Shown in pieces: positions 1 through 45,803 of a DNA stretch of 45,803 nt. The notes under the pieces were generated by a model. The model saw nothing but the letters and a program-made list of their open reading frames with translations. It made no database searches and was not told the DNA's origin. Source of the DNA: a virus. The stretch covers positions 1-45,803 of the IMG/VR virus record IMGVR_UViG_3300012920_005529, one strand, 5' to 3'. Made by a program: the position numbers and the translations under genes. The first letter of the stretch is position 1; each line of letters opens with the position of its first letter.

Positions 1-20
1 TTAATAGAAGCAAATAGTTG

Positions 21-48
21 TTGACATTTCTCTCCAATGTTGTAGAAT
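21..48 (+). promoter_or_regulatory. Early sigma70-like promoter
   Basis: TTGACA at 21-26 and TAGAAT at 43-48 are separated by 16 bases. The layout matches the elements at 2192, 4261 and 23666. It lies just upstream of the first small gene, whose ribosome binding site AGAGAGG is at 67-73. Confidence 0.75.
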
Positions 49-78
49 ATACTTATGTTTTTAAATAGAGAGGTAAAT

Positions 79-471
79 ATGAAAGACTATATCGTATATC
101 ACGCGAATAAATTTGGTACTGCTGGTGCTGGATTTACTGAGGTTGCTGTTGTTTCTGCGGATTCTTTATCCCAAGCATATCAGCTTACAAATAACATTGA
201 AGAGAGTTGGGTTGAAAATTACCAAGTGAAGATCTCTGAGCAAGAGTTTTCTAAAGGTTTGAGATCTACTTCTTCTGGTGATGTGATATTTGATCCAGAG
301 ACTGAGGAGTATTTCTTCTTAGTGCCTATGGGTTATCAAAATTCAGGTGACACTGTTGTGCTTGATAAGTTTGATATAGATGGTTTCACTGAGTTTACTT
401 CGAAAGGTGAGCAGTTTGACGACAGAGGTTATTACGTTGACTACATTGCTCCCACTGTAAACGTAGCATAA
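79..471 (+). CDS. Small hypothetical phage protein, first early gene
   Basis: The product is a 130-residue soluble acidic protein that I do not recognise. I chose the ATG at 79 over the in-frame ATG at 55, because AGAGAGG at 67-73 sits six bases before it and a start at 55 would coincide with the expected transcription start. No signal peptide, membrane segment or catalytic motif is visible. It follows a strong sigma70-like promoter, is followed within 10 bases by a tRNA gene, and is probably transcribed early. Confidence 0.75.
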   Translation: MKDYIVYHANKFGTAGAGFTEVAVVSADSLSQAYQLTNNIEESWVENYQVKISEQEFSKGLRSTSSGDVIFDPETEEYFFLVPMGYQNSGDTVVLDKFDIDGFTEFTSKGEQFDDRGYYVDYIAPTVNVA

Positions 472-479
472 ACTGATCA

Positions 480-554
480 GGTCTGTTGGTATAATGGCTA
501 TTACACCTCTCTGTCTAAGAGGGAACAGGAGTTCGATTCTCCTACAGACCGCCA
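480..554 (+). tRNA. tRNA-Asp (GTC)
   Basis: The cloverleaf is complete. The acceptor stem pairs GGTCTGT with ACAGACC. The anticodon stem CCTCT/AGAGG closes the loop CTGTCTA, giving anticodon GTC. The T arm is AGGAG-TTCGATT-CTCCT. The discriminator is G, as expected for tRNA-Asp, and CCA is encoded at 552-554. It lies between two early genes and probably shares their transcript. GAT and GAC codons are common in this genome, so it may supplement a host pool. Confidence 0.95.
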
Positions 555-571
555 GTTTGGAGATATAAATT

Positions 572-907
572 ATGAGTATGAAAAACTACAGCGGATCTCT
601 CCGCTATGATATGAACGGACGAAAGCGGAAGATGGCAAAGAAGTCAATGTCTTCGCAAAAGGTTCGTGCACGAAAGTCTGACTTTAAACCTTTGAGGATC
701 TCGCAAGCAGATCTTGACCGACAGGCTCGAGCACAGGAGCATCGCGAGAAGTATCCTTCGCTCGGTAACGGCATTGGTACTGCGTCTGTCAGCGCAGATA
801 CTTCGTGGAAAAGAGAAGAGAGCAAAAACTTTACGATTGCTCCAGCATATAACAAAGGTGCATACCAAGTCATAACAAAAAACAATATTAAGGACATAGG
901 CAAATGA
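572..907 (+). CDS. Conserved marine T4-like phage protein, basic N-terminus
   Basis: This is a 111-residue protein with a strongly basic first 40 residues (NGRKRKMAKK and similar). The N-terminal pattern KNYSGSLRYDMNGR recalls a short protein of unknown function that I remember from T4-like cyanophages. GGAG at 559-562 supports the ATG at 572; ATG 578 is an alternative. Its stop overlaps the next start (ATGA). The basic N-terminus suggests nucleic acid or ribosome contact, but that is only inference. Confidence 0.75.
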   Translation: MSMKNYSGSLRYDMNGRKRKMAKKSMSSQKVRARKSDFKPLRISQADLDRQARAQEHREKYPSLGNGIGTASVSADTSWKREESKNFTIAPAYNKGAYQVITKNNIKDIGK

Positions 908-1026
908 TAGATTTCTTTTATATGTTTCTTATCCTAATGGGCTGTTTTGCCTTTACCATACTAGGACTTTCTGGTAAATTTCACTTCGAGAAAAAGAAGA
1001 AGAGTAAAGGCGACGGTGGATGGTAG
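904..1026 (+). CDS. 40-residue single-pass membrane peptide
   Basis: This short ORF starts at ATG 904, overlapping the upstream stop, and ends at TAG 1024-1026, overlapping the next start at 1020. Residues 4-26 are a hydrophobic helix rich in Phe, Leu and Ile. A tail rich in Lys and Gly follows (EKKKKSKGDGGW), so N-out/C-in topology is likely by the positive-inside rule. The tight overlaps on both sides argue that it is a real translated gene. Function unknown. Confidence 0.6.
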   Translation: MIDFFYMFLILMGCFAFTILGLSGKFHFEKKKKSKGDGGW

Positions 1027-1763
1027 TCCCAGAGGATATAGCGAAATACGCACTCGGATTATTTGGACCAAAAAGCGTAACACAATATATAGCATCGCCT
1101 TTCGCTGCTGGTTCATTAGCACAACTCAATGACAATCAAATTATTTCTTATCACTATGATTCCTATGGCTTTCGTAAACCAGAGGGAGTGATTGGTAAGC
1201 GAGTGGCATTTGGTTGTTCACATACCTTTGGCTATGAAGTGGCATTCGAGAACAGCTATCCTTTTTTACTGGATGCAACCAACTTTGGTGTTACAGCTGC
1301 CTCGCCACAGACAGTCGCACGACTGGTAAAAAACTGGATCCCCAACAGTGAAGTTGAGGAAGTAATTATTCTCATGCCTGAACCAGCACGCAGAGAGATC
1401 TGGAATCCAAGAACTGCAACCTATACAATGATGATACCTTGGAGTCTTGATCAGTATGCAAGAACAATTTATAAAAAGCATGGTGACACTGCCCATGATC
1501 CATATTGGTATGAGAAAGGTTCTGATTTGGTCAGAAAATTTCTCGATGAACACCCACATCTTGACCTATTAGACGAAAAAAAGAATCAGGAAATACTGGA
1601 TGAATGCATAGAGAGTGTAAAACGCCATGTTGGAGAGCGTAAGCTGGTATTGAAAACAGTAGCTGATGATGCCCCTCCACCAGACTTCGAAGCGAGAGAT
1701 CGTACACACAATGGCGAGAAATGGCATCGTAAAGTAGCACAAATGTTCCAGAAGGAGTTATAA
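1020..1763 (+). CDS. SGNH/GDSL-hydrolase-like protein
   Basis: This 247-residue protein carries GCSHTFG near residue 66, a block-I-like motif with the likely nucleophile Ser after GC. A late D-x2-H element (DRTHNG, near residue 228) fits the SGNH Asp/His pair. SGNH enzymes are esterases or deacetylases, often acting on acyl groups of glycans. The substrate cannot be read here. The start overlaps the preceding membrane peptide by 7 bases, and the stop shares bases with the next start (TAATG). Two more SGNH proteins lie at 18745 and 19562. Confidence 0.7.
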   Translation: MVVPEDIAKYALGLFGPKSVTQYIASPFAAGSLAQLNDNQIISYHYDSYGFRKPEGVIGKRVAFGCSHTFGYEVAFENSYPFLLDATNFGVTAASPQTVARLVKNWIPNSEVEEVIILMPEPARREIWNPRTATYTMMIPWSLDQYARTIYKKHGDTAHDPYWYEKGSDLVRKFLDEHPHLDLLDEKKNQEILDECIESVKRHVGERKLVLKTVADDAPPPDFEARDRTHNGEKWHRKVAQMFQKEL

Positions 1764-2188
1764 TGTTGATCACAACCACAGGTGGCAAGAAGCATCAACG
1801 TGACATTGCCATGACAGTTGGCTCGTTTATGATGCAAGAGTTACTGCCAAAGATTCGTAAATGTGATGTGAAGATTCGTATCAAGAATCTAGACAAACAT
1901 ATGGTGGATGGCTTTTGTTATGATACAGAAGATCCACGAGTGTTTGATATTGAGATACATAATGATTTGATGTTGTTTGATTTCATTCGTACATTATGTC
2001 ACGAGTTTGTTCATGTAAAGCAGTTTGTATTGGGTGAAATGGAGGATCTATCATCCGACAGAACACGCTGGAAGAAACGTATATACAACGAGGAAAGAAT
2101 ACCCTACGAAAAACATCCATGGGAGAAAGAAGCATTTCGACTCCAAGAGATTTACACACGAAAAATATTTGAAAAAAACTTGGTATAA
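1763..2188 (+). CDS. Minimal HExxH metallopeptidase-like protein (copy 1)
   Basis: This 141-residue protein has HEFVH (about residues 80-84) as a zinc-binding and catalytic motif, preceded by a DGFCY turn and acidic strand. A conserved PWEKEA lies about 30 residues later, and its Glu is a plausible third zinc ligand as in other small gluzincin-like families. A paralogue with the same architecture lies at 4320. There is no signal peptide, so it is probably cytoplasmic. Whether it is a peptidase has to be tested. It forms an operon with the SGNH gene (start and stop overlap). Confidence 0.65.
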   Translation: MLITTTGGKKHQRDIAMTVGSFMMQELLPKIRKCDVKIRIKNLDKHMVDGFCYDTEDPRVFDIEIHNDLMLFDFIRTLCHEFVHVKQFVLGEMEDLSSDRTRWKKRIYNEERIPYEKHPWEKEAFRLQEIYTRKIFEKNLV

Positions 2189-2191
2189 GTG

Positions 2192-2219
2192 TTGACTTTT
2201 TTCTCGGTTGATGTAAGAT
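2192..2219 (+). promoter_or_regulatory. Early sigma70-like promoter
   Basis: TTGACT at 2192-2197 and TAAGAT at 2214-2219 have a 16-base spacer, followed by ATAGGTATTA. The same ATAGGTAT tail follows the -10 element at 4285. Confidence 0.7.
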
Positions 2220-2250
2220 ATAGGTATTAATTATGAAGAGAGGAAAAAAT

Positions 2251-2751
2251 ATGAGTGCTGAAGCTAAGTTTCGTAAGCTATACGAAGAGATGTTTGACTT
2301 GTGTGATCAGAACGGTTGGGGAGATCCCTTCTCGTATGCTAGATCGAAGGAGATCCATATGGCTGGATTGTTAGGTCATAAGGTAAGTGATACATTGTCT
2401 GGTGCAGACGGTATTGATGAGGATGGTGGCTGTGAATATAAGTCGACTATTGCACCTCGTATCAATGCAACCTATAACGCGATCTCTGTCCAACCGACAT
2501 GGCGTAAGCAGATGCATTATTTAAGACACAAGAAAATTGCTAAATACAAAAACCATTACCATGCAAGATATGAAGGTGGTAAGGTTGTTGAATTGTGGAA
2601 GCTATCTGGTGATGATGTATTGAAACTTCTTACACCAAAGCTGAAACGTGCATATGAACGTATGAACAAAGGCAAGAAGAATGCAGATCCTCGTTTGGGT
2701 GCATCTCTTTCGATGTCTGAGATTACTACATATGGAGAGCGTATCATATGA
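2251..2751 (+). CDS. Hypothetical protein, possible PD-(D/E)XK nuclease
   Basis: The ATG at 2251 is chosen because AGAGAGG (about 2237-2243) precedes it; an in-frame ATG at 2233 lies upstream of that site. The product is 166 residues. The segment GADGIDEDGGCEYKS holds a D..E-x-K arrangement typical of PD-(D/E)XK nucleases, and the C-terminal half is basic. That assignment is weak and rests on one motif. It heads a run of three closely packed early genes behind its own promoter. A restriction-like or repair nuclease is possible. Confidence 0.6.
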   Translation: MSAEAKFRKLYEEMFDLCDQNGWGDPFSYARSKEIHMAGLLGHKVSDTLSGADGIDEDGGCEYKSTIAPRINATYNAISVQPTWRKQMHYLRHKKIAKYKNHYHARYEGGKVVELWKLSGDDVLKLLTPKLKRAYERMNKGKKNADPRLGASLSMSEITTYGERII

Positions 2752-2945
2752 AACCATTCCCTGACGAAAACAATCGGTTCAAATGGTTCATTGATCACTT
2801 TGTGGTAGACGAGCAAACTGGTAAACCTACTGATGAGCAAATCACCACATATTATAAAATGGATAATGACTGGGAAAAATCTCTAAGCAAGTTTGAGAAA
2901 CTCGGTGCATTAATCTCTTGGGGAATCTACAACAATAAGGAATAG
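2748..2945 (+). CDS. Hypothetical 65-residue protein
   Basis: This is a small acidic soluble protein rich in aromatic residues (RFKWFIDHF near the N-terminus). Its start overlaps the stop of the gene before it by 4 bases (ATGA), which supports both the start and translational coupling. I see no motif and do not recognise the family. It sits within an early cluster of mini-proteins. Confidence 0.65.
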   Translation: MKPFPDENNRFKWFIDHFVVDEQTGKPTDEQITTYYKMDNDWEKSLSKFEKLGALISWGIYNNKE

Positions 2946-2949
2946 TACA

Positions 2950-3147
2950 ATGAGCAATCGTTTTGAGCGAGTTTGCCAACTAGCAGAAGCGAAGGTTGTT
3001 GACACAAACACCGCAAAAGTAATTAACGTCTATGAAATATTAGACTGGGCAGAGCAAGAATCTGGAGAATTTTTAGACGAGAAAGATAAGACAGCAGCAG
3101 TCGAGTGGCTCGACTACTTTTGTTCAGAACAGGGTTATACTACTTAA
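2950..3147 (+). CDS. Hypothetical 65-residue protein
   Basis: This short acidic protein is probably alpha-helical, with Asp/Glu-rich C-terminal parts. It starts four bases after the upstream stop, and its end converges with the minus-strand gene at 3144-3608, overlapping by 4 bases. No motif is recognised. Its place in the early operon is the only functional hint. Confidence 0.6.
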   Translation: MSNRFERVCQLAEAKVVDTNTAKVINVYEILDWAEQESGEFLDEKDKTAAVEWLDYFCSEQGYTT

Positions 3148-3608
3148 CTAGGATAAGGTCGATGGAAGTCAACTGTTTTATAGGTTGGCTCTTGTTCGGC
3201 TGGAAGTTTTTTACCGTATGTTTCTGTGGCATCTAATGCAGCATTTGCTAAATCGACAGATGCTTGGTCTTTAAAATACTCAACGATGTCACAAGAATAT
3301 ATTTTTTTGTCTTCGTCGTATGAAGTATTTTGGATATAACGGTAAGATACATAATCCTCATTGACTTGTTTGAGCACATCTTTGTCTGCTTGTTTGGCAT
3401 TTTTAAACGCTGGTGCTTGACCTATGACTTTTAGAAATGAATCTGTAAATTTATCATGTGCTTCACCATAAGGTTGACCAGTGAATAAAGGACACATACC
3501 TTTGATTTGTTCCCAGCCTTCTTCTAATGTTATGTCGCCACTGACCACTTTAGAATGGGTTGCTGCACGTGCTTTTAGAGTTTGCGTTTTTCTGATATAC
3601 TGTGGCAT
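3144..3608 (-). CDS. Hypothetical protein behind a late promoter
   Basis: This 154-residue soluble protein, Lys/Asp-rich and mostly helical, is not one I recognise. It is the only minus-strand gene among the early genes. TATAAATA (minus strand, 3645-3638) lies about 30 bases before its start and GGAGAAA precedes the ATG, so it is likely a late gene. A virion or morphogenesis role is therefore more likely than an early takeover role, but this is inference from the promoter alone. Confidence 0.7.
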   Translation of the reverse strand: MPQYIRKTQTLKARAATHSKVVSGDITLEEGWEQIKGMCPLFTGQPYGEAHDKFTDSFLKVIGQAPAFKNAKQADKDVLKQVNEDYVSYRYIQNTSYDEDKKIYSCDIVEYFKDQASVDLANAALDATETYGKKLPAEQEPTYKTVDFHRPYPS

Positions 3609-3632
3609 TATTTTTTTCTCCGATTAATATGC

Positions 3633-3661
3633 TTGACTATTTATAAGAGTTATGGTATTAT
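3633..3661 (+). promoter_or_regulatory. Early sigma70-like promoter interleaved with a late promoter
   Basis: TTGACT at 3633-3638 and TATTAT at 3656-3661 have a 17-base spacer. The predicted transcription start, about 3668, coincides with an ATG. A minus-strand late promoter occupies part of the spacer. Confidence 0.65.
3638..3645 (-). promoter_or_regulatory. T4-type late promoter TATAAATA
   Basis: The exact late consensus lies on the minus strand, about 30 bases upstream of the gene starting at 3608. It falls inside the plus-strand early promoter at 3633-3661. Confidence 0.75.
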
Positions 3662-4252
3662 ATGACTATGTTTGATACAGCTTTGATTCTAGGCAATGGA
3701 GCATCAAGAAGAGATTTCGATCTCGAACCATACATAGGAACATCATCTATCTATGGATGTAATCTAGCATATCAAGAGGACATACCATTTGAATGGGTTG
3801 TTTCTACAGATCCACTCGCACAACACGATGTTTATAGAAACTTCAAGGGTAATAAGTTATTCCTTGATTGGAATCCTATTCCGAGTCAGGTTGCCAGTGC
3901 GATGATGGAAGGAATAGATTTTGCAAACATAGACCACAATGAGTTCACTCCAGATGGTGCTGTGATCAGTGGTCAAGGCACAGAGAAAAGACTCACTTAT
4001 TGTTATGAAGAAGACAATGTATTGTCAGTTTACCCTACTGCCCTTCCATTTGAAATGAGTTCTGGATCCATGGCGATGTGGGATGCAGCTGAAAGAGGAT
4101 TCAAGACCATATTCCTTATAGGGATGGGTGACAAAGAACATCTCACGAATCAGAATTTAATGGACGATCAGGGTTATAGACTCGAACTTTGGAAACACGA
4201 AAGAGAGCAACTTGTTGAATTATATAAAGAAATCAATTGGATTTACTTATAA
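3662..4252 (+). CDS. Putative Rossmann-type sugar or glycosyltransferase-like protein
   Basis: This 196-residue protein opens with LILGNGASRRDFDL followed by YGCN. That resembles the nucleotide-binding start of GT42 sialyltransferases and of DUF115/MptE-like proteins (GNGPS...D...R/GCN). SSGSMAMWDAA and IFLIGMG later in the chain fit a second Rossmann-like half. The substrate is unknown and the similarity is only at motif level. ATG 3662 and ATG 3668 are both possible; 3668 matches the predicted transcription start, so translation may be leaderless. Confidence 0.55.
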   Translation: MTMFDTALILGNGASRRDFDLEPYIGTSSIYGCNLAYQEDIPFEWVVSTDPLAQHDVYRNFKGNKLFLDWNPIPSQVASAMMEGIDFANIDHNEFTPDGAVISGQGTEKRLTYCYEEDNVLSVYPTALPFEMSSGSMAMWDAAERGFKTIFLIGMGDKEHLTNQNLMDDQGYRLELWKHEREQLVELYKEINWIYL

Positions 4253-4260
4253 ATTAATGC

Positions 4261-4290
4261 TTGACTTTTACATTGTGCTTGTAGTAGAAT
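4261..4290 (+). promoter_or_regulatory. Early sigma70-like promoter
   Basis: TTGACT at 4261-4266 and TAGAAT at 4285-4290 have an 18-base spacer, followed by ATAGGTATAG. The ribosome binding site GAGAGAGG is at 4303-4310, nine bases before the ATG at 4320. Confidence 0.75.
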
Positions 4291-4319
4291 ATAGGTATAG
4301 TTGAGAGAGGATCTGTTTA

Positions 4320-4766
4320 ATGATATTCACTATGGATAATGCCGATAAGTATCAAGATTATATCTTCGCTGTCGGTGAAGTATTAGGAATTGAAAACTCG
4401 TTGACTGAAGTACGAGTAGATATAAAAAAGAAATGTGACCAGAATGCAGGTGGATTCTGCTATGGCGATGATGAAGAGATTGATATTGAAGTCGCTACAA
4501 CAGTTCAAGGTGAACCGCTTGAACAAGAACAAATATATCGGAACATTGCTCACGAGATGATACACGCTGAGCAAATGATTACTGGTAAACTCGAAAACGT
4601 CGGACTACAATTAGTTCAAACTGGTGATTGTCAATCGCTGGTCAATGTTTGCATATGGAACGGCAAAACTTACACAAACACGAAATACGATGACCAACCA
4701 TGGGAGATCGATGCATATGCTCGTGAAGAAGAAGTAATGAAGGAAGCAATGTTATGCCTAAAATAG
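4320..4766 (+). CDS. Minimal HExxH metallopeptidase-like protein (copy 2)
   Basis: This 148-residue paralogue of the gene at 1763 shares the GGFCYGDDEEIDIE turn and strand, HEMIH (about residues 80-84), and a later PWEIDA. The shared PWExxA Glu is a candidate third zinc ligand. Overall identity looks low, so the duplication is old or the two genes were acquired separately. No signal peptide is seen. The gene has its own early promoter and overlaps the membrane-protein gene downstream by 13 bases. Activity is inferred from motif only. Confidence 0.65.
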   Translation: MIFTMDNADKYQDYIFAVGEVLGIENSLTEVRVDIKKKCDQNAGGFCYGDDEEIDIEVATTVQGEPLEQEQIYRNIAHEMIHAEQMITGKLENVGLQLVQTGDCQSLVNVCIWNGKTYTNTKYDDQPWEIDAYAREEEVMKEAMLCLK

Positions 4767-5059
4767 ATCCTAATGTATCAAAAGAGGAGTTAGAAAACTC
4801 CAAACGAATATTTAAATCTGCTACACCAAAGTATACCATAGACTGGTATGTGAAATGGTTTGCTACAGTGATGATAATTGCTGCAGTTGTTTGTCGGTCA
4901 TCAGGGTTTCATCTAATGGATTTGCTGTTTAGTATTGTTGGAACTATTGGATGGACGTTTGTCGCTATCGCTTGGCATGACCGTGCACTTATTGTTTTGA
5001 ATGCTGTGATCAGCGTAATTTTAGCTATTGGACTATTGGAGTATTTTAGTGCTTATTGA
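4754..5059 (+). CDS. Small phage membrane protein
   Basis: This 101-residue protein has a charged N-terminus of about 30 residues and then two or three hydrophobic helices (roughly residues 34-50, 56-74 and 80-97). Between the helices is WHDRALIVLNAV, a motif I remember from short membrane proteins common in marine myoviruses. It is probably an inner-membrane protein. Function unknown. It overlaps the genes on both sides. Confidence 0.7.
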   Translation: MPKIDPNVSKEELENSKRIFKSATPKYTIDWYVKWFATVMIIAAVVCRSSGFHLMDLLFSIVGTIGWTFVAIAWHDRALIVLNAVISVILAIGLLEYFSAY

Positions 5060-5495
5060 AATCGGAAAAACTTATGAGGTGACTCCTTCTTGGAAGAAGT
5101 CGTATGAAGAATTAGAAATCTTTGAACACGAGGTTACGAAACAATGTATTGGTGTTCGTACACTCTGGCGGTCAGGCAGTATGCGGATTACTCCAAATAC
5201 CCAAGAAGAAGTTGGATATTTGCAGGAAGCATTAGAACACGATGACGGTGATATGTTTGAACCGCAAGATTTGTTTGAAGAAGTTGAGTTTATGGATTGC
5301 TGGGATGGTTGTTCGGAGGACTTAGAGTTCTATGGTGACGCCAATCCTGATGAAGTAGCAATCCGCGAAGAATATGACGAGGGTGATGATTTTATCAGCA
5401 CTCTTATGGAGAAGTATGGGTATTATCCTATGGACTTAGAAGTCTTTTTGCATAATGCATTAGACATCGAAGAGGTAGACCCAGAAACATACTGA
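5028..5495 (+). CDS. Acidic hypothetical protein
   Basis: This strongly acidic soluble protein (many Asp and Glu after residue 60) has no recognised domain. The ATG at 5028 gives 155 residues but overlaps the upstream gene by 32 bases. A GTG at 5049 in the same frame would reduce the overlap and may be the real start. High acidity is common among phage proteins that mimic DNA or bind basic host factors, but nothing here proves that. Confidence 0.6.
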   Translation: MDYWSILVLIEIGKTYEVTPSWKKSYEELEIFEHEVTKQCIGVRTLWRSGSMRITPNTQEEVGYLQEALEHDDGDMFEPQDLFEEVEFMDCWDGCSEDLEFYGDANPDEVAIREEYDEGDDFISTLMEKYGYYPMDLEVFLHNALDIEEVDPETY

Positions 5496-5565
5496 ATTAG
5501 TCGTGGTGACTGATCGTCGTAAAGACGTAAAACCAAATGATGTAAACTTTATAATGGAGAAATTT

Positions 5566-5832
5566 ATGAAAACATCTACAACTAAGTCGGCTGCTAGTCG
5601 CGCATTGGACACCTTTTTATCAGGTGGTACTTTAACTGCTACTCAGATTGCTTCACGTTTCGGCGTTAGCAATCCACACAATGTAGTATATTATCTGCGT
5701 AGAAAAGGTTACGCCATTCATTTGAATGAAGGTCGTGCTGGATCTAGAGGTAGAAAGAAATCTGACTTTTACAAGTTAGGTACTCCTACTAAAGCAGTTA
5801 TTGCTGCAGGTTATGCAGCCCTTGCTCAGTAA
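5566..5832 (+). CDS. Helix-turn-helix DNA-binding protein
   Basis: This 88-residue protein carries an HTH: GTLTATQIASRFGVSNPHNVVYYL, cut here at the turn between IASRFGVS and the recognition helix. A basic segment (RAGSRGRKK) follows. It is probably a small transcriptional regulator or DNA-binding accessory protein, of a type I remember from T4-like marine phages. The start at 5566 is chosen because GGAG at 5556-5559 precedes it; the longer frame back to 5503 lacks a good site. A GC-rich hairpin follows the stop. Confidence 0.75.
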   Translation: MKTSTTKSAASRALDTFLSGGTLTATQIASRFGVSNPHNVVYYLRRKGYAIHLNEGRAGSRGRKKSDFYKLGTPTKAVIAAGYAALAQ

Positions 5833-5840
5833 TGGGGATT

Positions 5841-5860
5841 GGGGAGACTTCGGTCTCCCC
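5841..5860 (+). other. Stable TTCG hairpin after the HTH gene
   Basis: GGGGAGAC-TTCG-GTCTCCCC forms a perfect 8-bp stem with a stable tetraloop. There is no T-run after it, so it is a transcript-stabilising or processing hairpin rather than a clear intrinsic terminator. Confidence 0.7.
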
Positions 5861-5868
5861 CTACTTCA

Positions 5869-6240
5869 ATGCAAAAACACTATTTCTTTCGGTCAAAACA
5901 TTACCCTGAAGGTAGATACAATCAGGCACACCCATGCCACATTGTAAGAAAGAGATGGGTTGAACAAGGTTGGTACATAAACTCGTTTTATAGAGTTTCA
6001 AGATTTCGAGGCATTAAGTTGCCTTTCATTTCATTTGGACTGATCAGTGGTTACAAACCATACAGAGTTCCTTACATTGCCTTACACTGGGGCAATAAAT
6101 TTCATATGCCCACATTCCTAGTTAGCAGAAAGATGTTATGGATTAGTTGTGAGTATGGATCTAAAAATCAGTGGAGTTCTCAGAGGAAGATGTTACTTGC
6201 TAGAATGAAAAGAGAAAAACAGAAGTTTTCTCGTAAGTAA
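5869..6240 (+). CDS. Basic hypothetical protein
   Basis: This is a 123-residue, very basic, aromatic-rich protein with no recognised domain. I start it at ATG 5869, after the hairpin; a longer frame to 5839 would run through the hairpin. No clear ribosome binding site is seen, which lowers confidence. It converges directly on the minus-strand gene at 6241. The composition suggests nucleic-acid or membrane-surface binding at most. Confidence 0.5.
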   Translation: MQKHYFFRSKHYPEGRYNQAHPCHIVRKRWVEQGWYINSFYRVSRFRGIKLPFISFGLISGYKPYRVPYIALHWGNKFHMPTFLVSRKMLWISCEYGSKNQWSSQRKMLLARMKREKQKFSRK

Positions 6241-7158
6241 TTACCAAGGGTCTCCTGACATTTTCAGGGATGATGCTAATTTCTCGGATTCATATTTGAA
6301 TCTCATCTTCATAATCTTTTTTCCTGATACAGCAACACCTATTGACTCATTACCTTCTGCGGTCAATGTAATCGTTGATGCACCCATAAGAGCAGATAGT
6401 TTTGGGTTGTCGAGAGGATCCATTAACAAAGTTTCATATGGTTCTTTGTTTCCAATTCCTGTTATCTTTATGTATGGTGGATACACTTCTTCAGCATCCA
6501 TCCAGTCGCTCAGTAGATAATCTCTCAGTTTCTTTACAGGCATCAACTTCAACTTGGCTATTAAATCGTCTCTGAGTTCAGACATTATATCTGAACCTTT
6601 CTGCTCGGTTCTTTGTTTAATAGAAGGGTTGGATCTGATAAAGACTTTCCTTGCTGCAGCACTGGTGTTCGGTAGTCCCAACTCTTTTATACATTTGTCG
6701 GTCAGAGTCTTGTTCTTGTCGGCTAACCTAGTTCCCAATGCTCTATCTATTGTTCCAACTCCTGGATTCTTGAAACCGATGTCAGCCTTACCTTTTGTCG
6801 CTTTAGCAGATAATCCAAGAAATCCATCAGCTGGACCATTCGTAAACTTTACTAAAATATCAGCTGGATTTTTGTTCTGATCTACTGGTCGTCCGACAGC
6901 AAGAGACATTGAGTTAGGTCTGGCAGTCCACCAAACTTTTTCAACCCTGCCTTTATATCCATTGTTCAATGCCCACTTAATGAAGTCTCTTGCCATCGCT
7001 TCAGCTTTACCTTGAGCATCATCAACAGCTTCTGGTGTTGATTGTCTGATTCTAGAATCATATTGAGTCTTTGCTGATTGATCGAACCATTTATTTTCAT
7101 TGAGTTTATACCCAACCCAGATCTCGTTGATGTCAGCAAGGATAGTATTTGCAACCAT
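6241..7158 (-). CDS. Conserved marine T4-like phage protein (late)
   Basis: This 305-residue protein has an N-terminal pattern (ILADINEIWVGYKL) and a central segment (NPADILVKF, FLGLSAKATKG, ADIGFKNPG) that I remember from a protein of unknown function in many T4-like marine phages. D...(x)n..SAK resembles a PD-(D/E)XK core with the acidic residue replaced, so an inactive or variant nuclease fold is possible. Minus-strand TATAAATA at 7189-7182, plus AAGGAAATCC before the ATG, indicate late expression. It could also be co-transcribed with the cyclase upstream. Confidence 0.7.
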   Translation of the reverse strand: MVANTILADINEIWVGYKLNENKWFDQSAKTQYDSRIRQSTPEAVDDAQGKAEAMARDFIKWALNNGYKGRVEKVWWTARPNSMSLAVGRPVDQNKNPADILVKFTNGPADGFLGLSAKATKGKADIGFKNPGVGTIDRALGTRLADKNKTLTDKCIKELGLPNTSAAARKVFIRSNPSIKQRTEQKGSDIMSELRDDLIAKLKLMPVKKLRDYLLSDWMDAEEVYPPYIKITGIGNKEPYETLLMDPLDNPKLSALMGASTITLTAEGNESIGVAVSGKKIMKMRFKYESEKLASSLKMSGDPW

Positions 7159-7180
7159 AGGATTTCCTTTTTTTATATGA

Positions 7181-9007
7181 CTATTTATAGTCAGGAGTAT
7201 AGATTTCTATCTCCTCGTCCTTTCCTTTTACTTTAATTTTACCGATGGGTATGGAGGCATAAGGGAATCCGAGTCTATCCTTAGTAAATGAGGAATAGAT
7301 TGTTTTGTAGTCTGCGTAATCACCTCTGGCTGCTGTTGCTTCGAGTCTTGCAGCGAGGTTGACAGCGTCGCCGATGACACTGTAATCAAAACGAGATTCA
7401 CTACCCATATTACCAACAATGCAGTCACCAGTATTGATACCTGTTCCAACATTGATAGGTGGGAGACCTTGTTCTTTGTATTTTTTCTGTAATTCATTAG
7501 TCTTTAATTCAATTTCAATTGCTGATTTAACTGCCATCTCGGCATGATTCTCGCATGGAAGTGGAGCATTCCAAAATGCCATGATACAGTCACCCATATA
7601 TTTATCAATCGTACCACCATTCTTCAATATTATCTTCGTCATTTGGTCTAGATACTCATTGATCAGTGCAACTAACCCTTCTGGATCGTTATTATTCTTG
7701 TAATGTTCAGAGATAGGAGTAAATCCACAAATGTCCATGAACAAAAATGTCATTTCTTTACGCTCACCACCAAGTTTCATCAGTGATGGGTCTTTTGCAA
7801 GCATGTCAACCATATCTGGCGACAAATATGTACCGAACTGACCTTTGATCATCTGTTTTTGCTTGAAATTTGTGTAAAATTGAACAAAACTACCGTGTGC
7901 AAACACTAAAATTAGCGTTAGAAGGTAAAAAATTGGGTCAAAAAGCAAAAAATACGTGCTGAACATGTAATTTGCACCAAAAATTGCAGCCGAAGCCAAT
8001 AAAATTGATAAAATTCCACTGATCAGGATTGAAATTTTGCTGAGCATGACTAAAATTACCAATGAGCCGATAATCGTCAACCCAATTTCGTATATTTTAA
8101 ACTCTGGCAGTCTTGAAATCGTTACACCACCAATCATAGTCTTCAAAAGATTGGCTTGCACGTCATGTGGGTACATTGAACCCATTGGAGTTGGGATTAA
8201 ATTAGAACCTTCAAAGGTTGCACCGACTATTGCAATGCTTCCATCAGGTATTTTGTCAAGTTCAGTGAATGAATACCTCTTAAATTCATTCCAAAACGCG
8301 ACATTTACATTTCCCATCTCATCAGTCTTTACAACATCAAACTTTGGAATCCTGACGAAGCGTATTCCGAGTTCATCAGTCTTGATTTGATAGGAAATAT
8401 CTCCAGCAGCGACTCTTAGAATGTCTAATGCAAGTGCTGGATACAATCTTCCCTCGAAATTTTCAAGCAGTGGTATTCTTCGAGTGATACCATCCGCGTC
8501 TGGTGTAGAAGATATTGTTCCATACCCTATTGCAGACTCCATAATCTCTTCACGAGCAAATAGCATACCTGAAAGTTCTGGTCGTATCTCCTCTGCACCT
8601 ATATCTCCGAATGTAGCATAGCCAGTTCCCTTTGGACGGTATTCAATGTTGGTTTTATTGGATGGTGCAATTGCTACAAGTGCATTTTTCTCGAACAACA
8701 CATCACCGAAGTCCATATCTCCACCAAGTCTATCTGGTTCTGAGAAGAGTATGTTGAATGCAATGATAGAGTTACCGAGTTTGTAAACCTCGTCAGCCAT
8801 AACGCTTCTTGGAATAGGATATTGTCCAAACTTTGCAAGACTTTGCTCGTCAATATCTACCAAAACAATTTGTTCTGATGTTTGGATGTCTTGATTTCGT
8901 TGTTGTAAATCAAACCAAGAAAGTCTTGCACTTTCTAGGAGAAAAGGATCTACGAGCCTGATCGCGACGAGCACTGCGACAGTGATTATGACATGCCATA
9001 TCTTCAT
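7181..9007 (-). CDS. CHASE2-domain class III adenylate cyclase
   Basis: The 608 residues begin with an N-terminal helix (about 4-20), then an extracytoplasmic CHASE2 sensor (about 30-295), three helices (about 304-375), and a cytoplasmic cyclase domain (about 415-608). The catalytic residues appear intact: metal Asp425 (FMDICGFT) and Asp473 (MGD), adenine-selecting Lys469, and transition-state Asn550 and Arg554 (VNLAAR). Ser543 replaces the usual Thr/Asp partner. The Lys points to ATP, hence cAMP, rather than GTP. It is the last gene of the curli-FecR operon and overlaps the FecR gene by 4 bases. An active receptor cyclase is very unusual in a phage genome. I judge the family certain and the activity likely. 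Confidence 0.93.
   Translation of the reverse strand: MKIWHVIITVAVLVAIRLVDPFLLESARLSWFDLQQRNQDIQTSEQIVLVDIDEQSLAKFGQYPIPRSVMADEVYKLGNSIIAFNILFSEPDRLGGDMDFGDVLFEKNALVAIAPSNKTNIEYRPKGTGYATFGDIGAEEIRPELSGMLFAREEIMESAIGYGTISSTPDADGITRRIPLLENFEGRLYPALALDILRVAAGDISYQIKTDELGIRFVRIPKFDVVKTDEMGNVNVAFWNEFKRYSFTELDKIPDGSIAIVGATFEGSNLIPTPMGSMYPHDVQANLLKTMIGGVTISRLPEFKIYEIGLTIIGSLVILVMLSKISILISGILSILLASAAIFGANYMFSTYFLLFDPIFYLLTLILVFAHGSFVQFYTNFKQKQMIKGQFGTYLSPDMVDMLAKDPSLMKLGGERKEMTFLFMDICGFTPISEHYKNNNDPEGLVALINEYLDQMTKIILKNGGTIDKYMGDCIMAFWNAPLPCENHAEMAVKSAIEIELKTNELQKKYKEQGLPPINVGTGINTGDCIVGNMGSESRFDYSVIGDAVNLAARLEATAARGDYADYKTIYSSFTKDRLGFPYASIPIGKIKVKGKDEEIEIYTPDYK
7182..7189 (-). promoter_or_regulatory. 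T4-type late promoter TATAAATA
   Basis: The exact consensus is on the minus strand, inside the last codons of the cyclase gene and about 24 bases before the start at 7158. Confidence 0.75.
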
Positions 9008-10119
9008 TGAGAGATATTTATTTTGTTGGTGTCACCTTTATTGATGACTATTGGGTCGAGTAGTTTTCCGTCTTGTTCTATTACTATTTCTGTTTGTGCA
9101 CTTTGGTCTACAGATATTTCAACGATGTCTGATACTTCTCTCCTCACTACAATTTTTTCGCCATCAACGATTGTAGCGACTTGTGTTACAGTATCAAATC
9201 CCTCTGCAGTTCCTTCAATATTAATATCGCCTGTTTGTTGTTCTTCTTTTAGAAGTTCAGTCTCAAGATCTGAATACTGATCAAGAAGATTTTCTAATAG
9301 TTCAACATCAAGGAAATTAATATCAAGTTCAGTAAATTCGAGATAATCTCTCTCGAGTTCTTCATCATCAAGTAATACCTCGTCTAAGAAATCTATATCT
9401 AATGGATTGATGTTTCTTATTGCACTTGTTGATGCATAGAAATCCTCTACAGACTGCATTTCTTTTGGTGGTGTTATGATCAGAATATTGTCTAGCATAT
9501 CCAAAGATAAATCTAGGATTGCTGGGTTTGTTGGTGGTAGTTCAGCTACCGATGTTGTTGTAGATTCGAATGGTTTATTTAATACAACATCTCCTGTCAT
9601 TGTTGATACAATAATCTCTCCAGAAGATATCCCATTAATATCGGGAAGGAGAATCACCAGAGTTCTTCCAAACTCATCAACAGTTACTGTGAAATCTGTT
9701 CCACGTATTCCTATCGATGCAGTTGGAGTACGAAGTCTAATGTTCTCCTTCTCGATTGTGCCCAGTGAACCTGTGATGAAACGAGCAGTTCCCTGTGCGA
9801 ATGTCATAGCCAAATCTGACTTTGTTGGGTCGTCATCAAAGACTACATTATCAATTACAATACGAGTATGTTCAGTCATTCTAAGTTTGCTATCATCTAC
9901 AAACCTGACCTGCATACGACCCTCGCCAGTGCGAAGGTCGTCTTTTGTAATTACATCAGAACCTTTTTGTGGTTCTAATGATTGTTCTTCTCTAACAATT
10001 TCTCTCCAGCCAACCGCACGATCGACTGAACCTACATCGCTAGTTGCAACCTGTGGCAGTACCAGAATCAGACTGGCTAATGCACACGTCTGCATTCGTT
10101 TGCGAAGTTCCATCACCAT
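9004..10119 (-). CDS. Secreted FecR-domain protein
   Basis: This 371-residue protein has a Sec signal peptide (hydrophobic run within about residues 10-27). Then comes a FecR domain (about 40-190) with the conserved GRMQVRF, SKLRM, GTARFITG and TPTASIGIRGTDF elements. The C-terminal half is acidic, with Leu/Asp/Glu repeats. FecR domains bind periplasmic or surface ligands, and FecR genes often sit beside CHASE2 cyclase genes in bacteria, so this may be the cyclase's ligand-sensing partner. The frame overlaps the curlin-like gene by up to 80 bases. ATG 10095 is an alternative start that still leaves the signal peptide. Confidence 0.85.
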   Translation of the reverse strand: MVMELRKRMQTCALASLILVLPQVATSDVGSVDRAVGWREIVREEQSLEPQKGSDVITKDDLRTGEGRMQVRFVDDSKLRMTEHTRIVIDNVVFDDDPTKSDLAMTFAQGTARFITGSLGTIEKENIRLRTPTASIGIRGTDFTVTVDEFGRTLVILLPDINGISSGEIIVSTMTGDVVLNKPFESTTTSVAELPPTNPAILDLSLDMLDNILIITPPKEMQSVEDFYASTSAIRNINPLDIDFLDEVLLDDEELERDYLEFTELDINFLDVELLENLLDQYSDLETELLKEEQQTGDINIEGTAEGFDTVTQVATIVDGEKIVVRREVSDIVEISVDQSAQTEIVIEQDGKLLDPIVINKGDTNKINISQ

Positions 10120-10771
10120 TTACCTCTACTGATAATAAGTCTTTTTGCAGCGTAGATTGTTGATCGATAGTTACATTCCAATAATTACCATCACCAGTTA
10201 AGGACATTTCGTGACCGTCATATCCGTCTGCGTCGTATGTTAATGTATTGTTGTCACCAATCCAGTCAACAATGTTACTGAAGCTACCTACATCAATGTC
10301 GATAGTGGCTGTGTTAAAGTCGCCATCAATGGTCCAATCGAATGTTCCATTGCTTGCTGCATCATTTGTTCCTACGTTTAAATCAAGTTCATTATTACCA
10401 CCTGTGATTCCAAGTATGTAATTTCCATCTGTTGCGCCGTATGTGTTGGATGGGTCGATATTCCAGTTGATAGAGTTGGTACTTCCAGCAATATCAATAT
10501 CTATATCCGATCCTCCTCCAACGATGTCACCAATGATAGAGTTACTTGAACCAACTGTGTCGATAGAGAAAATAATATTATCTCCTTGCAACTTCATTTT
10601 GGTCGTGTCAGATTCAGATCCTCCGACTTTGTTACCGCTACCATCTTGAGTAATGTCGATATTCACACCGTCTCCAATTTGGTCGATGTAAATCGCATTA
10701 TCAGCCCATACAGGCGATGTCCCTGCGTTTACGAGGAACAACATTACAAATATTTTTCTAATGTTATTCAT
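10040..10771 (-). CDS. Curlin-like repeat protein
   Basis: This 243-residue protein has a signal peptide (cleavage near ADNA, residue 24) and then Gly/Asn/Asp/Ile-rich imperfect repeats. The first, IDQIGDGVNIDITQDGSGN, closely follows the curlin pattern Q-x-G-x2-N-x-I-x-I-x-Q-x-G. Later repeats lose the Gln but keep the G-x-x-N spacing, consistent with a beta-solenoid. It lies immediately after csgG (8-base overlap), where a fibre subunit would be expected. A phage-made surface fibre or pore-gating partner is inferred. CsgA and CsgB cannot be told apart here. Confidence 0.8.
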   Translation of the reverse strand: MNNIRKIFVMLFLVNAGTSPVWADNAIYIDQIGDGVNIDITQDGSGNKVGGSESDTTKMKLQGDNIIFSIDTVGSSNSIIGDIVGGGSDIDIDIAGSTNSINWNIDPSNTYGATDGNYILGITGGNNELDLNVGTNDAASNGTFDWTIDGDFNTATIDIDVGSFSNIVDWIGDNNTLTYDADGYDGHEMSLTGDGNYWNVTIDQQSTLQKDLLSVEVNGDGTSQTNADVCISQSDSGTATGCN

Positions 10772-11579
10772 TGCTTACTCCGTTATATGTCCAGAACCCA
10801 AGTTGGTTTCCACGTTTTATGAGTTCTAAGACACCTGTTTCTATTGCTCTTTGCGTGGCAATTGATACGCTTTCATTTTGGGCAACACCAGACTCTATTT
10901 CTACGAGTTCAGTTCCTTGCTCAATAAATTTGAACACGTCTCCACCGTATGCCGTGGATAATATAGTTTTGCTTGATAAAACCTCAAGTAATACCTCGCC
11001 AGTCGCAACACTCACTAAACGAATGTTCACCGTTATTGTATCTCGACTAAATTCTCTACTGGATCCGATACCAAGATATCGTGCACCAGCACCACCAGAA
11101 TCAGTGCCATGGTCATAACCGACTATGCCACCTGTTATAATCATACCTGCGAAAGTGAGTGCAGGTAATTTTTTTGCACCCTCTCCGTCGTAACTTTGTC
11201 GCGTCTGCCTGATTAGTTGACGCTCTTTTGTCAGATCGTCTAAGACTTGACGATCGATAACACGGAAAAAGTTACCGTTTGCAGCACGTGTCAATGCTCT
11301 GATCAGATATACATCTGGAGCCTGAGTTACTGCAGTGCTGAATGATGTTCCACCACCAGCGTTTTGTTTTTTCTGTCCTGTCTGATCAGTGAATCTATAC
11401 ACCGCAACAGACGGTTTCCTTACTGGAGGATGAATTGCTATAAGTTCTTTTTCTAATAAAGTAAGTTGTACTTCAGCAGATTCTTCCTTTGGTATCTCCC
11501 ATCCTGAACCAGTACTGGCACAGCTAGATACCAAAATCCCCAATAGGAATAGTGATAACAGTGACTTTACCGTTCTCAT
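10764..11579 (-). CDS. csgG: CsgG-family outer-membrane curli secretion lipoprotein
   Basis: This 271-residue protein, near the usual CsgG length, has a lipoprotein signal peptide ending in lipobox VSSC (Cys about residue 20). The core shows the CsgG pattern: VAVYRFTDQTGQ, RALTRAANGNFFRVIDR, FAGMIITGGIVGYD, the Arg/Thr-rich transmembrane strands (TVNIRLVSVATGEVL) and the C-terminal helix region. CsgG forms a nonameric outer-membrane channel for curlin export. It overlaps csgF by 56 bases. In a phage it could export the curlin-like protein or simply permeabilise the outer membrane late in infection. Confidence 0.93.
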   Translation of the reverse strand: MRTVKSLLSLFLLGILVSSCASTGSGWEIPKEESAEVQLTLLEKELIAIHPPVRKPSVAVYRFTDQTGQKKQNAGGGTSFSTAVTQAPDVYLIRALTRAANGNFFRVIDRQVLDDLTKERQLIRQTRQSYDGEGAKKLPALTFAGMIITGGIVGYDHGTDSGGAGARYLGIGSSREFSRDTITVNIRLVSVATGEVLLEVLSSKTILSTAYGGDVFKFIEQGTELVEIESGVAQNESVSIATQRAIETGVLELIKRGNQLGFWTYNGVSNE

Positions 11580-12000
11580 CCGTTATTGTTAACTCCACTT
11601 TCTCGCCATCGCTGACGTAAGTTATTCCTGTACCTTCAATATTGAAGGATCCCTCACTACTTGGATTTTCTCCAAACATACTCTCTACTAATTGTCTTGA
11701 GAGTGTAGAATAAATTCTGCTCTCAACATTACGAATGAATTTCGCGAGTGTAGTATTCTCAGCGTCTCTTTCAAGTTGTTTTTGTATATCTTCCAGTTCT
11801 TGTTTCAGTGCTTCTTTACGAGAAGTTTCTTGGTTTTCAATCGTCAAATAATGAGACGATTGATTTATACCGCTAAACGATGGAGATTTAAACTTATGTT
11901 CTTTTGGTGTACCGTGTGCAGGCACTGCTATTAGCAATAGTGCCATCACAAAAACAAACATCAATCCATATACGTTAGCGTTTCTTTGGTTTCTTTTCAT
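11524..12000 (-). CDS. csgF: CsgF-family curli assembly protein
   Basis: This 158-residue protein has a signal peptide (hydrophobic run about residues 12-29). Directly after it comes KFKSPSFSG, the CsgF N-terminal motif that inserts into the CsgG channel. A helical neck (about 50-100) and a beta-rich end (ITYVSDGEKVELTITDENG) match CsgF architecture. It lies just upstream of csgG in the same operon, which supports both calls. It overlaps the small membrane protein upstream by 26 bases. Confidence 0.88.
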   Translation of the reverse strand: MKRNQRNANVYGLMFVFVMALLLIAVPAHGTPKEHKFKSPSFSGINQSSHYLTIENQETSRKEALKQELEDIQKQLERDAENTTLAKFIRNVESRIYSTLSRQLVESMFGENPSSEGSFNIEGTGITYVSDGEKVELTITDENGKVTVITIPIGDFGI

Positions 12001-12232
12001 CCTCTAACCCCTTCACCTCGATAGCTGTATCCAGCTTTTCTTGTAGGCGAATAATGTCGTTATCTAACATGCGCACACGATCGATTAATGCAATCAATGT
12101 AGTTTGCGCGTCCTCTAAATTTGCTTCAATTTTCTCTGTGATTGTCTTCCAGACATAGTAAACCATATACAGCATACCAATTGCTGCAACTATCGGAAAT
12201 CCGAAGTCTTTAATTGCGGTTACGATATCCAT
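11975..12232 (-). CDS. Small membrane protein with coiled coil, YvrJ-like (copy 2)
   Basis: This 85-residue protein has an N-terminal transmembrane helix preceded by GFPIV (about residues 11-30), then a coiled coil (about 33-70) and a Lys-rich tail. It is a paralogue of the next gene upstream, and their junction is TAATG, so translation is coupled. The GF-P-I start before the helix resembles YvrJ-family proteins. A role in holin or spanin function, or in gating the CsgG pore, is possible given the position, but unproven. Confidence 0.7.
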   Translation of the reverse strand: MDIVTAIKDFGFPIVAAIGMLYMVYYVWKTITEKIEANLEDAQTTLIALIDRVRMLDNDIIRLQEKLDTAIEVKGLEDEKKPKKR

Positions 12233-12513
12233 TAGTCTCTCCTTGCATCTGTTTTACCATCTGCTCTGGAGATACGATTCAATGACGGTCTAATTCCTAA
12301 TACAACACACATGGTTGTATCAAGTCTAATTAAGTCATGGTTCATTGTTTTGATACGATTATCGAGTGCTTTCACGATCCCGTGCATACTATTCACCTGA
12401 TCAATAACACCAGCCATAATGTATCGTAAGGTTAGGAACATGAAGAAACCACCAACAATGGCACTTGCAATTGGGAATCCCAACTCGCCCACTAGGGTAA
12501 AAATTTCTTCCAT
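12232..12513 (-). CDS. Small membrane protein with coiled coil, YvrJ-like (copy 1)
   Basis: This 93-residue protein has a transmembrane helix (about residues 12-35, starting GFPIA), a helical segment NSMHGIVKALDNRIKTMNHD and a basic tail. It is the first gene of the minus-strand curli operon, behind AGAGAGAG and the late promoter at 12573-12580. Its length, single N-terminal helix and late timing would fit a class III-like holin. The paralogue downstream suggests a two-component membrane assembly. Confidence 0.7.
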   Translation of the reverse strand: MEEIFTLVGELGFPIASAIVGGFFMFLTLRYIMAGVIDQVNSMHGIVKALDNRIKTMNHDLIRLDTTMCVVLGIRPSLNRISRADGKTDARRD

Positions 12514-12541
12514 ATTTTCTCTCTCTTTAACATATCAATGC

Positions 12542-12570
12542 TTGACAATCAAGACATGATATAGTACGAT
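12542..12570 (+). promoter_or_regulatory. Early sigma70-like promoter for the glycan block
   Basis: TTGACA at 12542-12547 and TACGAT at 12565-12570 have a 17-base spacer. An alternative -10, TATAGT at 12560-12565, has poor spacing. It lies upstream of the gene at 12624, and a minus-strand late promoter follows three bases later. Confidence 0.55.
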
Positions 12571-12572
12571 AC

Positions 12573-12580
12573 TATTTATA
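12573..12580 (-). promoter_or_regulatory. T4-type late promoter of the curli operon
   Basis: Exact TATAAATA on the minus strand, about 60 bases before the first curli-operon gene at 12513. Transcription from it would cross the plus-strand early promoter at 12542-12570. Confidence 0.8.
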
Positions 12581-12623
12581 ATCAAGCTGGTATTTCTAGC
12601 ATAAATAAGAGAGATAATTAGTT

Positions 12624-13253
12624 ATGGAAAGACCAGTGGAAATAAAACCTCAAACCCTTGCAGACTGGATGAAGTTTATTAGATTTCATCCTGACCTAGC
12701 TGAACGATTTATGGATTGTTTTTGGGAGAGTCAACTTGAAAGTAAAGGTCATTTACTTTCTGCATTAAAAAATATTGGACACTTAGGTAACACATATATC
12801 TTTGGTGGTTGGTATGGCATTCTTGCAAAACTTATAGAAGACTCTGATAACCTTTCTCATTCTGCTCTTGTTTCTATTGATATAGATCCAATATGTGATT
12901 GGGTCATTTCAAACACATACAGCAAACCGACATCAATAGCCCCATTTACTGCAGACATGGGCTCGTTTAATTATTCAAATGCACATGTACCAGACACTGT
13001 AATCAATACTGCAACTGAACACGTGACGCAAGATACATACGATGCGTGGTGGGATAAAATACCAGAAGGAACTTTGTATGTATTACAAGGTAACAATTTT
13101 TGGGATGACCCAGAGCATATAAGATGTGCACACAACATAGAAGAATTTAAAAGAATTAACCACTGCAAGGATACACAAACAGAGTTTTCTTTTCCTTGTG
13201 GTGGTCCAAATAATTCTGAGTTCTCAAGATTTATGGTATTAGGATATAAATGA
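12624..13253 (+). CDS. Putative class I SAM-dependent methyltransferase
   Basis: This 209-residue protein shows a glycine-containing motif I (YIFGGWYGILAKL, about residues 58-70) followed by a second strand ending in acidic residues (SIDIDPICDWV). That is the usual adenosyl-binding layout of class I methyltransferases. The rest is not diagnostic of a substrate. It is the first gene of the plus-strand modification block and shares 4 bases with the glycosyltransferase gene after it. A small-molecule or sugar target is inferred from the neighbours. Confidence 0.6.
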   Translation: MERPVEIKPQTLADWMKFIRFHPDLAERFMDCFWESQLESKGHLLSALKNIGHLGNTYIFGGWYGILAKLIEDSDNLSHSALVSIDIDPICDWVISNTYSKPTSIAPFTADMGSFNYSNAHVPDTVINTATEHVTQDTYDAWWDKIPEGTLYVLQGNNFWDDPEHIRCAHNIEEFKRINHCKDTQTEFSFPCGGPNNSEFSRFMVLGYK

Positions 13254-13969
13254 TTACACTGATCACAACTTATTTTGAAGACCCATACAGATTAGATTTC
13301 TTTATACAAAATAATTATAATGAAGATTTCTTTTCAGAATTAATTATTGTTGATGATGGATCTCCCAATTCACCTGCAATTGATATTGTAAAAGATTACC
13401 CAGACAAAAATATAAGTTTGTTTAGAGTTAAAAAAGACATAGGTTTTAATTCTCATGGTTGTCGTAATCTTGCAATGAAGCATGTAGAAACAGAGTGGGC
13501 ATGGTTAACAGATGTAGACCGAGAAGGCATTGATGAATGTGCTGAGATTGTTAGTAGATATATTGAATCTCACAGACACGATGAATATTATAACTTCTTA
13601 CTCGGTAAGAAAAAAGAAGTAACACACAATGATTATTGTATAAGAACAGAGGACTTTTGGAAGTCTGGTGGATATGACGAAGAATATGTAAATATGCATA
13701 TGGGCGATAGAATCTTTATTGAACGATTAAATTCATACTTGACACCCACAACAATACCATATATAATAAATCCGACTCGAAAACAACGTGTGTGTAAGTA
13801 TAGAGATATCGGGATTACTGTATATCCTGATGATAATACTATGCTTCATCCGAGAATTGATAGAGAAAAACTAAAACAAATAGATGATACAGTAAAACAT
13901 AGAAACAAAAATCCTGAAACATGGATTCGTGATAACATTATTAATTTTGATTGGGAACAAATTATATGA
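13250..13969 (+). CDS. GT-A (family 2-like) glycosyltransferase
   Basis: This 239-residue protein has the GT-A start: ITTYFEDPYRL, then IIVDDGSP (about residues 32-39). An LTDVDREG segment (about 84-91) supplies the DxD metal and nucleotide-sugar motif. It has no membrane segment, unlike long polymer synthases, so it probably transfers a single sugar in the cytoplasm. The overlap with both neighbours (ATGA) places it in one operon with the methyltransferase and a radical SAM enzyme. Confidence 0.75.
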   Translation: MITLITTYFEDPYRLDFFIQNNYNEDFFSELIIVDDGSPNSPAIDIVKDYPDKNISLFRVKKDIGFNSHGCRNLAMKHVETEWAWLTDVDREGIDECAEIVSRYIESHRHDEYYNFLLGKKKEVTHNDYCIRTEDFWKSGGYDEEYVNMHMGDRIFIERLNSYLTPTTIPYIINPTRKQRVCKYRDIGITVYPDDNTMLHPRIDREKLKQIDDTVKHRNKNPETWIRDNIINFDWEQII

Positions 13970-15363
13970 GTGATTTAGATAAGGCACTTCTATTGCGCGA
14001 TGCAATGGACGATGTTTTCAGTCCTACTTTTTGTTTCGCTAAATGGTATCATACAACTATTTACTTACAGACAGGTATGACACATTCCTGTTATCATCCA
14101 GCACCACATAAAATACCATTAGAAGGATTGGCTGAAAATCCTTCAATGTTACACAACACACCACACAAGAAAGATGAACGTAAGCAGATGCTAAACGGTG
14201 AAAAGTGTGTTGGATGTAATTACTGTTGGAATGTTGAAGCTATGGGTGAGGATTATATTTCTGACCGTGTGATCAGAAGTGCATCTCTTTACAAGAAAGA
14301 AAGAATGGATAATATCATTGCTTCTGATTGGGATATGGATGTAAATCCAGATTATATCGAACTTGCCTTCAGTAATGAATGTAATTTTAAATGTGGTTAT
14401 TGTCATCCTAATTCTTCGTCTCGATTTATGTCAGAGATTAAGAAATTTGGACCATATGATATGGTGAAGAATCATAGACTCGATATTGATTGGTTCAAAG
14501 CATACGAAGAAGGTCAAAACCCTTATGTAGAAGCGTGGTGGAGATGGTATCCAGAAGTTGTTAAGACTCTGAGTATTCTTAGACTTACTGGTGGTGAACC
14601 ACTTATGCATAAATCAACTTGGAGATTATTTGAAGAATTACATAGAAACCCTCAACCGCATTTAGAATTAAACATAAATACCAATCTTGGTGTTAAAGAG
14701 AAGTTCGTTGACAACCTTGTAGGTAATGTAAATCTGATCAGAGAGAAAAAGGGAGTCAAAAGTTTTGCTCTGTATACAAGTATTGATTGTTGGAATAAAA
14801 GAGCAGAATATATTAGAACTGGATTGAAACTTGATTTGTGGGAGAGAAACTTCCACACTTATGCGATGGGTACGAAAACACCAATCAATCTTATGATAAC
14901 CTTCAATGCATTGACTGTATCTACATTCAAAACATTGTTGGAGAAAATTTTAGAATGGCGTAAACAATACGAGGGAATCATTGTTCCAGATAGCACATCA
15001 AAGAGAACAATTCGATTCGATACACCATACCTCAAAGAACCACTTCATTATGATATGAATATTTTACCGAAAGATGAATTCATGCCGTATATGAAAGAGA
15101 GTTTAGATTTCATCGAGCAAAATATAGACGACTCCGATCCAACTATGTTTCAGACTGTTGAGTTTGAGAAGTTCAGACGTGTTCACGATTATATGAAAAC
15201 AAGTGATTACGGTGAAGAAAAATTAAACGAAGGTCGTAAAGATTTTTACAATTGGTTCAATGAACACGACCGCAGAAGAAACACTAATTTTTTGGAGACA
15301 TTTCCCGAATATGAAAATTTTTATAACAGGTGTCGCAGGATTTCTGGGCAGTCACCTAGCTGA
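13966..15363 (+). CDS. Radical SAM enzyme with N-terminal Cys-rich region
   Basis: The 465 residues start at ATG 13966, which overlaps the upstream stop. The motif CNFKCGYC (about residues 139-146) binds the [4Fe-4S] cluster, and LTGGEP lies about 70 residues later as in radical SAM barrels. Before the barrel is a Cys/His-rich region (HSCYHP, then CVGCNYCW) that may hold an auxiliary cluster, the reverse of the usual C-terminal SPASM order. The substrate is unknown. The sugar-enzyme neighbours suggest a nucleotide sugar or glycan, but a peptide is possible. Confidence 0.88.
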   Translation: MSDLDKALLLRDAMDDVFSPTFCFAKWYHTTIYLQTGMTHSCYHPAPHKIPLEGLAENPSMLHNTPHKKDERKQMLNGEKCVGCNYCWNVEAMGEDYISDRVIRSASLYKKERMDNIIASDWDMDVNPDYIELAFSNECNFKCGYCHPNSSSRFMSEIKKFGPYDMVKNHRLDIDWFKAYEEGQNPYVEAWWRWYPEVVKTLSILRLTGGEPLMHKSTWRLFEELHRNPQPHLELNINTNLGVKEKFVDNLVGNVNLIREKKGVKSFALYTSIDCWNKRAEYIRTGLKLDLWERNFHTYAMGTKTPINLMITFNALTVSTFKTLLEKILEWRKQYEGIIVPDSTSKRTIRFDTPYLKEPLHYDMNILPKDEFMPYMKESLDFIEQNIDDSDPTMFQTVEFEKFRRVHDYMKTSDYGEEKLNEGRKDFYNWFNEHDRRRNTNFLETFPEYENFYNRCRRISGQSPS

Positions 15364-16327
15364 TAAGTTTATTCAACTCGGACATGATGTTGTTGGAGTT
15401 GATAATCTTGTTGGTGGGTTTAAACAAAATCTACACCGCGACGTAAAATTTTATCAAGCTGATTGTTGCGATCAAGTCTTAATGAAAGACATGATGGCTC
15501 ATGAAGAAATAGATGTTGTTGTGCATTGTGCAGCAACCGCACACGAAGGGTTTTCTGTTTTTAGTCCATCATTTATTACTCGAAACATTTATGAAGCAAG
15601 TGTATCTGTGATCAGTGCAAGTATTGCAAACAATGTAAAGCGTTTTGTTTTTTGTAGCAGTATGGCACGTTATGGTAAACAGACAGGAACACTCAATCAA
15701 TTTAAAGAAGACATGAAACCGATGCCAATAGATCCTTATGGTATTGCAAAGGTTGCAGCAGAGGATACATTGAAGTGCCTCGCTGATGTTCATGGAATGG
15801 AATATAATATTGCAGTTCCACATAACATCATTGGCGAACGTCAAAAGTTTGACGATCCATATCGTAATGTTGTAAGTATTATGGCGAACAGAAACTTACA
15901 AGACAAACCTGCAATCATTTATGGAGACGGTGAACAGAAGCGTTGTTTTTCTTATGTGGGTGATTGTGTATCTTGTCTAGTCAAAATGGCATTAGATAAA
16001 GAAATAGTAAATGAAGTAATTAATATTGGACCAGACGAAGAAACTATTACAATAAATGATGTTGCAGAATTAGTAGCAAAAACTTGTAAGTATAAAGGTG
16101 AACCTATATATAAAGATGAAAGACCATTGGAAGTAAAGTTTGCAACTTGTAGTAGTTCAAAAGCAAGACGTTTGTTAGATTATAAAACTTCTACAACACT
16201 ACAGGAAGCTGTCAAGAAAACTGTTGATTATATTATAGAAGTTGGACCAAAACCATTTGATTATGCATATAGATTAGAAATTGAAACTGATAAAACTCCA
16301 ACTACGTGGAAAGACAGAGAGATGTAA
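15311..16327 (+). CDS. NAD-dependent nucleotide-sugar epimerase/dehydratase
   Basis: The 338 residues start at ATG 15311 (MKIFITGVAGFLGSHL). The extended-SDR glycine motif G-x2-G-x2-G is at residues 7-13, the catalytic Ser region at CSSMARYG, and Y-x3-K at DPYGIAKVAAE. This is a UDP-glucose epimerase/dehydratase-type extended SDR; the product sugar cannot be told. The start lies 53 bases inside the radical SAM gene in another frame, an unusually long overlap. A further upstream ATG (15260) would make it longer and is less likely. Confidence 0.88.
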   Translation: MKIFITGVAGFLGSHLADKFIQLGHDVVGVDNLVGGFKQNLHRDVKFYQADCCDQVLMKDMMAHEEIDVVVHCAATAHEGFSVFSPSFITRNIYEASVSVISASIANNVKRFVFCSSMARYGKQTGTLNQFKEDMKPMPIDPYGIAKVAAEDTLKCLADVHGMEYNIAVPHNIIGERQKFDDPYRNVVSIMANRNLQDKPAIIYGDGEQKRCFSYVGDCVSCLVKMALDKEIVNEVINIGPDEETITINDVAELVAKTCKYKGEPIYKDERPLEVKFATCSSSKARRLLDYKTSTTLQEAVKKTVDYIIEVGPKPFDYAYRLEIETDKTPTTWKDREM

Positions 16328-17515
16328 ATGAATTTGATGTTTGAAGATTTCAAAGAACGAAGAAATCTAATTAATTGTGATGATATGACCAAAGGCGGTC
16401 AACCTAGATTTCAAGTAAGTCCTATGATTAACACAATGTGTAGGATGAAATTTCAGTCTGATTTGATAGAGCATACTGATGATAATTATTTAATCGCTAC
16501 TGGTGTGAACGGCTCGATTGCTAATTGGGCAAAAGGATCGTTTCTCTCTGAGAAATCTATGTTTGATTATCTTTCTGACAACTATCTAAAGAAACTCAGA
16601 GATGGAACTGCTATGTTTCTTGCCGACTTTTCTTTAGAAGGTTATCATGTAGACTGGCTCTTCGATTGGTTTCATGCAGAAGCGAAACGGTTACATATCC
16701 CTGACCAATGTATAGTTTATGTAACAGGTAATATGTTAATTGCTGAGCAGTATGAAGAGTATGCAGATATGAGAGGAATAGAAGATAGAATTAAATGTAT
16801 TCCCTATGCAGGATTTGAAGAGTTTATATCTATTCAAAGATTAAAAACAAAACAATACACAATTGATGATGATATTCTATTCAAAGAGCAAAATAAAACA
16901 TGGACATTTAATTGCCCACAAAAACGAGCAAGAAACCACAGAGTAGAATTCTTTGATAAGATGGCAAAAAATGGTTTAGTATCAAAAGGATTATGTAGTT
17001 TTCCTGAACGCGGTATTTACATATTGGGCGAAGAACACGACAAAGATACTGGTTATTATATTGGAAGAGTCCATCCAGAATATTGCCTGAAGACTTTTGT
17101 AACTGTTGTAAGCGAACCACAGTATTATGAAGAAGAATTATCAACATTTACTAGCGAAAAAGTTTTTAAACCTATTGCATTAGGTCATCCATTTATTGTA
17201 CTTGGTGGACAGCGTTCATTGGAAGTATTAAAAAGCAGAGGTTATGAAACCTTTTCAGATTATTGGGATGAATCTTATGATACACTTCCTGACAATCAAC
17301 GTATGGATGCGATTATTGAATTGTTGAAATATATAGACTCTATAGAAAACAAAGTTGAATGGTATAAATCATTAAGACCAGTATTAGAACATAATCTTGA
17401 TCAGTTTAAAGAAAACTGTTCAAAAGAGGATATTGCAATTACAGAATTAAAGAACTATTATCAGGAGTATTTTTACGACCACAAAATACACCAGTTGGAG
17501 TATTTTTATGATTAA
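16328..17515 (+). CDS. Putative GT-B-like glycosyltransferase
   Basis: This 395-residue protein has a C-terminal segment, TSEKVFKPIALGHPFIVLGG followed by a GYETF turn. It matches the (S/T)EK-(I/V)-(F/W)-KP-x-x-x-G-x-PF signature I know from phage and fucosyltransferase-like GT-B proteins, where it contacts the nucleotide sugar. The N-terminal half is less conserved. It directly follows the epimerase, a likely sugar donor pathway, and overlaps the Rieske gene by 8 bases. Confidence 0.65.
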   Translation: MNLMFEDFKERRNLINCDDMTKGGQPRFQVSPMINTMCRMKFQSDLIEHTDDNYLIATGVNGSIANWAKGSFLSEKSMFDYLSDNYLKKLRDGTAMFLADFSLEGYHVDWLFDWFHAEAKRLHIPDQCIVYVTGNMLIAEQYEEYADMRGIEDRIKCIPYAGFEEFISIQRLKTKQYTIDDDILFKEQNKTWTFNCPQKRARNHRVEFFDKMAKNGLVSKGLCSFPERGIYILGEEHDKDTGYYIGRVHPEYCLKTFVTVVSEPQYYEEELSTFTSEKVFKPIALGHPFIVLGGQRSLEVLKSRGYETFSDYWDESYDTLPDNQRMDAIIELLKYIDSIENKVEWYKSLRPVLEHNLDQFKENCSKEDIAITELKNYYQEYFYDHKIHQLEYFYD

Positions 17516-18743
17516 ACAAGAACAAATCAGATTAATGAAAGGGTTAATTAAACATTTGGACTCAGGTACAAATGTTGATGCAGGTGGTATAATTAAAAAT
17601 CCAGTTGATACTTATACTTCTGTGGATAGATTTAATTTAGAATGGGAAAAGTTTTTTCAAGATTATCCACAAATAATTGGCATGTCTGGTGATTTACCTG
17701 AACCAAATAGTTTTGTTACAATAAATGATTTCAATGCACCTATTATTGCAACACGAGATTCTCAAGGAAAATTTAGAGCATTTTATAATGTTTGTACTCA
17801 TAGAGGTTCTGTGATAGAAGAAGAACAAAGTGGTGTGAAGGCAAAATTCACTTGTCCTTTTCATGCATGGACATTTAATAATGAAGGAGATCTAATTGGA
17901 TATCCTAGAAAAGAACATTTCGGTAAAATTGATAAAGAATGTTACAAACTAACTGAATTGCCATGTTTAGAAAAGCACGGTTTCTTATGGGTTCATCCAA
18001 ACCCAAAAGGAGAAATTAATATAGATGAGTTATTTGGTGATGAATTAAATGAAGAGTTTACCTCTTGGGGTAATTTTGATAAAATGGTTAGGTCTCATGG
18101 AGATGAATACATTACAGATATGAATTGGAAATTAGCAATCGATACGTTTGGCGAAACTTATCATTTTCAATTCATACATAAAGATTCTCTCTTTGAAAAT
18201 GTATATGGCAATCTACAAATGTTTGATACCTTTAAGAGAAATGCTAGATCTATTATTTGTAAAAGAGATATGGATGAAATTAGAAAACTTCCTGAAGAAG
18301 AATGGAGTATTCTTCATGCAGCTTTACCTATTTACTATTTGTTTCCTAATATTATTTTCATACCAACAGTCGAGGGAGCATTCTTTATTAAGGTTTATCC
18401 TTTAGAAAACTCTCCACATAAATGTGTTTCAAAGATTTCATTTTATTTTCACCCAGAAGTTATAGAGATTGCAGACAAGATGGGAGTTTGGAACACAAAT
18501 AAAAAGTTAGGTTCTAAATTTAGTATTCCAGAAGATCAGAATCCGCTACAGGCAGTTGCTACTGTTTTTGGTGAAGTTATTAGAGATGAAGATTTTGAAG
18601 TTGCTGAAAAAGCATACAAAGGAATTAGATCTGGTAATATTAAGAATTTAACTTTTGGAAGAAACGAACAACCACTTCATTTTTATCACAACACATACAG
18701 AGAAGTTTTAGGTTTGGAAAAACTTCCACTGTTAGAGGCATAA
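17508..18743 (+). CDS. Rieske non-heme iron oxygenase, alpha-subunit type
   Basis: The 411 residues include a Rieske [2Fe-2S] site at Cys96-x-His98 (CTHRG) and Cys116-x2-His119 (CPFHAW). A catalytic mononuclear iron site shows His219 and His224 within DTFGETYHFQFIH, preceded by a conserved NWK. The C-terminal HFYHNTYREVLG resembles the tail of ring-hydroxylating or N-demethylating oxygenases. Such enzymes need an electron-donor reductase; none is visible here, so a host ferredoxin system would be used. The substrate is unknown: a sugar, choline-like compound or aromatic is possible. Confidence 0.9.
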   Translation: MIKQEQIRLMKGLIKHLDSGTNVDAGGIIKNPVDTYTSVDRFNLEWEKFFQDYPQIIGMSGDLPEPNSFVTINDFNAPIIATRDSQGKFRAFYNVCTHRGSVIEEEQSGVKAKFTCPFHAWTFNNEGDLIGYPRKEHFGKIDKECYKLTELPCLEKHGFLWVHPNPKGEINIDELFGDELNEEFTSWGNFDKMVRSHGDEYITDMNWKLAIDTFGETYHFQFIHKDSLFENVYGNLQMFDTFKRNARSIICKRDMDEIRKLPEEEWSILHAALPIYYLFPNIIFIPTVEGAFFIKVYPLENSPHKCVSKISFYFHPEVIEIADKMGVWNTNKKLGSKFSIPEDQNPLQAVATVFGEVIRDEDFEVAEKAYKGIRSGNIKNLTFGRNEQPLHFYHNTYREVLGLEKLPLLEA

Positions 18744-18744
18744 T

Positions 18745-19569
18745 ATGAAGTATCTTATAGGTACTGGATGCAGTTTTACAAGTGGACAAGGTTCTTGTAG
18801 TGCCGAATTCCACAGCGAACATGGTGATAGAATATACCACCACAATACTGGCATACCAAATATTGATGATGAAGAAAAGAGAAACTCTTGGGTTAGACTT
18901 GTTGCAGAAGAGATAGGTTATGAACCTATTAATCTTGGGGAGAAAGGAAGAGGAAACAGAGCAGCTGTAAAGGAACTTTATCTCAATAATATAGATCCTC
19001 GTGCAGAAAAGATTGTAGTATTCCAAATGAGTGGTATGGCTCGTTTTGATTGGGTGCACATAGACGAAAACATTAAATGGGGTAATTTCTTTCCAATTTT
19101 TCCAAACCTTGAAGGTAATGAGTTTTGGCAAGGGTATGCAAAACACGGAAGTAGCGACCAACAACAAGCAATCGATTGTTTACTTAATATTGCAGAGATT
19201 CAAAACTGGTGTAAATTAAACAATGCAAAACTTTTAATGTTCTCAGGATTTGATACACAGATAGATCCTGATATACTTTCCACGTTGATACATCCAATTA
19301 AAAGTCACTTTACAAACATTGTTGATTGGGGTTACTTTTGGAAGCCACTAGGTAATCGTACTATAATGGAACTTCTTGTACGAGAATCAGAGCCTGATTT
19401 ATCTGAAGAAGAGTTACAACCTATTATAACTTTCGACTACTTTAACAGATATAAAAAGCAAGGATTTGCAAAAGGTCTGATCAGTCCATGTGGTCACCCT
19501 TCTCATTTCGGTCATAAACGGATAGCAGATTTGGTTACTGAAGAAATTATGAGGAGAAGGTATGTCTAA
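18745..19569 (+). CDS. SGNH-hydrolase-like protein
   Basis: This 274-residue protein begins IGTGCSFTSGQG (residues 5-16), a block-I motif with Ser in GCSFT. Then comes SWVRLVAEEIGYE and NLGEKGRGN, where an Asn/Gly block is expected. HPSHFGHKRIAD near the end supplies the late His. The organisation is that of phage SGNH proteins often found near glycan genes. It starts one base after the Rieske stop and overlaps the second SGNH gene by 8 bases. O-acyl removal or transfer on a glycan is inferred. Confidence 0.7.
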   Translation: MKYLIGTGCSFTSGQGSCSAEFHSEHGDRIYHHNTGIPNIDDEEKRNSWVRLVAEEIGYEPINLGEKGRGNRAAVKELYLNNIDPRAEKIVVFQMSGMARFDWVHIDENIKWGNFFPIFPNLEGNEFWQGYAKHGSSDQQQAIDCLLNIAEIQNWCKLNNAKLLMFSGFDTQIDPDILSTLIHPIKSHFTNIVDWGYFWKPLGNRTIMELLVRESEPDLSEEELQPIITFDYFNRYKKQGFAKGLISPCGHPSHFGHKRIADLVTEEIMRRRYV

Positions 19570-20320
19570 GTTATTACAAGGTAATACACTCTCACACGAT
19601 AATGCCAGTCCTCTTTGGCTATCATCTGACTCTCCAGAAGAGTTCAAGAAAAATAGTATAGAAAGTGGTTTCAGAGAAAGATGGAAAAATATAAAAATAA
19701 CCTATGATTTAAACGAAGAAGGTTACAGAGCAAAACAATGGTCGGAAATTGACTGGTCTGAATCTATTGCTATGATTGGTGATTCCCATACGTTAGGTCT
19801 TGGAATTCCTTATGGGCATACTGTAACCGAACAACTCAGCAAGAAACTTTCAAGGAAAGTAATTAATCTTGGTGTGGGCGGTTGTTCGAATCTTTTTATG
19901 CTTTATAATGCTGTGAATGTTTTGGAGCATTTTAATCCATGGGGTATGATAATACAATGGTCTGCTGCAGAAAGGTTTCCTCGTTTTTCAAATCCAAATC
20001 CAGGAAATTCTGGCGTTCAACATTTTGGAAGTTGGAATCTTGATAACATTTATTACAAAAGACTTTGGGTGAAAGAAGATAATTTCTTATTTCATGACAG
20101 GTTTATAAAACAAACTGCAAGACAACTAAATATTAATAGGTTTTTGGATTATGTTCCAGAAGCGTGGAAAAATGAATATGACACAGATAACACTCTCGTT
20201 TGGAGAGGGGATTCAGGAGAAAATTATGCTAGAGACAATATACACCCAGACGGTGTCATTTATAAAAAATGGACTGACATCATTCATGGGGATATTATCA
20301 AAAATGGTTGGTTGGATTAA
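19562..20320 (+). CDS. SGNH/GDSL hydrolase
   Basis: This 252-residue protein has a clear GDSHTLGLG (block I, about residues 74-82), NLGVGGCSN (block II/III Gly and Asn) and a D-x2-H block V (DNIHPDG near the C-terminus). All catalytic elements of the SGNH fold are therefore present. It is the second SGNH gene in tandem with the one at 18745, with low similarity between them. Cytoplasmic, with no signal peptide. The likely chemistry is ester hydrolysis or transfer; the substrate is not known. Confidence 0.78.
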   Translation: MSKLLQGNTLSHDNASPLWLSSDSPEEFKKNSIESGFRERWKNIKITYDLNEEGYRAKQWSEIDWSESIAMIGDSHTLGLGIPYGHTVTEQLSKKLSRKVINLGVGGCSNLFMLYNAVNVLEHFNPWGMIIQWSAAERFPRFSNPNPGNSGVQHFGSWNLDNIYYKRLWVKEDNFLFHDRFIKQTARQLNINRFLDYVPEAWKNEYDTDNTLVWRGDSGENYARDNIHPDGVIYKKWTDIIHGDIIKNGWLD

Positions 20321-20408
20321 AACTAAAATACAGGAATGGAAAGCAAAACGTGCTTTTAAAAAACGGTTGAAAGAATTACGTGAAAAAGATCCATTTATTT
20401 ATGATTGA
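20304..20408 (+). CDS. Basic 34-residue peptide
   Basis: A short ORF (MVGWIKTKIQEWKAKRAFKK then RLKELREKDPFIYD) forms one amphipathic basic helix with a fixed DPFIYD ending. An in-frame ATG at 20286 would add six residues. I remember similar basic mini-proteins in front of DUF1289 genes in marine phages. It overlaps the SGNH gene by 17 bases, and its stop overlaps the next start (TTGA), so translational coupling is likely. Confidence 0.55.
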   Translation: MVGWIKTKIQEWKAKRAFKKRLKELREKDPFIYD

Positions 20409-20563
20409 CTTTGAAGACTCCTTGTATTAAACTTTGTAAGCTAAACAAAGAAAATATTTGTATTGGCTGTTTCAGGTCAATAGAAGAAATTACAAGTTGG
20501 AGAAACCTTTCTTTGGAAGAGCAGAAGCAAGTAATAGAAGTTGCGAAGAAAAGAAGATTATGA
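20405..20563 (+). CDS. DUF1289-type four-cysteine protein
   Basis: This 52-residue protein uses TTG 20405 as its start, overlapping the previous stop (TTGA); TTG 20411 is an alternative. Cys7, Cys11, Cys19 and Cys22 follow the DUF1289 pattern (PCIKLC, CIGCFRSIEEI, then a W and an ending rich in Lys and Arg). DUF1289 proteins are common in proteobacteria and probably bind a metal or Fe-S centre; their role is unknown. Its stop overlaps the AOX start (ATGA). It was missed by ATG-based or length-based gene finding. Confidence 0.8.
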   Translation: MTLKTPCIKLCKLNKENICIGCFRSIEEITSWRNLSLEEQKQVIEVAKKRRL

Positions 20564-21129
20564 TAAGAGATAAAATAGCAATGGGAATGACAAAGTTCTT
20601 CCGTTTTATAGCGGACACTTTCTTTGCCAAAAGATATGGACACAGAGCAGTTGTATTGGAAACTGTTGCAGGTGTTCCAGGAATGGTTGCAGGTATGTGG
20701 CTACATTTTAAAAGTCTACGAAGAATGAAAACTGGTTATGGTCCAGATATCAGAGAGATGTTAGCAGAAGCAGAAAATGAAAGAATGCACCTTATGTTCT
20801 TTATTGAAATTGCTAAACCAAATTTCTTAGAAAGAATTCTAGTATTACTTGCACAAATATCATTTATGTTCTATTACTTTATACTCTATATTATAAGTTA
20901 TAGACTAGCACATAAAATGATAGCGTACTTTGAAGAGGAAGCAGTTAGGAGTTATACAGATTATTTGGCACTTGTTGAAAGTGGTCAAGTAGAAAATGTT
21001 CCTGCTCCTCAACTAGCAATAGACTATTATAAGATGGACAAAAATGCAAAACTGAGTGATTTAATTAAGAAAGTGAGAGCAGACGAACAGCATCACAGTA
21101 AAGTAAATCACAGGTATGCAGATGCTTAA
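20560..21129 (+). CDS. aox: Alternative oxidase (ubiquinol oxidase, diiron)
   Basis: The 189 residues start at ATG 20560, which overlaps the DUF1289 stop. The diiron ligands of the AOX family are all present: Glu34 (LETVA), Glu74 and His77 (NERMH), one of Glu125-127 (EEEAVRSY), and Glu176 and His179 (RADEQHH). The hydrophobic membrane-attachment face lies at about residues 91-115. AOX oxidises ubiquinol and reduces oxygen to water without pumping protons, at the inner-membrane face. Cyanophages carry the related plastoquinol oxidase PTOX. Here it sits in a glycan block with no photosynthesis gene, so a respiratory role is inferred. Confidence 0.93.
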   Translation: MIRDKIAMGMTKFFRFIADTFFAKRYGHRAVVLETVAGVPGMVAGMWLHFKSLRRMKTGYGPDIREMLAEAENERMHLMFFIEIAKPNFLERILVLLAQISFMFYYFILYIISYRLAHKMIAYFEEEAVRSYTDYLALVESGQVENVPAPQLAIDYYKMDKNAKLSDLIKKVRADEQHHSKVNHRYADA

Positions 21130-22558
21130 ATGGGGTATTGCAGCTGGTACTCACGATGGCTCATTGGCTGTCGTAGAAGATAATAATATTCTTTTTGCAA
21201 GTCATAGCGAAAGATACAGCAGAAAGAAAAACGACCCACACCTAAATTCAGATTTAATTCACAAAGCGTTAGAATACGGACAGCCAGATATAATTTACTG
21301 GTATGAAAATCCGTATAAAAAAGCACTTAGAAAATTTGTCGCTGATCAGCCGAATAAATGGATGAACCCTCGAAAATATCTAAGTGAGTATGGTATACAA
21401 GGAGATATAAGATATGGAAACCATCACAAAAGTCATGCAGCAGCTGGGTTTGCGACTTCTAAATTTGATTCTGCTGCCGTTCTTGTTATTGATGCTATTG
21501 GTGAGTTTACCACTACTTCTATTGGAATATATGAGACTGATGGAAGCAATAAAATTATCGGCAAGAAACTTTATGCGAGGAGATATCCCCAATCACTCGG
21601 ACTCTTCTACTCAGCAATAACAGATCGCGTTCAATTAAAAGCAAACGAAGATGAATACATCCTTATGGGTATGTCAGCTTATGGAAAGCCAACCTATGCA
21701 GAGGAAATGCGAAAGATGTTACAATACAACTACAACTTTCATAATGGTTGTAGAAAATTCTTTCCACAGGCTGATCATTTCGATCTTGCAGCATCTGCAC
21801 AAAAAGTTTATGAAGAAGAATTTATCAAACTTTTAAGTTATACAGAAACAATTACCAAATCAGATAACCTAGTTCTCATGGGCGGTTGTGCATTAAATTG
21901 TCTAGCAAACAGACACGTTCATAAGTTTTTTAAAAACGTCTGGGTGATGCCAAATCCTGGAGATGCAGGAAGTTCTATTGGTGCGATTGCAGCTGGTGAA
22001 ATGCAAATGTTAAACTGGAACACACCATATCTTGGAGAAGAAATAAAAGGTAAGTATCCAATCAAACATATTATGGAAGAATTATTGGAAAACAATATTG
22101 TAGGTGTTGCAAATGGTAAAGCTGAGTTTGGTCCAAGAGCGTTAGGTAATAGAAGTCTATTTGCCAATCCTACAGGTCAAGAAATGAAAGACCTTGTAAA
22201 CAAAATAAAACAACGGCAAGAGTTTAGACCTTTTGCACCTGTTATTTTAGAAGAGGATGTTCACAAACACTTCTACGTTGAAAAGGGATTTTCAAGTCCT
22301 TATATGCAATATATAGTGAAGGCAAAAGACCGTGAAATGTATCCAGCTATCGTACATAAGGATGGAACAAGCAGGGTACAGACTGTAACAAGAAAACAGC
22401 ATTCAGGTCTTTATAGATTGCTAAAACAATGGAAGAAACACACAGGAATTCCTATGTTACTAAATACTTCTCTGAACATAAAAGGCGAACCAATGGTAAA
22501 TAGCCGAAAAGACGCGGATTTATTTGAAAAAAGGTATGGCGTAAAAGTCGTTTCGTAA
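21122..22558 (+). CDS. NodU/TobZ-type carbamoyltransferase
   Basis: The 478 residues start from ATG 21122 (ATG 21116 adds two). The N-terminal Kae1-like domain has GTHDGSLAVVED, the HHKSH iron and carbamoyl-adenylate site and GGCALNCLANRH. The C-terminal YrdC-like part has EFGPRALGNRSL, RPFAPVILEED and LNTSLNIKGEP. These enzymes move a carbamoyl group from carbamoyl phosphate onto a hydroxyl of a sugar or antibiotic. With the epimerase, glycosyltransferases and SGNH genes upstream, carbamoylation of a glycan is the most natural reading. Overlaps the AOX gene by 8 bases. Confidence 0.92.
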   Translation: MLKWGIAAGTHDGSLAVVEDNNILFASHSERYSRKKNDPHLNSDLIHKALEYGQPDIIYWYENPYKKALRKFVADQPNKWMNPRKYLSEYGIQGDIRYGNHHKSHAAAGFATSKFDSAAVLVIDAIGEFTTTSIGIYETDGSNKIIGKKLYARRYPQSLGLFYSAITDRVQLKANEDEYILMGMSAYGKPTYAEEMRKMLQYNYNFHNGCRKFFPQADHFDLAASAQKVYEEEFIKLLSYTETITKSDNLVLMGGCALNCLANRHVHKFFKNVWVMPNPGDAGSSIGAIAAGEMQMLNWNTPYLGEEIKGKYPIKHIMEELLENNIVGVANGKAEFGPRALGNRSLFANPTGQEMKDLVNKIKQRQEFRPFAPVILEEDVHKHFYVEKGFSSPYMQYIVKAKDREMYPAIVHKDGTSRVQTVTRKQHSGLYRLLKQWKKHTGIPMLLNTSLNIKGEPMVNSRKDADLFEKRYGVKVVS

Positions 22559-22568
22559 TAAATAAAAT

Positions 22569-22871
22569 ATGTCTGCTAAGATTATACAGTTCCCAAAGAA
22601 GTATAGGGAGACAACTCCTCTTGGAGTAGCTATCAAACTTTATTCTGAAGAAGAGGTAGAAATGGTTCTATTTTGCCTTAACATCTTCGGCGATTCTGAC
22701 AACCCAATCACACAATCAGATTTAAGATCTGCCGATCCACAATACACACTTGATTGTATGAAAAAAGCACACAACAGCTTTTTGCTATCACACGATGCAA
22801 AAGCTATAATTTCTTACATTATGAAAAATGTGACAGACGTGACACCCAAATCACAGGGGGCTAGATTATAA
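22569..22871 (+). CDS. Hypothetical protein with IIQFP start
   Basis: This 100-residue mostly helical soluble protein starts SAKIIQFPKKYRE, an N-terminal pattern I have seen on small T4-like phage proteins of unknown role. It lies between the carbamoyltransferase and phoH and is probably in the same transcript. AATAAATA at 22557-22564 upstream is a near-match to the late promoter. No catalytic motif is visible. Confidence 0.65.
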   Translation: MSAKIIQFPKKYRETTPLGVAIKLYSEEEVEMVLFCLNIFGDSDNPITQSDLRSADPQYTLDCMKKAHNSFLLSHDAKAIISYIMKNVTDVTPKSQGARL

Positions 22872-22901
22872 CGATTAACCCACTAACCATAAGGTCTATA
22901 A

Positions 22902-23660
22902 ATGTCGAGACGCAAACCCAGCCTTCAACTAATTCAAGACGCAAGTCAACAACAATTCAAAAAAGGAAACAATAGACTCCAACCAAAAATATCTGACTTA
23001 GATATATTCGACCCACTAACACCAACCCAGAAAGCATTTTATGATGCTTATCCAACCTCTTCCTGCATGTTATTACACGGTTCAGCTGGAACAGGTAAAA
23101 CTTTTATCGCACTATACAAAGCATTAGAAGAAGTTCTAGACAAAGGCACATCTTACAGTAAGGTTGTCGTGTGTAGATCTGCAGTCGCATCGAGAGACAT
23201 CGGTCACCTTCCTGGAAATGAAGTAGAAAAAACCGAAGTATATATGAGACCATACATTGATATGTGTCAAGAATTATTCCCTGATAAACAACAAGCGTTT
23301 GAACGCTTACAAGAATCAAAACGTATTGATTGGATGATCACATCTTTTGTAAGAGGTATTACACTTGATGATGCAATCATTATTGTAGATGAATGTCAGA
23401 ATATGAATGATATGGAATTGAATTCAATTATGACTCGTATTGGACACAGAAGTAAGGTCATCTTTGCAGGTGATTTCAAACAATCAGATTTATATGCAAA
23501 ACGAAACGATATGTCAGGTCTCCAGAAGTTTATGGTGATTGCTGACTTGATGCCTTCATTCAAGGTATTTGAATTTACACCTGAAGACATCGTTAGAAGT
23601 GATATTGTAAAAGAATATATTCTCGCCAGAGAACAATACGAGGCACAATACACAACATAA
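22902..23660 (+). CDS. phoH: PhoH-family ATPase
   Basis: This 252-residue protein has Walker A GSAGTGKT (about residues 60-67) and Walker B IIIVDECQN (about 162-170), then RIGHRSKVIFAGDFKQSD, the PhoH motif with a glutamine and arginine finger region. PhoH is very common in marine phages; biochemical work on bacterial relatives suggests an RNA helicase/ATPase. The link to phosphate starvation is by name only. It has no obvious promoter and probably reads through from the upstream block. Confidence 0.93.
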   Translation: MSRRKPSLQLIQDASQQQFKKGNNRLQPKISDLDIFDPLTPTQKAFYDAYPTSSCMLLHGSAGTGKTFIALYKALEEVLDKGTSYSKVVVCRSAVASRDIGHLPGNEVEKTEVYMRPYIDMCQELFPDKQQAFERLQESKRIDWMITSFVRGITLDDAIIIVDECQNMNDMELNSIMTRIGHRSKVIFAGDFKQSDLYAKRNDMSGLQKFMVIADLMPSFKVFEFTPEDIVRSDIVKEYILAREQYEAQYTT

Positions 23661-23665
23661 AACGC

Positions 23666-23693
23666 TTGACTTTTTACTCTATTGTGGTATAAT
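23666..23693 (+). promoter_or_regulatory. Early sigma70-like promoter
   Basis: TTGACT at 23666-23671 and a consensus TATAAT at 23688-23693 have a 16-base spacer. GGAG at 23709-23712 precedes the ATG at 23718. Confidence 0.8.
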
Positions 23694-23717
23694 AGTAAGA
23701 TTGCCCATGGAGTACAA

Positions 23718-24383
23718 ATGTTCAAACATGTAAAAGAACTTGCAGATTTTGCAAACAGTAAGACCTCGCCAGACGGTAGTAGACGTTACTATACTGCTTC
23801 TGGCGAGGCATACCCATCCGTCACCACAGTACTCAGCGTCCTAACACGTCAAGCCATTATGGAATGGAGACAACGTGTTGGAAGTGAGGAAGCCAATAAG
23901 GTAAGTAGAAAAGCATCGACTCGTGGTACTAAGATACACTTATTGTGTGAAGATATACTAAACAATAAAGAGATTGATATGTCAAATATGTCTTTACTTG
24001 ATAAGGAAATGTTCAACAAATTTAGACCACTTTTAGATCGTATAGATAATATTCATGGTCAAGAGGTTGCACTATACAGCGACCATTTACGCTTGGCTGG
24101 TCGTGTTGATTGTATTGCCGAGTATAATGGAAAGCTGTCAATCATTGATTTTAAAACTGCAGCTAAACCAAAACGTAAAGAATGGATTGATAATTACTTT
24201 GCACAAGCTGCAGCATATGCTATAATGTATGAAGAAAGAACAGATATTCCGATTGATCAGAGCGTAATTATGATTGCTGTCGAAGGAGACGAACCACAGG
24301 TGTTTACAGAAAAACGTGATAACTATGTAGAGTTACTACTCAATGCAAGAGATATCTGGGAAAGCGAGAATGTCTCAGAGTAG
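23718..24383 (+). CDS. PD-(D/E)XK exonuclease (RecB/Cas4-like)
   Basis: The 221 residues start at ATG 23718, supported by GGAG at 23709-23712; an upstream in-frame start would lie inside the promoter. The nuclease core is AGRVDCIAEYNGKLSIIDFK, with the Asp and the D-F-K pair, followed by YFAQAAAYA, the RecB-family Q-x3-Y motif. It has a basic, helical N-terminal region. Likely roles are DNA degradation, recombination or end processing. The early promoter suggests host-genome breakdown or DNA replication. Confidence 0.87.
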   Translation: MFKHVKELADFANSKTSPDGSRRYYTASGEAYPSVTTVLSVLTRQAIMEWRQRVGSEEANKVSRKASTRGTKIHLLCEDILNNKEIDMSNMSLLDKEMFNKFRPLLDRIDNIHGQEVALYSDHLRLAGRVDCIAEYNGKLSIIDFKTAAKPKRKEWIDNYFAQAAAYAIMYEERTDIPIDQSVIMIAVEGDEPQVFTEKRDNYVELLLNARDIWESENVSE

Positions 24384-25179
24384 TTTAAGAACACTTCCAA
24401 ATTTTACATGGGAAGACTGGCTAAAGTTTAAAGATCCATCCGAGAAATGGGGTCTTGCAGATTTTGCAGTTAAAGAAGTTTCTTTTGATTGTGATGTTGA
24501 GAAATTAATCACCTCATTTGAGTATTGGTTTGCTAATTATGCATGCAAACCAAAATCATTTTATTCAGACAAATTTGTTGGGTGTGATACAAAAGACTTT
24601 CCAGAACATTTTGAAATCCCACTAAAACTGGCTTGGTTGACTCGAGTCTATTTTACTGTGGGTTACAAATACCCAATGGGTCTTTTCTGGTTTCCAAGAG
24701 AAGCAAATGAAAGATGGATAATTCATCCTGGAGGTGGCAGACAAAAAGTATTGAAGATGTTTTGTTCTGAAGATGATAGAATAGAGTTCCTTACATTCAA
24801 CACTGGTGGTAAACGAATTTCATTTAAAGAAATATTTACGAAAAAAGATCGGTTCGATACATGGGCGAGAGATATCTTACAAGCAGATTATATGCTCAAC
24901 TGGGTCGCTGAGAAAGGCACAATAATACCTCATTGTTTGTTTAACTCTAGTCAGAACAATGAGCATTGTAGAGAATCTTGCGAAAGGTTAGTTGAAATTC
25001 TAAATAAATATAACATAAGTGTCAATGGAGAGATAGTATCTTCTCTAGGAAGTACACCATTGAACATTATAACAGATGGAAGCATCGAATCTAAACTTCG
25101 AGCCTATATGCTTCTGCCATTTTTTGAGATATATGATGAGTCAATACTCACAAAATACGAAATCGAATATATTACCTGA
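24370..25179 (+). CDS. Hypothetical protein upstream of a radical SAM gene
   Basis: The 269 residues start at ATG 24370, 14 bases before the exonuclease stop; the in-frame start at 24343 is longer. I recognise no family. The central part is rich in aromatic residues (GYKYPMGLFWFPREANERW and IHPGGGRQKV). It overlaps the radical SAM gene by 47 bases, and the pair is probably functionally linked. The aromatic middle could bind a ligand or substrate. Confidence 0.6.
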   Translation: MSQSSLRTLPNFTWEDWLKFKDPSEKWGLADFAVKEVSFDCDVEKLITSFEYWFANYACKPKSFYSDKFVGCDTKDFPEHFEIPLKLAWLTRVYFTVGYKYPMGLFWFPREANERWIIHPGGGRQKVLKMFCSEDDRIEFLTFNTGGKRISFKEIFTKKDRFDTWARDILQADYMLNWVAEKGTIIPHCLFNSSQNNEHCRESCERLVEILNKYNISVNGEIVSSLGSTPLNIITDGSIESKLRAYMLLPFFEIYDESILTKYEIEYIT

Positions 25180-26125
25180 TATGGGTAGAGCAGTCATCGA
25201 AGTATTCGGTGGTTGTAATTTTAAATGTGATATGTGCCCACAATCAGTTGGTCGAGGGAAAGATTGGACTCGTAAAATGCCACTCGACCTTTTTGAGAAT
25301 ATCCTAAAACAACTTAACGGAAAACCAATTATCAACCTCGAAGGTTCAGGTGAACCGACGATGGCTAAAGATTTATACAAGTATGTTCAGCTTTGTACTG
25401 ATTATGGGTTTGATAGTTTCATTTATACCAATGGAAGTAAACTTACAGGAGATCTCCTGAAGCAATGCATACTGGCTGGACTTAAATTTATTCGTTACAG
25501 TTGTATTGGTTATGATAATGATACATACAGTCATTGGATGAAAAACAAAAAGGGACACAGCTTTGATGACTTGATGGGACGTATTCAAGAAGCAAAAGAA
25601 TATATTTCAGAGGTTGGAAGCGATTGTAAAATTTCTACCTATCATCTAATCTTAGACAACGAACAATTAAAAGAACAAACAAAACTCTACCAAGATAATG
25701 TTGTAAATAAAATGGGGATTACTGGCTACATTTGGAAGATGCACAATTGGAGTGGTAATTACGATCCAGCTTATGGAAGAGAAGCTGAAACGAAAAGAAC
25801 TTGTGGCAGACCATTTAGTAATGAGATTACAATTCGTTCTGGCGGTAATGATGGAAAGCGTGGTGGTGTTACTCCTTGTTGTCAAACTATGGGGCAACCT
25901 AATGAAGCGAAATCAGTATTAGGTCATGCAGACGAGATGAGTCTTGTAGATATCTGGTATGGTGAAGAATATGAAAAACTCCGCGAAGGTCATAGAACAG
26001 GAGATTATCCAGACTATTGTAAGTCTTGCGACTTCTTGTACGATAATCCTGAAGTCCTTGTTTGGAGTAATGATAGTGAAGCTAAAGTCAATCATATGTT
26101 AGGGACAGATTTTGATTTGCGTTGA
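25133..26125 (+). CDS. Radical SAM/SPASM-like enzyme
   Basis: The 330 residues start at ATG 25133 (or 25136). The cluster motif is CNFKCDMC (about residues 28-35). LEGSGEP lies about 45 residues later and an IYTNGSKL strand follows. Toward the C-terminus is a Cys set (CGRP, PCCQ, then CKSC) that would hold a second Fe-S centre as in SPASM proteins. Peptide or sugar modification is possible. It differs in architecture from the enzyme at 13966, so the two are not recent duplicates. It overlaps the gene after it by 14 bases. Confidence 0.85.
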   Translation: MMSQYSQNTKSNILPDMGRAVIEVFGGCNFKCDMCPQSVGRGKDWTRKMPLDLFENILKQLNGKPIINLEGSGEPTMAKDLYKYVQLCTDYGFDSFIYTNGSKLTGDLLKQCILAGLKFIRYSCIGYDNDTYSHWMKNKKGHSFDDLMGRIQEAKEYISEVGSDCKISTYHLILDNEQLKEQTKLYQDNVVNKMGITGYIWKMHNWSGNYDPAYGREAETKRTCGRPFSNEITIRSGGNDGKRGGVTPCCQTMGQPNEAKSVLGHADEMSLVDIWYGEEYEKLREGHRTGDYPDYCKSCDFLYDNPEVLVWSNDSEAKVNHMLGTDFDLR

Positions 26126-26870
26126 ATGGAAGGCTCGTCCAGGATATGGCGATATGACTTCTCCTTGCTCTTACATTAATAATCTTGCAGAGAAAACTGG
26201 CGAAAATGTTTTGCTTCTTTGGTGTTTCCAAAACGAGAAAGGAGTCAAGGATATCTATGAAAAAGAGGACAGCGAAGAATTAGAGTTTAGACTTCAAACT
26301 ATTTTTGATATTATGAAAACTCAGGATGTTCACCTCGAAATAAAATACGGACACAATCTACCTTACAAACACAGTAACTTACCATACCATAAATTTCATA
26401 ACTATCGTCTTTGTGATCAGAAACATAGATGGAAGGGCGGTGGCGGTTATGTAACATTCGTCACAACAGAGAACAATAAGGTACAATTTAAAGATTATGA
26501 AAAGGCACATCATAAGGTATGGAAAGACCCAACTAATAATAACTGGAAACCTTTATATCACCAGTTTGACAACGTGAAGTTTGTAGATTATGATACACCA
26601 ATATTGGAAGCAATTAAAACATTACAAGAAACAGAACTAATGATTAGTTATGACGGTTCTGCTTCTTCCCTCGCGAGAATCCTTGGAACGCCTAGTTATA
26701 TCCTATCTGGTCGTCCAGAGCACACTCTATCGGATTTTCCAAACGCATTGATCAGTAAAAAACTTGACTTTTTAGCAAAAGAAATGTATGATATACAAGA
26801 GATTTGCCTAGAAAAGATAGATGAATCTGAAGAAGGTCTAAAAGACTTCTTGACTAATTATACAATTTAA
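26112..26870 (+). CDS. Putative glycosyltransferase (GT9-like)
   Basis: The 252 residues start at TTG 26112, since no in-frame ATG lies upstream; ATG 26154 would lose the first motif. The start (ARPGYGDMTSPCSYINNL) resembles the Gly-rich N-terminal turn of ADP-heptose transferases. The late segment ISYDGSASSLARILGTPSYILSG resembles their donor-binding region; the match is at pattern level only. It ends just before the tmRNA late promoter. It probably acts with the two upstream genes. Confidence 0.5.
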   Translation: MICVEWKARPGYGDMTSPCSYINNLAEKTGENVLLLWCFQNEKGVKDIYEKEDSEELEFRLQTIFDIMKTQDVHLEIKYGHNLPYKHSNLPYHKFHNYRLCDQKHRWKGGGGYVTFVTTENNKVQFKDYEKAHHKVWKDPTNNNWKPLYHQFDNVKFVDYDTPILEAIKTLQETELMISYDGSASSLARILGTPSYILSGRPEHTLSDFPNALISKKLDFLAKEMYDIQEICLEKIDESEEGLKDFLTNYTI

Positions 26871-26872
26871 GG

Positions 26873-26880
26873 TATAAATA
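26873..26880 (+). promoter_or_regulatory. Late promoter TATAAATA before the tmRNA
   Basis: Exact consensus followed by AGGAG. The predicted start, a few bases downstream, begins at or near the acceptor piece of the tmRNA. Confidence 0.75.
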
Positions 26881-26881
26881 A

Positions 26882-26945
26882 GGAGTTCGTTGAAGCGAAT
26901 CAAAAGGTATGCAGGACGTGGGTGCAATTCCCACCACCTCCACCA
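26882..26945 (+). ncRNA. ssrA: tmRNA acceptor piece (circularly permuted ssrA)
   Basis: The T arm GTGGG-TGCAATT-CCCAC (26918-26934) is preceded by GCAGGAC. The 3' acceptor strand CACCTCC (26935-26941) is followed by ACCA (26942-26945). CACCTCC pairs with GGGGGTG at 26966-26972 (six Watson-Crick pairs and one G-U). AATCAA at 26898-26903 can pair with TTGATT at 26991-26996, as the joining P2 helix. The 5' limit is approximate. Acceptor before coding piece is the order of a two-piece (permuted) tmRNA. Confidence 0.87.
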
Positions 26946-26965
26946 CCATTAAAAGTTTTTTTCAT
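26946..26965 (+). other. tmRNA intervening segment
   Basis: This 20-base AT-rich spacer, containing a run of seven T, lies between the acceptor CCA and the coding-piece 5' G. It would be removed by processing (RNase P and 3' trimming) to give two RNAs. Confidence 0.7.
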
Positions 26966-27166
26966 GGGGGTGAATTAGGATCGACTGGTATTGATTAGAT
27001 AAGTGGAGAACAGGTGTGCAAGCAACCTCTAACTATCCGTATGGATTTGGTAGGAATCGTAAGAACTAAATCAAACGCAAACGATAACTTTGCATTTGAG
27101 GATTACGCACTAGCTGCATAATCACTCGGGGTCAGAGGACGCCTAGCAACAGAAGTCCTCATTTTT
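26966..27166 (+). ncRNA. ssrA: tmRNA coding piece with ANDNFAFEDYALAA tag
   Basis: It begins GGGGGTGAATTAGGATCGACTGG (split here: GGGGGTGAATTAGG, then ATCGACTGG), which carries the tmRNA 5' acceptor strand and the D-like GATCGAC motif. The tag reading frame runs from GCA at 27077 to TAA at 27119-27121 and encodes ANDNFAFEDYALAA. The ALAA end is the ClpXP-type degron, and A-N-D is the usual start. GAGGAC/GTCCTC (27135-27160) followed by ATTTTT closes the unit and may terminate it. Confidence 0.88.
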
Positions 27167-27183
27167 AGAAAAGGAGACTGTTT

Positions 27184-27696
27184 ATGAATTTTCTAGACAC
27201 ATTCGGTGCGATACTTATCGCACTGGCTACAAACCCTATCGCTGATATTGAATCGCATACAGGTATGAATGTCGAACCGCAAGTTGCTTGTTTGGCACAA
27301 AATATATACCATGAGGCTCGAAACGAGTCTACTGCTGGAATGTTGGCTGTTGCAGATGTAACTATGAACCGAGTGAAAGCCGAAGAATTTCCAAATACAG
27401 TTTGTGAAGTAGTTTATGAAGCACCACATTATGTATCGAAAAAAGACGGAAAGCGATATCCTTACAGACATCGCTGTCAATTCTCTTGGTATTGCGACGG
27501 CAAACCAGATACTGTTACCAATACGAAAAAGTATAGAGCCATTTATATGTTATCACTTTATGCAATGAAGTCAAAAATGGATCTAACAGATGGTGCACTT
27601 TTTTATCATGCAGATTATGTGAACCCAACTTGGGCAGAACGAATGAAAATTACAGCTAAGATTGATACACATATATTTTATACACCAATGGATTAA
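27184..27696 (+). CDS. SleB-like cell wall hydrolase (likely endolysin)
   Basis: This 170-residue protein shows the Hydrolase_2 (SleB-type) core: CLAQNIYHEARNES with the catalytic Glu, GMLAVADVTMNRV, CQFSWYCDG and an ALFYHADYVNPTW segment. The first 25 residues are hydrophobic and may be a signal-anchor, which would allow export without a holin. It cuts peptidoglycan at muramic acid. It follows the tmRNA by 17 bases, with GGAG before the ATG. It probably shares the late tmRNA transcript or reads through from it. Confidence 0.85.
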   Translation: MNFLDTFGAILIALATNPIADIESHTGMNVEPQVACLAQNIYHEARNESTAGMLAVADVTMNRVKAEEFPNTVCEVVYEAPHYVSKKDGKRYPYRHRCQFSWYCDGKPDTVTNTKKYRAIYMLSLYAMKSKMDLTDGALFYHADYVNPTWAERMKITAKIDTHIFYTPMD

Positions 27697-27698
27697 GA

Positions 27699-28538
27699 AT
27701 GCATATTGTTGTTACTGGTGGTTGTGGTTTTATCGGAAGCCATTTAGTTGAGTTATTTGCAGAAGCAAGTTACGAAGTCACCGTTATAGATGATCAAAGA
27801 AATGGTAAGTTTGTTACACACAGACCGAATGTTCATTATATGTTCGAAGATGTTTGTAGTGCTATTATACCACCATGCGACGCTATTGTTCATCTAGCCA
27901 ATACGCCTAGAATTAGGATGTCGTTTGATAATCCTGCAGAGTCTATTTTAAATAATATAAACCCAACAGTGGTTGTCTGCGAGTATGCTTTGAGGTATAA
28001 TTGTCCATTATATTTTGCAACATCATCAAGCAATATTTTTAGCGATGCATACTCAAATCCTTACACCTTTGGAAAAGCCATGTGTGAGGAAACATTGAAT
28101 TTTTATCAGAGAAGTTTTAATTTGCAATATCACTTAATGTACTTTTACAACGTATATGGTCCAAGAGAAGCAGACTACGGAGAACACAGTACTGTGATCA
28201 GAGCATTTAAAAACCAAGTTGAACGAGGTGAGAGTCTCAGGATATTTGGCACTGGTAATAAAACTAGAGATTTTACATGGGTTGAAGACGTTGCCATGGG
28301 AGTTGCAAATCTCGTTAGTGCGGAAAAGAAAATTAAAGAAGCGCATTTCGGATCTAACAATCCATATTCAATTCAACAAATAGCTGATGCATTTGATCAT
28401 CCTATTATATACGAATTTGATAGGAAAGGAGAAGCCGAACATACGCGATGCGATCAACCCTATATAAAAAGGAGTCAAGATGCCATTGAATATATTAGAG
28501 AATGGAAACGGAGATACGATGCCAAAAGTTGTAGTTGA
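27699..28538 (+). CDS. NAD-dependent epimerase/dehydratase (second copy)
   Basis: The 279 residues include TGGCGFIGSHL (residues 6-16), the catalytic ATSSSNIFSD segment and Y-x3-K in NPYTFGKAMCEE. TRDFTWVEDVA is the usual conserved region of UDP-sugar epimerases. It resembles the epimerase at 15311 in fold, but the two sequences differ clearly. It sits between the lysin and gp33, apart from the main glycan block. It overlaps gp33 by 59 bases if the latter starts at 28480. Confidence 0.87.
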   Translation: MHIVVTGGCGFIGSHLVELFAEASYEVTVIDDQRNGKFVTHRPNVHYMFEDVCSAIIPPCDAIVHLANTPRIRMSFDNPAESILNNINPTVVVCEYALRYNCPLYFATSSSNIFSDAYSNPYTFGKAMCEETLNFYQRSFNLQYHLMYFYNVYGPREADYGEHSTVIRAFKNQVERGESLRIFGTGNKTRDFTWVEDVAMGVANLVSAEKKIKEAHFGSNNPYSIQQIADAFDHPIIYEFDRKGEAEHTRCDQPYIKRSQDAIEYIREWKRRYDAKSCS

Positions 28539-28815
28539 TAATGATATGAATACAGACCCATCAGAGGTTACTGATGAATATCTCATCACCAAACAATTTA
28601 AAAGTTCGTCTGATTTCTCACAACACATAGAAAAAGAAGCTGTGAGAACTAAGTCAGGTTATATTGATACTATTGTTGCATTCTGTGAAAACAATAATAT
28701 GGAAATAGAATCTGTTAAAAAATTGCTTACTGCGAACTTAAAAGAAAAGATTGCAGTTGAAGCAGCTGACCTTAATCTTCTCAAAGGAGAGAAGTCTGGG
28801 AAGTTGCCTTTGTAA
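28480..28815 (+). CDS. 33: Late transcription coactivator gp33
   Basis: The 111 residues compare with 112 in T4. The segment SGYIDTIVAFCENNNMEIES-VKKLLTANLKEKI (about residues 56-89) followed by EAADLNLL matches the helical core of marine T4-like gp33. gp33 bridges the sliding clamp and RNA polymerase carrying gp55, allowing transcription from TATAAATA late promoters, which are abundant here. GGAG stands before both ATG 28480 and ATG 28519; 28480 gives the T4-like length. It overlaps gp59 by one base. Confidence 0.8.
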   Translation: MPLNILENGNGDTMPKVVVDNDMNTDPSEVTDEYLITKQFKSSSDFSQHIEKEAVRTKSGYIDTIVAFCENNNMEIESVKKLLTANLKEKIAVEAADLNLLKGEKSGKLPL

Positions 28816-29387
28816 TGGATCCGTTTGAAGTTTACAAATTATATCTTGCTCTCAAACTCCACTTTACAACCGAAAAATACGATATTACAAAAACACGTGG
28901 TGGTGTAAAGGCGAGTGAGAAAGCATTCCTGAAAAGGAAAGATATTATAACAATGCGTAAACTTGCACGTGATTATAAAAAGAAAGAGATTATTGATTTG
29001 CTTGTAGCTAACTTTGTTTCTGGAGATAAATGGGGTGGAATTTTTGACACTCGTGCTTCAGAAGTTTATCAAGAATGGAAGTCGCGAAAAGCAAGAAGAG
29101 TTTATCAGTTCGAGCAAGATGTCGAACTGTTAAAGTTAGAGATGGAAAAAGAATCTATCTCTAATCCGTTTGTCGCTGATCAAGGACAACATGCATTAGT
29201 ATATCGTCTATATCTTGGAAAAAAAATTTCAATTGAGACGTTAGTTTTGCTTGACAAATTGTTTAAAATGAGCGATAATACACCAGATATCTTCTTAGAA
29301 GGCATTCATTTGCTCATAAGAAAATATCGACCATTTGTCAAATTAACAGACGAAATGAGATATATAGGTGAGAATCTTTATAAATAA
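28815..29387 (+). CDS. 59: DNA helicase loader gp59
   Basis: The 190 residues compare with 217 in T4. The start DPFEVYKLYLALKLHFTTEKYD followed by SEKAFLKRKDI (given here in parts) is typical of gp59, and LVANFVSGDKWGG matches its central helix. gp59 loads the gp41 helicase onto gp32-coated single strands at forks. The order gp33-gp59-gp32 is standard in T4-like marine phages and supports all three calls. It ends in TATAAATA, the late promoter of gp32. Confidence 0.85.
   Translation: MDPFEVYKLYLALKLHFTTEKYDITKTRGGVKASEKAFLKRKDIITMRKLARDYKKKEIIDLLVANFVSGDKWGGIFDTRASEVYQEWKSRKARRVYQFEQDVELLKLEMEKESISNPFVADQGQHALVYRLYLGKKISIETLVLLDKLFKMSDNTPDIFLEGIHLLIRKYRPFVKLTDEMRYIGENLYK
29379..29386 (+). 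promoter_or_regulatory. Late promoter TATAAATA before gp32
   Basis: Exact late consensus overlapping the last codons of gp59, 64 bases before the gp32 start. The leader contains AGGAGAAAAA directly before the ATG. Confidence 0.65.
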
Positions 29388-29449
29388 CTCGTCCGCTGAT
29401 AAAGGACAAAATATACAACGTAAATATAACGCTATACAGGAGAAAAAAT

Positions 29450-30361
29450 ATGTCGTTTAATACACTGTCTGACTTGCGTAAAGCAAGAGGTTCTTTCGAC
29501 AACCTAATGAAAGAGGTCGAAAAAATAGATGCCCCTCAAACCAACTACAAAAAAGACGATGGTAACGAGTGGAAACTCTCAGTAGATTCCGCTGGTAACG
29601 GTTATGCCGTTCTTCGTTTTTTACCTGCCCCAAAAGGCGAGGAACTTCCATGGGTTAGAATGTTTAATCATGGGTTCCAAGGTCCAACTGGTAAGTGGTA
29701 CATCGAAAACTCCCTCACAACTCTTAACCAACAGGATCCAGTTTCTGAATTGAACAGCGAACTGTGGAACAGTGGTGTCGAGGCAAATAAAGATCTGGCT
29801 CGTAAACAGAAGCGTAGACTTTCTTACTATGCAAATGTTCTTGTTGTAAAAGATCCTGCTAATCCTTCAAACGAAGGACAGGTAATGCTTTACAAGTTCG
29901 GTAAGAAAATCTTTGATAAAATCAAAGACGTTATGCAACCTCAGTTCGAGGACGAAACTCCAGTAAACCCTTTTGATTTCTGGGAAGGTGTTAACTTCAA
30001 ACTAAAAGCAAGACAAGTTGATGGTTATAGAAACTATGACAAGTCTGAGTTTGAGTCAACTCCTACACCTGTCGCTGAATCTGATGAAGCGATTGAAGAA
30101 CTCTGGGGTACTCAGCATTCTCTTGCAGAAATCGTAGATCCTAAAAACTTCAAGTCTTATGAAGAGTTGAAAACCAAATTAGATATGGTTCTTGCTGGTG
30201 GTGCAAAAGTTACAACTGCTGAGAAAGTAGCTGAACAAACTGGTGATGTTGAAGATCAAATCTTTGTTGATAAATCGACTCCTGCCACTGTTGTCAGTAA
30301 TGCCGATGAAGACGAGGATGACACATTGTCATACTTTGCCAAATTGGCTGAAGACGACTAA
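29450..30361 (+). CDS. 32: Single-stranded DNA-binding protein gp32
   Basis: The 303 residues compare with 301 in T4. The OB-fold core (about residues 45-245) contains WKLSVDSAGNGYAVLRFLP, NHGFQGPTGKWYIENSLTTL and LYKFGKKIFDKI. The C-terminal tail (DEDEDDTLSYFAKLAEDD) is acidic and recruits partner proteins. The Cys residues of the T4 zinc site are absent; the region reads TTLNQQDPVSELN. That agrees with what I remember of marine relatives. A strong terminator follows. Confidence 0.95.
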   Translation: MSFNTLSDLRKARGSFDNLMKEVEKIDAPQTNYKKDDGNEWKLSVDSAGNGYAVLRFLPAPKGEELPWVRMFNHGFQGPTGKWYIENSLTTLNQQDPVSELNSELWNSGVEANKDLARKQKRRLSYYANVLVVKDPANPSNEGQVMLYKFGKKIFDKIKDVMQPQFEDETPVNPFDFWEGVNFKLKARQVDGYRNYDKSEFESTPTPVAESDEAIEELWGTQHSLAEIVDPKNFKSYEELKTKLDMVLAGGAKVTTAEKVAEQTGDVEDQIFVDKSTPATVVSNADEDEDDTLSYFAKLAEDD

Positions 30362-30382
30362 ACAGTTAGTCTAACTGAGAAA

Positions 30383-30408
30383 GGGGATCTTCGGATCCCC
30401 TTTTTTTT
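30383..30408 (+). terminator. Intrinsic terminator after gp32
   Basis: The stem GGGGATC-TTCG-GATCCCC (30383-30400) is followed by eight T (30401-30408). It is the strongest terminator in the window and isolates gp32 from the riboswitch unit. Confidence 0.93.
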
Positions 30409-30411
30409 GCT

Positions 30412-30419
30412 TATAAATA
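30412..30419 (+). promoter_or_regulatory. Late promoter TATAAATA before the riboswitch
   Basis: Exact consensus. Transcription would start near 30425, a few bases before aptamer stem P1 at 30429. Confidence 0.8.
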
Positions 30420-30428
30420 ATTGTATCA

Positions 30429-30586
30429 CGTTCATCTATTAGGAGAAAAATATGACGTTATGTAACTGCTGCAAATGTTGTTCATGCTCGTGTTGTGACT
30501 GATAGACGGAAGTAGACCTGAAAACCTCCACATTGTGGGTTAGCTAGTAGGCGATCGCCGAACGAGACCGAAAGTCGAAGGAACGC
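30429..30586 (+). ncRNA. Glutamine riboswitch-like RNA (glnA/DP motif) with enlarged arms
   Basis: The conserved core of the glnA/downstream-peptide motif is present: CGTTC (30429-30433) pairing with GAACG (30581-30585) as P1, CGGAAGTAG (30507-30515), and GAAGGAACGC (30577-30586). P2 is TCTAT (30435-30439) with ATAGA (30502-30506), and P3 closes with GAC (30515-30517) and GTC (30574-30576). Unlike known aptamers, the P2 loop holds about 60 bases with an ORF, and P3 holds extra hairpins, including GGCGATCGCC. Binding of glutamine is inferred from the family. The arm extensions could alter or abolish it. Confidence 0.75.
30452..30502 (+). CDS. Cysteine-rich 16-residue peptide inside the riboswitch
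   Basis: The sequence is MTLCNCCKCCSCSCCD, with eight Cys in 16 residues. AGGAG lies eight bases before the ATG. The whole ORF sits between the two strands of aptamer P2, so folding of the RNA would affect its translation. It resembles a tiny metallothionein-like metal ligand more than an enzyme. I know no named family. It could be a regulatory mini-ORF whose translation unfolds the RNA. A chance ORF is possible but unlikely given the Shine-Dalgarno site and composition. Confidence 0.6.
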   Translation: MTLCNCCKCCSCSCCD

Positions 30587-30619
30587 ATTTCTTTTAACTA
30601 AAATTAAGGGAGAAGTGTT

Positions 30620-30781
30620 ATGGAATACTATCGCGGTATCAAGGTCACTCCTCAAGCAATAGAAAAAGGAGTCGCAATCGACTCTGGTGTCTACAGAGGA
30701 GTATCTTACAAAAACTTACCTAAACAGAATAGTTCCAAGATGAAACACGGTATATATCGTGGCACATCATGGTCTGCGTAA
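30620..30781 (+). CDS. YRG-repeat peptide (DUF4278-like) controlled by the riboswitch
   Basis: This 53-residue basic peptide has three YRG units: YYRGIKV, VYRGVSY and IYRGTSW. YRG-x-x-Y peptides of the DUF4278 type are, in my memory, frequent partners of glnA/DP RNAs in marine cyanobacteria and phages. A binding role (protein inhibitor or sink) is inferred from such partners; the target is unknown. It begins 34 bases after the aptamer and has GGGAGAAG before the ATG. A bidirectional terminator follows. Confidence 0.75.
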   Translation: MEYYRGIKVTPQAIEKGVAIDSGVYRGVSYKNLPKQNSSKMKHGIYRGTSWSA

Positions 30782-30794
30782 GTTAAGGTAGAAG

Positions 30795-30825
30795 AAAGGG
30801 CAGACTAAACATCTGCCCTTTTTTT
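30795..30825 (+). terminator. Bidirectional intrinsic terminator
   Basis: AAAGGGCAGA (30795-30804) and TCTGCCCTTT (30812-30821) form a 10-bp stem around a 7-base loop, followed by more T. It lies between converging genes (YRG peptide and the minus-strand gene ending at 30824) and has T-rich flanks on both sides. Confidence 0.9.
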
Positions 30826-32302
30826 ATTCTACGACAAATTTAGGAAGTTTTGATTGAGAACCTGTTAGAAAGAGGTCTCTGGGTAAATTTACTCTTGGAA
30901 GAATTGCTGATACATTAATATTTGGAGTAGGTGGTGTTGGAACATTTACATTTGGAGCAGGTTGCTCTGGCACATTAACAATAGGTTGTAGACTAAGTGC
31001 TTCAGACATTTTTGCTTGATCAGTATTACCTTCGATCTGATCAGCACTCATTGGTGGCGGTGCAGCATAATCTTTAGATAAATCAACCTCTCCATATTGT
31101 CTTTCAAACTTAGCGAATGTTCTATCTGCATTCCTAGCAGCTGCATCTCCGAAGGCATCAACATCACCACTGTTCATCAATGATTCTTCTAACTTTGCAA
31201 TTGCTTTTTTCTTTTGATCCTCGTCTAAACTATCATCATTCATAATTTGAGGAACAAGAGCATTAAATTTTTTCGTGTTCATTGCAATTTTTGCAGCATC
31301 TTTTTCAGCTTCTTGTTCGTCTGTTTCAACTCCTATTAGATTCATTACACCAGTTTCAAATGCTTCTACTTCATCACCATAACCCATCTGCTCTAGTCCA
31401 AATGCACCTAATTCATATATAGTTGCTGCTCCAGCAATAGTACCTACAATTGCAGCAGCTGGTCCACTCGCTGCAGTTGCTGCAGTTCTTGCAGCTAATC
31501 TTGTTCCAATCCCAGTTAGAGTTCTTCCTCCTGCATTTCTAGCAACGCTAGTGGCTGGAGTGGTTGTTCTTGGTGGTGGAAGTTGTGCAGGTCTTGGTCC
31601 ACCAGTACCAGTAGGTGTTCTTGTTGTGGGAGGTCTATTTCCTCCTCGTTGTCTATTATTATTTTTGTTTTCTTTATCAGGAACAGTTTGATTTGTTGGA
31701 GGTGACACGACACGAGACAGCATTCTTCCTTTTCCATACATTGAAGCTGCGCCGAGCAAACCAAGTCCTGCCAATGATTTTGTTATAACACCAACTAATT
31801 CATCACCAGTCATATTTTGTGCTGCAATTGAGCCACCCAATGCTCCCATGAAGGTCATCAAGTTTGCAGCAGAGCCATTTGATTCAGATAAGAGTTTGAT
31901 GATTTTGTTACCTTGTTCTTCGTCAATCGGTTTATCGTCACCCTCTAATTTCTTTTTAATTTGTTCTTCAGTTTTTGGTGGTTTTTGTCCACCAGCAGTA
32001 TCAACTTTTGGATCAGTATTATCTTTAATATCTTCTAATAATTCAGTTTGTTTTGCTAATTCGTCAAGAGATAATTCGGATGCAGCTTGTAGTTCGCCAA
32101 ATAATGCAGTGACATTACCTTCTGGTGCATTTCTTGTTCCACCACCGCTTCCTCCAGCCATTGCTTTGAATCCATTCTGTAAAGCAATAGGTGCAAAAGA
32201 TGCATCTTGTTTTTGCTGACTGATCAGGTCAGGGAATCCTATTACATTATCCCCTGTACTCTTTTGCAATTCTGGTTTTAGAACCATTAACTCTTGTGCC
32301 AT
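30824..32302 (-). CDS. Tape-measure-like tail protein (gp29-like candidate)
   Basis: The 492 residues include a low-complexity Pro/Arg/Thr linker (about 200-255) and Ala/Gly-rich hydrophobic segments (about 140-190 and 265-310). Long helices (about 320-400) and Pro-rich VPTPPTPN elements near the end follow. Composition and position immediately downstream of a frameshifting tail chaperone suggest a tape measure or hub protein like T4 gp29 (590 residues). No direct sequence match to gp29 is seen. It could alternatively be a virion-associated scaffolding protein. Its ATG is three bases past the frameshift ORF's stop. Confidence 0.5.
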   Translation of the reverse strand: MAQELMVLKPELQKSTGDNVIGFPDLISQQKQDASFAPIALQNGFKAMAGGSGGGTRNAPEGNVTALFGELQAASELSLDELAKQTELLEDIKDNTDPKVDTAGGQKPPKTEEQIKKKLEGDDKPIDEEQGNKIIKLLSESNGSAANLMTFMGALGGSIAAQNMTGDELVGVITKSLAGLGLLGAASMYGKGRMLSRVVSPPTNQTVPDKENKNNNRQRGGNRPPTTRTPTGTGGPRPAQLPPPRTTTPATSVARNAGGRTLTGIGTRLAARTAATAASGPAAAIVGTIAGAATIYELGAFGLEQMGYGDEVEAFETGVMNLIGVETDEQEAEKDAAKIAMNTKKFNALVPQIMNDDSLDEDQKKKAIAKLEESLMNSGDVDAFGDAAARNADRTFAKFERQYGEVDLSKDYAAPPPMSADQIEGNTDQAKMSEALSLQPIVNVPEQPAPNVNVPTPPTPNINVSAILPRVNLPRDLFLTGSQSKLPKFVVE

Positions 32303-32304
32303 TT

Positions 32305-32484
32305 TTATCTCTGTTTTGTTTTATCCGCTTTTTTCTTCAGATGTTCAATTAACATAGCAACGTATACTTCCCTCTCCCAAGGAACCATTGACTCTATTTC
32401 GGTCAATGAATATTTGTGTTCTTGCAATAATAAAAAGTTCGTCTTGAACAAATTTTGCAAGGTCTCGTGAGAGAGGCTTAGACG
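32305..32484 (-). CDS. -1 frameshift extension of the gp26-like tail assembly chaperone
   Basis: Read in the -1 frame from TTTTTTC (minus strand, 32490-32484), this frame is open for 59 codons and ends TAA at 32307-32305. It contains QEHKYSLTEIESMVPWEREV, then YVAMLIEHLKKK. That is a helical pattern I remember from a small protein next to gp26 in T4-like marine phages. It has no ATG before the middle of the conserved part, so fusion to gp26 by frameshifting (a product of about 290 residues) is more likely than independent initiation. A TTG start remains possible. Confidence 0.7.
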   Translation of the reverse strand, partial: RLSLSHETLQNLFKTNFLLLQEHKYSLTEIESMVPWEREVYVAMLIEHLKKKADKTKQR

Positions 32485-33176
32485 AAAAAATTTTCGTACC
32501 CATCAATAACTAAAGTATTGTCCTTTTTGCACGCCTTACATGTAAAATCAATACTATGTAATAATGTAGGCATTGTTTCATAAAAATTCCTAATTCCTGC
32601 AAAATGTTTTGTTGAGAAACCTTCGATGAAATCAAGTCTTTCCTCTAAAGGACTTTCTTGAAACTCTATAACTTCATCTTCATGATAAATCGTTTTTATA
32701 CAATCTGCAGTTACATTATATATTTCTTCAGCATTCTCACCCAAAAGTTTTTCAATCTGATGTACTTTTGGATATTTCATTTCTATAACCATTGTGTCGC
32801 CGATTTTAACTTGTGTACTGTGTCCTCTTGTTTTCTTGAGTTTAACTTCATCAAGATCGAACACAACATCGTTTTCAACGTCACAATGCCCACACTTGGA
32901 TTTAAGAGGAATGATGTTAGACACTGACATACTTCTGATTTCTAAAAATGCTTTTTGCAAATCAAAAATAGGTAATGTTTCACCATTCACTTTACCGAGT
33001 GAGCAGTTAGTTACAATTTGTTGAACAGCATTAATCATATCAACTTTGTCGCTAGACTCTGCTGCCATAATTAATAACTTTTCCTCTTTTACTAAGAAAG
33101 GTCTAAACTTAAACTTCTTTCCTAGCGATGATATGTTGACATCAAATGTCTGCACATCAATTTGTGGTAATGTCAT
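32478..33176 (-). CDS. 26: gp26-like baseplate hub / tail assembly chaperone
   Basis: The 232 residues compare with 208 in T4 gp26. The start PQIDVQTFDVNISSLGKKFK and later FRPFLVKEEKLLIMAAES match marine gp26. Two C-x2-C pairs (CGHC and CKAC) form a probable zinc ribbon. The last codons GAA AAT TTT TTC GTC TAA contain the in-frame slippery heptamers A-AAT-TTT and T-TTT-TTC. This suggests a short and an extended product, as for tail assembly chaperones in other tailed phages. Its place between tube and tape-measure genes fits that role. Confidence 0.8.
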   Translation of the reverse strand: MTLPQIDVQTFDVNISSLGKKFKFRPFLVKEEKLLIMAAESSDKVDMINAVQQIVTNCSLGKVNGETLPIFDLQKAFLEIRSMSVSNIIPLKSKCGHCDVENDVVFDLDEVKLKKTRGHSTQVKIGDTMVIEMKYPKVHQIEKLLGENAEEIYNVTADCIKTIYHEDEVIEFQESPLEERLDFIEGFSTKHFAGIRNFYETMPTLLHSIDFTCKACKKDNTLVIDGYENFFV

Positions 33177-33185
33177 AATTTACTC

Positions 33186-33818
33186 CTAATCAATATTCAA
33201 AAGGTCTTTAAAACCTTTTCCATCGTTTTTAAACATATTAATAAATCTCTTAATATTTCCAAGTGACCCACCGCCACCACGAAATCCTTCTTCGATAGTA
33301 TCTGAAGTCCAATACTTATATGCAAAGGTTATTGTTGCCCTTGCTGGTGCATCAGATGCTTGTGATACTGGTGTTAAGTTGATCAATCTTGGAAATGCAT
33401 CTCTGAGACACCATTTTCCAGTTCTATTATCTCCACGATCTAAGGTATATATTTCAATATCTGCCGTGTAGTCGTCATAGAATCCGACTTCTTTTGAGAT
33501 AGGATCTATCTGTGCGTTTGCAATCCAATCTTCAAAATATTCTCTTACTCCCCATTCGGTGTCGCAATAAAAAGTAAATGTGGCGTTGTCGCCAAAAAAT
33601 TCTAAACCGTGAATACGGTATTCTGTCCAGTTACCAATCTTCGTTGGAACAAATGATGAAATCAATCCAGGAATTGCAGCTTCTTCACAAAGAAGCGAAA
33701 CACCTCTACCTTTATTAGATTTTCCTGGAGTTGAAAACACCACCTCAAATCTACTGGAACGAGCAAGATCTTCTTCTCGTATTTTTGTAATGAAATCATT
33801 TAGTTGGAAATTTGCCAT
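33186..33818 (-). CDS. Tail-tube-fold protein (gp54/gp19-like)
   Basis: This 210-residue protein has RSSRFEVVFSTPG near the start, then CEEAAIPGL, HGLEFFGDNATFTFYCD and REYFEDWI. Those are the strand order and signature of the T4 tail-tube and baseplate tube-initiator family (gp19, gp54). T4 gp54 is 320 residues and gp19 163, so it cannot be assigned to one safely. Lying among baseplate genes, gp54 is more likely than the main tube subunit. Its start overlaps the preceding gene's stop by one base. Confidence 0.75.
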   Translation of the reverse strand: MANFQLNDFITKIREEDLARSSRFEVVFSTPGKSNKGRGVSLLCEEAAIPGLISSFVPTKIGNWTEYRIHGLEFFGDNATFTFYCDTEWGVREYFEDWIANAQIDPISKEVGFYDDYTADIEIYTLDRGDNRTGKWCLRDAFPRLINLTPVSQASDAPARATITFAYKYWTSDTIEEGFRGGGGSLGNIKRFINMFKNDGKGFKDLLNID

Positions 33819-34384
33819 TATACCATTTGCCTCGAATCTCTGAATACCTTATCTTTATTTGCACCCATGAAGTTTTCAATTGGAAGAAATATTGTTGCCT
33901 TCCAATCTTCTGGGTTTACTTTATAATATTGTGTCACGATGTGACTTGTTAGATATCTTTTTACACAAGGTTTGATTTCATTTCCTACAGCTTTTAACAA
34001 TGACCAATTGTATCTCATTTTGGTGTCTTTACTAATTGTTTTAGAGTCTGCTGTTTCCATTAATTGTCCAAGAAGTTTTGCTCTTAACATATATGGAAGG
34101 TAATGTAAATTTAAACCATAGAATCCACCTTGCACTGGTTCATATGGTAGAACCAACGGAAAGGTGTCATAGTATGGAAGTTTATCTTTATGTTTTGGGT
34201 CATACCTATACAAATACATACTCCCGACTTCAATGTTTGGGTCTGTTTCAAATATGTCTGAACGCATTGCAGCTGCTGGAGTTGCAATATTAGACGCCAA
34301 TTGACGTACTTGTCTCAGATACCATTGAAAACTTTTCGTTTGGTCGTTTGAGTTTGCTCTGATTTGTTCAAAGGGATTAGCCAT
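33818..34384 (-). CDS. Conserved T4-like marine phage structural protein
   Basis: This 188-residue protein contains NPFEQIRANSNDQTKS, then WYLRQVRQL, and GSMYLYRYDPKHKDKLPYYD with an FPLVLPYE segment. I remember this pattern from a virion protein family of marine T4-like phages without a secure T4 name. The late promoter TATAAATA ends only five bases before its ATG (TATAAATAAGGGTATGGC), the same arrangement as gp25. It heads a minus-strand cluster of tube, chaperone and tape-measure genes. Confidence 0.7.
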   Translation of the reverse strand: MANPFEQIRANSNDQTKSFQWYLRQVRQLASNIATPAAAMRSDIFETDPNIEVGSMYLYRYDPKHKDKLPYYDTFPLVLPYEPVQGGFYGLNLHYLPYMLRAKLLGQLMETADSKTISKDTKMRYNWSLLKAVGNEIKPCVKRYLTSHIVTQYYKVNPEDWKATIFLPIENFMGANKDKVFRDSRQMV

Positions 34385-34388
34385 ACCC

Positions 34389-34832
34389 TTATTTATACGA
34401 AATTCCTAATTCTTTTTCCGTTAAAATCTTGAATTCCCAGCCCTGATCAGTGCAAAACTCTGTTGCACTCTCCCATTTTGCAAGGTTTGTACCATATTGT
34501 TTGACTTCTTCAATAAAACGCTTTGTTTTACGCTTTGGAATCTTAGGTTCTTCAGTAAATCTTGAGGGTTTTATCTCTATCAGGTACTTTTTGTTGTTGA
34601 CTTTCATGTAAAAGTCGGGAAAATACCGATGAATGCGATTATCAATAGGTGAACGGTATGGAATGGCGACTTCTTCCGATCCCCATTCAGTGATATTGTC
34701 GTTTATGTCACACCATTTCATAAATTTCAACTCATACGAAGACCTATAAATAATATTTGTAGGATCTCCAACGTATTTTGCTGAATTTTTAGGTTTAAAG
34801 CGACCTTGATGTAATTTCTTTGTGTAAGGCAT
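34389..34832 (-). CDS. 4: Head completion nuclease gp4
   Basis: The 147 residues compare with 150 in T4. The nuclease core is FPDFYMKVNNKKYLIEIKP, with the PD, E-x-K residues of the PD-(D/E)XK fold, and SSYELKFMKWCDIN is typical of gp4. gp4 finishes filled heads by trimming DNA at the portal. AATAAATA within 34854-34862 on the minus strand is a weaker late-promoter match. It is divergent from gp48 across a 40-base intergenic region. Confidence 0.87.
   Translation of the reverse strand: MPYTKKLHQGRFKPKNSAKYVGDPTNIIYRSSYELKFMKWCDINDNITEWGSEEVAIPYRSPIDNRIHRYFPDFYMKVNNKKYLIEIKPSRFTEEPKIPKRKTKRFIEEVKQYGTNLAKWESATEFCTDQGWEFKILTEKELGISYK
34390..34397 (-). promoter_or_regulatory. Late promoter TATAAATA, leaderless type
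   Basis: Exact minus-strand consensus followed by AGGGT and then the ATG at 34384. The expected transcript starts at or beside the start codon. Confidence 0.7.
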
Positions 34833-34840
34833 TATAAATA
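34833..34840 (+). promoter_or_regulatory. Late promoter TATAAATA for gp48
   Basis: Exact plus-strand consensus 33 bases before the gp48 ATG, at the divergent gp4/gp48 junction. It overlaps the first codon of gp4 on the other strand. Confidence 0.75.
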
Positions 34841-34872
34841 ACCAAAAGTAACCCTATTTATTAGAGAACTGA

Positions 34873-36021
34873 ATGACATTATCTAACGAAACACCACCAG
34901 AAAACAACGATAGCAAAGTCGAGAAGAAAAAGGTCAAACGACGCAATAGAATTTATCGTTATCCTGCTGATATCGGTTCTGATGAGCAACCACACGCCAT
35001 CAATTTTTACATTTATCAAACTGAAACCGACTCAGAAAGACAAGCAAGAACTCAAGATTTATCTGCAAGGAAAGATAAGGATGATAATGCAGCAGCTCAA
35101 TTAAAAATTGAACAGGACAGAACTAAGTTTCTTGCACTAACAGGTGGTACTTTGTTTGGTACTCTTGCAGGTGGTGCATTGAAAGCAGGTGGTAGTAATA
35201 ATTTTCTTTCAACTGGGTTTGCAGCTGCAGCTGGTGCTGGTGCTACAAAATTGATACAAAACTCTGGCGCAACACAAACAAGACAAACTAGAAAAATAGA
35301 TTCATCAATATCTCTTTATATTCCTAACTCACCACAAGCAAAATATGGTGCTGAGTTTAATATTGAAAATATTGGAACTCTTATGGGTGGAGGTATGGCT
35401 GGAGAACTTAATGTTGTGGGTACTTTTGAGAATATGAGAACAGCATTTAACAAAGAAAAAGATCCAGCAAAAGGATTATCAGCTGCACTCGCATCTGCAT
35501 CAAGTTCTGGTCTAGGTAGTGTTTTGGCACGTACAGTAGCGAGTGCTGGTAACTTACCAAGAGAGTTAGGTCTTGGAGATCTAAACGTATCTGGTGCAAT
35601 TAGATCTGCTACAAGAACAGTTCGTAACCCATACAAAGAGCAAATTTTCCAAACAATGGGTTTCAGAAGTTTTGCATTTGAATATAAGTTTGCACCAAGA
35701 AATGAAAGAGAACTCCGCGATGTTATGGAAATCGTCAGTCTTTTCAAATCACATATGCACCCAGAGAAAGACTTAGGTGGATTATTCTTTACATTCCCTT
35801 CTCAGTTTGAGATTGAATATGTTTACAAAAATAGAAAAAACAGATACTTAAATAAAATTGCACCTAGTTTTCTTACAGACTTATCGGTTGATTATGGTAA
35901 TGGTGGTACATTTACTACCTTTAAAGATGCACGTGGTGCACCTTCAGAAATAACTATGAGTATGGCATTTAGAGAAGCAGAACTCTTGACAAGAAGTCAG
36001 GTACAGGAGGAAGGTTACTAA
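34873..36021 (+). CDS. 48: Baseplate tail tube cap gp48
   Basis: The 382 residues compare with 364 in T4. The C-terminal half has FAFEYKFAPRNERELRDV, FTFPSQFEIEYVYKN, FLTDLSVDYG and SEITMSMAFREAELLTR, which match the tube-cap family. The middle (about residues 95-140) is Ala/Gly-rich and hydrophobic; the N-terminus is highly charged. gp48 caps the hub and starts tube polymerisation with gp54. It is first in a plus-strand baseplate operon. It overlaps gp53 by one base (TAATG). Confidence 0.88.
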   Translation: MTLSNETPPENNDSKVEKKKVKRRNRIYRYPADIGSDEQPHAINFYIYQTETDSERQARTQDLSARKDKDDNAAAQLKIEQDRTKFLALTGGTLFGTLAGGALKAGGSNNFLSTGFAAAAGAGATKLIQNSGATQTRQTRKIDSSISLYIPNSPQAKYGAEFNIENIGTLMGGGMAGELNVVGTFENMRTAFNKEKDPAKGLSAALASASSSGLGSVLARTVASAGNLPRELGLGDLNVSGAIRSATRTVRNPYKEQIFQTMGFRSFAFEYKFAPRNERELRDVMEIVSLFKSHMHPEKDLGGLFFTFPSQFEIEYVYKNRKNRYLNKIAPSFLTDLSVDYGNGGTFTTFKDARGAPSEITMSMAFREAELLTRSQVQEEGY

Positions 36022-36524
36022 TGTTTAAACATTTTCCTAACTTCGCATATGCTCTTGACGGTAAGGTCGTTGCAGTAACTGACATCTTCAGAAAGATAAA
36101 ACTGAGCGAGTTTGCGAATAACGAACTTTTATTAGTAGATTATACAATCGAAGCAGGACAAACTCCTGAGATTGTAGCCGATATATTATATGATGACCCA
36201 AAACTCTTTTGGACAATCTTGTTAGTTAATAATATTGTTGATCCATATAATGAATGGTATCTCAGTCAAGAAGACTTAGCATTACTTGTTGATCAAAAAT
36301 ATGGTGTAGGAAATAGTGGTAACACACACCACTGGATTGTTGTAGATAACCCACTCATTTGTGTAGAATATAATGCTGCAAAAGTTGCATCTGGAGAAAT
36401 TAAAGAAGTTTCTCATATGGAGCATGAGCAATTTGAAAACGATGCAAGGCAAAATGTCTCAGTAGTCAATCCTAAATTTATTCAAGATTTTATAACAGAG
36501 TTTAAGCGGTTAATTAATGAGTAA
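36021..36524 (+). CDS. 53: Baseplate wedge protein gp53
   Basis: The 167 residues compare with 196 in T4. TDIFRKIKL, then DYTIEAGQTPEIVADILYDD and KLFWTILLVNNIVDP, form the LysM-like core of gp53, which joins neighbouring wedges. It is encoded between gp48 and a hub gene and overlaps the next gene by 8 bases. Nothing looks damaged. Confidence 0.88.
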   Translation: MFKHFPNFAYALDGKVVAVTDIFRKIKLSEFANNELLLVDYTIEAGQTPEIVADILYDDPKLFWTILLVNNIVDPYNEWYLSQEDLALLVDQKYGVGNSGNTHHWIVVDNPLICVEYNAAKVASGEIKEVSHMEHEQFENDARQNVSVVNPKFIQDFITEFKRLINE

Positions 36525-37896
36525 AGAAAATTTATCCCAGCCTGGAGCAGTCTTAATTGAGGAAGCGTTTATTGTCACCAAAGACGGTACACAATTCAGC
36601 TTAAAAAACTTCATAGTAGAAATTACTGTCTATGAACATATCAGTATGAATGGTATGCATGCAGAAATTACTATTGTTGATAGTAATAATCTGATCACAG
36701 CTGCACCTATATTGGGAGAAGAAACGGTTGTTATAGAATTTAGAACTCCCACTTTCCAAGATAAATTTAATAGAAATTTCGTTGTATATTCTATTGTAAA
36801 TAGACTTGTCAATAATGACCGTGAACAATTCTATACACTTAAATGTATTACACCAGAATTATATTCTGATAACTTTATTAGATTGACATCTAAATTTAAA
36901 GGTGCAACCGATAAGTTGGCACAAGATATATTTGATCAAATAAAGACTAAAAGAGGCAGAACTGGAAACGCACCAGATTCTGAACTGTTTATTACAGAAA
37001 CACCACACGCCACAACAAATTATGAGTTTATTGCAAATCATTGGTCGCCGATGAAATGTTTAAATCATTTAGCCACCAAAAGTGTTGGTGCACAGTCTAA
37101 TAAATCCAATTTTAAATTTTTTGAAAACAAGAGTGGATTCTTTTTTGCATCACCAGAAAGTTTAGTGAGGGCACAAAAGAAAACTCGAGCAGTATATGAT
37201 GAATACAATATACAACAAAATCAAACTCAAGAAGTAAGAGAAGATAAACGAAGTGGGGCATACAATTATATCTCTCCTTTTATAAGCAGTCGTTTTAATC
37301 AGGTAGAATCAATATATTATCCAGCATTCAAAGATACAATTAAATCTCAGATGGATGGCTATACTGCAAGTTCTATGTACTCTTATGACTTTACAACCAA
37401 AAGATTAGCAGTATTGAAGTTTGATGGAAGACCAGAGAGTAAAGAAATTGCAAAAGATGATAGAAGATATATCTCTGAAACATTTGATGACTTTGAAACC
37501 ATATCGAATATAAATCCAATCCCTGAAGGTGTGTTAGGTAATCCATTGGCAAATAGAGCATTTTCTCCGATGGCAACTTCCCCTTATGCATCCTCTTTTA
37601 GTCGTGGTGTTGATCAGATAAGAAATACACTGATCAGAAGATATGGTGATGCAGAGTTAGAAGATAATACAATGGAAATTACGGTTCCTGGAAAGACTGA
37701 TGTAGAAACTGGATTGCTTGTTAGATTAGTATATCCACAAACAAAAGAACTTGGACAAGGTGCTGTTGATAGAACAGAACTAGAAGATCCATATATTTCT
37801 GGTATTTACCTTATTATAGGTGTCCGTCATGATATTCAAAATGGACAGCATAGTATGACTCTTACTCTTATGAAAGATAGCTTGGGAGATTTCTAA
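36517..37896 (+). CDS. 27: Baseplate hub protein gp27-like
   Basis: The 459 residues compare with 391 in T4 gp27. The first domain (SLKNFIVEITVYEHISMNGM, then AEITIVDSNNLI) matches the double tube-like domains of hub proteins. A charged insertion (about residues 225-260) and a C-terminal YISGIYLIIGVRHDI strand follow. It forms the hub ring that binds the central spike, which agrees with the gp5-like gene directly downstream (one-base overlap). The extra length is probably in loops. Confidence 0.8.
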   Translation: MSKENLSQPGAVLIEEAFIVTKDGTQFSLKNFIVEITVYEHISMNGMHAEITIVDSNNLITAAPILGEETVVIEFRTPTFQDKFNRNFVVYSIVNRLVNNDREQFYTLKCITPELYSDNFIRLTSKFKGATDKLAQDIFDQIKTKRGRTGNAPDSELFITETPHATTNYEFIANHWSPMKCLNHLATKSVGAQSNKSNFKFFENKSGFFFASPESLVRAQKKTRAVYDEYNIQQNQTQEVREDKRSGAYNYISPFISSRFNQVESIYYPAFKDTIKSQMDGYTASSMYSYDFTTKRLAVLKFDGRPESKEIAKDDRRYISETFDDFETISNINPIPEGVLGNPLANRAFSPMATSPYASSFSRGVDQIRNTLIRRYGDAELEDNTMEITVPGKTDVETGLLVRLVYPQTKELGQGAVDRTELEDPYISGIYLIIGVRHDIQNGQHSMTLTLMKDSLGDF

Positions 37897-39350
37897 TGAT
37901 TTACGGTGATTTTCAATGGTGGATTGGTACAGTCGAGGATGTAAACGATCCTGAAAAGATAGGTCGTTACAGAGTCAGAATATTAGGGTTTCATACATCT
38001 GATAAATCTATACTTGCAACTGAAGATTTGCCATGGGCGATGACAATACAACCCACATCTTCTGCTGCAATCTCTGGAATTGGTAATACAAATATTGGTC
38101 TTGTAAATGGTTCAACTGTTGTTGGTTTCTTCACAGACGCAACTGAACATCAACTTCCAATTATATTGGGATCTCTTGGTGGTGTTGACTCAGTAAAAGG
38201 TAACGGCGAAACAGGATTCCAAGATCCTGATGGAATCTATCCACTAGATAGTGATGTAGGTAGAAATAGAGTTGGCGAATCTTCTCTTTCTAGATTGGCT
38301 CGTGGTGGTGAAACAGCAGAGAAACATATATCTCTCAAAGCAAAAAGAGGAATGAGAGTAACAGAGCAACCTTTTGCACAACCAAGTGAGATAGAAGGTG
38401 AACCAGCACCATTCCCTAAAATAAAACCAGAAACATGGGATGAACCTTTTGCACAGGGTTCAAAAAAATCAAAAACAAAATATCCATTTAATAATGTCCA
38501 TGAATACGAATCTGGTCATGTAATGGAAGTTGACGATACTCCTGGAGCCGAAAGAATCCACACGTATCACAAGTCAGGTTCTTTTGTAGAGTTTCAACCA
38601 GACGGTTCACGTGTTCAAAAAATTGTTGGTGATGATTTCGAGATTGTTTATGGAAACAAAACATTGCACGTTGAAGGCGACCTTACAATCAATGTAACAC
38701 GTGGTAATGTAAATATTAAGGTAGACAAAGGAGATGTTGTTGAGGATTATGCAGGTAATATTTACTCTACTATCAGAAAGGGTAGATATGCAAAAGTCCA
38801 AGGTAACGATATGCTTGATGTTATCTCTGATCAGAAAATAAATATTAGCGGTAGTAGATACACAGTAATTAACTGTGCAACTTCTGGACCACCTATATCT
38901 ATTCCTTTTATCGGTAATGTTCCAGCAGGTTCAGACACTTTATTAGTTAAAGGTGCAAGAGCCACACAAGTTGGTATGAATAATAATTTACACGTTGGTA
39001 GAGGTAATATTGTCAGAAGTGTAGGTAAAACTCACTTTACAGTTGGTGTTGTTGGACCACAAGCGTTAGGAACTTTAGGTTTTGCAGTTACAACAGCAGG
39101 TAATATTGACATAGCTGGTGGAGCAGCTGGTAAGATAGGTCTGTCAGCAGGATTTATCAATCTTGGAGCAAATCTTAATATTGATTTAGATTCAAAAGCA
39201 ACAATAACCGCGACAGCAATTGGAGCATTGGCAGTACAATCAGCTGCAGCAACTTATACGCATGCAGCAACAATATTTAATACTGCATCAACAGTATTCA
39301 ATGCAGGCACACTGTTCGATGTGAACGCTGTGGCAATTACACTAAATTAG
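37896..39350 (+). CDS. 5: Baseplate hub spike gp5-like (no lysozyme domain seen)
   Basis: The 484 residues include an N-terminal OB fold (WWIGTVEDVNDPEKIGRYRV, WAMTIQPTSSAA and GSTVVGFFTDA), then a linker rich in Lys and Pro (about 125-200). A long region of short beta repeats follows (about 230-484), for example VEGDLTINVTRGNVNI, as in the gp5 spike helix. T4 gp5 has a lysozyme domain between these parts; I see none, and the length fits its absence. The spike tip is completed by the PAAR protein. It precedes a hypothetical gene and gp25. Confidence 0.85.
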   Translation: MIYGDFQWWIGTVEDVNDPEKIGRYRVRILGFHTSDKSILATEDLPWAMTIQPTSSAAISGIGNTNIGLVNGSTVVGFFTDATEHQLPIILGSLGGVDSVKGNGETGFQDPDGIYPLDSDVGRNRVGESSLSRLARGGETAEKHISLKAKRGMRVTEQPFAQPSEIEGEPAPFPKIKPETWDEPFAQGSKKSKTKYPFNNVHEYESGHVMEVDDTPGAERIHTYHKSGSFVEFQPDGSRVQKIVGDDFEIVYGNKTLHVEGDLTINVTRGNVNIKVDKGDVVEDYAGNIYSTIRKGRYAKVQGNDMLDVISDQKINISGSRYTVINCATSGPPISIPFIGNVPAGSDTLLVKGARATQVGMNNNLHVGRGNIVRSVGKTHFTVGVVGPQALGTLGFAVTTAGNIDIAGGAAGKIGLSAGFINLGANLNIDLDSKATITATAIGALAVQSAAATYTHAATIFNTASTVFNAGTLFDVNAVAITLN

Positions 39351-39359
39351 GAGGAATAA

Positions 39360-39998
39360 ATGAGTTGTGGAGCACCAAAAGAATTATTAGATCTTGTAGA
39401 CGGTATCAATGGAGTTATTGATACGGTCGAACTAGGTATTGCAGCACTCCCTAAACGTATTGCTTCAATTCCTGGATATACAGAGATTGTTATGGCATCA
39501 CAAATTGCAAACGATCTAAAATTATACAAGTCATTATTAGAAACCGATCCTCTTGCTTTGGTTGAGATGTTTATACCTTCTTTACCACAAGAGTTTCAAG
39601 ACTTTATTGATGCAGGTAACTCACTTGTTGCAGAGACAGAAGAAAAATTAAATCTTGTCAGCAGTATTGCAGACAAGTATGGCGATCTTGATATTGGAGA
39701 TCCAGAAGAATTACTCGATGCATTGAATGACCTTGGAGATGATATTGATAAACTTTGTACTATCATTCCAAATATTCAAGCGAGATATGGTGAGTTGATT
39801 GAGATGGGTAAACCATTAACAGGAACTGTTGAAAGACCAATTAATCCTGTTGCAAAAATTGCTTCTCCTTTTATCAAGACTTTTAAAGATCTAAAAGACG
39901 AACTTGCAGATGGGTTTGATACACCAGCAGATGAAGATAAACCACAAACTTGGGATGATATTGCATATGAAACATCTCAACCGTATCTTTTACAGTAA
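39360..39998 (+). CDS. Hypothetical baseplate-operon protein
   Basis: This 212-residue mostly helical acidic protein has CGAPKELLDLVDG at the start and several amphipathic helices (about 15-60 and 85-165). It lies between the gp5-like and gp25 genes, with GGAGG nine bases before the ATG at 39360. The place suggests a virion or assembly factor. I do not recognise a family or a T4 counterpart. Confidence 0.65.
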   Translation: MSCGAPKELLDLVDGINGVIDTVELGIAALPKRIASIPGYTEIVMASQIANDLKLYKSLLETDPLALVEMFIPSLPQEFQDFIDAGNSLVAETEEKLNLVSSIADKYGDLDIGDPEELLDALNDLGDDIDKLCTIIPNIQARYGELIEMGKPLTGTVERPINPVAKIASPFIKTFKDLKDELADGFDTPADEDKPQTWDDIAYETSQPYLLQ

Positions 39999-40003
39999 AG
40001 GTG

Positions 40004-40011
40004 TATAAATA
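40004..40011 (+). promoter_or_regulatory. Late promoter TATAAATA, leaderless type
   Basis: TATAAATA is followed by AGGGT and then the ATG at 40017. The same 18-base stretch occurs on the minus strand at 34397-34380. A transcript would start at or near the ATG. Confidence 0.7.
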
Positions 40012-40016
40012 AGGGT

Positions 40017-40418
40017 ATGGCAGTCACGAATACACCAAAAAGAGTCTACAAAGATATCGACATGGCATTCAAGCCAAATCTTCTTACAAAAGATGTCGGT
40101 AAAAAAGTAGATGTAAATGCCGTCAAACAAGCATTAAAAAATATCTTGTTGACGAGGAAAGGCGAGAAACCATTTCAACCGAACTATGGTTCTGGCATTT
40201 ACGATCTATTGTTTGAACCAATGGATTACTTTGTAAGTAGTATTATGCAAAAAGAAATTGAAACGACTTTGACTAATTACGAACCAAGAATTGAATTGAT
40301 TGATGTTCAATGTAATCCAAATTTTGATTTGGATAATTACGAAATAAGAATAGAATTTTATGTAGTCGGTGTGAAAGAACCACAGGTCTACACAAACGTA
40401 TTAGAGAGATTAAGATAA
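40017..40418 (+). CDS. 25: Baseplate wedge protein gp25
   Basis: The 133 residues compare with 132 in T4. KRVYKDIDMAFKPNLLTKDV, then VKQALKNILLTRKGEKPF and GSGIYDLLFEP, are the lysozyme-like gp25 signature. It is one of the most conserved baseplate proteins and recruits the sheath. Its ATG sits immediately after a late promoter. The stop overlaps the PAAR start by one base. Confidence 0.93.
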   Translation: MAVTNTPKRVYKDIDMAFKPNLLTKDVGKKVDVNAVKQALKNILLTRKGEKPFQPNYGSGIYDLLFEPMDYFVSSIMQKEIETTLTNYEPRIELIDVQCNPNFDLDNYEIRIEFYVVGVKEPQVYTNVLERLR

Positions 40419-40741
40419 TGCCATTTGCTGCACACTTAGGAGATATAACAACAAATGCACATGGATGCCAAACAGCAGTTCCGATTGATACATCAGGAAC
40501 TAATGTTGCACTTGCAGCTGGTGTTACAATTGATGGAGTCTCTGCAGCTGTCGTTGGAAGTCAATTACAAGCACACACAATATTATCTGGTTCGAGTTGT
40601 GTACCACATGTTGGTCAGACAGTAACATCTGGAAGTACAACAGTTTTAGTTGGTGGCAAACCATTAGCATATCAGGGGGCAACTGTATCGTGTCCAGGAA
40701 CAATAACAGGTGCAGCAGGAACGGTAACTGTTGGCGCATAA
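40418..40741 (+). CDS. PAAR-domain spike tip protein (gp5.4-like)
   Basis: This 107-residue protein is Gly/Ala/Val/Thr-rich with GDITTNAHGCQTA at the start, IDGVSAAVVGSQLQAHTILS and VGGKPLAYQGATVSCPGTI. It matches the PAAR fold of T4 gp5.4, which binds metal and sharpens the spike. His/Cys positions around VPHVGQT and SCPG are likely metal ligands. The position between gp25 and gp6 is the usual one. Confidence 0.87.
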   Translation: MPFAAHLGDITTNAHGCQTAVPIDTSGTNVALAAGVTIDGVSAAVVGSQLQAHTILSGSSCVPHVGQTVTSGSTTVLVGGKPLAYQGATVSCPGTITGAAGTVTVGA

Positions 40742-40761
40742 GAAAATAAAAAGAGTCTAAA

Positions 40762-42681
40762 ATGGCAGTAAGAAAATTAACAGAATTAGAATTTGATCAA
40801 ATCAAAACAAACCTAAAGACTTTCTTGTCTGATCAGTCGCAATATTCTGATTACGACTTTGAAGCGTCTGGTCTTTCCGTTTTGATGGATCTATTAGCAT
40901 ACAATACTCAATATAATGCAATGTTAGCACATATGGTAACTAATGAAGCATTCTTAGACTCTGCAGTTAAAAGAAGTTCGGTTGCTTCTATTGCAAAAAC
41001 TATGGGTTATACAGCAAGATCTGCTCGTGCTTCGGCTGCTGTAATTAATCTTACAATCACAAATATACCTTCTTCATATACAAGCAGTTCTTTTACATTA
41101 TCAAAAGAAAGAGTATTCACAGCTTCTTCTAACGGTAAAACATTTAAGTTTTTCCCAGACAAAGATTATACAGTAAACAAAACACAAGTAAATGGTGTAG
41201 ACGGATTTTATTTTACAGATGTAAGACTCGTAGAAGGAGTTAGAGTTGATAATTCAGAAATCATAGACGCAACTTCTTTATCTGGACCAGTCTTAATGGC
41301 TAATCCTAATGTTGATACAACAACAGTTACTGTTTCTGTTCAAGAAAGTATAAGTGATAGTACAAGCACAACATTTAATTTTGCAGATAATATTTTAAAT
41401 GTTACATCAACTTCAAACATATTTTTTATAGAAGAAGCATTAAATGGATTTTATGAAGTAAGATTCGGTGATGGTGTTATTGGTAGAAAATTAACAGCAG
41501 GTAATATTGTTCGTCTTAATTACATTGCAGCAGGTGGTCCAGCAGCAAACGGTATAAAATCATTTACACCGCCTAGCGTATTTATTGGAAGTGGTGAAAC
41601 AGTTTCTGTAAGTCTTGTAACTCAGTCATCTGGTGGTGCAGAACAAGAAACTGTAGACAGCATTCGTTTCAATGCACCCAGATTTAACGCCACGAAAAAT
41701 AGAGCGGTAACGAGTAATGATTATCAAGCACTTATTCTTTCTTCAAACCCAAACGTAAAATCAGTTGCTGTCTGGGGTGGTGAGGATAATGACCCACCAA
41801 TTTATGGTAAGGTGTTTATTTCACTGCAAGCAAAACCTGGATTGGTAATTACACAAGATGATAAAGATACTCTGCTAAGAGAAACTATTGCACCAAGACA
41901 ACCAGTTTCTATTACAGCTGAGTTTGTAGACCCAGAATTTACTTTCATAGGATTGAATGTTGGTGTTACATATGACTCTAAGAAAACTACATTAACAGAG
42001 GGTGCACTAACAACTCTTGTAAATAATGAAATCACTAGCTATTTTGATACACAACTAAACGCATTGGATAGGAACTTTTATTATTCTGTCCTTTCATCTA
42101 GGATTGTTAATTTATCAAACTCTTTCATTGCCGTTAATTTAGAACTAAGATTACAAAAAAGAGTAACACCATCTTTAAATACAATCGTTAAATATACATT
42201 ACCATTCAATAATAAGGTTCAACCACTTTCAGTTTCAAGTGGATTCTTTAGTGCTAAAATTGACCAAGCAACTTACTCTGTTTATGCTGCAGATGTTCCT
42301 GACTCTAATGTCGTTGCACCAGCATATAATGGTAAAGGAACAATCGTACTTAAAACATCAGATAAAAATGTTGTTGTGGATGCAAACGCAGGAACTATTG
42401 ATTATGATACAGGTAAAATAGAATTCAATGCACTTAATATTCAAGCGATATCTGGTTCTCACTCTACATTGAGTGTAACTTGTCAACCGCATGAAAGTCA
42501 AAAAGATATTAAAACAGATATCTTACTTAGAACAACACAAATAAATGAAAATGGTTCCGCAGTTGTACCACAACCCTCTAAAAACTATATTTTGTCTCAA
42601 GACAACTCAACACCTGATATCCCAAACAATATAAGAGCAGGAACCACCGTAAAATTAGAAGCAAGAATAACGGATAGATAA
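40762..42681 (+). CDS. 6: Baseplate wedge protein gp6
   Basis: The 639 residues compare with 660 in T4. The start KLTELEFDQIKTNLKTFLSD, then FEASGLSVLMDLLAYNTQYN and EAFLDSAVKRSSVASIAK, is the classic gp6/J-like opening. FNAPRFNATKNRAVTSNDYQ marks the second conserved core. gp6 forms the inner ring of the baseplate. It starts 20 bases after the PAAR stop and ends two bases before the next gene. Confidence 0.93.
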   Translation: MAVRKLTELEFDQIKTNLKTFLSDQSQYSDYDFEASGLSVLMDLLAYNTQYNAMLAHMVTNEAFLDSAVKRSSVASIAKTMGYTARSARASAAVINLTITNIPSSYTSSSFTLSKERVFTASSNGKTFKFFPDKDYTVNKTQVNGVDGFYFTDVRLVEGVRVDNSEIIDATSLSGPVLMANPNVDTTTVTVSVQESISDSTSTTFNFADNILNVTSTSNIFFIEEALNGFYEVRFGDGVIGRKLTAGNIVRLNYIAAGGPAANGIKSFTPPSVFIGSGETVSVSLVTQSSGGAEQETVDSIRFNAPRFNATKNRAVTSNDYQALILSSNPNVKSVAVWGGEDNDPPIYGKVFISLQAKPGLVITQDDKDTLLRETIAPRQPVSITAEFVDPEFTFIGLNVGVTYDSKKTTLTEGALTTLVNNEITSYFDTQLNALDRNFYYSVLSSRIVNLSNSFIAVNLELRLQKRVTPSLNTIVKYTLPFNNKVQPLSVSSGFFSAKIDQATYSVYAADVPDSNVVAPAYNGKGTIVLKTSDKNVVVDANAGTIDYDTGKIEFNALNIQAISGSHSTLSVTCQPHESQKDIKTDILLRTTQINENGSAVVPQPSKNYILSQDNSTPDIPNNIRAGTTVKLEARITDR

Positions 42682-42683
42682 TA

Positions 42684-45600
42684 ATGGCTAGATCTGCACC
42701 AAGATTTAAAAGGTTTATAGAATCGATTGCTATTACCAATGCAGGTAATAATTATTCCTCAATTGCAGGAGAAACAGAACTCTTTATATCTGCACCCTCT
42801 GGAAGTCCTGAGTCTGATCAGATTCAAGCAGTTGCTACTTTAGATATTCAAAACGGTTCAATTGCAGGAGTTACAATAACTAATGAGGGTGATGGTTATG
42901 GTACTACACCTGAAGTTATAATTCGTTCTGGTATTGGTCTTGGAACTTCATCTCTTACAAGCACAACTGTTGCAGATACTAGAAGAGATGCTGGAACATA
43001 TACTGGGATTCCAATTGTATCTTCAAAATCTGGAACAGGTGCACTTGCAACTGTCGTTGTAGATTCAAATGGTGCAGTAACTTCTGTTACTGTTACAACC
43101 ACAGGATCTAAATATTGCGAAGGAGAAACTGTTACAATAACAGATATCTCTATTGGTGGTGTAAACAATGCCACTGATATGACATTTACTATCGCTCAAC
43201 TAACTGGCGGTGGTAATGGTGCAATCCTTACACCAGTTTTAAATACACTTGCTAAACAACCTGCGTATTTTCACGACAATATGTCGTATCTTATCGACTC
43301 TCAAATACCAGATTATATTCACACAGATTACCCTAACTTTGCAAGGTTTATAAAAGATTACTTTAGATATATGGATCTTGGACCAACTGAGTTGGGTGCA
43401 TTAAATCTTGTAGACGGTCAAACGAAACACGCTCCAAATCATCTTCTTCAAGAGTTAATCGACAAATTAAATCTTGATCACAATATAGAAGCCACAGATG
43501 ATTTCTTACAACCATTATTAGAGCAATATGCAATTGACTTTCCAGCTTCTGCTGAGGTTGATTCAAGACTCCTTATTAAACACGTCAGAGACTTTTTCGA
43601 ATCAAAGGGTTCAAGAAAAGGTGTTGAACAATTCTTTAAAATGTTGTTCAATGAAGATGTTGAGGTATTCCTTCCATCAGAATTTATATTAAGACCTTCT
43701 GATGGTATCTTCCAAAAAGAATTAACAATCAAAGCATATGCAAATACTGAAATATCTCCACAACCAGATCCTCTAAGTCTTAGAGGTAAACGTGTCGATG
43801 TTCACTATTACGAATCGACAGCATCTATTACAGCAAGGAAAGTAATTAATACATCTGTAACTCGTGTTAAAGAAATTGCTTATACTGCACCAACTGCATA
43901 TGAGATGACTCTTGACCTTCCTGGAGGCACGATAATTCCTGGACAGGGTGTTGAGGGTGAATTGACAGCTGTTATTGGTGGTAGGATTGCAACTGTAGGA
44001 ACTATCGGTGCAGCAGATGCACTAAGAACTGCAGGAACATATGATATTGATACAGGCTTTTCTACAAACGGAAATGGTTCAGGTGCACAATTTACAGTAG
44101 TTGTAAACTCCTCTGGTGCAGCAAGTATTACAGTTGATACAGTTGGAGATAATTATGCACCAGATGAAACGATTACAATACCAGACTCACTTTTAGGTGG
44201 CGGTGGAGCAGCTGCACTTACATTTAAAGTTGCTACAATCACAAACGGTAAAATTTTCTCAGTAACTATTACCAATGCTGGTGCAGGTTATTCTGCAAAC
44301 CCTGCTGTTATCATTCAACCAAATGCAGCAGATACTATTACAACCACAGCAGTTATTGATACAAGGTTGACGAATGGCTCATTATCTAATACAGTATTTG
44401 TTAACAACGTACAGGGTGTTGGATATAATCACGTACCAACTTTAATTCTTAATACCGATGCAGTAAGATCTTGGATTGGTCTTGAAGGTCTTGGTGATGT
44501 TATTGATAATAAGACTGCATTCCTCACACGTGTGCTTAATAGTGTCGCACTTAAAACAAACTCAGGCACTACAAATGGTGGGTTTGTTATAGGTGAAACA
44601 TTTAAAGTTTCAGAAACTGGTGATATTCTTGGTGTATATGCAATAGATTACTTTGCACAAGATTATACAATCACAGGTATTGATAACAACGCACTGGTAC
44701 GAATAAAAACTCTAGATGCAAATAAGTATCCATCTGTGCTTGAAGTTATATCAACTGGTACAGGTTTCCAAAGATCTACTTTTGATTTCGTTCTTAGATC
44801 TGAAACAAATGAAACGGCAACAATTACTTGTAACACAGGTTTCTCTCATACATTTCCTGGAGCATTTAAAAACTCTCGTGGTTTCTTGTCTGATGCAAAC
44901 AAAATTCAAGACAACGCAGTCTATCAAAACTTTGCATATCAGGTAAGAACTTCTAGACCAAAAACACAATGGGGTGAATTACTAGATCGTATTGCACACC
45001 CTGCAGGTATGATAGCTTGGACTGATTTGCAGATATTGCAAACAGTAAACATGGGCGAAAACTTTAACGCACTTCCTGATGTTATCGTATTCCGTCTGTT
45101 TGCTGAAATTGAGAATCCACTCGTTCAGGATGTACCAGTATTATTCTTCCACAAACCAGCAATTACAGATTCAGTAGATTGGGCTGATCAGAGAACAGGT
45201 GCATCAACTGATACTATATTGTTATTCCCTCATCTTGGTAAAGTTGAGAGCCCAGATGTGGATGATCAGATTAATAAATTTGATGTTACAATGGCTAAGA
45301 CTGAAAGCGTTGACTGGTCAGAAGCTGTTGCGAAAGACGTACATTTACCTGCTATCACCGATTCGGTTGATTGGTCTGAATTAGTTGACCTTTTACTCGT
45401 TATTCTTCGTGAGCCAGTAGATTCTGTTGACTGGTCAGAAACTGTTACACGAGTTGTAGAACTAAATAAAACAGAAAGTATTGATTGGTCTGAGGTTGTT
45501 TCAAAACAACCAAATCTTGTCAAAACAGAATCTGTTGATTGGTCTCAAGCAGTAGCAAAAGAATCTGATACTGTAAGAACAGATGCTTATGAATTCGATG

Positions 45601-45737
45601 ATGCAAGTGTATTATTATTCACTGGTGCACAGACAGAAGAAATAGCTTGGGGCGAAAGCGGTCAAATTATCGCTCAGAATTATGCAGGAGATTATTTCGC
45701 TGAAGATTATGTTGGCGAAGTTAGAAGTATTTCTTAA
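42684..45737 (+). CDS. Large baseplate wedge/tail fibre protein
   Basis: The 1017 residues start with fibre-like repeats (about 15-190), for example VTITNEGDGYGTTPEVII. A conserved middle follows (about 200-400: YFHDNMSYLIDSQIPDYIH, FARFIKDYFRYMD and KGVEQFFKMLFNEDVEV). More GxGY repeats lie at about 440-620, then a further domain, and finally six SVDWSE-type repeats (about 830-955). The middle recalls baseplate wedge proteins of marine T4-like phages that stand where T4 has gp7/gp8. The repeats suggest attachment of fibres or host contact. Confidence 0.75.
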   Translation: MARSAPRFKRFIESIAITNAGNNYSSIAGETELFISAPSGSPESDQIQAVATLDIQNGSIAGVTITNEGDGYGTTPEVIIRSGIGLGTSSLTSTTVADTRRDAGTYTGIPIVSSKSGTGALATVVVDSNGAVTSVTVTTTGSKYCEGETVTITDISIGGVNNATDMTFTIAQLTGGGNGAILTPVLNTLAKQPAYFHDNMSYLIDSQIPDYIHTDYPNFARFIKDYFRYMDLGPTELGALNLVDGQTKHAPNHLLQELIDKLNLDHNIEATDDFLQPLLEQYAIDFPASAEVDSRLLIKHVRDFFESKGSRKGVEQFFKMLFNEDVEVFLPSEFILRPSDGIFQKELTIKAYANTEISPQPDPLSLRGKRVDVHYYESTASITARKVINTSVTRVKEIAYTAPTAYEMTLDLPGGTIIPGQGVEGELTAVIGGRIATVGTIGAADALRTAGTYDIDTGFSTNGNGSGAQFTVVVNSSGAASITVDTVGDNYAPDETITIPDSLLGGGGAAALTFKVATITNGKIFSVTITNAGAGYSANPAVIIQPNAADTITTTAVIDTRLTNGSLSNTVFVNNVQGVGYNHVPTLILNTDAVRSWIGLEGLGDVIDNKTAFLTRVLNSVALKTNSGTTNGGFVIGETFKVSETGDILGVYAIDYFAQDYTITGIDNNALVRIKTLDANKYPSVLEVISTGTGFQRSTFDFVLRSETNETATITCNTGFSHTFPGAFKNSRGFLSDANKIQDNAVYQNFAYQVRTSRPKTQWGELLDRIAHPAGMIAWTDLQILQTVNMGENFNALPDVIVFRLFAEIENPLVQDVPVLFFHKPAITDSVDWADQRTGASTDTILLFPHLGKVESPDVDDQINKFDVTMAKTESVDWSEAVAKDVHLPAITDSVDWSELVDLLLVILREPVDSVDWSETVTRVVELNKTESIDWSEVVSKQPNLVKTESVDWSQAVAKESDTVRTDAYEFDDASVLLFTGAQTEEIAWGESGQIIAQNYAGDYFAEDYVGEVRSIS
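45166..45560 (+). repeat. Tandem coding repeats, T-(D/E)-S-(V/I)-DW-(S/A)-(E/D/Q)
   Basis: Six copies read DSVDWADQ, ESVDWSEAV, DSVDWSELV, DSVDWSETV, ESIDWSEVV and ESVDWSQAV, near 45170, 45303, 45360, 45420, 45474 and 45528. Spacing is about 19 residues, except for the wider gap after the first. DNA between copies differs at third positions, so the repeat is kept at protein level. Confidence 0.85.
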
Positions 45738-45754
45738 TTGGCGTATAAATTCGT

Positions 45755-45762
45755 TATAAATA
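45755..45762 (+). promoter_or_regulatory. Late promoter TATAAATA for the next gene
   Basis: Exact consensus, with near-match TATAAATT at 45744-45751. CTAGGAGAAA at the window end is a ribosome binding site for a gene that starts just beyond it. Confidence 0.75.
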
Positions 45763-45803
45763 AGGAACAGATATTAATATTAAAACACATCAACTAGGAG
45801 AAA

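Follow-up and report, generated by a model that had tools for sequence, protein, structure and literature searches.

A permuted tmRNA gene in a Melnitz-like phage

The window, by which we mean the whole stretch of DNA analysed, is a 45.8-kb IMG/VR virus fragment with genes for gp33, gp59, gp32, PhoH, an exonuclease, baseplate proteins and an endolysin, as well as regions with CHASE2-cyclase, FecR and CsgF/CsgG similarity (6241-12000, - strand; in Melnitz these lie on the tmRNA strand). Most of the window's genes are common to Methylophilales phage Melnitz and a core is common to Pelagibacter phage HTVC008M; the window is from a Melnitz-like, T4-type marine phage. Metabolic cargo is located at 13951-26125, where genes for a carbamoyltransferase, a nucleotide-sugar epimerase and two radical SAM proteins are present; a second epimerase is at 27699-28538. 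In the window, Melnitz and HTVC008M alike, a tmRNA gene is positioned between the exonuclease and gp33 genes, and the gp33 neighbourhood recurs in many viral tmRNA loci.

The tmRNA gene and its flanking features are all on the + strand. A promoter of fused type (26850-26880), comprising TTGACT (26850-26855), a 17-bp spacer and TATAAATA (26873-26880), is followed by the acceptor piece (26885-26945), the 5' end of which is inferred to be at about 26885. This piece is made up of the 3' strand of P2, the T arm (GUGGG/CCCAC, 26918-26934), the acceptor 3' strand CACCUCC (26935-26941), the discriminator A (26942) and CCA (26943-26945), with the mature 3' end placed at the end of the CCA. An intervening sequence of 20 bases (26946-26965), read between the CCA and GGGGGUG and presumably removed by processing, separates it from the coding piece (26966-27163). 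The coding piece opens with GGGGGUG at 26966 and contains the acceptor 5' strand, GATCGAC, the P2 5' strand, the tag frame and a 3' hairpin with a conserved GCAACAGAA. The tag reading frame (27077-27121), ANDNFAFEDYALAA followed by the stop TAA, is intact and has a degradation-type C-terminus; it is alpha-type and ends ALAA, and is identical to the tag of a close relative (L041). At dereplicated viral loci, 66 of the 73 tags read end in LAA. Downstream are a cell wall hydrolase gene (endolysin-like, 27184-27696; Pfam Hydrolase_2, E 4e-24; PHROG endolysin, E 3e-22) that is possibly co-transcribed with the tmRNA, and the gene for a gp33-like late-transcription coactivator (28480-28815; phrog_254, E 4e-20, with synteny to Melnitz and HTVC008M).

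Family assignment and pairing between the two pieces

Two Rfam families match the interval over their full lengths: permuted tmRNA (RF04321) at 26885-27121 (model positions 1-213, 114.1 bits, E 1.2e-21), and alpha_tmRNA (RF01849) at 26846-27163 (model positions 1-355, 98 bits, E 1.2e-25), the latter setting the right-hand limit of the coding piece. Both scores exceed the gathering scores of 47 and 50 bits respectively. The first-pass annotation had read the interval as a circularly permuted phage ssrA, with an acceptor piece upstream of a coding piece, a 20-base gap and acceptor strands pairing across it, and had proposed the Rfam covariance models as a check; each of these elements is present where it had been placed, and the family matches confirm that the interval is a complete, phage-encoded, two-piece alpha-type tmRNA gene, circularly permuted. 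By Rfam it is the only permuted tmRNA in the 45.8-kb window. ARAGORN missed it and is blind to 28 of 76 dereplicated viral relatives; surveys based on this program undercount phage permuted tmRNAs.

The acceptor strands form seven of seven pairs, the third being G-U (26968/26939). We examined pairing further in an alignment of 33 viral relatives carrying the late box, with the structure taken from the Rfam alignment. Paired bases occupy 96.3% of the cells, double changes occur in ten pairs, and covariation scores 0.425, compared with 0.127 in shuffled alignments and at most 0.05 when the partners are slid. Compensatory changes back the T stem, one acceptor pair and P2, and indicate that the tmRNA structure is under selection. 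In P2, A-U is swapped for U-A (17 and 15 sequences) and G-C for A-U, and one acceptor pair exchanges G-C for A-U. Column pair 62/116, free of the search pattern on its acceptor side, covaries. The search pattern itself dictated a number of the acceptor and GATCGAC columns, whose invariance is therefore not evidence. When each locus's acceptor segment was matched with its own coding piece and with those of others, it paired better with its own, and none of 2000 permutations did as well. In the window itself P2 pairs weakly (-2.4 kcal/mol, proximal). Folding the whole interval as a single strand gives nothing out of the ordinary (z -1.45), a result that we do not use as evidence. The 5' part of the acceptor piece is a local hairpin in the alpha model versus a distal P2 helix in the permuted model, and the MAFFT alignment is unclean there.

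Permuted tmRNAs in phages are a known class, and the window adds a relative to a known, little-noticed group. The first-pass annotation had found such a gene unfamiliar, but permuted tmRNAs were described in 2022 in Melnitz and in dozens of phages, most of them aquatic (PMC9004378): that study counts 53 two-piece tmRNA structures in phages, of which 50 belong to phages of marine or aquatic samples, and reports a permuted tmRNA in 17 of 47 related contigs. By pattern scan we found at least 119 permuted viral tmRNAs in IMG/VR, the sampled loci not being a census. Others are present in roseophages V10, DSS3P8, MD18 and DSS3_MAL1, in Rhodobacter phages RcXuper, RcSimone-Hastad and RcRudolph, and in a Mesorhizobium phage; several roseophage copies are unannotated, as is that of the cultured SAR11 phage HTVC008M (KC465899, about 145161-145370; L130:2080-2289). 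In V10, DSS3_MAL1, MD18 and DSS3P8 (L132-L135) a GOLLD RNA lies directly upstream of the permuted tmRNA, in a tRNA cluster. No DNA similarity of the window tmRNA to phage isolates was found. Plasmids gave no match. The tag pattern matched three sites in genome contigs; the one inspected (L122) falls within protein-coding DNA of a Clostridia genome, whose class, when surveyed, yielded no true alpha_tmRNA.

The closest described system is that of Melnitz (MZ577097; PMC9004378), which like the window has an alpha-type permuted gene on the exonuclease side followed by gp33, gp59 and gp32, and a fused TTGAC-N17-TATAAATA promoter on the tmRNA. In Melnitz the spacer is longer, a glutamine riboswitch follows the tmRNA directly, and the tag is another one (ANDNYVPVDYALAA), whereas the window has endolysin and epimerase genes between the tmRNA and gp33. 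The relative L041 has a glutamine riboswitch (5432-5534) downstream of gp32; Rfam reports none in the window. HTVC008M shares the permuted alpha-type tmRNA and an equal neighbourhood, but has no fused promoter and carries a short tag of another type. The alphaproteobacterial ssrA (RF01849, Caulobacter type) resembles the window gene in gene order, structure, ANDN-type tag and the G-U acceptor pair, a likeness drawn from the Rfam family; the window gene differs in lying in a phage genome and in having a phage-type late box.

A promoter with host-type and phage late elements

The window contains 11 copies of TATAAATA, where 4.0 are expected; the copy at 26873 is identical to the eight-base box of T4 late promoters (PMC1524935). 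T4-type late boxes need no -35 element, whereas this one simultaneously occupies the -10 position of TTGACT-N17-TATAAATA, a box expected only 0.01 times in the window. Compared with a sigma70 reference of TTGACA and TATAAT separated by 16-18 bp, five of six bases agree in the -35 and five of six in the -10 (TATAAA, without the final T), with 17-bp spacing; a stricter sigma70 scan does not list the promoter, and with this suboptimal -10 its sigma70 activity may be weak. Because a gp33-like gene is present, T4-type late transcription can be expected in the window phage; gp55 is not seen in the 45.8-kb fragment and is annotated in Melnitz. In Melnitz, plain TATAAATA boxes are located ahead of gp18, gp22, gp23, gp48 and baseplate genes, and the sequence is thus a true late box among these phages.

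Among 76 dereplicated viral tmRNA loci, 44 carry TATAAATA ahead of the tmRNA at a distance that hardly varies. In 31 of these 44 TTGAC is present at exactly 17 bp, the spacers being divergent. Elsewhere in the same DNA this fused box is rare: the -35 accompanies only two of 100 other TATAAATA sites (p 7e-19). In about nine further loci, read by eye, a TTTAC-like -35 and TATAAT stand 17 bp apart, and TATAAATA either overlaps the TATAAT or lies a few bases further along. Melnitz (141.5 kb) has the fused box twice, once on the tmRNA, and its TATAAT-type boxes are separate. In HTVC008M and in a whole group of relatives the tmRNA lacks its own promoter, which makes the fused box dispensable.

The authors of the Melnitz study call their tmRNA promoter early (PMC9004378), and the near-consensus TTGACA/T at the optimal 17 bp is in keeping with a sigma70 promoter in which TATAAATA is simply a variant -10, perhaps inherited with a host ssrA gene; our comparison covers viral loci only and leaves room for such inheritance. 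We nevertheless consider an early promoter of this simple kind unlikely. Away from the tmRNA, sigma70-type boxes in the same DNA take the form TTGACW-N17-TATAAT (22, versus two of the fused form; Fisher p 2e-11), the full eight-base late box, including the eighth base A, is retained in 31 of 31 fused loci, and the tandem TATAAT and TATAAATA arrangement occurs at the other loci described above.

We also scanned IMG/VR for TTGACA-N17-TATAAATA alone and obtained at least 121 sites, from samples that were not dereplicated and include many short contigs. Among the matches listed, a tmRNA is downstream of 32 of 121 sites, Hsp20 is within 150 bases of 14 (19 by a looser count), and an ORF beginning MAHFAEL is downstream of six, compared with none of 122 for all three in a control with 13-bp spacing (p 2e-11 for tmRNA, 4e-5 for Hsp20). 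Rfam confirmed 12 tmRNAs that the initial regular expression did not pick up. Over half of the listed fused sites stand before other genes or before none that is clear, and we rejected the proposition that only tmRNA genes carry the fused box.

The first-pass annotation had assigned the gene to a late promoter. The T4-type late box it saw is present, but the TTGACT 17 bp upstream was overlooked, and it seems distinctly improbable that just the gp55 late complex uses TATAAATA and that TTGACT is irrelevant. Such a promoter would agree with the exact T4 consensus and its fixed last A, with the imperfect fit of TATAAA as a -10, and with the other late boxes in the window and Melnitz, which precede structural genes. 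It leaves unexplained both the retention of TTGAC at exactly 17 bp on the tmRNA genes and its near absence from other late boxes, as well as the lack of tmRNA behind the wrongly spaced control. Because the near-consensus -35 at this spacing is conserved on viral tmRNA genes, expression confined to late infection is not the best reading. The late reading and the early reading of the Melnitz authors each see half of the promoter.

What seems to be new, on the basis of these sequence comparisons, is the fusion of a host-type (early) and a phage late promoter, in an arrangement retained by many related viruses. We found no description of a combined host/phage sigma-factor promoter in the open-access literature searched; the fused box shows how recognition by the two kinds of sigma factor might be combined in one promoter.

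Proposed ribosome rescue during infection and other genes behind the fused box

We think it likely that the locus is a complete ssrA gene with a dual early/late promoter that supplies ribosome rescue throughout infection. The promoter would probably be read early by the host sigma70 polymerase and later by the gp55/gp33/gp45 complex. T4 late boxes span -13 to -6 (PMC1524935), and transcription under the sigma70 and the late reading would begin at nearly the same position, 5 to 7 bases past the box. A single, almost leaderless transcript starting at about 26886 would then contain the acceptor piece, the 20-base spacer and the coding piece, and because this predicted start coincides with the beginning of the acceptor piece there would be little leader to trim. 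Host RNase P and 3' tRNA-processing enzymes would presumably cut the transcript into two RNAs, which the acceptor stem and P2 would keep joined, as the covariation suggests. By analogy with the family, host AlaRS would charge the tmRNA by way of its G-U acceptor pair, the SmpB and EF-Tu of the host would bring it to ribosomes that have stalled, and the tag would direct nascent chains to host proteases.

Neither the window nor any of 30 related records, which include four complete phage genomes, yielded an SmpB, and we therefore propose standard trans-translation with host SmpB. Rescue of ribosomes by the phage itself, as the first-pass annotation suggested, would still require host SmpB. A further suggestion, that the host tag is replaced, finds no support, the tag being of normal alpha-type. 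It is very improbable that the gene is a decaying passenger copy, or a decoy that inhibits host trans-translation in the manner of the tag-less tmRNA of phage DS6A, a form that inhibits endogenous tmRNA in E. coli (PMC11915505), since the coding piece is complete with an open tag ending ALAA in the window and most relatives, compensatory changes show that the structure is under selection, and the gene has its own conserved promoter.

During T4 infection host SsrA remains stable while host tRNAs are degraded, and the authors of that study speculate that SsrA is needed throughout infection (PMC9697503). The promoter layout suggests a reason for a lytic phage to carry a tmRNA, namely continuous ribosome rescue during the takeover of host transcription. 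The fused box also links tmRNA to Hsp20. More tentatively, T4-like marine phages could perhaps use TTGACW-N17-TATAAATA to keep a few genes, above all those for proteostasis (tmRNA, Hsp20), transcribed throughout infection; many of the fused loci are short contigs whose T4-like nature is presumed. Among six T4-like isolates examined, Hsp20 has a fused box in S-CRM01 only, and in Melnitz it has a plain late box. Hsp20 genes with a short 5' hairpin leader follow fused TTGACA-N17-TATAAATA in L159, L162, L172, L150, L201 and others, and the MAHFAEL ORF, which is 154-170 aa in length, is found behind the fused box in L140, L142, L177, L194, L212 and L247.
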